Of a stretch of 43,406 nucleotides of DNA, positions 1 to 43,406 are shown in pieces. Below the pieces are notes generated by a model. That model was given only the letters and a program-made list of their open reading frames with translations, searched no databases and was not told the DNA's origin. Source of the stretch: Alistipes sp. (GTDB lineage Bacteria > Bacteroidota > Bacteroidia > Bacteroidales > Rikenellaceae); NCBI GenBank assembly GCA_017624955.1, contig JAGAMA010000036.1, forward strand, positions 1-43,406. Reading direction: 5' to 3'. A program made the translations under genes and the position numbers. The number at the start of each line of letters is the position of its first letter. The first letter of the stretch is position 1.

Positions 1-13
1 TGTCCTTATTCAT
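1..13 (-). CDS. Partial transposase, first four codons (left copy)
   Basis: On the minus strand, ATG at 13-11 opens a frame reading M-N-K-D and then runs off the window. The right-hand copy of the same repeat gives M-N-K-D-K. DUF4372-type IS4 transposases of Bacteroidales commonly begin MN(K/Q)DKYVF, so a transposase is likely. The visible stretch is too short to prove it. Confidence 0.4.
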
Positions 14-137
14 TGCGGTCAATAGTTATATGACTGCAAATTTATAATTTCAAATCGTTGCGCCCGAAAAATCTCTGCAACTAACTATATTTCAATAATT
101 TCAAAGAACATTCCCAAATTTTAATGGGACAGTAGTG
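1..137 (-). mobile_element. 5' end of an insertion sequence (left copy)
   Basis: These 137 bases are the exact reverse complement of 43268-43404. The identity stops sharply after base 137, which marks the inner IS end. The terminal bases on the inner side read CAATCAC-like only outside the element; inside they run ...AATGGGACAGTAGTG. A start codon for a probable transposase lies at the outer edge (13 to 1, minus strand). The element therefore points out of the window and only its 5' leader is present. The IS4/DUF4372 family assignment rests on a few residues and is inference. Confidence 0.75.
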
Positions 138-156
138 ATATTATTTAGTCAAAATA

Positions 157-188
157 GTTGTTATTTAGGTCCGGATTTGCTATTTTTG
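157..188 (+). promoter_or_regulatory. Promoter of the outer-membrane barrel gene
   Basis: TTG at 158-160 and TATTTTTG at 181-188 (TAnnTTTG) are separated by 20 bp, the Bacteroidetes sigma-70-type arrangement. Transcription would start near 195, about 120 nt before the ATG at 315. The IS end lies only 20 bp upstream of the -33 element. Confidence 0.6.
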
Positions 189-314
189 CTCATGTAATTT
201 TCGAAGATGGGTAGAAGGTGGTTCTGCTGTATGTGGCAGAAGGATCTCCACACTTTCTATAATAGATATTCAATCAGTCGCGTAGGAGGTGCACGGCAAA
301 TAAAAAAAGTTATT

Positions 315-959
315 ATGAAAAAACTTTTACTTGTTGTTGTTGCTGCCATGATGGTAGGTGCTGTGTCGGCGCAGGAGTGGCAAAAAAACATTTTGGGTGT
401 TCGTGTCGGTGCGAATGTTGCTAACATGAATGTCGATTTGCTCGACACGAAGGCGCGTGTCAATGCGCATGTGGGTGTCAGTTACGAGCGCCAGTTGCTC
501 AAGAATCTGCCGCTTTATTTGGAGACGGGTCTTCAATTGACCAATAAGGGTTTCAAATTTGAGTATTCGGACTGGGAGGAGGATACTTCGACCAAAACGA
601 CGGCTACCTACCTGGAGGTTCCTGTTATGGTGAACTACAAATTTAATATTCAGGATGTTGTAACGGTATATCCGAGTGCTGGTTTCTACTATGCTTATGG
701 TATTGCGGGTAAGTCCAAAGCAACGGAAACCTATGATGGCGAATCGGAGTCGTATGAGGATGATACGTTCGGCGATGAGGGTATGAAGCGTTCGGATGTC
801 GGTTTCCGCGTAGGCGTTTCGGCTGTTTGGAAACAGTTCGTCTTCGGCATCGGTTATGAGGGCGGTTTTACGGATCTTGGCGGTAGCGATGAGGAGGATC
901 TGATCTCTATCAAGTGCAAGAATACCAACTTCTTTATCTCGGTGGGTTACAACTTCTAA
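315..959 (+). CDS. Outer-membrane beta-barrel protein (porin family)
   Basis: This 214-residue protein has a cleavable signal peptide (MKKLLLVVVAAMMVGAVSAQ) followed by alternating amphipathic strands. It ends in a terminal aromatic (…SVGYNF), as expected for a barrel inserted by BAM. It resembles the PF13568/OMP_b-brl_2 group of small Bacteroidetes porin-like proteins, whose cargo is usually unknown. The frame is open further upstream to 207, but the ATG at 315 is chosen because the signal peptide starts there. The gene stands alone with its own promoter and is followed by a strong hairpin. No specific function can be assigned. Confidence 0.85.
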   Translation: MKKLLLVVVAAMMVGAVSAQEWQKNILGVRVGANVANMNVDLLDTKARVNAHVGVSYERQLLKNLPLYLETGLQLTNKGFKFEYSDWEEDTSTKTTATYLEVPVMVNYKFNIQDVVTVYPSAGFYYAYGIAGKSKATETYDGESESYEDDTFGDEGMKRSDVGFRVGVSAVWKQFVFGIGYEGGFTDLGGSDEEDLISIKCKNTNFFISVGYNF

Positions 960-981
960 ACACCCTTTTTCGTAAAATTAT

Positions 982-1014
982 ATAGGGCTGCCGGTCTCAG
1001 ATTGGCAGCCCTAT
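982..1014 (+). terminator. Hairpin terminator after the barrel gene
   Basis: An 11-bp perfect stem (982-992 with 1004-1014, core AGGGCTGCC) is followed by CTTTGT. It lies between two convergent genes and probably ends the barrel gene transcript. The T-tract is short, so efficiency is uncertain. Confidence 0.65.
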
Positions 1015-1046
1015 CTTTGTGTAGTAGGTGCGTTCGAGTGTGCGTG

Positions 1047-2057
1047 TTAAATCTCGGTCGGGACGTGTTGGTCGTAGAGGTGACGATCGGCCCGGGCGAT
1101 CGCTGCACCGCCGTATCGCTCCATGGCGTAATAAAATTCGTTGTCGTGGTTAAATTCAACCCCGTGGCACAACTCGTGGACGATGACCGCATCGACCTGA
1201 ATCGGGGTGCGTTTCATCAGGTGATAGGAGAGGTCGATATGTTTACTCTTATTGTAGAAGCTTCCGAGGGTTTTGTGTCCGTGCGAGATGCGGCACTGCG
1301 TGTAGCCGAGCCCGATACGCTCCGCCAGCTCCTTCAGCCGCTTGGGGAGGTACTCCTCGGCGGCCATCTTCATCAGACGCAGGCCGTGGCGGATAATCGT
1401 TTCGCGCGTGATGCGCTCCTCGAAGCGGGTCGAGCGGGGCACGATCAGCGTGTAGCAGGTGTCCGATTTGCGGTGGCTGAACTGCTCTCCGCGACCGCGC
1501 TCGATGCGGAGCTGAAAGAGGGGATAATCGCGCTTTAGGCTTTCATCCAGGCGGGTGGGCAGGTTGTCCTTTTCGCGCTTTGCCTCGCGCTCTTCGAGCG
1601 TGTTCCATAGGCGAACAATCGCCAGGTCGTAGCTCCACCCTGCGGGGATCGTGACCTCGGCATAGGTGTCGTGCAGGCGGTAGTCGTATTGCTCGCCCTG
1701 CTTGATGACTACGCGCCCTAATCCCCACTCGTACACCTCGTTGGGGGTTGGTTGCGGTTGCGGATTCCGAGCCTCCAGCCGCTGCACACGATCCTTGATC
1801 CACTCCTCGTTCGGGTCTTTGTAGCGCAGCTCTTTCACCGCCCTGCGATACCACATCAGCGCCGTAAATTCATCTTTCGGCACACCGCGCCCGTTTTTAT
1901 GCGCCCAACCCAACCACGCTGCGACGGCAGGGAACATGCGGTAGCAGCTAACCGATTCGTAGAGGGCCCGATGCAACAAGGCTACGGCCTCGCGGTCGTG
2001 CTCCGTACCTGCCCGAAAGAGTGCCATGGCGCGTTGGAAAAGGTCGTGGCGGTTCAT
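1047..2057 (-). CDS. SEL1-repeat / YgjP-like (DUF45) metallopeptidase
   Basis: This 336-residue protein has two parts. The N-terminal ~130 residues include a SEL1-like repeat (GWAHKNGRGVPKDEFTALMWY), a helical protein-interaction module. The C-terminal half matches the YgjP-like metallopeptidase fold, with the zinc site HELCHGVEFNH (HExxH plus a third His) near residues 285-297. YgjP of E. coli is about half this length and has no SEL1 segment, so this is an extended form. The frame is open to 2138, but ATG 2057 is chosen because upstream starts fall inside the purC terminator and the purC gene. No signal peptide is visible, so it should be cytoplasmic. Its substrate is unknown. Confidence 0.8.
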   Translation of the reverse strand: MNRHDLFQRAMALFRAGTEHDREAVALLHRALYESVSCYRMFPAVAAWLGWAHKNGRGVPKDEFTALMWYRRAVKELRYKDPNEEWIKDRVQRLEARNPQPQPTPNEVYEWGLGRVVIKQGEQYDYRLHDTYAEVTIPAGWSYDLAIVRLWNTLEEREAKREKDNLPTRLDESLKRDYPLFQLRIERGRGEQFSHRKSDTCYTLIVPRSTRFEERITRETIIRHGLRLMKMAAEEYLPKRLKELAERIGLGYTQCRISHGHKTLGSFYNKSKHIDLSYHLMKRTPIQVDAVIVHELCHGVEFNHDNEFYYAMERYGGAAIARADRHLYDQHVPTEI

Positions 2058-2066
2058 GGTGCGTTC

Positions 2067-2096
2067 AAAAAAAGCCACCCCGCGAAGGAGTGGCTT
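2067..2096 (-). terminator. Terminator of purC
   Basis: On the minus strand, AAAGCCACTCC pairs with GGGGTGGCTTT around a TTCGC loop and is followed by a T-run. It lies 24 bases after the purC stop and separates purC from the metallopeptidase gene. Confidence 0.8.
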
Positions 2097-2119
2097 TGTG
2101 TGTTGCGATGGGATGTTCT

Positions 2120-3064
2120 TTAGAGCTTGTTGAGCCACTCGGTCACGTTCTTCTCGATGCGCTCCTCGACATTGTCGCCCTCGGCCTTTACGAACTTCTC
2201 GCCTGTGATGTTCTCATAGAGCTCGATGTAACGGTCCGTGATGCTCTCCACGATCTCGGGGGTCATCTCGGGAACCTGCTGGCCCTCCTGGCCCTGGAAA
2301 CCGTTGGCCATCAGCCACTCGCGCACGAACTCCTTCGAGAGCTGCTTCTGCTTCTCGCCCTTTGCCAGGCGCTCCTCGTAGCCCTCGGCGTAGAAGTAAC
2401 GCGACGAATCGGGGGTGTGAATCTCATCCATGAGGTAGATCACGCCGTTCTTCTTACCGAACTCGTATTTCGTATCCACCAGGATCAGTCCCATCTTGGC
2501 GGCAATCTCCGTACCGCGCTCGAAGATGGCGCGCGTGTAGGCCTCCAGCTGCTCGTAATCCTCACGGCTCACGATGCCCTGTGCGATGATCTCCTCCTTC
2601 GAGATATCCTCGTCGTGACCCTCGGCAGCCTTCGTCGTCGGGGTGATGATCGGGGTGGGGAACTTCTGGTTCTCCACCATGCCCTCGGGCATCTCTACGC
2701 CGCAAATCGTGCGCTTGCCGGCCTTGTACTCGCGCCATGCGTGGCCCGAGAGGTAGCCGCGAATAACCATCTCGACCTTGAAGGGCTCGCACTTGTGGCC
2801 GACGGTCACCATCGGATCGGGTACGGCAATCTTCCAGTTGGGCAGAATGTCCGACGTGGCATCGAGAAATTTGGCCGCGATTTGGTTCAATACCTGTCCC
2901 TTGAAGGGGATGCCCTTCGGCAGTACGACATCAAAGGCCGAGATACGGTCCGAAACGACCATCACGAGGTAGTCACCCTCGATCGAATAGACGTCACGCA
3001 CCTTACCTACATAGTGGTCCTGCTGACCCGGCAGGTTGAAATTGGTCTTTACGATAGCTTCCAT
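2120..3064 (-). CDS. purC: SAICAR synthase (phosphoribosylaminoimidazole-succinocarboxamide synthase)
   Basis: This 314-residue enzyme of de novo purine synthesis couples CAIR to aspartate using ATP. Family hallmarks are visible: GKVRDVYSI near the N-terminus (glycine-rich ATP region), [40 protein letters not shown], and [12 protein letters not shown] (metal and substrate site). The length fits the longer, roughly 310-residue bacterial/eukaryote-type PurC rather than the 240-residue E. coli form. Start ATG 3064 (MEAIVKTNF) is preferred. An upstream in-frame start at 3118 lies within the -7 promoter element. It is a single gene with its own promoter and terminator. Confidence 0.95.
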
Positions 3065-3115
3065 TTGGGTATCTTGTTTTTGTTTGATTGTTCCTCTTTT
3101 GGGGTTGTTGCCGCG

Positions 3116-3123
3116 CAAAGATA
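3116..3123 (-). promoter_or_regulatory. -7 element upstream of purC
   Basis: TATCTTTG on the minus strand matches the Bacteroidetes TAnnTTTG element, about 52 nt before the purC ATG. A TTG at 3141-3139 is 15 bp upstream, closer than the usual 19-20 bp, so the -33 element is not convincing. Confidence 0.45.
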
Positions 3124-3175
3124 GTGAAAAATTCGGCGCAACGAGCCACTCGCGGCATAAAATTTTAGGCGAGCG

Positions 3176-3595
3176 TTATAACAATTCGGCCTCTTCGTTG
3201 TTGCCGAGTTTGCGGGCGAAGGAGCGGGCCGCATAGCTCTCGGGAATGAAGATGCGACGAATCGACATGGCGGCAAGGATGGATTGGTGCGTTGCATCGA
3301 GGGCGCGGGCATAGATCTGTCTTACCCCCAGCTCTTTAAGTGCCGCCACGGTGCGCAGCGAAGCATCCATGCTCTGGCCGATGGCCACGATGGCGCAGTC
3401 GATATCGTCCAACGGCAGGGCCCTGAGGGCCGCCTTCTCGGTGGCATCGAGGATATAGGCCACCGCAATGCGATTTTTGACCTCTTCGATGCGGTGTTCG
3501 TTCAGGTCGATGCCGATCACATCGTTGCCTTGCTCGGTCAGCTCCTCGGCCAGCGTTTTACCGAAGTTACCCAATCCAATGACTAAATATTTCAT
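3176..3595 (-). CDS. KtrA/TrkA-like potassium-channel NAD-binding subunit (RCK_N only)
   Basis: This 139-residue cytoplasmic protein has a Rossmann RCK_N domain: the dinucleotide loop GLGNFG at residues 7-12, an acidic residue ending beta-2 (IGIDLNEHR), and the typical DATEKAALR and IVAIGQSMDASL segments. KtrA/TrkA proteins gate TrkH/KtrB in response to bound nucleotides. Its stop is 13 bp downstream of trkH in the same direction, so the two form an operon. KtrA is normally about 220 residues and includes a C-terminal RCK_C domain. Here the frame ends right after RCK_N at a TAA, and only 111 bp separate it from purC. It is therefore either a natural short form or a truncated gene. Confidence 0.85.
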   Translation of the reverse strand: MKYLVIGLGNFGKTLAEELTEQGNDVIGIDLNEHRIEEVKNRIAVAYILDATEKAALRALPLDDIDCAIVAIGQSMDASLRTVAALKELGVRQIYARALDATHQSILAAMSIRRIFIPESYAARSFARKLGNNEEAELL

Positions 3596-3608
3596 ACCTA
3601 TAAGGGTG

Positions 3609-5090
3609 TTAGTTGATGATTACGTTGTCTTTCGGGAGGCGATATTTCGGGTCGGGACGTGCAGGCAGGAGGCTCATCAGCACGGTAATCAGGCCGACAC
3701 GACCCATGAACATCAATCCCGTCAGGATGAGTTTGCCCGCCTCGCCCAATTCGGGGGTTACGCCCAACGACGACCCGACGGTAGAGAGGGCCGATATGGT
3801 CTCGAACAGCAGCCGTGTGGGGTGAATTGCAGGTTCGATGGCAACGAGCAGCACGAAGGCCGTGAGTATCGCGCTCATCGAGGCAAAGATGGTGGCCGAG
3901 GCTCGGCGTACCGATTCGGCCGGAATCTCACGGCCGAAGAGGGTGACCCGTTCGCGCCCGCGTATTACGGATAGGAAGTTGGCCCACGCCACACCGAGTG
4001 TATTGACCTTCAGACCACCCGCCGTGGACTGCGAACCACCTCCGACCCACATCAGGAAGAGGTAGCCGAGCAGGGTCATAAACGAAAATTCGCGCAGGTC
4101 CACGCTGTTGAATCCGGCCGTTCGCGGGGCTACGGCATTGAAGAGCGATTGGGTCAGCTTCTCGCCCGTGGTCATGCCGTGGAAGGCTCCGTTCCACTCC
4201 AGGCAGCCTACCCAGAGGGTGCCGCCGACCAGCAGCAGGGCGGTGATGAAGAGGACGATTTTCGTGTTGATGTTCGTCAGGTGGCGGTAGCGTATCGGCT
4301 TCTGTCCCACGCCGAGGAGGCGGTAGGCCGCCATGCGGAGGTGGTAGAAGAGGATATCTTTGAAATTGACCAGAATCGGGAATCCGATACCGCCCAGGAC
4401 GATAAGGAGCGAAATCCAGAGGTAGAATCCGTTGTGGGCGGTGAGAATCGCCTCGTTGCCCAGATTCCCTTCGAGGGTCGAGAAGCCGGCATTACAGAAG
4501 GCCGAAACGGCATGAAAGAGCGAGAAGTAAAGCTCTTCATGGAGCGAGTAGCCGAGCGTGCCGTGGATGCTGTGCCATATCAGAGCCGCTCCGCACAGCT
4601 CGATAACGAAGGTGAAGCCCAGGATGTAGAGCAGGGCCGAGACGAGCGACGAGAAGGTCTCCGAGGAGAGCATATCGCGCAGGGCAAATTGGTTGTAAAG
4701 GCCCGTATTGCCCATGAAGAAGAGGGCGAAAAAGCTCGTGATGGTCATCACGCCTAGACCTCCGATTTGAATCAGGAGCAGGATGACGGTCTGCCCTTCG
4801 AGGGTGAAGGTGGTGGCCAATTCAACGGGCGAAAGTCCCGTGACACAGACCGACGAAGTGGCCACAAAGAGGGCATCGACCACCGAGAGGTGGATGTGGG
4901 GCAGGGTGGAGCGCGGAACGAGCAGCAGCAGGGTGCCGAGTACAATGATGACGGCGAATCCTGCGGCCAGCATCAGGGCGGGATTGGTGCGTTTGTTGAT
5001 GAAATTGACCACGGCCCGCGAAAGCTCCATGGTGGCAAACAGTCCAAGGATAGCCCCGACGTAATAGGTGTTCTCGAACAGGTTCCACAC
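3609..5090 (-). CDS. TrkH/KtrB-family potassium transporter, core region
   Basis: This 493-codon frame encodes the membrane pore of a Trk/Ktr potassium uptake system. The four selectivity-filter segments appear in order: ATSSVCVTGLSPVE, VSAFCNAGFSTLEG, AVAPRTAGFNSVDL and ISALSTVGSSLGV, each followed by hydrophobic helices. The frame opens with a GTG inside a run of seven G (minus strand, 5096-5090). In another frame just upstream, the protein continues from a natural N-terminus (ATG 5436). Removing one G joins the two into a 608-residue protein. The GTG is therefore an artificial start and the gene is frameshifted in this sequence. The KtrA-like gene follows 13 bp downstream. Confidence 0.85.
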   Translation of the reverse strand: MWNLFENTYYVGAILGLFATMELSRAVVNFINKRTNPALMLAAGFAVIIVLGTLLLLVPRSTLPHIHLSVVDALFVATSSVCVTGLSPVELATTFTLEGQTVILLLIQIGGLGVMTITSFFALFFMGNTGLYNQFALRDMLSSETFSSLVSALLYILGFTFVIELCGAALIWHSIHGTLGYSLHEELYFSLFHAVSAFCNAGFSTLEGNLGNEAILTAHNGFYLWISLLIVLGGIGFPILVNFKDILFYHLRMAAYRLLGVGQKPIRYRHLTNINTKIVLFITALLLVGGTLWVGCLEWNGAFHGMTTGEKLTQSLFNAVAPRTAGFNSVDLREFSFMTLLGYLFLMWVGGGSQSTAGGLKVNTLGVAWANFLSVIRGRERVTLFGREIPAESVRRASATIFASMSAILTAFVLLVAIEPAIHPTRLLFETISALSTVGSSLGVTPELGEAGKLILTGLMFMGRVGLITVLMSLLPARPDPKYRLPKDNVIIN

Positions 5091-5436
5091 CCCCCCGAAG
5101 CGGACTCTCGGCCGAGGCCAGAGGGAACCAATGGGGGAGCATGAGCGAGTAGAGTGCCAACCCCGTGATAAGGGTCATGAAGATAGCCTTGCGTCGCAGG
5201 CGGCGAATATGCAGCAACAGGGTGGCCGAGAAGAGAATCAGGTAAAAGAGTTTGCCGAAGTGGTAGATGGCATGGACATATTCCGTCTCGTGGGGCTTCA
5301 ACGTGTAGCCGTAATCGATAAACAGGGCTCCCAACACCACTACCGAGACCATAAACGAGAGCGTCTGCACCCAAAAACGGATGCGACGTTGGGTCTGTGT
5401 AGAGGGCCACAGCGGCTTCCAGGAAAAGTGTTTCAT
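4822..5436 (-). pseudogene. N-terminal fragment of the TrkH/KtrB transporter (frameshifted)
   Basis: ATG 5436 (MKHFSWKPLWPST) begins about 116 genuine residues with roughly three hydrophobic helices (around FMVSVVVLGALF, LFYLILFSATLLL and FMTLITGLALYSL). This is the N-terminal extension seen in Bacteroidetes TrkH proteins. After residue ~116 (SPLRGG) it enters the seven-G run. The frame from there to 4822 is low-complexity out-of-frame peptide and not real. The correct continuation is the 3609-5090 frame. The cause could be a true mutation, slippage-based phase variation, or a homopolymer sequencing error. Confidence 0.75.
5090..5096 (-). other. Seven-G homopolymer at the trkH frameshift
   Basis: The + strand has seven C in a row here. 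With six, codons read CGG-GGG-GTG-TGG-AAC and the N-terminal and core frames join without any other change (1827 nt, 608 residues plus stop). Confidence 0.85.
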
Positions 5437-5460
5437 CGTGTTGGCGGTTGGAGACAAGGA

Positions 5461-5491
5461 CAAAGATACAAAAAAAGAGCCTTCCTGCAAA
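5461..5491 (-). promoter_or_regulatory. Promoter of the trkH-ktrA operon
   Basis: On the minus strand TTG (5490-5488), a 19-bp spacer and TATCTTTG (5468-5461) match the Bacteroidetes promoter. The trkH ATG at 5436 follows about 25 nt later. The -33 element falls in the loop of the upstream gene's terminator hairpin, so terminator and promoter share sequence. Confidence 0.65.
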
Positions 5492-5503
5492 TTGGAAGGC
5501 CCT
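5470..5503 (-). terminator. Terminator after the esterase gene
   Basis: On the minus strand GCCTTCC and GGAAGGC (5500-5494 and 5485-5479) form a stem with an 8-nt loop, followed by TCTTTTTTT. It ends the kinase-regulator-esterase operon. Confidence 0.8.
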
Positions 5504-5531
5504 TATCGTATAAAGTAAAGTGGTTTGCTGC

Positions 5532-6674
5532 CTATTTGAAGAGCATCGGCGCAAACTCTGAGAGGTAGATTCTCCAGTTGCGCCAGGTGTGGCCACCCTC
5601 GCTGATGCGGAGCGTGTAGGGGAACTCCATGGCATCGAGCTGCTTGCGGAATTCGACATTCATTTTCCACAGGAAATCCTCCTTGCCGATGCCGATCCAG
5701 TAGAGCTCGAATCCGTTGTCGCGCTGCGCTTGAAGGGTCTCGGCCATGTCGCCGTAGAAGCTTTCGTCTTTGCCCTTCATCGTGGCGGCCGAGAAGAGAC
5801 CTACATAGTCGAATGTTTTGGGCATCGTGCGCGAAATATGCAGGGCATGGAAACCGCCCATCGAGAGACCGGCAATGGCGCGTTTCTCGCGCTTGGCGAT
5901 GGTGCGGTAGTGCTTATCAACAAACTTTACCACATCCGCAAACGACTTTTCGAACGAGCTCTCCATCGTCTTCGGGATCTGGAATTGCGGTTTGTAAAGC
6001 CCCTCGGCGGAGTGGCCCGGGGCGGCCTGCTGGATGGCGTTGCCGTTGGTCATCACGACAATCATCTTCTCTGCCTTGCCTGCGGCGATGAGGTTGTCCA
6101 AAATCTGGGCCGTGCGACCCAGGGCGGGCCATGCCTCCTCGTCACCGCCCATGCCGTGCAGCAGGTAGAGGACCGGATAGCGCCCCTTGCCCTCCTCGTA
6201 GCCGGGCGGGGTGTAGATCGTCATGCGGCGCTCGACGCCGAGTGTGGGCGAGGGGTACCACACCTTCGAGAGGGTGCCGTGCGGCACATCCTGCACGCTG
6301 TATAGGTCACCCCGTTCGCCACTGACGATGAAGAGGTTCGAGACGGTGGCAATGTCGCGCACGGTGTGCACATTCGAGGGGTCGATTACGCGCACGCCAT
6401 CCACCTCAAACGAGTAGCTGTAAAGCTCCGAATCGAGGGGTTGTGTGGTTGCCTCCCAGATCCCTTCGGCGTTGCGGGTCATCGAGAGCTTCTCGGTGGC
6501 GAAATCACCCACGACGGCCACGCTCTTCGCCTCGGGTGCCGTATAGCGGAAGGTAACCGAGCGGTCGGCGTGTTGCTCGGGCGAGGTGGGTAACGAGTTG
6601 GGTTGCAGCGCCTCCTGGGCTGCGAGCGAGAGGGTTGCGCAGAGGGCGCAAAGGGTCAGCAAAAAGTGTTTCAT
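5532..6674 (-). CDS. Secreted CE1/esterase-D-type hydrolase with N-terminal E-set domain
   Basis: This 380-residue exported enzyme has a signal peptide (MKHFLLTLCALCATLSLAAQ). An early-set/CBM48-like beta domain spans about residues 35-110 (VTFRYTAPEAKSVAVVGDF … YSYSFEVDGVRVIDP). An alpha/beta-hydrolase domain follows: oxyanion region YLLHGMGGDEEAW, nucleophile Ser271 in GLSMGG, and His362 in EGGHTWRNW. This is the layout of Bacteroidetes feruloyl/acetyl-xylan-esterase-like proteins (CE1). It starts 19 bp after the response regulator gene and is the last gene of that operon. The substrate is not evident. Its link to a two-component system beside a starch locus suggests carbohydrate-ester removal or a sensory role, which is inference. 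Confidence 0.88.
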   Translation of the reverse strand: MKHFLLTLCALCATLSLAAQEALQPNSLPTSPEQHADRSVTFRYTAPEAKSVAVVGDFATEKLSMTRNAEGIWEATTQPLDSELYSYSFEVDGVRVIDPSNVHTVRDIATVSNLFIVSGERGDLYSVQDVPHGTLSKVWYPSPTLGVERRMTIYTPPGYEEGKGRYPVLYLLHGMGGDEEAWPALGRTAQILDNLIAAGKAEKMIVVMTNGNAIQQAAPGHSAEGLYKPQFQIPKTMESSFEKSFADVVKFVDKHYRTIAKREKRAIAGLSMGGFHALHISRTMPKTFDYVGLFSAATMKGKDESFYGDMAETLQAQRDNGFELYWIGIGKEDFLWKMNVEFRKQLDAMEFPYTLRISEGGHTWRNWRIYLSEFAPMLFK

Positions 6675-6693
6675 GGAGTGTAGTCGGATTTTT

Positions 6694-7494
6694 TTATTTG
6701 CCTTCGAGCCAGGTCATGAAGTCCGTCGTGCGCGAACGCGATACGAATACCTCAAAGTCGGGCTTGGGTATCAGATTGACTTTTAGACGGTTGGATGGAT
6801 GTTTCGAGATGCCTGCAATGGCTCGGATCGAGACGGTGCAGTTGCGCGAAATGCGGAAAAAGTCGGCCGGCGAAAGCTCCTCGGAGAGCTGGTCGAGCGA
6901 CTGATCGAGGATGTAGCGTCGCCCCTCGTTCGTCACCAGGTGGGTGCTCTTGTCCTCGGCGTAGAAGTAGGCCACCTGCGTGGTCTCGATGACCGACAGA
7001 CGATCGCCGAAACGAACCACGAAGCGTTTGCGATAGGTTGCCTCACCCCCCCCCGTAAGGGCACTCTTCAGCGCCTCGATGTCAATCGGTTGCGTGGCGG
7101 GCGTAGCGCTCTGCTCCTCCGCCTTCAGGGCACGGATGCAGCGCTCCACAGCCCCCTCCAACTCCGCCGGGTCGATCGGCTTTAAGAGGTAGTCGATGCT
7201 GTTGATGCGGAAGGCGCGCACGGCATAGTTGTCGTAGGCGGTCGTGATGACCACCTTGGCGCGGACCTCCGTCTCTGTAAAGATGTCGAAGCACATGCCG
7301 TCCGAGAGCTCGACATCCATGAAGATAATGTCGGCGTGGTTGGCCTTATCGCGCAGCCACTCCAACGTGCCGCGCACGGAGCTTTGCAGGCCGATGACGC
7401 GCAGCGATTCAAAACGACGCTCCAGGGCACGCTTCAGGTTGGCCTGGGCCGGAAGTTCGTCTTCGACGATCAGAACATTGTATACGGGTGTCAT
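6694..7494 (-). CDS. LytTR-family response regulator
   Basis: This 266-residue regulator has a CheY-like receiver domain (residues ~5-120). The acidic pocket is in IVEDE, the phospho-acceptor is Asp60 in IIFMDVELSDG, Thr is in VVITTAYD, and Lys is in LLKPID. A LytTR DNA-binding domain follows at ~160-262 (RFVVRFGDRLSVIETTQVAYF … RISRNCTVSIRAI … VSRSRTTDFM). LytTR domains bind paired ~9-bp direct repeats one or two helical turns apart. The start overlaps the kinase stop by 4 bp (ATGA), so the two are translationally coupled. Three 21-bp-spaced repeats upstream of the MFS/Sus operon (8966-9016) are the obvious candidate target. Confidence 0.93.
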   Translation of the reverse strand: MTPVYNVLIVEDELPAQANLKRALERRFESLRVIGLQSSVRGTLEWLRDKANHADIIFMDVELSDGMCFDIFTETEVRAKVVITTAYDNYAVRAFRINSIDYLLKPIDPAELEGAVERCIRALKAEEQSATPATQPIDIEALKSALTGGGEATYRKRFVVRFGDRLSVIETTQVAYFYAEDKSTHLVTNEGRRYILDQSLDQLSEELSPADFFRISRNCTVSIRAIAGISKHPSNRLKVNLIPKPDFEVFVSRSRTTDFMTWLEGK

Positions 7495-8864
7495 AACAGC
7501 GGAAGTTCTACGATAAATTCATCTTCGGTTTGCTCGACCCGGATCGGTTGGTCGGCCAGGTCGAGGTATTGTTGGCGTATGTTTTTCAGCCCCTTGCCCA
7601 TCGAGGGTTGCTTGCTCAGGCGGGGCTGCAGGCGGTTCTTGACACGCAGGTAATCCCCCTCGATCGTAATGACAACCTCTAAGGGCGCTTCGGCGCTGAC
7701 GGCGTTGTGCTTCGTGGCGTTCTCGATCAGCAGCTGCAGGGCGCAGGGGACGATGTGGCGCATGAGCACCTCGGAGGGGATCTCGTAGCGGACATTGAAT
7801 CCGCTCGTGAAGCGCTCCTGCAACAACTCGCCATACTTGCGGGCAAAGGTCAGCTCCTCTTGCAGCGTTACCAGCTCTTCGTCCTCGTTCTTCAGCATAT
7901 AGCGGTAGCAGTCGGCCAACTTGCGGATGAAGGCCGAGGCGCGGTCGGTCTGCTCCTCCTGCACCAGGTAGTCCAGGATGTTGAGCGAGTTGAACAAGAA
8001 GTGCGGGTTGATCTGCATCTTGAGCTTGTTGTAGCGGAACTGCGCCCGATGTTTCTTGCCTCGCTCGGCATGCAGCTCGGCCTGGGCCGTGAGCACATAG
8101 GCCACCAACTTAAAGAGGGCGTAGACCACGATGTCGCACAGGAGAATCACGGCGTAGAGCCTCAGGAAGGGCAGCATGGCGAAGATCTTCTCGTTGCCGT
8201 GCGGAAATTCGTAATAGACCAGAAGGGTGATCAGCGCCGAGAAGCAGATTGTCAGCACGACCGTACCGATAAAACGCCACTCCGTACGATCGAACAGATG
8301 CGCCCGCACGCTGACAAAGAGCATGTTGCCGCAAAGCAGCAGGAGGATGGCCACCGTGTTGTCGAGCAGGTGGTTCAGCTCCGTGGCGATGGAGGTTTGT
8401 GCAAAGTATACCGAGCTGAAAATCAGTGTGTAGGAGATGCGGAAGAGGAGAATCGCCAGCACGATGACGATGATCTGCGCAATGGGGGGCGACCAGCTGA
8501 TGCGCCGTTCGCTGTGCGTTTCGCGCAGACGGGCAAAGGCGTAGACGCCCCAACCGAGCAGCTCGGTGAAGAGGGCTGTCGTCAGGGCGGGAGCCAGCAC
8601 CTCGTCGGAGATGATGCGGGCCACAAGCGAAGCACCAAACGAGCCGAAGAGGTAGCCGGCAAAGGTACCCACAAGGGCCAGAACGGCGATCATCTCGGCC
8701 TGTATGTGGTGGCGGATGGCGATGATGACGACCATGGCCAGGGTCAGGATCGTCAAAGGCACATCATCCACATAATCGGCCATGCGGCTCAGGATGGCAA
8801 TCGCTGCGTGAGCCAGGGCGAAGAGGTGGATAATCCACGGCGTGGAGATCGAAGCTTGTTTCAT
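7491..8864 (-). CDS. LytS-type membrane sensor histidine kinase
   Basis: This protein of about 457 residues has a hydrophobic N-terminal half, roughly six to eight helices and residues ~8-240, with no large periplasmic loop. A short coiled linker and a His_kinase (PF06580) domain follow. The phospho-acceptor is His288 in KMQINPHFLFNSLN. The ATP-binding domain has the N-box in QLLIENATKHNAV and a glycine box in GKGLKNIRQQY. This family partners with LytTR regulators, and the next gene encodes one. ATG 8864 (MKQASISTPW) is preferred over an in-frame GTG five codons upstream. A membrane-embedded sensor of this type may detect an intramembrane or small-molecule signal. The ligand is unknown. Confidence 0.92.
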   Translation of the reverse strand: MKQASISTPWIIHLFALAHAAIAILSRMADYVDDVPLTILTLAMVVIIAIRHHIQAEMIAVLALVGTFAGYLFGSFGASLVARIISDEVLAPALTTALFTELLGWGVYAFARLRETHSERRISWSPPIAQIIVIVLAILLFRISYTLIFSSVYFAQTSIATELNHLLDNTVAILLLLCGNMLFVSVRAHLFDRTEWRFIGTVVLTICFSALITLLVYYEFPHGNEKIFAMLPFLRLYAVILLCDIVVYALFKLVAYVLTAQAELHAERGKKHRAQFRYNKLKMQINPHFLFNSLNILDYLVQEEQTDRASAFIRKLADCYRYMLKNEDEELVTLQEELTFARKYGELLQERFTSGFNVRYEIPSEVLMRHIVPCALQLLIENATKHNAVSAEAPLEVVITIEGDYLRVKNRLQPRLSKQPSMGKGLKNIRQQYLDLADQPIRVEQTEDEFIVELPLL

Positions 8865-8892
8865 GAATCGGTTTTGCACTTTTTCCGAATAC

Positions 8893-8923
8893 GAAAGGTA
8901 TGCATTTTTTGTCTTTTTTGCAA
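8893..8923 (-). promoter_or_regulatory. Promoter of the kinase-regulator-esterase operon
   Basis: On the minus strand TTG (8923-8921), a 20-bp spacer and TACCTTTC (8900-8893, one mismatch to TAnnTTTG) lie about 29 nt before the kinase ATG. It is divergent from the MFS/Sus promoter. Confidence 0.45.
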
Positions 8924-8965
8924 ATTATTTTTCGATTAGTGCCAAAATAGCCCCTTTTGCTCAAA

Positions 8966-9016
8966 CTTTCGTCCGTCCCATCCGTCCGTTCGTCGCTCCG
9001 ATTTCGCCATTCGTCG
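8966..9016 (+). promoter_or_regulatory. Three 9-bp direct repeats with 21-bp period (candidate LytTR sites)
   Basis: CTTTCGTCC (8966-8974), CGTTCGTCG (8987-8995) and CATTCGTCG (9008-9016) share CnTTCGTCs and are each separated by exactly 12 bp. LytTR regulators such as AgrA bind 9-bp direct repeats separated by about 12 bp. The last repeat ends 8 bp before the -33 TTG of the MFS/Sus promoter, an activator position. A LytTR gene lies in the divergent operon. Binding itself is inference. Confidence 0.55.
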
Positions 9017-9024
9017 GAGGTGAA

Positions 9025-9055
9025 TTGGCCGTTTGGGCGCGCCCGCGTATATTTG
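9025..9055 (+). promoter_or_regulatory. Promoter of the MFS/Sus operon
   Basis: TTG (9025-9027), a 20-bp spacer and TATATTTG (9048-9055) match the Bacteroidetes consensus. Transcription would begin near 9062, with the ATG at 9096. The candidate activator repeats lie immediately upstream. Confidence 0.65.
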
Positions 9056-9095
9056 TGTTACCAAACCAAAAAAACTAAACGTAAAAACCTAAAAT

Positions 9096-10403
9096 ATGCA
9101 AAAACGTGACCTGTCGTTTTGGCAGATGTGGAATCTGAGCTTCGGTTTCTTCGGAGTTCAGATCGCTTATGCGCTTCAGAGCGCCAACATCAGCCGTATC
9201 TTCGCCACGCTCGGCGCCGATCCCCACGATTTGAGTTTCTTCTGGATTCTGCCCCCGTTGATGGGTATGATCGTCCAGCCGCTGGTCGGCACCTGGAGCG
9301 ATAAGACCTGGTGCCGTTGGGGCCGTCGTAAGCCCTACCTCTACCTGGGTGCCCTGGTGGCCGTAGCCGTGATGGCCTTCCTCCCGAATGCCGGTTCGCT
9401 CGGCCTGACCGTCAAGATGGCCATGTCGTTCGGCCTGGTGATGCTCATGTTGCTCGATACGTCGATCAATATGGCCATGCAGCCCTTCAAGATGATGGTG
9501 GGCGATATGGTCAATGAGCGCCAAAAGGCCAAGGCCTACTCGATCCAGTCGCTGCTGTGCAACGCCGGTTCGCTGGTGGGCTATCTCTTCCCCTACCTCT
9601 TTACCTGGATCGGTATCTCGAATGTGGCTCCCGAGGGCGTGATTCCCGACTCGGTGATCTACTCGTTCTATGTAGGTGCCGCCATCCTGATCCTCTGTGT
9701 GCTCTACACGGGTGCCACGGTCAAGGAGATGGACCCCAAAGAGTATGCCGCATTCCATAACCTGACGGAAAAAGAGGAGGAGCAGCAGGAGAAGCCCGGT
9801 CTTGTGAAGCTCCTCGTGCACGCTCCGAAGGCCTTCTGGCAGATCGGTCTGGTGCAGTTCTTCTCGTGGGTGGCCTTCCTTTATATGTGGACCTACACGA
9901 ACGGCGGTATCGCCGAGACGATTTGGGGTACGAAGGATGTCGCTTCGGCAGGCTACCAGGCGGCCGGTGACTGGGTCGGCGTACTGTTTGCCGTGCAGGC
10001 CGTGGGTTCGATCCTTTGGGCCATGGTGCTGCCCCTGTTTAAGAACGTCAAGGTGGGCTATGCCGTGAGCCTTGTGCTGGGCGGTCTGGGCTTTATCTCG
10101 ACGGCCATGATTCACGACCAATACTTATTATTTATATCATACCTGCTGATCGGTTGCGGTTGGGCCGCCATGCTGGCCATGCCGTTTGCCCTGTTGACCA
10201 ACTCGCTTTCGGGTAGCTCGATGGGCGCTTATCTCGGTCTGTTCAACTGCACGATCTGCCTGCCGCAGATCATCGCCGCCCTGATCGGTGGCGTGCTGCT
10301 GAAGATGGTCGGTGGCGAGCAGATCATGATGCTCGTCGTAGCCGGTGTCTCGCTCCTCTTGGGTGCGGTGGCCGTGATCGGTATCCAGACCAAGAAGGCG
10401 TAA
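9096..10403 (+). CDS. MFS sugar transporter (SLC45/GPH-like, maltose-type)
   Basis: This 435-residue inner-membrane protein has about 12 hydrophobic helices and a charged central loop (KEMDPKEYAAFHNLTEKEEEQQEK, shown in part). The loop 2-3 signature DKTWCRWGRRKPY and the QSANISRIF … MGMIVQPLVG segments are typical of the sucrose/maltose SLC45-like branch of the major facilitator superfamily. It is the first gene of the starch operon, so it most likely imports glucose or malto-oligosaccharides released in the periplasm. Substrate assignment comes from context. The next gene, susC, follows after 85 bp with no terminator visible, so co-transcription is likely. Confidence 0.9.
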   Translation: MQKRDLSFWQMWNLSFGFFGVQIAYALQSANISRIFATLGADPHDLSFFWILPPLMGMIVQPLVGTWSDKTWCRWGRRKPYLYLGALVAVAVMAFLPNAGSLGLTVKMAMSFGLVMLMLLDTSINMAMQPFKMMVGDMVNERQKAKAYSIQSLLCNAGSLVGYLFPYLFTWIGISNVAPEGVIPDSVIYSFYVGAAILILCVLYTGATVKEMDPKEYAAFHNLTEKEEEQQEKPGLVKLLVHAPKAFWQIGLVQFFSWVAFLYMWTYTNGGIAETIWGTKDVASAGYQAAGDWVGVLFAVQAVGSILWAMVLPLFKNVKVGYAVSLVLGGLGFISTAMIHDQYLLFISYLLIGCGWAAMLAMPFALLTNSLSGSSMGAYLGLFNCTICLPQIIAALIGGVLLKMVGGEQIMMLVVAGVSLLLGAVAVIGIQTKKA

Positions 10404-10488
10404 GTGGTAGAACACTCAATTCCCTTACAAGGAACATATATAAACAATTTCTATAACCAAATTTATTAACTAACACTAAAAAAGCCCT

Positions 10489-13400
10489 ATGAGAAAATTT
10501 CTCGCAATGTGCTTGGGTATGATGCTACTGGGCATCGTTACCCCGCATCTCGCGCTTGCCCAAGGCAAGTACGAGGTGAAGGGCGTCGTGGTGGACGCCG
10601 CCGGTATCCCCGTGATCGGAGCTACGATCATCGAGGTAGGTACCGTGAACGGTACGACGACCGACATCGACGGTCAGTACGTACTGAATGTAAAAGACGC
10701 CAATTCGGTTGTCTCGGTCAGCTACATCGGTTATAAGACCGTGGAGCTGGTTGCCTCGTCGGAGTTGCTGAAGAACCTGACGCTGGAGGAGGACCTGATG
10801 ACCCTCGACGAAGTCGTCGTGATCGGTTATGGTGGCGTGAAGAAGAGCGATATGACCGGTTCGGTTGTAGCGATCAAGGCCGAGGATGTGAACCGCGGTG
10901 CGGTGACCTCGCCCGATCAGCTGCTGCTGGGTAAGGTGCCGGGTCTGTTGGTAACGCCCGCTTCGGGTGAGCCGGGTACCGGTGCACAGATCCGCATCCG
11001 TGGTAACGCTTCGCTCAACGCCTCGAACAACCCGCTTATCGTGATCGACGGTGTGCCCGTGACGGGCGATGGTGGTGCCGGTATGGGTAACCCGCTGGCT
11101 ACCGTGAACCCCGACGACATCGACACCTACACCGTGCTGAAGGATGCTTCGGCTACGGCTATCTACGGTTCGCGTGCTTCGAACGGTGTGATTATCATCA
11201 CCACGAAGAAGGGTAAGGGCCAGAAGATGCAGGTAAGCTACAACTCGTCGTACACGGTGAAGAACAACTCGGATGAGATTGATGTTCTTTCGGGTCAGGA
11301 GTATGCCGATTACATGACCAATGTATATCAGACCAACGCTTCGGATGCCGAGAAGATCCAGTCGCTGCTGGGTTACAACGGTAAGATCTATGACACCAAC
11401 TGGCAGGATATGATCTACCGCACGGCCTTCTCGACCGACCACGCGCTGTCGGTTTACGGCAACAACGAGAAGGGTAACTTCCCCTATCGTGTTTCGGTAG
11501 GTGCCAACTACGATCAGGGTACGGTAAAGGGTGGTGACAACACGCGTGTAAATGCCAGCGTGAACCTCGCTCCGAAGTTCTTCGACGATCACCTGACCGT
11601 GAACCTGAATGTGAAGGGTCTGTACAACAAGTCGAACTGGACGAACAACGCCGTGGGCGATGCCCTGTCGTATGACCCCACGAAGCCGGTTCACTTCCTC
11701 AACGCTGATGGTACGGTAAATAAGTCGATTGCCAACGGTTACTTCAACTGGGGTATTATCGACGAGGCCGGCAACTTCAACCCCGAGAAGAATGCCAACA
11801 CGAACCCGATGTCGAGCCTGAACGACTATGTAAACTACTCGTCGACCTGGCGTTCGATCGGTAACGTACAGCTCGACTATAAGATCCACGGTCTGGAGGA
11901 TCTGCGTCTGAACCTGAACCTGGGTTATGACGTAGCCGAGTCGCAGGGTACGCAGTACAACACGCTTGGTTCGTATGCCAACCTGAAGTCGGGTGCCGAG
12001 GATTCGTTCTCGAACTGGCGTACCTACAACGCCAACACCCTGTTGGAGTTCTATGCCAACTATAACAAGGAGTTCGGTATCCACCGTCTGGATGTGATGG
12101 GTGGTTACTCGTGGCAGCGCAATTTCGTCAAGACGCAGTCGCTGCGTTACTACAACGCCAACCGTGACGAGTTCCACTCGTCGAGCTCCACGGAGGAGTC
12201 GCGCAAGCCCTATCCGAAGGAGTACTACCTGATCTCGTTCTTCGGTCGTATCAACTACTCGATCGACTCGCGCTACCTGTTCACCTTCACCGTGCGTGAG
12301 GATGCTACGTCGCGCTTCTCGGAGGATAACCGTTGGGGCTTCTTCCCCTCGGCTGCCTTTGCCTGGAACATCGCTCAGGAGCAGTTCCTCCAGGATTCGA
12401 AGGCCCTCTCGGCCCTCAAGCTCCGTCTGGGTTGGGGTCAGACCGGTCAGCAGGATATTGGCGATAACTACTATCCCCACATTCCGCTCTATCAGTATGT
12501 AAACAACGGTAATACGCAGTATATGCCGGGCATCGGCGGTACGCTGGCTCCGCAGGCCTACAACTCGGGTATCAAGTGGGAGACCACGACGACCTACAAT
12601 GCCGGTATCGATTTCGGCTTCCTGTCGGGTCGCATCAATGGTGCTGTGGATTACTACTACCGTCACACGACCGACCTGCTGTCGGAGATTGACGTACCGA
12701 CCGGCTCGAACTTCACGAACCGCCTGATGTCGAACATCGGTGAGATGGTGAACCAGGGTGTCGAGGTATCGTTGAACCTGATCCCCGTACAGACCGAGGA
12801 TTGGAACTGGACGATCAACCTCAATGGTACCTGGCAGCAGACCGAGATTGGTGACCTGAACGACAACTTCGTGAAGGTAGGTTCGTCGCTCTCGGGTACG
12901 GGCGGTAACTCGTCGGTACACTACAAGGGCTTCTCGCCTTACACCTTCTACCTCTACCAGCAGGCTTATGATGCCGCCGGTAAGCCCATCATGAACACCT
13001 TCATCGACCGCAACGAGGATAGTCAGATCACCGAGGATGACAAGTACATCACGGGTCGCTCGGCTACGCCCGACTTCTACTACGGTATCTCGATGCAGCT
13101 CAACTACAAGAATTGGGACTTCGGTTTCAACGGCCACGGTACGATCGGCAACTACGCCATCAACAAGCTGGCAGTCGATAACTCGTCGACCTACTGCGGT
13201 ACGCTGGCTTACAACTACCTGCGCAACCTCAACGAGTACAACTTCCGCACGGGCTTCACGGGCAACACCTCGACCGATCAGGCCTACTCGGATATGTTCA
13301 TTGAGAACGCATCGTTCTTCCGCCTGGATGATATCAACCTCGGTTACACCTTCCGTGAGGTAGGCAAGTCGAAGATGAATATCCGCGTGGCTGCTTCGTG

Positions 13401-13527
13401 CCAGAACGTATTTACGATCACCGACTACTCGGGTCTGGATCCCGAGGTTAACAACGCCGACGGTGTATACAGCACGCTTATCCCGCGTCCTCGTCTCTAC
13501 ACGCTGCGTCTGAACATTAACTTCTAA
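10489..13527 (+). CDS. susC: SusC-like TonB-dependent outer-membrane transporter
   Basis: This 1012-residue barrel imports malto-oligosaccharides across the outer membrane with SusD. In order it has a signal peptide (to ~residue 25, ALAQG) and a carboxypeptidase-D regulatory-like domain (~27-105, VKGVVVDAAGIPVIGATI). A TonB-box-like/SusC signature LDEVVVIGYG comes next, then a plug domain (~115-240 with IRIRGNASLNASNNPL and SRASNGVIIITTKKG) and the beta-barrel, ending LRLNINF. The length is normal for SusC. The gene uses a very strict codon set (TCG Ser, CTG/CTC Leu), consistent with strong expression. It lies 20 bp upstream of susD. Confidence 0.95.
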   Translation: MRKFLAMCLGMMLLGIVTPHLALAQGKYEVKGVVVDAAGIPVIGATIIEVGTVNGTTTDIDGQYVLNVKDANSVVSVSYIGYKTVELVASSELLKNLTLEEDLMTLDEVVVIGYGGVKKSDMTGSVVAIKAEDVNRGAVTSPDQLLLGKVPGLLVTPASGEPGTGAQIRIRGNASLNASNNPLIVIDGVPVTGDGGAGMGNPLATVNPDDIDTYTVLKDASATAIYGSRASNGVIIITTKKGKGQKMQVSYNSSYTVKNNSDEIDVLSGQEYADYMTNVYQTNASDAEKIQSLLGYNGKIYDTNWQDMIYRTAFSTDHALSVYGNNEKGNFPYRVSVGANYDQGTVKGGDNTRVNASVNLAPKFFDDHLTVNLNVKGLYNKSNWTNNAVGDALSYDPTKPVHFLNADGTVNKSIANGYFNWGIIDEAGNFNPEKNANTNPMSSLNDYVNYSSTWRSIGNVQLDYKIHGLEDLRLNLNLGYDVAESQGTQYNTLGSYANLKSGAEDSFSNWRTYNANTLLEFYANYNKEFGIHRLDVMGGYSWQRNFVKTQSLRYYNANRDEFHSSSSTEESRKPYPKEYYLISFFGRINYSIDSRYLFTFTVREDATSRFSEDNRWGFFPSAAFAWNIAQEQFLQDSKALSALKLRLGWGQTGQQDIGDNYYPHIPLYQYVNNGNTQYMPGIGGTLAPQAYNSGIKWETTTTYNAGIDFGFLSGRINGAVDYYYRHTTDLLSEIDVPTGSNFTNRLMSNIGEMVNQGVEVSLNLIPVQTEDWNWTINLNGTWQQTEIGDLNDNFVKVGSSLSGTGGNSSVHYKGFSPYTFYLYQQAYDAAGKPIMNTFIDRNEDSQITEDDKYITGRSATPDFYYGISMQLNYKNWDFGFNGHGTIGNYAINKLAVDNSSTYCGTLAYNYLRNLNEYNFRTGFTGNTSTDQAYSDMFIENASFFRLDDINLGYTFREVGKSKMNIRVAASCQNVFTITDYSGLDPEVNNADGVYSTLIPRPRLYTLRLNINF

Positions 13528-13547
13528 TCAAACCAAGCACTGCAATT

Positions 13548-15230
13548 ATGAAAAAGTTCTTATTATATAGTGTAGCGCTTCTGACCTCGGCTGCGATGAT
13601 CACCTCTTGCTTGGGTGACCTGGATGCCGAGCCGCTGGCCGATACGACCATCACGGCCGACAAGGCCTTCGAGAAGCCGGAGAGCTACGATCAGTATGTG
13701 AACTATGCATACAGCTACTTCTCGCTCGTATCGCAGGGTGATCCGGGTTCGTCGGATATCGCCGTATCGGATGCCGGTCAGAGTGAGTTCACCCGTCAGT
13801 ATATGTTCCTCAACGAGCTTTCGGTCGATGGCCTGAAGTGTATTTGGGGCGATGATTATGTGGATGGTCTGCAGTACAACAAGTGGACGACGACGAATGC
13901 TGCCGTAATGGCCGTTTACCTGCGTGGTCTGAAGGGTGTGGCTATCTGCAACCAGTTCCTCGATGAGACGGTTTCGGGCGACGGTGCCGTATCGGGCCGT
14001 GGTCACGAGTCGAAGCTCTCGGATGTACGCGCTTACCGCGCCGAGATGCGTCTGCTGCGTGCCATCTACTATGAGATTCTGATGGACCTCTATGGCAATC
14101 CTCCTTTGGTATTGCCCGAGAACATCGGTTCGACCAACTTCCCGAAGCAGCTGGGTCGTGAGGGTCTCTTTGCTTGGCTCGAGAACGAGCTGCTGGAGCT
14201 CACGAAGGATGAGTATCTGCCCGCACAGCGCGTAGCATATCCGCGTCTGTCGAAGGGTGCTGCCTGGGCTGTTCTGGCTCGTATGTACCTCAACGCCGAG
14301 GTTTACACCGGTACGGCTCGCTGGGCTGATGCACAGCAGGCTGCCGAGAAGGTAATTGCGGAGGGTGGCTATGAGCTTTGCCCCGAGTATGCCAACCTGT
14401 TCCGTCAGGACAACTCGACCAACGGCGCCCAGAACGAGTTTATCGTAGCTTCGATCTACGATGCTCAGACGACCCAGAGCTGGGGTGGTACGACCCACCT
14501 GCTCTATGCTACGGTGAACAGCGACCTGCGTACCATCGTATCGTCGATGTTCGGCTTCTCGAGCGACATCTATAAGAACCAGTGGAATGGTTACCATGTT
14601 CCCGATGAGTTTGTACAGGAGAACTTCGCTCTTCAGGGTGTTGAGTGGGGTCAGAACACGTCGTGGGGCTACGACCGCGAGGTCAACGATAAGCGTGCCA
14701 TGTTCACCAACGCCGGCTTCAGCCAGAAGTTCGAGAACGAGGTTGCCGATATTACGACCGGTTGGGCTTGCTTGAAGTGGGTTCCCCTGACTTCGGATAA
14801 CCGCCCGAACCTCATTGAGCTCGATATCGAGTTCTCGTCGGCCGACTTCCCGATCTTCCGTCTGGCTGAGATGTACCTGATTTCGGCCGAGGCCGAGGCT
14901 CGTCTCAATGGCGGTTCGCTGACCTCGTCGAGCGCCGGTTACAAGCGCATCGCCGAGCTGCGTGAGCGCGCCAACGGCGTGGCCGATATGCCGCTGACGA
15001 TCGACCTGGATTACATCCTCAAGGAGCGCACGCGTGAGCTCTATTGGGAGGGCCACCGTCGTGTAGACCTGATCCGCTACGGTCACTTCACGTCGGCTTC
15101 GTTCCCCTGGCCCTACAAGGGTGGTATCGAGAATGGTGCCGTGGCTCTGTCGGATCACCTGAAGGTGTTCCCGATCATCACGACCGACCTGATCGCCAAC
15201 CCCAACCTGGTACAGAACCCGGGTTATTAA
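13548..15230 (+). CDS. susD: SusD-like glycan-binding lipoprotein
   Basis: This 560-residue RagB/SusD-family protein forms the lid over the SusC barrel and binds starch. The lipobox MITSC gives lipid attachment at Cys21. The following CLGDLDAEP contains acidic residues of the kind found in Bacteroidetes surface-export signals, so cell-surface display is likely. SusD hallmarks include the N-terminal helical region with YSYFSLV, RLLRAIYYEILMDLYG, and the C-terminal FRLAEMYLISAEAEARL and RTRELYWEGHRRVDLIRYG. It lies between susC and a susE-like gene as in the canonical Sus operon. Confidence 0.95.
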   Translation: MKKFLLYSVALLTSAAMITSCLGDLDAEPLADTTITADKAFEKPESYDQYVNYAYSYFSLVSQGDPGSSDIAVSDAGQSEFTRQYMFLNELSVDGLKCIWGDDYVDGLQYNKWTTTNAAVMAVYLRGLKGVAICNQFLDETVSGDGAVSGRGHESKLSDVRAYRAEMRLLRAIYYEILMDLYGNPPLVLPENIGSTNFPKQLGREGLFAWLENELLELTKDEYLPAQRVAYPRLSKGAAWAVLARMYLNAEVYTGTARWADAQQAAEKVIAEGGYELCPEYANLFRQDNSTNGAQNEFIVASIYDAQTTQSWGGTTHLLYATVNSDLRTIVSSMFGFSSDIYKNQWNGYHVPDEFVQENFALQGVEWGQNTSWGYDREVNDKRAMFTNAGFSQKFENEVADITTGWACLKWVPLTSDNRPNLIELDIEFSSADFPIFRLAEMYLISAEAEARLNGGSLTSSSAGYKRIAELRERANGVADMPLTIDLDYILKERTRELYWEGHRRVDLIRYGHFTSASFPWPYKGGIENGAVALSDHLKVFPIITTDLIANPNLVQNPGY

Positions 15231-15271
15231 TCGAAGCGAAACAGATATTAAACGCTTAAAACGAAAAGATT

Positions 15272-16342
15272 ATGAAATACATGAAATATCTTGCGACCCT
15301 CGCCATGGCAGCGTTTACGTTTGCTTCGTGTGAGACGGACGTGGAGCAGGTTAAGCTCGCCCCCGAGTCGGAGTTCGTGACTCCGGTGCTCAGTGAGCAG
15401 GGCGACATCGTGGTCAATGCCGACAACGTAGAAAAGGAGGCGGTAACCTTCACCTGCTCGGAGGCCGATTTCGGTCAGCCGGTAGCTATCAGCTACAAAC
15501 TCTACTTTGAGAAGGATGGTACGGAGGTCTTCGTGGCCGAGTCGAACTATCCCGCTATCACGATTAAGAAGTCGGATCTGAATGGTAAAATCGTCAATGG
15601 TCTGGGCGTTGCCGCCAACGAGTCGGCCGTGATCAATGCCTATATCATCGCCTTTGCCGGTGCTTCGGAGATGAGCACGCAGAAGTCGAACGTGATCTCG
15701 TTCTCGGTGCAGACCTTCAAGGCTGCCATGCGTAAGTATCACCTCTGCGGTGTGTTCAATGGCTGGGATGCCGGTAACGCCGTTGAGATTTGGGAGAACA
15801 AGGGTGGCTCGAACATCTACGAGGCCCTGGTAAATCTGCCCGAGGATGCTACCAACACGCCGGGTATGTCGGGCTTCAAGGTGCTGCCGAACCGCGCTTG
15901 GGACGGTGGCGAGTTGGGCTATGGCGGTTTCTCGACCCTGGGTGCCCAGTTCGAGTCGTCGAGCGACGGTAACCTGCTGCTGCCCGCCGGTATCTGGCTC
16001 ATCACGATCGACCTGAACAACATGGCTATCGATGCCAAGCAGTACACGCAGGTAGATATCATGGGTTCGTTCAACGGTTGGTCGGATCCGATGGTGATGA
16101 CCTACGATGCAGCAGCCAACGTATGGAAGACCCCGTCGGCTATCGATGCAGGTCAGGAGTTCAAGTTCCGCCTGAACAACAGCTGGGATGTAAACTACGG
16201 TGGTGGTACGGACGCTTCGGAGCTCTATCCCGAGGGCTTCGAGCTGATTCAGGGTGCAGGTAACATCCTCTGCCCCTCGAATGCAGTGATCTGTCTGCAC
16301 GCCAACTGCACGCCGTGGGTTGTAACCTATGAAGTACAGTAA
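15272..16342 (+). CDS. susE: SusE-like starch-binding lipoprotein
   Basis: This 356-residue lipoprotein has the lipobox TFASC (Cys20), followed by the acidic CETDVEQ expected of a surface lipoprotein. Residues ~30-145 resemble the SusE Ig-like N-terminal domain (DNVEKEAVTFTCSEADFG … KSNVISFSV). Two starch-binding modules of SusE/SusF type follow, opening with YHLCGVFNGWDAG (~153) and VDIMGSFNGWSDP (~260). This architecture and length are close to B. thetaiotaomicron SusE. The protein has no catalytic domain and is expected to retain starch at the surface. ATG 15272 and an in-frame ATG at 15281 are both possible starts. Confidence 0.88.
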   Translation: MKYMKYLATLAMAAFTFASCETDVEQVKLAPESEFVTPVLSEQGDIVVNADNVEKEAVTFTCSEADFGQPVAISYKLYFEKDGTEVFVAESNYPAITIKKSDLNGKIVNGLGVAANESAVINAYIIAFAGASEMSTQKSNVISFSVQTFKAAMRKYHLCGVFNGWDAGNAVEIWENKGGSNIYEALVNLPEDATNTPGMSGFKVLPNRAWDGGELGYGGFSTLGAQFESSSDGNLLLPAGIWLITIDLNNMAIDAKQYTQVDIMGSFNGWSDPMVMTYDAAANVWKTPSAIDAGQEFKFRLNNSWDVNYGGGTDASELYPEGFELIQGAGNILCPSNAVICLHANCTPWVVTYEVQ

Positions 16343-16368
16343 GTAAGTAGAGTCAAAACACGACGGAT

Positions 16369-16413
16369 GAGTGGGGCTGAAGCCCCCGCGGTCGAAGCCC
16401 CCTCACCGTTTTT
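16369..16413 (+). terminator. Attenuator-like terminator between susE and susF
   Basis: GAG-T-GGGGCT (16369-16378) can pair with AGCCCC-CTC (16396-16404), followed closely by CGTTTTT. The same left arm GGGGCT can alternatively pair with the adjacent AGCCCC at 16380-16385. Two mutually exclusive hairpins, one of them terminator-like, lie inside the operon, suggesting partial termination. Confidence 0.55.
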
Positions 16414-16431
16414 AACAACAACAAAGCAAAC

Positions 16432-19400
16432 ATGAAAGTTTTCAGATATTTAGTAGCTCTGGTAGCCGGCGTGATGGCCTTCACGGCTTGTGAGAAGGAT
16501 CCCGCCGATCTCTACGGTGTAGAGGCTACGGCTCCGGTCATGGATGCGCACGCCGACATCCTTTTGACGGAGAACACGCTCAGCGAGACGATCACCTTCT
16601 CGTGGAAGGAGGCTCGCGGTATGGGCAACGATGTGATGTACACGCTCTATGCTACGCTGGACGGTCAGGAGGTTTCGCTCACGACCACCAACGGTACCTA
16701 TTTCACGGCCGGTAAGGATGCTTTCCGCACGCAGCTGTTGAACGGCTTCGGTCTGACGCCCAACGATAACTTCTCGATCGGCATGTATGTAGCTGCCGAC
16801 AACGGCGTGACGGTCGTTAAGTCGGAGTCGATCACGATGAATGTCTTCGTTTATGGCGACTATGTACCCGCCATCGTATCGGTAGCCGAGGGCGCCGAGG
16901 GTGGTGTCGTACTGACCGATGCCCTGACCGAGGATATCGAGCTGATCAACTGGACGGCTGCCCGCTTCGAGTATGGCACGAACCCGCTCTACAAGGTGGA
17001 GATCGTTTACAACGACGGTGCTCGTCAGGAGCTGGCCAGCGGTATGGCTGCCCAGAAGTTCTCGATGGCTCCCTCGACGCTGAACTCGACGCTCATCGCG
17101 CTGGGTTGCCCGAAGGATGCTGCCAGCGATGTTCAGTTCATCGTTACGTCGTACCTCGAGGGCGAGGGTGCTCCCCAGCTCGAGTCGACGGCCGTAACGG
17201 TTACGGTAACGACCTATACCCCCTCGTATCCCGAGTTCGTACAGCTTTGCGGTGACTTCGGTGGCCACGCTTGGAACACGGAGAGCGCACTGCCGATCCT
17301 CAAGGGCGATGCCAACACGGGTGTTTACCACGGTGTGGTTTCGATCTATGGTCAGGAGTGGGGCTTTAAGGTGATCTACACCAACCCGAAGGACCAGTCG
17401 GTTGTTTGGATGGGTGGTACGGCTACTTCGGAGGCCGAGCCTTACACCTTCTCGATCAGCGCTTCGGCAGGTAACATGATGCAGGTGGCCGATGGTGCAG
17501 GTGGTGTTGAGGGTACGTTCGTATTCTACCTCGATTTGGCTGCCGCACAGCTCACGATGGCTCCCGTTTCGTCGATCGGTCTGATCGGTTCGGCTACGGA
17601 GAAGGGCTGGGATGGCCAGACGAACTTCGAGTACAACCCCGAGACCGGTGCTATGGAGCTCAAGGGCGTTACGCTGGGCGAGGGTGCTTACAAGGTGCGT
17701 GTGAACGACAACTGGGGCAACCCGTGGGAGGATCCCTATGCCTACAACCTGGGTGGCGATCCGAACGATATGACCTTCGGTGGCTCGGATATTCCGTCGG
17801 AGCCGGGTGTATACGATGTAACGATGAATCTCTCGACGAGCGCTAACTACGCCTTGACCTTCGCCAAGACGGGTGATGTGGTTATCGAGGATCCGATGAC
17901 GAAGAACTACGGCCTGGTTGGTACGATCAACAACTGGGGCGAGACGGCTGATCTGGTATTCGAGGCTGTTGAGGGTAAGGATTACAAGGTTGTGAAGAAT
18001 GTCACGCTGAAGGCCGAGGATCAGATCAAGATCCGCGTAGATCAGGATTGGAATGAGAACTATGGTGGCGAGGGTGAGACCGAGCCTTATGCCCTGACTG
18101 CAGGTTCGAAGGTTACGCTCGTAGCCGGTGGTAAGAATATGTCGATGGCTGCCGGTTCGTATGACTTCTACTTCTATCCCAAGACCAAGGAGCTGATCGC
18201 CGTGGCTGCAGGTGAGAACCTGCCGACGGGCGAGTCGATCTACGGTCTGGTTGGTGTACTCAACGGTTGGGCTGCTCCCGACGTGAAGTTCACCGACAAG
18301 GGCACGGGCGAGCATGTACTGCTCGGTCAGGCACTGGGTGCAAGCGAGGGCTTCAAGATCCGCGCTAACGATGAGTGGAACGATGCCGAGAACTATGGTA
18401 CGCTCAATGGCGGTATCGTAGCTATCGACAGCGAGATTACGCTGGTGAACGGCGGTGGTAGCAAGGATATGATGGTGGAGACTGCAGGTACCTATGACCT
18501 CTACTTCTATCCTGCCGACCTGAAGCTCTATGTGATGACCCCGGGCAAGACCCCCGCCGATGCAGGCGAGCCGGTTGTTCCTCCCACGCCGACCGAGACC
18601 GTTTACTCGGTAGCCGGTGATTTCAACAGCTGGGGTGAGACGGATATGACCGATAACGGTGACGGCTTCTTCGTGCTGAAGAACCAGGCTATCGTTGCAG
18701 GCAACGGCTTCAAGTTCAAGAAGAACCACTCGTGGGCCGATGCTGACTGCTGGGGTGTGGATGCCGCTACGACGGTAACCATCGGCGAGGCTATCTCGCT
18801 CATCCAGCCGGGTGCCAACATCCCCGTTTCGGTGGATGGTACGTTCGACATCTATTTCAACCCCACGACGGCTACGGCTTATGTGATGAACGCAGGTGAG
18901 GTTCCGGGTACGCCCGCTCCCGCCGCTCACACCTACAACCTCGTAGGCTCGTTTAATGGTTGGAATGTTACTGATACGGCCTACGCTATGACCGCATCGG
19001 CTACGGATACCTACACCTTCTCGAACATCACGCTGAATGCTTACGACGAGTTCAAGATTGCCGAGGACTACGCTTGGGCAGTTGCCTATGGTGCAGCCGC
19101 TACGGTGGCTCTGGACCAGAAGTTTGCCGTTTCGACCAGCGGTGGCAATATCGTAATGCCCGCTACGGGTACCTTCAACATCACCTTCTATGCCGCAACG
19201 AGCGAGCTGCTGATCGAGGCAGTAGGTCAGGTGACCTATCCGACCCCCGGCGGTGAGGATATCTCGATTGGCCTGGTGGGCGATATGACCGGTTGGTCGG
19301 CTACGGGCGACATCCTCTTCACGAAGCAGGCCGGTGGTGTTTACACCATCGAGAGCGTGGCTTTGACCGCTGCTCAGGGCTTCAAGGTGCGTAAGACTCC

Positions 19401-20097
19401 TACGGCAGAGAAGGAGTGGGATGACCGCTACAACTGGGGTCTTGCTGCTTCGGGTGCCCTGACGACGGGTGTCGATAACGACCTGATTTGCGGTGGCGGT
19501 GCAGGCAACATCTATGTAGCCGAGGACGGCAACTATAAGGTAACCTTCACCCCCGCAACCGACGACAAGGGTGTCATTCCTTCGCAGCCTGCCAAGATTA
19601 AGGTAGAGAAGATCGTAGAGACCCCCTCGACCCCCGCAACGGTGCTGGAGTGGGGCAATGATGTATGGAAGGCTATGCAGGAGAAGTATGGCACGGGCGA
19701 GACGTCCGATGCGTACATCGATTGCGGTAATGGTCTCCAGTTCAGCAAAGGCTCGGGCAAGGGCGTGAAGTTCGGTGGTAGCGATCCCAACTGCCGAGTT
19801 CAGTTGAGTGGTTCGGGTAACGCCACTGAGAAGTGCGTATTCCTGCTGACGGTATCGGGCCCCGGTACGCTGATGGTTGATATGCAGGCCAGTGGTTACA
19901 AGGAGGGTGAGACCCGCAAGATGGGTGTTGCTATCGATGGTACCGATACGGCTTCGGATGGCTATTTCGCCGATCCCGATTCGCGCACCATTTATACCGT
20001 AGATTGCTCGAAGGCAGCTGCTAATTCGATTGTTTCGATCTACAGTATGAAGAGTGGTATCAACATCTTTGATATCAAGTGGACGCCTGCCCAGTAA
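16432..20097 (+). CDS. Giant SusF-like lipoprotein with seven tandem starch-binding-type modules
   Basis: This 1221-residue lipoprotein (lipobox AFTAC, Cys20; CEKDPAD follows) has two Ig-like SusE/SusF N-terminal regions (~30-140 and ~145-260). Seven modules then start near residues 267, 380, 492, 603, 724, 834 and 944. Each opens with a hydrophobic-G-x-x-x-x-W strand such as YGLVGTINNW, YGLVGVLNGW, YSVAGDFNSW, YNLVGSFNGW or SIGLVGDMTGW. Most carry a later aromatic strand (YDFYFYPKT, YDLYFYPAD, FDIYFNPTT). The last ~150 residues (from ~1071) are a distinct domain I do not recognise. SusF of B. thetaiotaomicron is about 485 residues with three modules, so this is a strong expansion. It sits where susF is expected. 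Its predicted role is multivalent starch capture at the cell surface. Confidence 0.88.
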   Translation: MKVFRYLVALVAGVMAFTACEKDPADLYGVEATAPVMDAHADILLTENTLSETITFSWKEARGMGNDVMYTLYATLDGQEVSLTTTNGTYFTAGKDAFRTQLLNGFGLTPNDNFSIGMYVAADNGVTVVKSESITMNVFVYGDYVPAIVSVAEGAEGGVVLTDALTEDIELINWTAARFEYGTNPLYKVEIVYNDGARQELASGMAAQKFSMAPSTLNSTLIALGCPKDAASDVQFIVTSYLEGEGAPQLESTAVTVTVTTYTPSYPEFVQLCGDFGGHAWNTESALPILKGDANTGVYHGVVSIYGQEWGFKVIYTNPKDQSVVWMGGTATSEAEPYTFSISASAGNMMQVADGAGGVEGTFVFYLDLAAAQLTMAPVSSIGLIGSATEKGWDGQTNFEYNPETGAMELKGVTLGEGAYKVRVNDNWGNPWEDPYAYNLGGDPNDMTFGGSDIPSEPGVYDVTMNLSTSANYALTFAKTGDVVIEDPMTKNYGLVGTINNWGETADLVFEAVEGKDYKVVKNVTLKAEDQIKIRVDQDWNENYGGEGETEPYALTAGSKVTLVAGGKNMSMAAGSYDFYFYPKTKELIAVAAGENLPTGESIYGLVGVLNGWAAPDVKFTDKGTGEHVLLGQALGASEGFKIRANDEWNDAENYGTLNGGIVAIDSEITLVNGGGSKDMMVETAGTYDLYFYPADLKLYVMTPGKTPADAGEPVVPPTPTETVYSVAGDFNSWGETDMTDNGDGFFVLKNQAIVAGNGFKFKKNHSWADADCWGVDAATTVTIGEAISLIQPGANIPVSVDGTFDIYFNPTTATAYVMNAGEVPGTPAPAAHTYNLVGSFNGWNVTDTAYAMTASATDTYTFSNITLNAYDEFKIAEDYAWAVAYGAAATVALDQKFAVSTSGGNIVMPATGTFNITFYAATSELLIEAVGQVTYPTPGGEDISIGLVGDMTGWSATGDILFTKQAGGVYTIESVALTAAQGFKVRKTPTAEKEWDDRYNWGLAASGALTTGVDNDLICGGGAGNIYVAEDGNYKVTFTPATDDKGVIPSQPAKIKVEKIVETPSTPATVLEWGNDVWKAMQEKYGTGETSDAYIDCGNGLQFSKGSGKGVKFGGSDPNCRVQLSGSGNATEKCVFLLTVSGPGTLMVDMQASGYKEGETRKMGVAIDGTDTASDGYFADPDSRTIYTVDCSKAAANSIVSIYSMKSGINIFDIKWTPAQ
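17572..19600 (+). repeat. Tandem repeats encoding SusF modules 2-7
   Basis: Six consecutive coding repeats start near 17572, 17908, 18241, 18604, 18934 and 19264, with a spacing of about 330-363 bp. The similarity is clearest at protein level (VG…W opening, aromatic strand FYFYP-like near the end). Modules 3 and 4 look most alike (YGLVG, then ETAGTYDLYFYP / MAAGSYDFYFYP). They probably arose by internal duplication followed by divergence. Confidence 0.75.
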
Positions 20098-20112
20098 GCA
20101 GCTTTTCCGATC

Positions 20113-20178
20113 CACGACCTTGGGTAAGGTAGGTTGGTGGGTCGTGTATAGGCCGAGGTGCTTTGATCGGCACCTCGG
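20113..20178 (+). other. Two hairpins between susF and susG
   Basis: CACGACC/GGTCGTG (20113-20119 with 20140-20146) encloses a second option, ACCTT-GGGT-AAGGT. It is followed by a 9-bp perfect stem CCGAGGTGC/GCACCTCGG (20153-20161 with 20170-20178). No T-run follows, so simple termination is unlikely. Transcript stabilisation or processing of the 3' end of the upstream message is more plausible. Confidence 0.55.
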
Positions 20179-20209
20179 TCACCAGACAAAATAAAAAACA
20201 GTTTAGGTT

Positions 20210-22510
20210 ATGAAGCGAATTTTTGATTACCTGCAACTCTCGTTGCTGGTGGCTGCCCTGGCCCTGATGACGGCCTGCGGTGGCGATGGCGGCACGGATG
20301 AACCCGAAAAGCCGCAAACCCCTACTGAGCTGATCGTGTCGCCCTCGACATTTACCTTTGGGGCCGAGGGCGGTCAGCAGGATGTAACGATTGAAGCTCC
20401 CGCTTCGTGGTCGGTAAGCGCGGGCGCATGGTGTAATTTGAACCCCAAGCAGGGTTCGAAGGGTAAGACCGTGGCCAAGTTGGTCGTGCCGGCCAACACG
20501 GGCAAGGAGCGTTCGGCCGAGTTGGTTGTAACGGCTGCAGGTGGTTACTCGAAGTCGATTACGGTAACGCAGGCTGCCAACGCCGCCTCGTCGGACTACC
20601 TGGTGGCACAGCCCGACCAGTGGGACGGCAAGACGCGCGGTGAGATGATCTACGAGGTGCTGGTCTATGCCTTTGCCGACGGCGACGGCGACGGCATGGG
20701 CGACTTCAACGGTGTTACGCAGAAGATGGACTACATCGCCTCGCTCGGTGCAGGTGCTATCTGGCTCTCGCCGATTCATCCGGCCGATTCGTACCACGGT
20801 TACGATGTGACGGACTACACGGCCGTGAATCCCAAGTTCGGTACGATGACCGACTTCGAGAACCTCGTTAAGGCGGCTCACGCGAAGAACATCAAGGTTT
20901 ACCTCGACTATGTCGTAAACCACACGGGTAAGGGTCACCCCTGGTACACCGATGCGTTGGCCAATGGCGAGAAGAGCGCAACGTGGAATTACTACAACCT
21001 CTCGTATAATCCGGCTGCCGATGTGGCTGCGGGTAAGTTCCCGATGGTTTCGACCTACACCGCGGACGATTGGAAAACGCCCGACGGCATGAGCGATCCC
21101 GTGACGACGACCCACCGCTATAAGTTTACGATTAAGACCTCGAACGGCAAGCCCTCGACCGTCAAGGTGGAGAACACGGAGGAGGCTGCCCAGGCCGACA
21201 ACACGGACACGAAGGTCAATATGTTCCTCTGGTATGGTGCCGAGGGTGCTGCCCATCGCATGTACGACAAGGGCAACGGCATCTACGAGCTCGTTTGCGA
21301 TTTCAACTCGCCCTGGGGCTTTCTGGTTCGCACCTCGAACACCACCTGGGATGGCGGTACGAAGTGGGGTGGTAACGGCACGCCCATTACGCTCGGCAAG
21401 GAGTATCCGCTGAACAACTCGACGGCTGCCGATTTGCAGTTCGAGGATATGTTGTCGCTCAAGATCTTCGCCCCGATCTTCGGTGTGTGGATGCCCGAGC
21501 TGAACTACGGCGTGATCGGCGACCTGCGCCAGAACAAGCCCTATCAGCACATCATCGCCTCGGCCAAGGGTTGGCTGGATAAGGGTGTGGATGGTTTCCG
21601 CCTCGATGCGGCGAAGCATGTCTACGGTATTTGGTCGATCGACTCGCGCGACTACACCTTCTGGTCGAATTTCCACGCGGATCTGAACGCTTACTACAAG
21701 ACCACGCCGCAGTACAACGGCAAGGATCTCTACCTGGTGGCCGAGATCTTTGACGGTACGAGTGTCGTGTCGGGCTTTGCCCGCAATACGCCCCTCTCGT
21801 GCTTCAACTTCGACTTCTGGTGGAATATCCGCGAGGATGTGAAGACGGGTGTGGGTCGCAATGTGGCTACGAAGCTCAAGGGCTTCCAGCAGCAGCTCAC
21901 CGCAGCCAAATCGACCTACATCGATGCCGTGAAGCTGACGAACCACGATGAGAACCGCGCCGGCGAGGACCTGGAGGGTAACATTAACCGTATGCGCATG
22001 GCGGGTGCTCTGCTGCTGACCGTATCGGGTCGCCCCGTTGTTTACTACGGCGAGGAGCTGGGCTACACGGGCTCGAAGGAGGCAAATGACCTCTACATCC
22101 GTCAGCCGATGCGCTGGAGCACGACCGAGTATCCGAAGTACACGGGTGCCCTGCTCCCCTCGTTCGAGAAGCTCAATACGGTGGCCGATCTGGAGAAGAA
22201 CGCCAACTCGATCCTGAGCACCTACCGCGTGCTGGGTCAGCTTCGAAACATCTATCCCGCCATGACGGAGCTGGGTACGATGACCCCCTGCTACGCATCG
22301 ACGAGTTATCCGGCAGCCCTCTCGGCCTTCTACCGCGAGTATCAGGGTCAGAAGTTGCTCGTGATGCACAACGTGGCCGGTCAGCCGATCGAGGTGACGA
22401 TTAACGATACGGTGGATAAGGCTGTGGCGGTTGTCGGTGGCGATATCGCCCTGGTCGATAAGACGGTCAAGATGCCGGGCTTCTCGACGGTTGTATTCCT
22501 CCTTAAATAA
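20210..22510 (+). CDS. susG: SusG-like surface alpha-amylase (GH13) with BACON domain and CBM58-like insert
   Basis: This 766-residue lipoprotein has the lipobox LMTAC (Cys23) followed by CGGDGGTDEPE, an acidic stretch fitting surface export. Residues ~41-124 form a BACON domain (VSPSTFTFGAEGGQQDVTI … WCNLNP). The GH13 catalytic domain starts near 145 (YEVLVYAFADGDGDGMGDF). A foreign beta-rich segment at ~300-413 interrupts it at the place where SusG carries CBM58. The catalytic triad is visible: Asp466 (GFRLDAAKH), Glu512 (LVAEIFDG) and Asp580 (TNHDENRAG). B. thetaiotaomicron SusG is about 692 residues and lacks BACON, which accounts for the greater length. The expected role is endo-cleavage of starch at the cell surface. 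Confidence 0.93.
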   Translation: MKRIFDYLQLSLLVAALALMTACGGDGGTDEPEKPQTPTELIVSPSTFTFGAEGGQQDVTIEAPASWSVSAGAWCNLNPKQGSKGKTVAKLVVPANTGKERSAELVVTAAGGYSKSITVTQAANAASSDYLVAQPDQWDGKTRGEMIYEVLVYAFADGDGDGMGDFNGVTQKMDYIASLGAGAIWLSPIHPADSYHGYDVTDYTAVNPKFGTMTDFENLVKAAHAKNIKVYLDYVVNHTGKGHPWYTDALANGEKSATWNYYNLSYNPAADVAAGKFPMVSTYTADDWKTPDGMSDPVTTTHRYKFTIKTSNGKPSTVKVENTEEAAQADNTDTKVNMFLWYGAEGAAHRMYDKGNGIYELVCDFNSPWGFLVRTSNTTWDGGTKWGGNGTPITLGKEYPLNNSTAADLQFEDMLSLKIFAPIFGVWMPELNYGVIGDLRQNKPYQHIIASAKGWLDKGVDGFRLDAAKHVYGIWSIDSRDYTFWSNFHADLNAYYKTTPQYNGKDLYLVAEIFDGTSVVSGFARNTPLSCFNFDFWWNIREDVKTGVGRNVATKLKGFQQQLTAAKSTYIDAVKLTNHDENRAGEDLEGNINRMRMAGALLLTVSGRPVVYYGEELGYTGSKEANDLYIRQPMRWSTTEYPKYTGALLPSFEKLNTVADLEKNANSILSTYRVLGQLRNIYPAMTELGTMTPCYASTSYPAALSAFYREYQGQKLLVMHNVAGQPIEVTINDTVDKAVAVVGGDIALVDKTVKMPGFSTVVFLLK

Positions 22511-22521
22511 GTGCAAGAACG

Positions 22522-23850
22522 ATGAATTGGATGAATCTGCGTCGTTGGTTGTCGATGGTGATGCTTGCTGCCGCCCTGGTGGCATGCGGTGGTGGCGATG
22601 ATGGCGAGGAGCCTCAGCCCAAGCCCGAACCCACCCCTACGCCCAATCCGACCCCAAACCCCGATCCGAACCCCGATCTGCCGCTTGTAACCCCCGAATA
22701 CTTCTCGACGGGCTTTATGAAGGGCTCTACGATGTCGTTTGCCTCCTTCCTGGAGGGCTACGGCATGCAGTATCGGGAGGGTGGTAAGGAGACCGATCCC
22801 TACTTCTCGATGAAGAATCACGGGGCCAACATCGTGCGCCTGCAGCTCAACTACGAGGCCTTCCCGAAGTTTGAGGGGCAGACGATCGATTGGGCCGACT
22901 ATAAGGCTGTCGTCAAGGATGCCAAGCGCGCAAAGTCCAATCAGATGGATCTCTTGTTGACGCTCAAACCCGATGCCGACAGCTACACCGAGAGTACGAC
23001 CCATCACAACATTGTCCCCGCAGCGTGGGCAGCCCTCTCGGAGACGGAGCTGGGCGATAAGCTCTACGAGTGGGTCTATGAAACGCTGGTCAAGTTGGCT
23101 GAGCAGGAGGAGATCTATCCGCGCGTGGTGGCGGTGGGTAATGAGGTCAATATCGGCTTCCTGAAGCCCTCGGCAAGTGCCGCATCGGACGGTGCACGCA
23201 CGGGCCGCCTCTTAAAGCGTGGCTTCGAGGCGGTGCGCGCCTATGCCGCGAAGTATAATCCCCATGTCAAGACGATGCTCCACATCGCCGACCCCTCGAA
23301 GATTCACTCCTATGCCAAGGCGATCGTCGGGGCCGGAGGTTCGGATTTCGACCTGATCGGCGTGTCGTGGTATCCCGGCACGAACATCGGCCACAAGCTC
23401 GGCTCGTTCCAGTCGATCCGGCAGATGGCTCAAATCTGCAAGAGCGACTATCAGGCCGAGGCGGTGATTCTCGAGACGGCCTATTCGTTCACGACGGGCA
23501 ACAATGCGGCCGGTCAGTGGATGGGCGATTGGTGTCAGAATGCCTACAATTATCCCGATTGGAACGATGCGGAGAATGCCGTAAATTACACCCCAGCCAA
23601 GCAGCGCGCCTGGCTCAAGGCCTTGGCCGAGGAGCTGAAGGCCGGCGGTGGTGCAGGTGTGATTACCTGGGGTACGGAGTCGCTTTCGGATGTGATTACC
23701 GACACCGCCGGTTCGCGCCAATACGGTTTCTACACCTATCCCGCAGCCTGGGCCAACGGCTCGACCTGGGAGAACAACTCCTATTGGGATTTCACGAACC
23801 AAAACAACCTGCATGAGGGCATCGATTGGATGAAGGATGTTGCCGAGTAG
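22522..23850 (+). CDS. GH53-family endo-beta-1,4-galactanase-type lipoprotein
   Basis: This 442-residue lipoprotein has the lipobox LVAC (Cys22) and CGGGDDGEEP, a likely surface signal. A proline-rich linker follows (repeats of PTPNPTPNPDPNPD type, ~30-53). The rest is a GH53 (clan GH-A) barrel: STGFMKGSTMSF, HGANIVRLQLNYEAF, acid/base Glu208 in VVAVGNEVNIGF, GVSWYPG, and nucleophile Glu318 in AVILETAYSFT. Family members cleave beta-1,4-galactan or arabinogalactan side chains of pectin, not starch. It starts 11 bp after susG and is clearly co-transcribed. Whether it really acts on galactan here is unknown. Confidence 0.9.
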   Translation: MNWMNLRRWLSMVMLAAALVACGGGDDGEEPQPKPEPTPTPNPTPNPDPNPDLPLVTPEYFSTGFMKGSTMSFASFLEGYGMQYREGGKETDPYFSMKNHGANIVRLQLNYEAFPKFEGQTIDWADYKAVVKDAKRAKSNQMDLLLTLKPDADSYTESTTHHNIVPAAWAALSETELGDKLYEWVYETLVKLAEQEEIYPRVVAVGNEVNIGFLKPSASAASDGARTGRLLKRGFEAVRAYAAKYNPHVKTMLHIADPSKIHSYAKAIVGAGGSDFDLIGVSWYPGTNIGHKLGSFQSIRQMAQICKSDYQAEAVILETAYSFTTGNNAAGQWMGDWCQNAYNYPDWNDAENAVNYTPAKQRAWLKALAEELKAGGGAGVITWGTESLSDVITDTAGSRQYGFYTYPAAWANGSTWENNSYWDFTNQNNLHEGIDWMKDVAE

Positions 23851-23886
23851 CGGGCGTTAAGAACCTGAAACGAAAAAGAACCAACT

Positions 23887-25986
23887 ATGAAAAGATTGAT
23901 GTTGATCCTTGTTGCGGCCATGCTTGGTGCCTGCAACAGCGATTTCTTCACCGAAACGGCTCCCGAAGGCAAGGGGGCTCCGATTGTGCCGATGCGCCTT
24001 GCGGCAGGCACGCAACACGCCTTTTTGACCGATTACCTGCCTACCTGGGAGGGTGCCGACTCGCTCACCGTGGAGAGCGATCAGCTGACGCTGAAGGCCC
24101 TGAAGGAGGATTGGTCGGAATTTGAGGTCACCTGCCCCGAGAAGCCCCTGGCAACGACGATCAATGCCTGGAAGGGTGGTCGTAAGTGCTCGATCGTGGC
24201 TTTGGCAGGCGAGCGCAACACGAATGCCCGCCTCTTTACCGCAGGGCAGATGATGCGCATGGTGGCCGTTGAGAGTTCGGTGCGCCCGTTGGAGATTGTG
24301 GCCATGTGGCAGAACTGCCGCCTGCCCGAGCAGTGCATCGTGCGCGGCGAGGAGTCGTTCGAGGTGCTGATCCCGACCGATGCCGCCCAGCTGGAGCGCT
24401 CGTTCCTCAGAATCTTCGCCGTCTCGTCCGAGGGGCTCTTTAACGATGTGCTGATTCCGCTTTCGGGGGGCAGTGTCGTGACCTCGACCGATGAGCTGAC
24501 GCGCCACGATCACGAGGCGCAGATCCTCTACTCGCTCATGATCGACCGCTTCAAGGATGGCAAAGCGGAGAATAACAAGCCGCTCAACCGTACGGATGTA
24601 CTTCCCCAGGCCGACTACCAGGGTGGCGATTTGAAGGGTATCACCCAAAAGATCAAGGAGGGCTTCTTTACCGATCTGGGCATGACCACGATTTGGATCT
24701 CGCCCATCACGCAGAATCCCGAGGATGCCTGGGGTCTGAATCAGAAGCCTTACACCCGTTTTTCGGGTTATCATGGCTACTGGCCGATCTATACGACGGT
24801 CGTTGATCACCGCTTCGGTACGGAGGAGGAGCTGCACGAAATGCTTGCCACGGCCCACGAGCACAACCTGAATGTGGTGCTGGACTATGTGGCCAACCAC
24901 CTGCATATCAACTCGCCCGTGCTGCAGGAGCACCCCGATTGGGTAACTCCGCTCATGCTGCCCGATGGTCGCAAGAACCTCGGCCTGTGGGATGAGCAGC
25001 GCCTGACGACCTGGTTCGACGAGCACATCCCGACCCTCGACCACGAGCGCCCGGAGGTGGTCGAGCCGATGACCGATTCGGCTGTCTATTGGATGAATAA
25101 GTTCGATTTCGACGGCTTCCGTCACGATGCCTGCAAGCATATTCCGCTCAACTATTGGCGTACGCTGACGAAGAAGATGCGCCGGGCCGTGCCCGATAAG
25201 AACCTTTGGCAGATTGGCGAGACGTATGGTTCGCCCGAGTTGATCGGCTCGTATGTCAAGACGGGTATGATCAATGCCCAGTTCGACTTCAATGTCTATC
25301 ACACGGCTCTCGATGTGCTCACGCGCGGCCACTCGGTCAAGGCGTTGGCGCAGGTGGTTGATCAGTCGATTGCCGCCTATGGCGCGCACCACACGATGGG
25401 TAACATCACGGGTAACCACGACAAGGGTCGTCTGATCTCGTTGGCCGGTGGTACGCTCGATCCCGACGAGGACCACAAGCTGGCCGGTTGGACGCGTAAG
25501 ATCGAGGTGGGCGATCCGGTCGGCTACAAGAAGCTGGCGCTGGTCAATGCCCTCAATATGACCATCCCGGGTGTGCCGTGCATCTACCAGGGTGACGAGT
25601 ATGGCGAGCCGGGTGGAAATGATCCCGACAACCGCCGCATGATGCGTTTCGAGGGTTACAGCGAGGCCGAGCAGGCGCAGTTGGCCCTGACGAAGCAGCT
25701 CACCGAGCTGCGCCGCACGCAGATGCCGCTGCTGTATGGCGATCAGATGACGCTGCTCCTGACGGAGAAGGTGTGGGTTTACCTGCGTGTCTATATGGGT
25801 CAGTGGGTAGTCGTGGCGCTCAATACGGGCGACGAGGATGCCTCGGTGGAGTGTGTACTGCCGTCGGGTATCGACATGAAGCAGTCGCTCAAGGCCAATT
25901 TCGGCCACACGTTCGAGCTTACGCCCGATGGTCGCCTGACGATCAACCTCGCGGGTAACGAATTTGAGATTTTAACGAAAAACTAA
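23887..25986 (+). CDS. GH13 alpha-amylase-family lipoprotein with N-terminal beta domain
   Basis: This 699-residue lipoprotein has lipid attachment at Cys16 (LGAC, then CNSDFFTE, resembling the SDFF-type surface signal). Residues ~24-195 are a beta-rich domain of unclear family. The GH13 barrel starts near 207 (QILYSLMIDRFKDG). The triad is Asp414 (DGFRHDACKH), Glu445 (WQIGETYGS) and Asp512 (TGNHDKGRL). A C-terminal beta domain ends at ~699. Conserved region I appears as VVLDYVANH. Specificity within GH13 (alpha-amylase, maltogenic or pullulanase-like) cannot be fixed by eye. It lies 36 bp after the GH53 gene and 13 bp before another GH13 gene, so it is part of the same operon. Confidence 0.9.
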   Translation: MKRLMLILVAAMLGACNSDFFTETAPEGKGAPIVPMRLAAGTQHAFLTDYLPTWEGADSLTVESDQLTLKALKEDWSEFEVTCPEKPLATTINAWKGGRKCSIVALAGERNTNARLFTAGQMMRMVAVESSVRPLEIVAMWQNCRLPEQCIVRGEESFEVLIPTDAAQLERSFLRIFAVSSEGLFNDVLIPLSGGSVVTSTDELTRHDHEAQILYSLMIDRFKDGKAENNKPLNRTDVLPQADYQGGDLKGITQKIKEGFFTDLGMTTIWISPITQNPEDAWGLNQKPYTRFSGYHGYWPIYTTVVDHRFGTEEELHEMLATAHEHNLNVVLDYVANHLHINSPVLQEHPDWVTPLMLPDGRKNLGLWDEQRLTTWFDEHIPTLDHERPEVVEPMTDSAVYWMNKFDFDGFRHDACKHIPLNYWRTLTKKMRRAVPDKNLWQIGETYGSPELIGSYVKTGMINAQFDFNVYHTALDVLTRGHSVKALAQVVDQSIAAYGAHHTMGNITGNHDKGRLISLAGGTLDPDEDHKLAGWTRKIEVGDPVGYKKLALVNALNMTIPGVPCIYQGDEYGEPGGNDPDNRRMMRFEGYSEAEQAQLALTKQLTELRRTQMPLLYGDQMTLLLTEKVWVYLRVYMGQWVVVALNTGDEDASVECVLPSGIDMKQSLKANFGHTFELTPDGRLTINLAGNEFEILTKN

Positions 25987-25999
25987 ATAACGAAGAACC

Positions 26000-27355
26000 A
26001 TGAAACGTAATTGGAACATTGCCGCCCTGTTGGGCGCAGTTTGTGCCCTGCTCTTTACGAGTTGCGGTCAGCCGAGTGTCGAGGTAGCCGATCGCCATGC
26101 AGATTGGGTTTACAACTCGGTAGTCTATGAGATGAATGTGCGTCAGCAGACGCAGGAGGGCACCTTTGCTGCTGCCGAGGAGCGCCTGCCGTTCCTCAAG
26201 GAGCTGGGTGTGGATATCATTTGGCTCATGCCGATTCACCCCATTGGCGAGAAGGGTCGCAAGGGTACGCTGGGTTCGTATTACGCCATCAAGAACTACC
26301 GCGAGATCAACCCCGAGTTCGGTACGATGGCCGATTTCGAGCGTTTCCTGAATAAGGCGCACGAGCTGGGCTTCAAGGTGATTCTGGACTATGTGGCCAA
26401 CCACACCTCGCCCGATGCAGCGTGGGTAACGGAGAAGCCGGCCGAGTGGTATGTACGCGACTCGGTGGGCGAGCCTGTTGTGCAGTACGACTGGTGGGAT
26501 ATTGCCAAGCTCAACTACGCCTGCGAGGATGTCCGCAAGGAGATGAAGGAGGTGCAGAAGTTCTGGATCGAGAAGGGCGTGGACGGCTTCCGTTGCGACG
26601 TGGCCGGTGAGATGCCCGACGATTTCTGGACCGAGTCGTGGAACGAGATTCGTGCCATCAACCCCGATGTTTACTTCCTGGCCGAGGGCGAGGGCTCGAA
26701 CTTCCATGCCGACGGTTTTGATGCCTGCTACGCCTGGAAATTGAAGGATGTGATGAACAACATCGCCCAGGGCAAGCAGACGACGGGCGATCTGAAGCAG
26801 TGGATCGAGGAGTTTACGACCGAGTATCCGCGCGAGGCTATCCAGCTCATGTTCACCTCGAACCACGATGAGAACTCGTGGTCGGGTACCGAGTTCGAGC
26901 GCCTGGGCGCTGCCGCCAAGACCTTTGCTGCTTTGACCTATGTCCTGCCGCAGGGGCAGCCGTTGATCTACACGGGTCAGGAGGTGGGCTACGACCACCG
27001 CTTCGAGTTCTTTGAGAAGGACCCCATCCCGGCTTGGGAGGCAAACGAGTATACGGACTTCTACCGCACGCTCAATCAGCTGCGCCACACGACTCCGTCG
27101 CTCTGGGCCGGCGAGAAGGGTGGCGAGGTTGTCTACCTGACGGGCGTTGTTGAGGAGGTGCTGGCCTTCACGCGTGAGGTGGAGGGTAGCAAGACGTTGT
27201 GTCTGTTCAACCTCTCGGCCGAGCCGCAGTCGGTGATTCCCACGGTGGAGGCTGCCGGTGAGTACACCTGCGCGATGACGGGCGAGAAGGCTACGATCGA
27301 GGCCGGCAAGGAGCTTCACCTGGAGCCCTGGGCCTATATGATTTTGACGAAATAA
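26000..27355 (+). CDS. GH13 alpha-glucanase lipoprotein (compact)
   Basis: This 451-residue lipoprotein has lipobox LFTSC (Cys22) followed by GQPSVEVA, without an acidic run, so it may stay on the periplasmic side. It is almost entirely a GH13 barrel: region I VILDYVANHTS, Asp200 (VDGFRCDVAGE), Glu229 (FLAEGEGS) and Asp290 (TSNHDENSWS). A short C-terminal beta domain ends in EPWAYMILTK. It resembles compact periplasmic alpha-amylase/maltodextrin-glucosidase enzymes. It starts 13 bp after the preceding GH13 gene. Codon use matches the rest of the operon. Exact linkage preference is unknown. Confidence 0.9.
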   Translation: MKRNWNIAALLGAVCALLFTSCGQPSVEVADRHADWVYNSVVYEMNVRQQTQEGTFAAAEERLPFLKELGVDIIWLMPIHPIGEKGRKGTLGSYYAIKNYREINPEFGTMADFERFLNKAHELGFKVILDYVANHTSPDAAWVTEKPAEWYVRDSVGEPVVQYDWWDIAKLNYACEDVRKEMKEVQKFWIEKGVDGFRCDVAGEMPDDFWTESWNEIRAINPDVYFLAEGEGSNFHADGFDACYAWKLKDVMNNIAQGKQTTGDLKQWIEEFTTEYPREAIQLMFTSNHDENSWSGTEFERLGAAAKTFAALTYVLPQGQPLIYTGQEVGYDHRFEFFEKDPIPAWEANEYTDFYRTLNQLRHTTPSLWAGEKGGEVVYLTGVVEEVLAFTREVEGSKTLCLFNLSAEPQSVIPTVEAAGEYTCAMTGEKATIEAGKELHLEPWAYMILTK

Positions 27356-27375
27356 ACCCCGATGGATTGGTGGGT

Positions 27376-27420
27376 GCGTATGGTAGGGTGCCCTTGTGGC
27401 CCCTCCATACGCCTTTTTTA
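27376..27420 (+). terminator. Strong terminator inside the Sus gene cluster
   Basis: GCGTATGG-T-AGGG (27376-27388) pairs with CCCT-CCATACGC (27401-27412), followed by C and six T. It lies 20 bp after a GH13 stop and only 12 bp before the susA-like ATG, too close to leave room for a separate promoter. The downstream gene must depend on read-through. Confidence 0.75.
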
Positions 27421-27431
27421 ACGAAACAAGC

Positions 27432-29321
27432 ATGAAACTGAACTATCTTTTAATCCCCTTTGTGGCTATGACGCTTCTTTCGTGTGCGGCAGCTCCGCAA
27501 TTTGATCCCGCCTCGGTCGAGGATGCTGTGGGGCAGGTAAAGCGTGTTGAACCCCTCTCGTGGTGGGTGGGCATGACGACTCCCCTGCAGTTGATGGTGC
27601 AGGGCGATGAGATCTCGACCTACGACCTGAAGATCGAGGGCGAGGGGGTGCGTGTCAAGCAGATTCACAAGGCCGACAGCCCCAACTACCTCTTTGTCGA
27701 TGTCGAGATTGATGCTGCGGCCGAGCCGGGTACGCGCTACCTGGTCTTTACGCGTGGCGAGGAGCAGTTCAAGGTGGCCTATGAGTTGGAGGCGCGCCGT
27801 GAGGGTTCGCGTGAGCGCGAGAGCTTTACGACGGCCGATGCCATCTACCTCTTGATGCCCGACCGCTTTGCCGACGGCAACCCCGCGATCGACAGCACGG
27901 AGGATACGCTCGAGAAGGCCGACCGCGAGAATCTGCATGGCCGTCACGGTGGCGACCTGCAGGGTATGATCGACCACCTGGACTACATCGCCGACCTCGG
28001 TATGACGGCCATCTGGTCTACGCCCCTGCTGCTGGATAACGAGCCGGTCTACTCCTACCACGGCTACGCTTGCGCCGATTACTACCACATCGACTCCCGC
28101 ATGGGTACGAACGAACTGTATCGGGAGTATGTGGCCGAGGCGCACAAGCGCGACCTGAAGATCATCATGGATATCGTGACGAACCACTGCGGCATTGCCC
28201 ACTGGTGGATGGAGGATCTGCCGTTCGAGGATTGGATCCACCAATTCCCCACCTTCACGCGTACCAATGCCCTCTTCTCGACCAACATGGATCCCAACGC
28301 TTCGCAGTACGATCTGAAGTTGCAGGAGAGCGGTTGGTTCGATACCTCGATGCCCGATATGAACCTCGATAACCCCTACTTGTTGCAGTATTTCAAGCAG
28401 TGGGCCGTGTGGTGGATCGAGTGGGCCGATCTGGATGGTCTGCGTGTCGATACCTACCCCTACAACGAGAAGCAGCCGATGAGCGAGTGGTGCGAGGCGC
28501 TGCTGGCCGAGTACCCGAACCTCAACATCGTGGGCGAGTGCTGGACGGCCGACATCCCGCAGTTGGCTTATTGGCAGGGTGGTAATCCTAATAAGGATGG
28601 TTTCGATACCCACCTGCCGTCGATCATGGACTTCCCGTTGCGCGATGCGATGTGCGCCGCTTTGGCCACTGACTCGGTAAAGTGGGATGCCGGCATGATC
28701 CGCATCTACAACACCGTGTCGGACGACTTTGTCTATCACGACCTCTCGAAGATGATGATCTTCTCGGGTAACCACGATACGGAGCGCACGGCCGATATTC
28801 TGCGTGGCAATGTGGGGCGCATGAAGATTGCCATGGCCCTCCTGGCTACGATGCGCGGTTATCCGCAGATCTATACGGGTGACGAGCTGATGATCCGCTC
28901 GGTGGATTTGAAGCAGGGCCACGGTGGCCTGCGTGTCGATACCCCGGGTGGCTGGGCCGAGGATAAGGTAAACCTCTTCAGCGAGGAGGGTCGCACGGGT
29001 GACGTGAAGGAGCTCTTCGACTTTACGCGCAAAATCTTCCAGTGGCGCAAGACGAAGGAGGTAATCCACAAGGGCAAGACGCTCCACTTCGTGGATCGTG
29101 AGCACAACACCTACGCCTTCTTCCGCTATACGGACAAAGAGGCAGTCTTTGTCTTTGCCAACAACTCGCGTGGCAAGAAGCAGGTGCCCTGGTCGCACTA
29201 CGAGGAGATTGCCTCGACGCTGAAGGGTGGTCGCAATGTCCTGACGGGCGAGGCCGTGGAGATGAATGATCAGACGACCGTTCCGGCGCGCGGTGTGCTG
29301 GTCGTGGAGTTTGAACGATAG
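27432..29321 (+). CDS. susA: SusA-like neopullulanase / cyclomaltodextrinase (GH13)
   Basis: This 629-residue enzyme has an N-terminal cyclomaltodextrinase-type beta domain (~20-125, VEPLSWWVGMTTPLQLMVQG). The GH13 barrel starts near 137 (AIYLLMPDRFADGNP), with Asp340 (LDGLRVDTYPY), Glu369 (NIVGECWTAD) and Asp449 (FSGNHDTERT). A C-terminal beta domain follows (~545-629). Length and architecture match B. thetaiotaomicron SusA (~617 residues), which degrades imported oligosaccharides in the periplasm. Here the start at 27432 gives a lipobox (TLLSC, Cys18) followed by AAAPQ with no acidic run, so it is probably a periplasm-facing lipoprotein. The frame is open to 27396, but that start lies within the terminator. 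Confidence 0.92.
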   Translation: MKLNYLLIPFVAMTLLSCAAAPQFDPASVEDAVGQVKRVEPLSWWVGMTTPLQLMVQGDEISTYDLKIEGEGVRVKQIHKADSPNYLFVDVEIDAAAEPGTRYLVFTRGEEQFKVAYELEARREGSRERESFTTADAIYLLMPDRFADGNPAIDSTEDTLEKADRENLHGRHGGDLQGMIDHLDYIADLGMTAIWSTPLLLDNEPVYSYHGYACADYYHIDSRMGTNELYREYVAEAHKRDLKIIMDIVTNHCGIAHWWMEDLPFEDWIHQFPTFTRTNALFSTNMDPNASQYDLKLQESGWFDTSMPDMNLDNPYLLQYFKQWAVWWIEWADLDGLRVDTYPYNEKQPMSEWCEALLAEYPNLNIVGECWTADIPQLAYWQGGNPNKDGFDTHLPSIMDFPLRDAMCAALATDSVKWDAGMIRIYNTVSDDFVYHDLSKMMIFSGNHDTERTADILRGNVGRMKIAMALLATMRGYPQIYTGDELMIRSVDLKQGHGGLRVDTPGGWAEDKVNLFSEEGRTGDVKELFDFTRKIFQWRKTKEVIHKGKTLHFVDREHNTYAFFRYTDKEAVFVFANNSRGKKQVPWSHYEEIASTLKGGRNVLTGEAVEMNDQTTVPARGVLVVEFER

Positions 29322-29350
29322 ATAAATTGATAGTTGGTAAGGTTAATGGG

Positions 29351-29387
29351 AAAGGGAGACGGCCGATTGGTGGCTGTCTCCCTTTTT
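29351..29387 (+). terminator. Terminator of the Sus operon
   Basis: GGGAGACGGCC (29354-29364) pairs with GGCTGTCTCCC (29372-29382), followed by five T. It lies 30 bp after the susA-like stop, where the operon meets a convergent gene. Confidence 0.8.
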
Positions 29388-29393
29388 GTTGAG

Positions 29394-30113
29394 CTAACTT
29401 TCAACTTTCAACTTCTTAAACCGTAATTTCATCACGCCGAAGAGTGCTTCGCCAAAGATGCCGCCCGACATCTTCGAGGCACCCTCGCGGCGCTCGGTGA
29501 AGATGATCGACTCCTCGTGCAACTTCAGCCCTAAGCGCCAGGCCGTATATTTCATCTCGATCTGGAAGCCGTAGCCCTTCATCTCGATCTCGTTTTTGAG
29601 AATCTTTTCGAGGGCCGCGCGACGGTAGCAGACAAATCCGGCCGTGGCATCGTGGATCGGCATGCCCGTGACGATGCGGACATATTTCGATGCGAAGTAG
29701 GAGATCAAGAGGCGCGACATGGGCCAATTCACGACATTGACCCCCTTGACATAGCGCGAGCCGACTACGACATCGGCCCCCGCCTCGGCAGCCGCTACAA
29801 GGCGCTCCAAGTCGTCGGGGTTGTGCGAGAAGTCGCAATCCATCTCGGCGAGGTAGTCGTACCCCTCCTCAAGACCCCATTTGAAGCCGGCGAGGTAGGC
29901 TGTCCCAAGCCCTAACTTCCCCGCGCGACGAATCAGATGCACACGCCCGTGGTAGGCCTGGCGATAGCTCTCGACCACCTCGGCCGTGCCGTCGGGCGAG
30001 CCGTCGTCGATGACCAGCAGATCGAATCCCCCCTCGAGCGACATCACCTTCTCGATCATCGCCTCGATATTCTCACGCTCGTTGTAGGTAGGTATGATAA
30101 CCAGTTTTTTCAT
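29394..30113 (-). CDS. Polyprenol-phosphate mannosyltransferase-like GT2
   Basis: This 239-residue glycosyltransferase has the DPM1-like GT-A fold: VIIPTYNERENI at the N-terminus, LLVIDDGSPDGTAE, the metal-binding DCD of MDCDFSHNPDD, and SRYVKGVNVVNWP. It moves a sugar, usually mannose from GDP-mannose, to a polyprenyl phosphate on the cytoplasmic side of the membrane. The C-terminal membrane anchors found in some relatives are absent, as in the soluble fungal-type form. It is a single gene, transcribed divergently from the AsmA gene. The donor sugar is not certain. Confidence 0.88.
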   Translation of the reverse strand: MKKLVIIPTYNERENIEAMIEKVMSLEGGFDLLVIDDGSPDGTAEVVESYRQAYHGRVHLIRRAGKLGLGTAYLAGFKWGLEEGYDYLAEMDCDFSHNPDDLERLVAAAEAGADVVVGSRYVKGVNVVNWPMSRLLISYFASKYVRIVTGMPIHDATAGFVCYRRAALEKILKNEIEMKGYGFQIEMKYTAWRLGLKLHEESIIFTERREGASKMSGGIFGEALFGVMKLRFKKLKVES

Positions 30114-30135
30114 CCCGTTTGTAGTTCGATTGATG

Positions 30136-30143
30136 CAAAGATA
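30136..30143 (-). promoter_or_regulatory. -7 element of the GT2 gene
   Basis: TATCTTTG on the minus strand lies 23 nt before the GT2 ATG. No TTG is found at the usual distance, so only the -7 element is supported. Confidence 0.5.
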
Positions 30144-30186
30144 ATCTTTTTCCCCGCAACCGAGTACGCTTTTTATAGAAAAATAC

Positions 30187-30194
30187 TATCTTTG
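30187..30194 (+). promoter_or_regulatory. -7 element of the AsmA gene
   Basis: TATCTTTG lies 23 nt before the AsmA-family ATG at 30218, a mirror image of the GT2 element 43 bp away. The upstream -33 region is AT-rich without a clear TTG. Confidence 0.5.
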
Positions 30195-30217
30195 TTCCAA
30201 ATAAACTTTTTTGAGCC

Positions 30218-32920
30218 ATGACTAAATTGGTTAAAAACATCCTGATCGGCCTGGTCGCTTTGCTCGCCGTGCTGATCGTTGCTCCGTCACTGTTGAGTGG
30301 CAAGGTGGCCCAGATCGTCAAGACCGAGGCCAATGCCCTGTTGCAGGCCAAGCTCGATTTCGAGAAGCTCGGCATCAGCCTTTTGCGCCATTTCCCGAAC
30401 GCTTCGCTCGACCTGAAGGGGCTGACCCTGGTGGGCGTGGAGCGCTTCGAGGGCGATACGATTGTGGCCGCGGAGCGTATCTCGGCCGTCGTAAGCCCCC
30501 TGTCGCTTTTGACCGGTGACGGTATCGTGATTAAGAAAGTGTTGCTCGACGAGCCTGCGATCCATGCCCGCAAGGAGGCTGATGGCGCGGTGAATTGGGA
30601 TGTGATGAAGCCTACGGAGGAGTCGGAAGCGGTTGTCGAGGCAGAGACCACACCCGACGAGGAGGCTGCCCCCTCGTCGTTTAAACTCGCCGTGAAGGAT
30701 TTCCGCATCACGGATGCCGTGATTCGCTACGAGGATGATTCGACCAAGATGGCCTTCTCGACCCGCCCGCTCAACCTGCGCCTGAAGGGCGATCTGTCGG
30801 CTGCCCAAAGCGAGCTTTCGCTCAATCTCGTGATGCAGCAGACCAACCTCCGCTCGGGCGTGGTCAAGATGCTCTCGGATGCCGAGCTGGAGTTTGATGC
30901 CACGATTGCTGCCGACCTGGAGCAGATGCGCTTTGCCTTTGAGAAGAATACCTTGCGCCTGAATGCCATTGCGCTGACCTTGGATGGTTGGGCGCAACTC
31001 TTGGAGGACGAGGCTGTGGCGATGGATCTGAAGCTCGGTACGGAGCATGTGCAGTTTAAGGATGTGCTGTCGCTCATTCCGGCCTTCTATACGAAGGATT
31101 TCCGTCGCCTGACGGCCGGTGGCGAGTTGGATCTCTCGGTGTGGGCCAAGGGTGAGATGCGCGGTTCGACGCTGCCCGCCTTTGAGCTGAATGCCGCCGT
31201 CAAGGAGGGTCGTTTCCAATACACCTCGTTGCCGAAGGCGGTAACCGATATCAACATCGTGGCCAAGGTCTCGAACGAAGGCGGTGCGATGGATCGCACG
31301 GTCGTGGATCTTTCGCGCTTCGGGTTGCGCATGGCCGAGAACAGCGTATCGGCCACCTTCTACGGCACGAACCTGATCTCCGACCCCGTGCTGCGTGCTA
31401 CGCTCAACGGCAAGGTCGATCTGGGGATGATCGAGGAGGTCTATCCGTTGGAGGATATGCAGCTTGCCGGTACGATTACGGCAGACCTCTCGGCCGCAGG
31501 TCGCATGTCCGACCTGGAGAAGCAGCGCTACGAGCAGTTGCAGGCCAAGGGAACCTTCGTGGTGGAGCAGTTAGGGCTCGATATGGCCTCGCTGCCCCCC
31601 GTACAGTTGTCGCGTGCCGCGGCTACGATTTCGCCCTCGGCGATGACCCTCGGCGAGTTGTCGGTCATGGTGGGCGAGAGTGACCTCTCGGCCAATGGTC
31701 AGCTGACGAACTACCTGGGCTACCTGCTGCGTGGCGATAAACTCACGGGCCGTCTGTATGTCAATTCCGAGTTGCTGAATCTGAACCAGCTGATGGAATC
31801 GATCAGTTCGGAGGAGGAGAGCCCCGCAGCGGAGGAGAGCGCCCCCGAGACTCCGGCCGCGGAGGAGGCTCCGACGGGTGTGATTGTGGTGCCCGAGAAC
31901 CTCGATTTGTCGCTCTCGACGAACCTGAAAAAGATCCTCTTCCAGCAGATGACCATCAGCGATGTGGAGGGTGGTATGTCGATTCGCGGTGGCGAGCTGT
32001 CGCTCAATAAACTCGCCCTGGGGCTCTTCGGTGGTCAGGCTACGGCTTCGGGTTGCTACTCGACGAAGAACCCTGCCGAGCCTACCTTTACGATGGATCT
32101 GGGGCTGAAACAGGCCTCGTTCCAGGAGACCTTCCGCCAGTTGGAGATGGTGCAGAAGCTGGTGCCGCTCTTTGAAAAGACGGGCGGAAACTACTCGCTC
32201 CAGATGGATCTGAAGACGAAGATCGACGAGCAGATGTCGCCCGTGCTGAACTCGGTAGATGCCCATGGCCAGATCTCGTCGGCCAGCATCCGCCTGCAGA
32301 ATATCAAGGCGTTGGATGCCCTGGCCAAGGCGCTCAACTCGGATAAGTTGAAGGTGATCGAGGCCGAGAATGTGCTGATTGACTTTGCCATTCAGCAGGG
32401 CCGCATCACGACCGAGCCGTTCGACCTGAAGATGGGTAAGACGAAGATGACCCTTTCGGGCTCGACGGGGTTGGACCAGACGATCGACTACCAGGCCAAG
32501 GTGACCCTTCCCGAGGGGGCTGCCGGTGGTGTGCTGAGCACGGTAGGTGTCGGCATCGGCGGTACCTTCTCCAAGCCCGAGATCAAGTTGGGGCTGAAGG
32601 AGGCTGCCCAGGAGGCGGTAAAGAATGTGCTGGATGAGCAGGTGCAGAAGCTCACGGGCAGCGAGTCGCTTTCGGCTGAGATCGAGAAGCAGGCCGAGAG
32701 GCTCCGCGCGGAGGCCGTAGAAGCCGGTGCGAAGCTGGTGGCCGCCGCCGAGGCGCAACGCGATAAGCTCGTTGAGGAGGCCTCGAAGAAGGGTAAGCTG
32801 GCCGAGGTTGCCGCCAAGGCGGCAGGCGATAAGCTCGTCAAGGAGGCGCAAAAGCAGTCGGATAACCTGGTTGCCAAGGCCGAAGAGCAGATCGCCAAGC
32901 TGCAGAAGAAAGAGGAGTAG
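30218..32920 (+). CDS. AsmA-family envelope protein
   Basis: This 900-residue protein has one N-terminal membrane helix (ILIGLVALLAVLIVAP) and a long region of repeated beta strands. It begins with the AsmA signature LDFEKLGISLLRHFPNASLD and continues with VLLDEPAIHARKEADG and similar. Acidic linkers occur near 130-150 and ~525-555 (EEESPAAEESAPETPAAEE). AsmA/TamB-like proteins bridge the periplasm and are linked to lipid and outer-membrane homeostasis. The last ~90 residues are an Ala/Lys/Glu-rich predicted coiled coil with repeated KLV motifs, unusual for the family. It is a single gene with its own -7 element. Confidence 0.88.
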   Translation: MTKLVKNILIGLVALLAVLIVAPSLLSGKVAQIVKTEANALLQAKLDFEKLGISLLRHFPNASLDLKGLTLVGVERFEGDTIVAAERISAVVSPLSLLTGDGIVIKKVLLDEPAIHARKEADGAVNWDVMKPTEESEAVVEAETTPDEEAAPSSFKLAVKDFRITDAVIRYEDDSTKMAFSTRPLNLRLKGDLSAAQSELSLNLVMQQTNLRSGVVKMLSDAELEFDATIAADLEQMRFAFEKNTLRLNAIALTLDGWAQLLEDEAVAMDLKLGTEHVQFKDVLSLIPAFYTKDFRRLTAGGELDLSVWAKGEMRGSTLPAFELNAAVKEGRFQYTSLPKAVTDINIVAKVSNEGGAMDRTVVDLSRFGLRMAENSVSATFYGTNLISDPVLRATLNGKVDLGMIEEVYPLEDMQLAGTITADLSAAGRMSDLEKQRYEQLQAKGTFVVEQLGLDMASLPPVQLSRAAATISPSAMTLGELSVMVGESDLSANGQLTNYLGYLLRGDKLTGRLYVNSELLNLNQLMESISSEEESPAAEESAPETPAAEEAPTGVIVVPENLDLSLSTNLKKILFQQMTISDVEGGMSIRGGELSLNKLALGLFGGQATASGCYSTKNPAEPTFTMDLGLKQASFQETFRQLEMVQKLVPLFEKTGGNYSLQMDLKTKIDEQMSPVLNSVDAHGQISSASIRLQNIKALDALAKALNSDKLKVIEAENVLIDFAIQQGRITTEPFDLKMGKTKMTLSGSTGLDQTIDYQAKVTLPEGAAGGVLSTVGVGIGGTFSKPEIKLGLKEAAQEAVKNVLDEQVQKLTGSESLSAEIEKQAERLRAEAVEAGAKLVAAAEAQRDKLVEEASKKGKLAEVAAKAAGDKLVKEAQKQSDNLVAKAEEQIAKLQKKEE

Positions 32921-32942
32921 CGCGCTTGCGCTCCACGCGTAA

Positions 32943-33030
32943 AAAGTGCCTTAAAGTGACTTAAGGTAACTTTAGGGAGAGGGTGAAATGCCAATTCCTT
33001 AAGCAACTTTAAGCCCCTTTAAGGCACTTT
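32943..33030. terminator. Long imperfect inverted repeat between convergent genes
   Basis: AAAGTGCCTTAAA…CTTAAGGTAACTTTA on the left mirrors TTAAGCAACTTTAAG…TTTAAGGCACTTT on the right. The arms are about 30 bp with an apex around GGGAGAGGGTGAAATGCC. It lies between the AsmA and M16 genes and probably works as a bidirectional terminator. Shorter units built on CTTTAAGG recur within each arm. Confidence 0.6.
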
Positions 33031-33044
33031 ATTATTTTCCCCTC

Positions 33045-34301
33045 TTATCCCACTACGACCGTTACCAAATCCTCGCGGCGGAGGTATTTCTCGGCCAGGC
33101 GCTGTACCTCTTCGGGGGTGATCGAGCGGATGCGCTCCACGTTTTCGGTAATGATACGGTTCGTGCGTCCGCAGAGGATATTTTCGATCGTCACGTCGGC
33201 AATGCCGAACGGACCATCCAGGATGCGCATCATCTCGCCCGTCATGATGTTTTTGACGAGCTGCAGCTCCTCGTCGCTCATCGTCTCGTGGCGCAGGCGC
33301 TCGATCTCGTAGTAGATCTCCTTCAGCGCCTCCTCCGTGACCTCTGTGCCGACCTGCGTGGCGATGGCCAGGTAGCCCTCGCGCTCAAAATTGACCATGG
33401 CCGAAATTACGCCATAGGTGTAGCCGTGCTGCTCTCTCAGGTTCTGCATCAGGCGCGAACCGAAGTAGCCGCCTAGTGTAGCCGCTACGACCTGCATGCC
33501 GACAAAGTCGGGGTGTTCGCGCGGAAAGAGCAGGCGACCGATGCGGATCGAGGATTGTACCGCCCCCTCGTGTGCAAGGCGTACCTCGCGCTCTTGGCAG
33601 ATGGGCGGAAACTCCGGGCGGGGCGCAGCCTCGGCGGCGGGCAACTGCTCCAATAGGGCGCAGAGTGCCTTGCGCTCCTCGTCGCCAATGCGGCCGCTGC
33701 AGACGGCAAAGCCGTTCGAAGCGGTGTAGTGACGGCGATAGAAGGCAACGAGCTCCTCGCGTGTGAGCTGGTCGTAGGCCGCCTCCTCGAAGGAGTGCCC
33801 GTAGGGGTGATCCGCACCGAACATGGCGCGGGCAAAGGCCTCGCGGGCACGCACATCGACCTTCTGGCGCTCGATCTGCAGGCGCTGCTTACGCTTCAGG
33901 CGGTAGGTCTCGACCTCCTCTTCGGGGAAGGTGGGGTGGAGCAGCAGCTGCTCGGCCACGCGCAGTGTCTCGGGGACAAACTTCGAGAGCATCGCAAAGC
34001 TGATATAGACATAGTCGCGGTCGGTATTGACATCGAAGTAGGAGCCGTGGAAGTCGAGCTGCTCGGAGATCTCGCGGGCGGTCATCGCCTCCGATCCCTC
34101 GGCCAGCAGGTTGGCTGTCGCCGAGGCCGAGAAGGGAACGCTTTGGCGCGACGAACCGGCGCGAAAGAGGAGCGTGAGGCGCATGACGGCAAACTTGTTG
34201 GCGGGCAGCAGGTAGAGCTGCATGCCGTTCTTGAGGCTGACAAGCTCGGCATCGGCAATCTCGATGGCGGGCTGTACGTTTTTGATGGGGAGCTCTTTCA
34301 T
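33045..34301 (-). CDS. M16-family peptidase-like protein, non-catalytic subunit
   Basis: This 418-residue M16 (insulinase/processing-peptidase) fold protein lacks the HxxEH zinc motif. The equivalent place reads ATANLLAEGSE. The C-terminal half keeps the substrate-binding Arg/Tyr region (FGSRLMQNLREQHGYTYG). In two-chain M16 enzymes, such an inactive chain pairs with a catalytic chain. The gene overlaps the upstream M16 gene by 4 bp (ATGA), which supports a 1:1 complex. No signal peptide is seen. Confidence 0.88.
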   Translation of the reverse strand: MKELPIKNVQPAIEIADAELVSLKNGMQLYLLPANKFAVMRLTLLFRAGSSRQSVPFSASATANLLAEGSEAMTAREISEQLDFHGSYFDVNTDRDYVYISFAMLSKFVPETLRVAEQLLLHPTFPEEEVETYRLKRKQRLQIERQKVDVRAREAFARAMFGADHPYGHSFEEAAYDQLTREELVAFYRRHYTASNGFAVCSGRIGDEERKALCALLEQLPAAEAAPRPEFPPICQEREVRLAHEGAVQSSIRIGRLLFPREHPDFVGMQVVAATLGGYFGSRLMQNLREQHGYTYGVISAMVNFEREGYLAIATQVGTEVTEEALKEIYYEIERLRHETMSDEELQLVKNIMTGEMMRILDGPFGIADVTIENILCGRTNRIITENVERIRSITPEEVQRLAEKYLRREDLVTVVVG

Positions 34302-35533
34302 CGGGCGCGGTAAATTAAGGTGGAACTATTCTCGGCGCGGAAGATGCGACGGGCGAACTCAAAGATGCGCTCCGTGTCGATCGAACGATATTGTGCAATC
34401 TCGCGGTTGATCAACTCCAAGTCGCCTAAGAAGTCGTAGTAGCAGAGGTTCATCGCCTTGTTCATCACATTCAATTCGCCAAAGAGGGCGTTGGCCTCGA
34501 ACTTATTTTTGACCTTCTCCAACTCGTAGGCCGAGGCCGCTTCGTGCTTCAGAGACTCCGTCTCGCGGTGGAAAGCCTCAATGGCCTGCTCCTCGGTGGT
34601 GGTGGGGAGCAGCTGCCCCGTGAGGATGAAGAGCCCGGGATCGACATCGCCCGAAATGTAGGCATTGACCGAGGCGAAAAGGCGCTCATCCTTGACCAGG
34701 TGCTGGTACAGACGCGACGAATCGCCCCCCGAGAGGAGGTCCGATACGAGGTCTCCGGTGCAGAAATCCTTCGACAGACGATCTCCCATGTGGTAGGCAA
34801 TCGAGATGGTCGTGGCGGGTACATCGCGCTCGACAACCAGCGTGCGCGCCTCCTCCTGCTGCGGCTCCTGCGGAATCGGAGCAGGTGTGAAGGGGGTGTC
34901 CTGCAGCTCCCCGAACCACTTTTCGGCCAGGTCCAGCATCGCCTCCTCGTCGCGGTCGGCCGAGAGCGCCAACACGGCATTCGAGGGGCGGTAGAAGGTG
35001 CGGTAGAAGTGCTCCACCTCGTCGAGCGTAGCCCCCTCGATGTGGTCGGTCGAACGGCCGATCGTGGCCCAGCGATAGGGATGAATGCGGTAGGCCAACG
35101 CTCTGAGGAGCATTGTCTGGTCGCCGTAGGGCTGATTCAGGTAGCGCTGGCGGAACTCCTCCACCACCACACGCTTCTCCGTCTCGAGCTTCTCGGGTGT
35201 GATCCAAAGCCCCTGCATGCGGTCGCTTTCGAGCCAGAGAGCCGTCTCGAGGTTATCGACCGGAAGCGTGAGGTAGAAGTTCGTGTAGTCGTTGTTCGTG
35301 AAGGCGTTGTCTTCGCCCGAAGCCATCTGAACGGGCAGGTCAAACGAGGGTACATCGCACGTGCCGCGGAACATCAGGTGCTCGAACAGGTGGGCAAAGC
35401 CCGTGCGGTCGGGATCCTCGTTGCGGGCTCCGACCTTATACAATAGATTGACGGCCGAGAGTTTTGACGATCGATCGCGATTGACCACTACCGTAAGGCC
35501 GTTTTCGAGTATTCGTTTCTTGTAAGGAATCAT
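34298..35533 (-). CDS. M16-family zinc metallopeptidase, catalytic subunit
   Basis: This 411-residue peptidase has the inverted zinc motif HLFEH (in GFAHLFEHLMFRGT), followed about 75 residues later by the third ligand region (EKRVVVEEFRQRYLNQPYG). It also has the conserved ASGEDNAFTNNDYTNFY segment. No signal peptide is visible, so a cytoplasmic role is suggested. It is the first gene of a two-gene operon with the inactive M16 subunit. Its likely function is cleavage of peptides or small proteins inside a closed chamber formed by both subunits. Confidence 0.9.
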   Translation of the reverse strand: MIPYKKRILENGLTVVVNRDRSSKLSAVNLLYKVGARNEDPDRTGFAHLFEHLMFRGTCDVPSFDLPVQMASGEDNAFTNNDYTNFYLTLPVDNLETALWLESDRMQGLWITPEKLETEKRVVVEEFRQRYLNQPYGDQTMLLRALAYRIHPYRWATIGRSTDHIEGATLDEVEHFYRTFYRPSNAVLALSADRDEEAMLDLAEKWFGELQDTPFTPAPIPQEPQQEEARTLVVERDVPATTISIAYHMGDRLSKDFCTGDLVSDLLSGGDSSRLYQHLVKDERLFASVNAYISGDVDPGLFILTGQLLPTTTEEQAIEAFHRETESLKHEAASAYELEKVKNKFEANALFGELNVMNKAMNLCYYDFLGDLELINREIAQYRSIDTERIFEFARRIFRAENSSTLIYRAR

Positions 35534-35541
35534 AGTGGGTG

Positions 35542-35549
35542 CAAAGATA
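35542..35549 (-). promoter_or_regulatory. -7 element of the M16 operon
   Basis: TATCTTTG on the minus strand lies 9 nt before the ATG at 35533, so the transcript would have almost no leader. The neighbouring bases are AT-rich repeats of AATTAAAAATTAA type without a clear -33 element. Confidence 0.4.
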
Positions 35550-35596
35550 GGGAATTAAAAATTAAGAATTAAAAATTAAAAAACAGGAAATCTTCG

Positions 35597-35604
35597 TATC
35601 TTTG
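35597..35604 (+). promoter_or_regulatory. -7 element of the TlpA-like gene
   Basis: TATCTTTG lies 20 nt before the preferred start at 35624 and is divergent from the M16 element. No -33 TTG is visible at the right distance. Confidence 0.45.
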
Positions 35605-35623
35605 CGCCAAATTGGAAGTGGTT

Positions 35624-36805
35624 ATGAAACATTTGGTTTGGATATGGGCCGTCGTGTGGATGGCCGCATGTAGCAAGGAGGCACGCCTGACGGTCGTAGC
35701 CGAGGGGCTGGAGAACGATACGCTCTTTGTCGAATACTGCAATTTCGAGGAGCGCGTGATGGCTCGTGGCGATAAGTCGGCTTATCAATCCGTGAACGAT
35801 ACCCTGCTCTTTGAGGAGGGGCGCGTGGAGATGGTGTTGCCTGCTTTAGATGCGCTGTTTGTCAGCCTCAATTCGCCGGCTTACCGCGATAGCGAGCAGG
35901 AGCGCATGTTCTTCCATCCGGCCGGTCGCATCGAACTGTTGGTGCAGCCCGGCGAGGTGCTGGAGGTGGCCCTGAAACCGCAGCAGCATGGCCATTTGGC
36001 CGCCAAGGTCAGCGGCTCGGAGCTCAATAGCGGGATCGCTCGGCTCGACAACCAGGTGCGCTCGGTGCAGATCGACATGGTTGCTACGGGCTTCGCGCTG
36101 AACGAGGCCCTCCGTACGAAGAGCGACAAGGCCGATTCGTTGCGTAATCGCACCATGGATATCCGTGCCGCCCTGCACTCGGTCTATGCCGAGTATATGA
36201 AGGCGAACCTCGAAAGCGAGATTTCGGCCTACTGCCTCTATCAGATGGGGCCTCGTCGTGGCGAGAAGTATTACAATAACCTCGACAAGAAGGTCTTCAA
36301 GGGAGTCTTCCGCCCCGTGGGTCGGATGATGGAGCGTTATGTCGAGGATCAGGCTACGCGCGCCGAACTCAAGACGGCCATTGCCGAGGGTGTCGATGCC
36401 CCCGACTTTGCGCTGAAGGATCCGCAGGGGAAATCCGTAACACTCGCCTCGCTGCGTGGCAAGTGGGTCGTGATCGACTTTTGGGGAACCTGGTGCTCGT
36501 GGTGCATCAAGGGAATGCCCCGCATGAAGCAGCTCTACCGCGAGAATCGCAATCGTTTGGAGATTGTCGGCGTGGCTTGTGGCGATAAGCAGGAGCCGTG
36601 GCAGAAGGCGGTCAAGGCGATGAACCTCGAGTGGGTCAATGTGATCGATCCGATGGATGCCCCCGTGGAGGAGTCGGTGGCCGCCCGCTATGCCGTGGAG
36701 GGTTACCCGACGAAGGTGATCGTTGATCCCGAGGGCAAAATCCACAAGATTTTCAAAGGCGAAAGCGCGGAGTTCTACGACGAGATCAAGCGCCTTATGG
36801 AGTAG
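35624..36805 (+). CDS. TlpA-like thioredoxin-fold lipoprotein with DUF4369-type N-terminus
   Basis: This 393-residue lipoprotein (lipobox WMAAC, Cys16) has an N-terminal beta domain (residues ~20-120, DUF4369-like: LTVVAEGLENDTLFVEYCN). A helical middle follows, then a thioredoxin/AhpC-TSA domain from ~255 (APDFALKDPQGKSVTLASLRG) with the redox motif WCSWC in FWGTWCSWCIKGMP and the cis-Pro in EGYPTKVIVDPEG. It should act in the periplasm as a thiol-disulfide reductase. ATG 35624 is chosen because it gives a proper signal. An in-frame start four codons upstream (35612) is possible. Confidence 0.88.
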   Translation: MKHLVWIWAVVWMAACSKEARLTVVAEGLENDTLFVEYCNFEERVMARGDKSAYQSVNDTLLFEEGRVEMVLPALDALFVSLNSPAYRDSEQERMFFHPAGRIELLVQPGEVLEVALKPQQHGHLAAKVSGSELNSGIARLDNQVRSVQIDMVATGFALNEALRTKSDKADSLRNRTMDIRAALHSVYAEYMKANLESEISAYCLYQMGPRRGEKYYNNLDKKVFKGVFRPVGRMMERYVEDQATRAELKTAIAEGVDAPDFALKDPQGKSVTLASLRGKWVVIDFWGTWCSWCIKGMPRMKQLYRENRNRLEIVGVACGDKQEPWQKAVKAMNLEWVNVIDPMDAPVEESVAARYAVEGYPTKVIVDPEGKIHKIFKGESAEFYDEIKRLME

Positions 36806-36845
36806 CGAAAAAAGCTGAGCGTCAGATCGGGCATCGAAAACAATC

Positions 36846-36898
36846 GAAAAACAACCCCTTGGAGCGATATTTTTTAGCTCCTTGGGGTTGTTTTTTTA
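36846..36898 (+). terminator. Terminator after the TlpA-like gene
   Basis: AACAACCCC-TT-GGAGC pairs with GCTCC-TT-GGGGTTGTT (arms around 36849-36865 and 36877-36892), followed by a run of T. Its right arm contains the -33 TTG of the next promoter. Confidence 0.8.
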
Positions 36899-36918
36899 CA
36901 TGCTTTTTGCTAACTTTG
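36888..36918 (+). promoter_or_regulatory. Promoter of the pyruvate:ferredoxin oxidoreductase gene
   Basis: TTG (36888-36890), a 20-bp spacer and TAACTTTG (36911-36918) fit the Bacteroidetes consensus. Transcription would start near 36925, giving a leader of about 65 nt. The -33 element overlaps the upstream terminator stem. Confidence 0.6.
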
Positions 36919-36989
36919 TAACGCTTATTATGTATTTTCGGTTGGAAACGACTTAAAATCACACATAAATCTCTAAAATTTCAAAAAAA

Positions 36990-39900
36990 ATGGCAGAAAA
37001 GAAATTTATCACTTGTGATGGTAACTATGCAGCGGCTCATGTGGCTTACATGTTCTCGGAGGTTGCTGCTATCTATCCCATCACCCCGTCATCGACCATG
37101 GCTGAGTATGTGGACGAGTGGGCTGCGCAGGGTCGCAAGAACATCTTCGGTGAGACCGTTAAGGTGGTTGAGATGCAGTCGGAGGCCGGTGCTGCAGGCG
37201 CCGTTCACGGTTCGCTGCAGTCGGGCGCTTTGACCTCGACTTTCACCGCTTCGCAGGGTCTGCTGCTGATGATCCCCAACATGTACAAGATCGCCGGTGA
37301 GCTGTTGCCGGGCGTATTCCATGTGTCGGCTCGTGCCCTGGCTTCGCACGCTCTGTCGATCTTCGGTGACCACCAGGACGTGATGGCTGCCCGCCAGACC
37401 GGTTTTGCGATGCTGGCTACCTCGTCGGTTCAGGAGGTTATGGACCTGGCCGGTGTGGCTCACATCGTTGCCCTCAAGGCTCGCGTTCCGTTTGTTCACT
37501 TCTTCGATGGCTTCCGCACTTCGCACGAGATTCAGAAGATTGAGATGATCGACGAGGCTAAGCTGACCGCTATGCTCGATCGTGAGGCACTGAAGAAGTT
37601 CCGCGCTGCTGCGCTCAATCCCGAGCACCCCGTAACGCGTGGTACGGCTCAGAACCCCGATATCTATTTCCAGGCTCGTGAGGCTTGCAACAAGTTCTAC
37701 GATGCAGTGCCCGATATGGTAGCCGAGACGATGAAGGAGATTTCGGCCATCACGGGTCGTGAGTACGCTCCCTTCGTTTACTACGGTGATCCCGAGGCCG
37801 AGAACGTGGTTGTTGCCATGGGTTCGGTTACGGAGACCATCAAGGAGACGATCGACTACCTGCGCAAGCAGGGTAAGAAGGTGGGTCTTATCACCGTACA
37901 CCTCTATCGTCCCTTCTCGGAGAAGTATTTCTTCAATGTAGTTCCCGCTTCGGTGAAGAAGGTTTGCGTGCTGGATCGCACGAAGGAGCCCGGTGCCGAG
38001 GGCGAGCCGCTCTATATGGACGTGAAGTCGATGTTCTACGGCAAGAAGATTCAGCCCCAGATCATCGGTGGCCGCTACGGTCTCTCGTCGAAGGATACGA
38101 CGCCCGCCCAGATGCTGGCCGTATTCGAGAACATGGAGAAGGCCGAGCCGAAGGATCACTTCACGGTAGGTATCGTGGACGATGTAACGAACCTCTCGCT
38201 GCCCGTAGGCGAGGAGATCTCGATGGCCAAGCCCGGTACGTTCGAGGGTCTGTTCTTCGGTCTGGGTGCCGACGGTACGGTAGGTGCCAACAAGAACTCG
38301 ATTAAGATCATCGGTGGTTCGACCGACAAGTATTGCCAGGCTTACTTCTCGTATGACTCGAAGAAGTCGGGTGGTTACACCTCGTCGCACCTCCGTTTCG
38401 GTGACAACCCGATCACGTCGCCTTATCTGGTTACGACGCCCGACTTTGTGGCTTGCCACGTTCCGTCGTATGTAGATAAGTATGATGTACTGAAGGGTCT
38501 GAAGAAGGGTGGTTCGTTCCTCTTGAACTCGACGCACGATGCCGAGACGACCTGCCGCACGCTGCCCGACCACATGAAGGTATATCTGGCCAAGAACAAT
38601 ATCAACTTCTATATCATCAACGCTACGAAGATCGCTGCCGAGCTCGGTCTGGGTTCGCGCACGAATACGATCATGCAGTCGGCCTTCTTCAAGATTGCCG
38701 ATGTGATCCCCTTCGAGAAGGCTGTTGAGGAGATGAAGCACGCCATCCTGAAGTCCTACGGTAAGAAGGGCGAGGATATCGTGAACATGAACTACGCCGC
38801 TGTCGATGCCGGTGGTTCGGCTGTTGAGAAGGTAGAGGTTCCCGCCGAGTGGGCTACGATCGAGGTAAAGGCTGCCGCCGCCAAGGTCGATGCCGCTCGT
38901 CCGGAGTTCGTGCAGAAGATCGTGGATCCGATCAACGCCCTGAAGGGTGATGATCTGCCGGTTTCGGCCTTCGCAGGTCGTGAGGACGGTACCTGGGACA
39001 ACGGTACGGCTGCTTGGGAGAAGCGCGGTATCGCCGTGAATGTTCCGGAGTGGATCATGGAGAACTGTATCCAGTGTAACCAGTGTGCTTATGTCTGCCC
39101 CCACGCTGCTATCCGTCCGTTCCTCGCTACGGAGGAGGAGGCTGCCGCTACGGGTCTTGAGTTCAAGCAGGGTCTGGGTGAGACGAAGGCTTACAAGTTC
39201 CGTATCCAGGTGTCGCCGCTCGATTGTACGGGTTGCAACAACTGCGTGGATACCTGCCCCGCCAAGACGAAGGCCCTCGTTATGAAGCCGCTCGATACGC
39301 AGCTTAAGGAGGCCGAGAATTGGGAGAAGGTTATTAAGACCGTGGGTTACAAGAACGTGGTTGATAAGACCAAGTCGGTGAAGAACCTGCAGTTCGCACA
39401 GCCGCTGTTCGAGTTCTCGGGTGCTTGCGCCGGTTGCGGTGAGACCCCCTACATCAAGGCTATCACGCAGCTCTTCGGTGACAAGATGATGGTTGCCAAC
39501 GCTACGGGTTGTACCTCGATCTACTCGGGTTCGGCTCCCTCGACGCCCTACTGCACCAACGAGAAGGGTCAGGGTCCCGCTTGGGCTAACTCGCTCTTCG
39601 AGGATAACGCCGAGTATGGTCTGGGTATGCACGTCGGTATCGAGAAGCTCCGCGACCGTGTAGAGGCCTACATGGACGAGGTGGTTGCCGCCGAGTGCTG
39701 CTCGGAGGAGCTGAAGGCTGCCGTGGCTGCTTGGAAGGAGGGTCGCTACTCGTCGTCGGCTTCGGCTTCGGCTACCGAGAAGCTGCTGCCCCTGCTGGAG
39801 GCTTGCGGTTGCGATGCTTGCAAGAAGGTACTCGAGATGAAGGATTGGCTGGTTAAGAAGTCGCAGTGGATCATCGGTGGTGATGGTTGGGGCTACGATA

Positions 39901-40514
39901 TCGGCTACGGTGGTGTAGACCACGTCCTGGCTTCGGGTATGGATGTGAACATCCTCGTTATCGATACCGAGGTTTACTCGAACACGGGTGGTCAGTCGTC
40001 GAAGGCTACGCCGGTGGGTGCCGTTGCCAAGTTCGCTTCGAGCGGTAAGCGTATCCGCAAGAAGGATCTGGGTGCTATGGCCATGACCTACGGTTATGTA
40101 TATGTTGCTCAGGTTTCGATCGGTGCTTCGCAGCAGCAGCTCTTCAACGTACTGAAGGAGGCTGAGGCTTACCAGGGCCCGTCGCTCGTGATCGCCTACG
40201 CTCCGTGTATCAACCACGGTATCAAGGGCGGTATGACGCGCACGCAGCAGATCGGTAAGGATGCCGTAGCTTGCGGTTACTGGCACCTCTACCACTACAA
40301 CCCGGATCTGGAGGCACAGGGCAAGAACCCGTTCGTGCTGGATTCGAAGGAGCCGGATTGGTCGAAGTTCCAGGACTTCCTGATGCGCGAGGTACGTTAC
40401 ACGTCGCTCATGAAGGCCTTCCCGACCGAGGCCAAGGAGCTCTTCGAGGCTGCTGAGGAGAACGCTAAGTGGCGTTACAACAGCTACGTTCGTCGTTCGA
40501 AGATGGAGTTCTAA
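36990..40514 (+). CDS. nifJ: Pyruvate:ferredoxin (flavodoxin) oxidoreductase
   Basis: This 1174-residue single-chain PFOR converts pyruvate and CoA to acetyl-CoA and CO2, reducing ferredoxin. Domains in order are the pyrimidine-binding domain I with YPITPSSTMAEY (~30), domain II, the gamma region, and a 2x[4Fe-4S] ferredoxin domain with CIQCNQCAYVCP (~691) and CTGCNNCVDTCP (~747). The TPP-binding domain follows with the proximal cluster CAGCGETPY (~815), the GDGWGYDIGYGG Mg-TPP motif and NTGGQSSKATP. The length matches the family. Very strict codon bias suggests high expression, as expected for the main pyruvate route in an anaerobe. It is a single gene with its own promoter and terminator. 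Confidence 0.97.
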   Translation: MAEKKFITCDGNYAAAHVAYMFSEVAAIYPITPSSTMAEYVDEWAAQGRKNIFGETVKVVEMQSEAGAAGAVHGSLQSGALTSTFTASQGLLLMIPNMYKIAGELLPGVFHVSARALASHALSIFGDHQDVMAARQTGFAMLATSSVQEVMDLAGVAHIVALKARVPFVHFFDGFRTSHEIQKIEMIDEAKLTAMLDREALKKFRAAALNPEHPVTRGTAQNPDIYFQAREACNKFYDAVPDMVAETMKEISAITGREYAPFVYYGDPEAENVVVAMGSVTETIKETIDYLRKQGKKVGLITVHLYRPFSEKYFFNVVPASVKKVCVLDRTKEPGAEGEPLYMDVKSMFYGKKIQPQIIGGRYGLSSKDTTPAQMLAVFENMEKAEPKDHFTVGIVDDVTNLSLPVGEEISMAKPGTFEGLFFGLGADGTVGANKNSIKIIGGSTDKYCQAYFSYDSKKSGGYTSSHLRFGDNPITSPYLVTTPDFVACHVPSYVDKYDVLKGLKKGGSFLLNSTHDAETTCRTLPDHMKVYLAKNNINFYIINATKIAAELGLGSRTNTIMQSAFFKIADVIPFEKAVEEMKHAILKSYGKKGEDIVNMNYAAVDAGGSAVEKVEVPAEWATIEVKAAAAKVDAARPEFVQKIVDPINALKGDDLPVSAFAGREDGTWDNGTAAWEKRGIAVNVPEWIMENCIQCNQCAYVCPHAAIRPFLATEEEAAATGLEFKQGLGETKAYKFRIQVSPLDCTGCNNCVDTCPAKTKALVMKPLDTQLKEAENWEKVIKTVGYKNVVDKTKSVKNLQFAQPLFEFSGACAGCGETPYIKAITQLFGDKMMVANATGCTSIYSGSAPSTPYCTNEKGQGPAWANSLFEDNAEYGLGMHVGIEKLRDRVEAYMDEVVAAECCSEELKAAVAAWKEGRYSSSASASATEKLLPLLEACGCDACKKVLEMKDWLVKKSQWIIGGDGWGYDIGYGGVDHVLASGMDVNILVIDTEVYSNTGGQSSKATPVGAVAKFASSGKRIRKKDLGAMAMTYGYVYVAQVSIGASQQQLFNVLKEAEAYQGPSLVIAYAPCINHGIKGGMTRTQQIGKDAVACGYWHLYHYNPDLEAQGKNPFVLDSKEPDWSKFQDFLMREVRYTSLMKAFPTEAKELFEAAEENAKWRYNSYVRRSKMEF

Positions 40515-40534
40515 TCCGTTTCGATAGATAGTGA

Positions 40535-40566
40535 AGGGGCGCATCGCAAGGTGCGCCCCTTTTTTT
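40535..40566 (+). terminator. Terminator of the PFOR gene
   Basis: AGGGGCGCA (40535-40543) pairs with TGCGCCCCT (40552-40560), followed by six T, 20 bp after the stop. Confidence 0.9.
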
Positions 40567-40611
40567 GTGGCAGCGGTTGGGGGTGTGATGAATCACGAAA
40601 TTAAAATTGAC

Positions 40612-40641
40612 CGCCCCGACTGCGTGTTTTCAATCGGGGCG
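40612..40641 (-). terminator. Terminator of the blaI-blaR1-like operon
   Basis: CGCCCCGA (40612-40619) pairs with TCGGGGCG (40634-40641). On the minus strand the stem is followed by GTCAATTTTAATTT. It lies about 28 bp after the BlaR1-like stop. Confidence 0.65.
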
Positions 40642-40669
40642 ATCTGCGGTAAACAAACTTATGGTAGGG

Positions 40670-42721
40670 TTATTCTTTAGGAGCTTCTGCATCCGTGGGC
40701 TCTATCTCCACGATGCGAATCGGAACGGCTCTGTGGATTGCCTGCAGCTCCTCTTTGCTCAGTTCGGCCATTTCGCGCCCGAATTTTTCACGCGCGACAT
40801 GGTTGCGGAGTTCATGGTAGAGTTCCGTGAGGGCTGACTGCAACGCCTTGAACTCCTCGAAAGGGGTATCGGGTCTTGTCCGGATCATGATGAATCCTTG
40901 GCTGACGGGGTAGTGCCATACGGAGCCGTCGGGTAGCGGAATCGCCTCTTCGCGTTTGCTCGAAAGCTCACGCACATCGTCCGGGTTTTCGAGGAAGCGG
41001 CGCACTAAGTCGATGACTCCCTCCAGCCCGCGCTTGATAAGGGTTGGCTCATAAGTGCCGGCCAGGTATTTCCCGTTGCGATTGATGCAGATATAGAGTG
41101 CGTTGCACTGTTGAACCTTCGGTTGGGTAATGATGGTGACTCCGTTGGTGGAGTTCTCTTTCGGGGGAAGGAAACGAATGGCCTCTTTGTAGCTGATTCG
41201 ATAGACCCCTGCGGTGCGGGCGGCCTCCTTTACATCGGTCACCCCCTTCATCTTAATATCGGGGTCGCCCGTCAGAACAAGGCCGAACGGCTCGGACTCA
41301 TCGGCAGATTCGCGCAACTCCCGCAGCTTGTCACTCAACGCCTCGTCGTTTTCGATTAACTCGCCATTTAGAAAGCACTGATCCTCCGTAAGCTCGACGT
41401 AGGAGGCGTTACTCTGCATCAGGAAGGAGGGGTCGATCGGTGTGCCGGCTTGGTGTAGCTCGAAATGAAGGTGTACGCCTGTGGTGCGCCCTGTGTTACC
41501 TGCCGTAGCGATCTTTTGACCTGCGCGCACCGTGTCTCCTGCCTCGACCAGCAGTTGATCCAAGTGTGCGTAGCGCGAGGTGTAACCCTCTTTGTGTGTC
41601 AGCTCAATGAGGTTTCCGTAGCCACCCTTATCGGCTGCATAGGTAACCGCGCCATCCGCTACGGCGTAGATGGCTGCCCCTTTCGAGAGGACGATGTCGA
41701 TGCCGGGGTGGGTGGTTGTTTTGCCTGTTACAGGATTTTTGGTCGTCCCGAAACGGCTCATTAAGACCTTACCCGCCGAAGGTCGGTGAAATTGCAGGGT
41801 GGTGCTTTGTGTCCCCTTTTCGGGTGTAGTACCTTCGCGTGCCGTAGCACCAAAAGCTAATACCAATACCGCCATGAGCGGAATAGCTGCGCCGATGCGC
41901 CAGAGCGAACGACGACGAGCAGAAGATTGAGTCATCATAATAAATCGTTTTTTAGTGAATGAATTACTCAACCCGCAGGCTATATCCGGATTATAACCAA
42001 AGAGTTGTTTGAAAATGGTCAAACGGTATTGGGTAATGTCATACCCCTCGGCGAGTACATCGCGGTCGGCTTGGTACTCGTGGATTTCGCTCAAGCGCCG
42101 CTCGGCAAGCCAAAGGAAGGGGTTGAACCAATAGAGGATGCGCAGTAACTCCATGAGGAGTTTATCTGCCGTGTGGTGACGGCGAATGTGTGCCGCCTCG
42201 TGCGCGATGATCTGCTCGCGCTCCAACGGATCGTGCCCCGTGCCGAGAAATATCGTGCGCCAAAACGAGAAGGGACTTTGTATCTCGTTGCTCTCCGCTA
42301 ACGTGTAGCGAGGCGTTACGGTGCAGGTGGCACGGTGACGAAGTCGGACGATTTTCCGAAGGTGGGCGACCAAGAGCACAAAGGCAACCACGACAACAAT
42401 GCCGTAGAGAAGCATTACCGCCTCACTCCACGGAATCTCCCAGCGCACAGCCTCTTCGACGGTTTGCATCGGTTCGGCCATGTCGGCTGCGCTCGTTGTT
42501 GCCGTAGCTGTCTCGAGGATGGGCACGGCGTAGTAGAGCGTCTCGGCAGGGTAGAGGGGGAGTTGCAAGGCCGGAATTACGACCGATGCCACCATCGCCC
42601 CGATTAAATAGCAGCGTGCAGCCGTCAGACTGACCCTTTCGACCACCAACAGGCGATAGAAGAGGAGCAGCAGACCACTGCAAAAGAGCGTTTCGAGTAG
42701 ATAGATCAGCATCGGTTTCAT
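40670..42721 (-). CDS. BlaR1-like M56 membrane protease fused to M23 peptidase and ExbD-like domains
   Basis: This 683-residue protein starts with an M56/BlaR1 N-terminus: four membrane helices (~5-20, 37-55, ~100-122, ~283-300) and a cytoplasmic zinc protease motif HEAAH (His174-His178). Outside the membrane, residues ~320-435 form an M23/LytM domain with HPGID (His338, Asp342) and HLHFE (His417, His419). This would bind or cut peptidoglycan. The C-terminus (~530-683) resembles the periplasmic part of Bacteroidetes ExbD (ICINRNGKYLA … FEEFKALQSALTELYHELRN … MAELSKEEL … IVEIEPTDAEA). No beta-lactamase-like sensor is present. It follows a BlaI gene by 24 bp. The probable role is a cell-wall-stress sensor that cleaves BlaI. 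Confidence 0.88.
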   Translation of the reverse strand: MKPMLIYLLETLFCSGLLLLFYRLLVVERVSLTAARCYLIGAMVASVVIPALQLPLYPAETLYYAVPILETATATTSAADMAEPMQTVEEAVRWEIPWSEAVMLLYGIVVVVAFVLLVAHLRKIVRLRHRATCTVTPRYTLAESNEIQSPFSFWRTIFLGTGHDPLEREQIIAHEAAHIRRHHTADKLLMELLRILYWFNPFLWLAERRLSEIHEYQADRDVLAEGYDITQYRLTIFKQLFGYNPDIACGLSNSFTKKRFIMMTQSSARRRSLWRIGAAIPLMAVLVLAFGATAREGTTPEKGTQSTTLQFHRPSAGKVLMSRFGTTKNPVTGKTTTHPGIDIVLSKGAAIYAVADGAVTYAADKGGYGNLIELTHKEGYTSRYAHLDQLLVEAGDTVRAGQKIATAGNTGRTTGVHLHFELHQAGTPIDPSFLMQSNASYVELTEDQCFLNGELIENDEALSDKLRELRESADESEPFGLVLTGDPDIKMKGVTDVKEAARTAGVYRISYKEAIRFLPPKENSTNGVTIITQPKVQQCNALYICINRNGKYLAGTYEPTLIKRGLEGVIDLVRRFLENPDDVRELSSKREEAIPLPDGSVWHYPVSQGFIMIRTRPDTPFEEFKALQSALTELYHELRNHVAREKFGREMAELSKEELQAIHRAVPIRIVEIEPTDAEAPKE

Positions 42722-42745
42722 GGTTGTCGGCTTTTGTCGTTGAGG

Positions 42746-43138
42746 CTATTTGCGCTTGCTGAGCATCTTTAAGATTTCGTCCGTCTCCTCCACGGAGATC
42801 GATTTGTTATCCGAAAAGAAGCTCACAAGGCGCGAAAGCGACCCATCGAAAAAGTTGTTCAGTACCCCCTTCATGTAACGCGAGGTGTACTCCTCCTTCG
42901 AGACCGTGGGGAAGTACTCATGGGTCTTGCCATAGGCCTTGTGATCGACAAAGCCCTTCTTCTCGAGGATGCGGACGATGGTCGATACGGTGTTGTAGGC
43001 GGGACGAGGCTCCTCGAACTCCTCCAAAAAATCGTGTACCACGCCTCGCCCCTTGCGCCAGAGGATCTGCATCACCTCCAGCTCGGCACGGGTCAGCTCT
43101 TGCGGCCGCTCGGTGCGTTTTGTTTGTTGTTCTACCAT
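42746..43138 (-). CDS. BlaI/MecI-family transcriptional repressor
   Basis: This 130-residue winged-helix repressor reads LTRAELEVMQILWRKG (first helix), then RPAYNTVSTIVRILEKKGFVDH (recognition helix and wing, shown in part) and YGKTHEYFPTVSKEEY. A C-terminal dimerisation helix includes MKGVLNNFFDGSLSRLVSFF, where BlaI-type proteins are cut by their partner protease. It is the first gene of an operon with a BlaR1-like sensor. It likely represses its own promoter through the dyad at 43177-43203. Confidence 0.92.
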   Translation of the reverse strand: MVEQQTKRTERPQELTRAELEVMQILWRKGRGVVHDFLEEFEEPRPAYNTVSTIVRILEKKGFVDHKAYGKTHEYFPTVSKEEYTSRYMKGVLNNFFDGSLSRLVSFFSDNKSISVEETDEILKMLSKRK

Positions 43139-43169
43139 AAAAAGTTTGTTTAAGTTTGTTTTCCGAAGG

Positions 43170-43200
43170 CAAATATATAACTATTATCTTAGTTATGCAA
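43170..43200 (-). promoter_or_regulatory. Promoter of the blaI-blaR1-like operon
   Basis: On the minus strand TTG (43200-43198), a 20-bp spacer and TATATTTG (43177-43170) match the Bacteroidetes promoter, about 32 nt before the BlaI ATG. Confidence 0.6.
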
Positions 43201-43203
43201 CTA
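43177..43203. promoter_or_regulatory. Candidate BlaI operator (overlapping dyads)
   Basis: ATAACTA-TTATCT-TAGTTAT (43177-43196) is a perfect 7-bp inverted repeat lying between the -33 and -7 elements. A second dyad, TAGTT-ATGC-AACTA (43190-43203), shares one arm and covers the -33 element. A dimeric BlaI bound there would block RNA polymerase. Binding is inferred from position. Confidence 0.55.
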
Positions 43204-43267
43204 TTTTTATATTTTAACTAAAGTTTTAGGTAATTTTTGGATACCTATTTTATATAAGATGGAAATA

Positions 43268-43406
43268 CACTACTGTCCCATTAAAATTTGGGAATGTTCT
43301 TTGAAATTATTGAAATATAGTTAGTTGCAGAGATTTTTCGGGCGCAACGATTTGAAATTATAAATTTGCAGTCATATAACTATTGACCGCAATGAATAAG
43401 GACAAA
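43268..43406 (+). mobile_element. 5' end of an insertion sequence (right copy)
   Basis: Bases 43268-43404 are the exact reverse complement of 1-137, and two further element bases follow. The IS end lies 68 bp upstream of the BlaI promoter. The transposase start codon at 43392 reads out of the window. Target-site duplications cannot be seen because the rest of each IS is outside. Confidence 0.75.
43392..43406 (+). CDS. Partial transposase, first five codons (right copy)
   Basis: ATG at 43392 starts M-N-K-D-K before the window ends. This matches the usual N-terminus of DUF4372-type IS4 transposases in Bacteroidales, but five residues are only suggestive. Confidence 0.45.

Follow-up and report, generated by a model that had tools for sequence, protein, structure and literature searches.

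A conserved triple direct repeat at a starch operon promoter in Alistipes sp., putatively a three-site LytTR operator

Introduction

Glycan loci in Bacteroides are described as being under the control of three types of regulator, i.e. SusR-like proteins, hybrid two-component systems and ECF sigma factors (PMC3878776); LytTR does not appear in the main text of that paper. LytTR regulators, most of which are said to act as activators, recognise operators made of two 9-bp direct repeats with a spacing of 10-13 bp (PMC11347149, accessible part), and they are reported to be without a common consensus (PMC4847170, likewise). An RR[LytTR] regulator is named in an arabinoxylan locus of Firmicutes (accessible part of PMC5320581). 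In the open-access literature, as far as its texts were accessible, we found neither a paper that connects LytTR regulators with a starch locus of Bacteroidales nor an account of the control of starch use in Alistipes-like bacteria, which occur in many animal guts according to the titles of their records.

Here, we analyse a stretch of 43,406 nucleotides from Alistipes sp. (contig JAGAMA010000036.1), termed "the window" below. A sequence-only reading of this DNA had noticed three repeats between a LytTR two-component pair and a starch operon, and had proposed that the pair replaces SusR as the activator of that operon. We consider it very likely that positions 8965-9016 form a three-site LytTR operator through which the paired kinase and regulator would activate the MFS-SusCDE-SusG operon.

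Results

A starch-type Sus operon and its neighbours

The genes around the repeats are those that the sequence-only reading described: a LytTR regulator and a kinase on the minus strand and, on the plus strand, an MFS transporter followed by Sus genes (Table 1). Ten co-directional genes (9096-29321, plus strand) run from the MFS gene through the GH13 genes with intergenic gaps of at most 112 bp; this stretch contains 8 promoter-like sites, compared with 10.3 in shuffles, and 8 terminator-like sites, compared with 13.1. The families of a Sus locus are present, namely PF07715/PF00593, PF07980, PF14292 and PF00128 with PF20756; the SusD protein, at 304 bits, stays under the NCBIfam cut-off for SusD itself (725). 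PF20756 was found in four of 247 genomes of the order, this genome included, and one of the four led to SusR. A SusG search in five named genomes returned no match.

Between the SusG-like amylase and the three GH13 genes lies a GH53 gene (22522-23850, plus strand) of the endo-beta-1,4-galactanase family, which is unexpected in a starch locus. Elsewhere in the window, a single protein (40670-42721, minus strand) carries both BlaR1-type M56 and M23 peptidase domains, and its gene is adjoined by a penicillinase-repressor-type gene (42746-43138).

SusR, which had been called absent from the sequence alone, was not matched in the genome either: a SusR protein query (L276:15417-17006, above the NF058541 cut-off) found no match in this genome, which is 93.5% complete. 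With no SusR among the regulators of the window and no match elsewhere in the genome, the locus does not class as SusR-controlled. SusR was matched in G006 and G007 of ten other genomes of the genus tested, and was not matched in G310 and G357, two of the four PF20756 genomes.

Table 1 Features of the regulatory region and the operon in the window
Feature	Position	Strand	Basis
LytTR response regulator, 266 aa	6694..7494	-	PF00072 and PF04397 above cut-off; candidate binder of the three sites
Membrane histidine kinase, 462 aa, LytS-type kinase domain	7491..8879	-	PF06580 above cut-off
Putative operator site 1	8965..8974	+	ACTTTCGTCC; 9-mer of the sequence-only reading, CTTTCGTCC, 8966-8974
Putative operator site 2	8986..8995	+	CCGTTCGTCG; 9-mer of the sequence-only reading, CGTTCGTCG, 8987-8995
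Putative operator site 3	9007..9016	+	CCATTCGTCG; 9-mer of the sequence-only reading, CATTCGTCG, 9008-9016
-33 element TTG of the transporter promoter	9025..9027	+	Offset from last repeat base, profile peak
-7 element TATATTTG	9048..9055	+	ANNTTYG offset, profile peak
MFS sugar transporter, first gene of the proposed operon	9096..10403	+	PF07690, PF13347
SusC, SusD, SusE, 1221-aa SusE-domain protein, SusG-like amylase with CBM58, GH53, three GH13	10489..29321	+	Pfam, gaps

The LytTR regulator and its partner kinase

The regulator has the make-up of a LytTR response regulator, with a receiver and a LytTR domain both above the Pfam cut-offs and with the phospho-acceptor Asp and the Lys in place (Asp60 and Lys105, invariant in 33 aligned sequences). 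It is not an equivalog of LytR or of BtsR, scoring 83.6 bits against the NCBIfam cut-off of 375 for the former and 79.7 against 246 for the latter. The kinase carries a PF06580 domain complete with H-box and N-box, of which His293 and the N-box are invariant in 30 aligned sequences. The name LytS, under which it had first been read, suits this kinase domain and not the sensor part: the LytS-type 5TM sensor domain is not listed by Pfam at E <= 0.001, and no NCBIfam family matched the protein. A structure model (pTM 0.49) places about eight helices ahead of the kinase part, and the best fold match is the GanS kinase domain. We draw no inference on the ligand since the 50 Foldseek rows listed match mainly kinase parts and the model has this pTM. 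At some regulator matches, open frames measure about 720-758 aa, which prompted the idea of a kinase-regulator fusion. The idea was dropped on the evidence of one locus, L156, where a stop closes the kinase frame and the regulator is read in a different one.

Three repeats at a phase of 21 bp

The three 9-mers stand on the plus strand at the positions first proposed, in an exact 21-bp phase that leaves 12 bp between neighbours, as had been claimed (Table 1). Three conserved copies of 9 bp spaced by 12 bp agree with the description of LytTR operators as direct repeats of about 9 bp with 10-13 bp spacing. In relatives, the conserved unit begins one base before these 9-mers, i.e. at 8965, 8986 and 9007.

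An array of this kind might arise by chance or through local repetition of CGTCC. The stretch 8970-8990 is indeed CGTCC-rich, and pairs of repeats are not enriched genome-wide (186 matches with at most one mismatch, against 369 for the backwards pattern). However, YTTCGTC repeated three times at 21-bp phase, with up to three mismatches, is matched once in the window where 0.01 matches are expected (mean of 100 shuffles), and in relatives the repeats persist though the spacers differ: in a conservation profile of 88 loci, the repeat blocks average 1.04 bits and the spacers 0.24, with a flat 0.06 upstream. We therefore hold this explanation to be barely credible.

Nine exact YTCGTC-N15-YTCGTC pairs are found in the genome, two of which make up the triple. 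A TTCGTC pair at 21-bp phase upstream of another SusC-like gene (L241; C35:56218-56244, minus strand) was considered as a second target in the same genome and found to be unsupported in relatives, the related SusC loci of eight genomes showing no such pair (one of them, L290, begins inside the gene, so that its upstream region is not covered). A TTCGCC/TTCGTC pair, also at 21-bp phase (L234; C23:5298-5324, minus strand), follows a membrane LytTR paralogue and precedes an outer-membrane-protein-like gene, and may be the site of that paralogue. An Rfam search of 8700-9400 gave no match up to E = 1.

The triple is conserved in relatives that carry the pair

If the sequence-only reading is right, the repeats should be conserved in relatives that keep the same gene order. 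They are, and the claim survived. Regulator matches at E <= 1e-20, paralogues included, occur in 175 of 180 genomes of the genus. Beyond five that were already in the set, 88 further regulator matches of at least 45% identity were present among the matches listed; 87 regions were examined, in 73 of which the transporter is divergent and adjoins the kinase. The set that was scored comprised 98 regions, from which L149, L167, L176 and L220 had been removed beforehand because their kinase is cut or missing; these 98 regions are related and are not independent samples.

A start matrix was derived from five triples, that of the window and those of four close relatives (L001-L005), and was tested on the 93 other regions. 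A period of 21 bp proved the best of all periods from 10 to 40 in 62 of the 93, the next best (39) being so in 5, while 31 showed no preference for period 21. The mean best-triple score was 10.6 at period 21 and between -3.4 and -9.6 at every other period. As controls, we used 43 orthologous transporters at loci without a kinase/regulator pair, taken from the best 80 named transporter loci; in the 300 bp upstream of these, the mean at period 21 was -12.9 and period 21 came out best in 1 of 43. With a fitted block matrix and a score of at least 15, the triple was found in 88 of the 98 regulator-linked regions, in 6 of 9,800 Markov shuffles and in none of the 43 controls (600 bp upstream; again from the best 80 named loci), and other gaps between 15 and 26 were found in at most 5 of the 98. 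Because the block matrix was fitted to the very regions that it scored, the period test is the cleaner evidence. The kinase is present in 37 of the best 80 named transporter loci and absent in 43. Seven of these 37 are named only Bacteroidales bacteria (L089, L090, L093, L094, L118, L121 and L137); their kinases are 34-41% identical to that of the window, and each has the triple.

Sequence variants were seen within this set. In a large group (e.g. L182, L198 and L211), the third repeat is CCTTTGGGT, often inside a short palindrome ACCCTTTGGGT, and the first is CCATTCGGT or CCGTTCGGT, with the 21-bp phase retained. In L080, L083 and L085, from records named Tidjanibacter sp., two repeats are clear, the third is poor or missing, and there is no match to the -7 element at the usual distance.

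The triple keeps its place at the transporter promoter

Bacteroidota promoters follow a -33/-7 consensus. The sequence-only reading had placed a good promoter 8 bp after the last repeat. The 8 bases between repeat 3 and the TTG stand, and an E. coli-type scan lists TTGGCC-17-TATATT (9/12) here, but it is a Bacteroidota-type -33/-7 pair, TTG and TATATTTG, that conservation picks out. The profile has separate peaks at -33 and -7, neither of which was included in the matrix fit. Counted from the last repeat base, the TTG lies at an offset of 9 in 53 of the 88 loci and of 10 in 6; for ANNTTYG the offset is 33 in 66 loci and 34 in 7. Repeat 1, on the other hand, lies anywhere from 45 to 503 bp away from the start of the kinase match, depending on the locus. 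Thus, the triple keeps its place at the promoter of the transporter rather than at the kinase.

Rearranged loci were also inspected. The triple is lacking from ten of the 98 regions (L083, L151, L154, L156, L159, L175, L177, L193, L204 and L209). In all ten the kinase had no transporter next to it, and the region scored was its upstream sequence, to a maximum of 700 bp. In eight of the ten, the triple was found upstream of the displaced transporter instead: within the same locus for L154, L156 and L159, and elsewhere in the same genome for L151, L175, L177, L193 and L204 (in L270, L268, L267, L266 and L265, respectively). It also lies upstream of the transporter in L176, where the kinase is cut or missing. 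L209 reaches the contig end, and a scan of the whole locus places a triple (18.0) on the other side of the regulator. In L083, no triple is found by matrix and two repeats are seen by eye; one of the sites is poor in L080 and likewise in L085. In L203 (G115), a triple (20.5) and a -7 element at the usual distance lie upstream of a kinase with no adjoining transporter; the best transporter match of that genome, L269, scores 14.8, below the threshold.

These data bear on the possibility that the two-component system does bind the repeats, but either acts as a repressor of the operon or serves mainly to control its own divergent genes. Repression has a precedent in CoxC, a LytTR repressor whose three repeats overlap the -35 box (PMC11347149, accessible part), and the intergenic region examined here is common to the kinase gene. 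However, the repeats stop short of the -33 element, on its upstream side, and a control mainly of the pair's own genes sits poorly with a kinase distance that varies where that to the transporter promoter is near-fixed, and with rearranged loci in which the triple stays with the transporter. We judge both forms of this explanation improbable, and prefer activation of the operon.

The site sequence follows the two-component system

Distances between site sequences at 80 loci correlate with those of the LytTR domain (r = 0.71), the receiver (0.71) and the kinase (0.72), and less with those of the transporter (0.33). In partial Mantel tests (n = 80), the correlation of site with LytTR domain given the transporter is 0.67, while that of site with transporter given the LytTR domain is -0.03; 423 of 500 permutations gave a value at least as high. 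Site with LytTR domain given the receiver, and site with receiver given the LytTR domain, both yield 0.21. Since receiver and kinase correlate as the LytTR domain does, the test points to the two-component system as a whole and not to the DNA-binding domain; and since the spacers also correlate with the LytTR domain (0.48), shared ancestry explains part of the signal.

Loci in which the two partners have diverged unequally give the same picture. Where the regulator is at least 60% and the transporter less than 50% identical (8 loci), 23.4 of 27 site positions on average match the window, close to the 23.3 of loci alike in both (6 loci). Where the regulator is below 52% and the transporter at least 70% (50 loci), 15.3 of 27 match. 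As judged from these sequence comparisons, the site goes with the two-component system and not with the transporter.

A different regulator might bind the repeats, for example another LytTR protein of the genome, in which seven LytTR matches were found, the window's regulator included. Yet the site co-varies in sequence with this particular pair, and orthologous transporter promoters without the pair are also without the triple (0/43 of the pair-less loci among the best 80 named). Binding by another regulator is, in our view, a distinctly remote prospect, and the partner encoded next to the repeats is the preferred binder.

Among the same 80 loci, a LacI-type gene homologous to that of L098 immediately precedes the transporter at 27 of the 43 loci that lack the pair and at none of the 37 that have it. 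The proposal that the pair "replaces SusR" is therefore too specific: its negative half agrees with the lack of a SusR match in this genome, but the exchange at this promoter may have been of LacI for LytTR.

Discussion

Comparison among relatives indicates that the putative operator is conserved, is fixed at the transporter promoter and diverges in sequence together with the two-component proteins. Our model of how it might work is as follows. The membrane histidine kinase would phosphorylate its partner, the LytTR response regulator, which would then sit on the three sites, two helical turns apart and on one face of the DNA. Once bound, the regulator could help RNA polymerase at the adjacent -33/-7 promoter, and the co-directional MFS-SusCDE-SusG-GH53-GH13 genes would be switched on. 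Direct binding and activation are predicted from the position of the sites and from the way most LytTR regulators are said to work, and a dependence on phosphorylation is presumed. The signal of the kinase may be a starch-derived sugar or a related metabolic state.

A LytTR pair that switches on starch use would be unusual for such gut bacteria, LytTR not being among the three regulator types of Bacteroides loci in the accessible part of PMC3878776. We lean towards the broader view that LytTR two-component systems form a further class of regulators of Bacteroidales glycan loci, beside SusR, hybrid systems and ECF sigma factors, in which a sensor with no recognised sugar-binding domain would drive a starch operon through a three-site operator, across the genus Alistipes and at other loci named only as Bacteroidales. 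A further suggestion from the comparison is that regulators of different kinds have been exchanged at one conserved transporter gene, some lineages using a LacI-type protein and others a two-component system. With regulator, operator and promoter all named, the model is directly testable, and the motif can be used to seek such control elsewhere.

The system proposed here shares features with several known ones. In B. thetaiotaomicron, a starch-type SusC/SusD locus likewise has a dedicated activator, but SusR is a single membrane regulator whose predicted sites are 67 or 77 bp apart (PMC3878776, accessible part). The LacI-type gene (e.g. L098) occupies the regulator's place at the same transporter gene, but is on the same strand as the transporter and belongs to another protein family. 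The E. coli YpdA/YpdB system is a LytS/LytTR-type pair, whose repeats GGCATTTCAT are 21 bp apart by our count on the printed oligonucleotide; it has two sites rather than three, another sensor and another target (PMC4847170, accessible part). The CATTTCAT of the YpdB repeats recurs in the middle site of one clade (e.g. L171, L183 and L201), a likeness that is a lead and no proof because LytTR regulators lack a common consensus. The operators of RcoM1 and CoxC resemble the array in layout: a LytTR domain binds three promoter-adjacent direct repeats at intervals of about two helical turns, the RcoM1 repeat unit being TTCNNGCA. They differ in that RcoM1 and CoxC govern CO-oxidation (cox) genes where a starch operon is found here, and in that CoxC has its own membrane sensor and represses where a separate kinase/regulator pair is encoded here (PMC11347149, accessible part).
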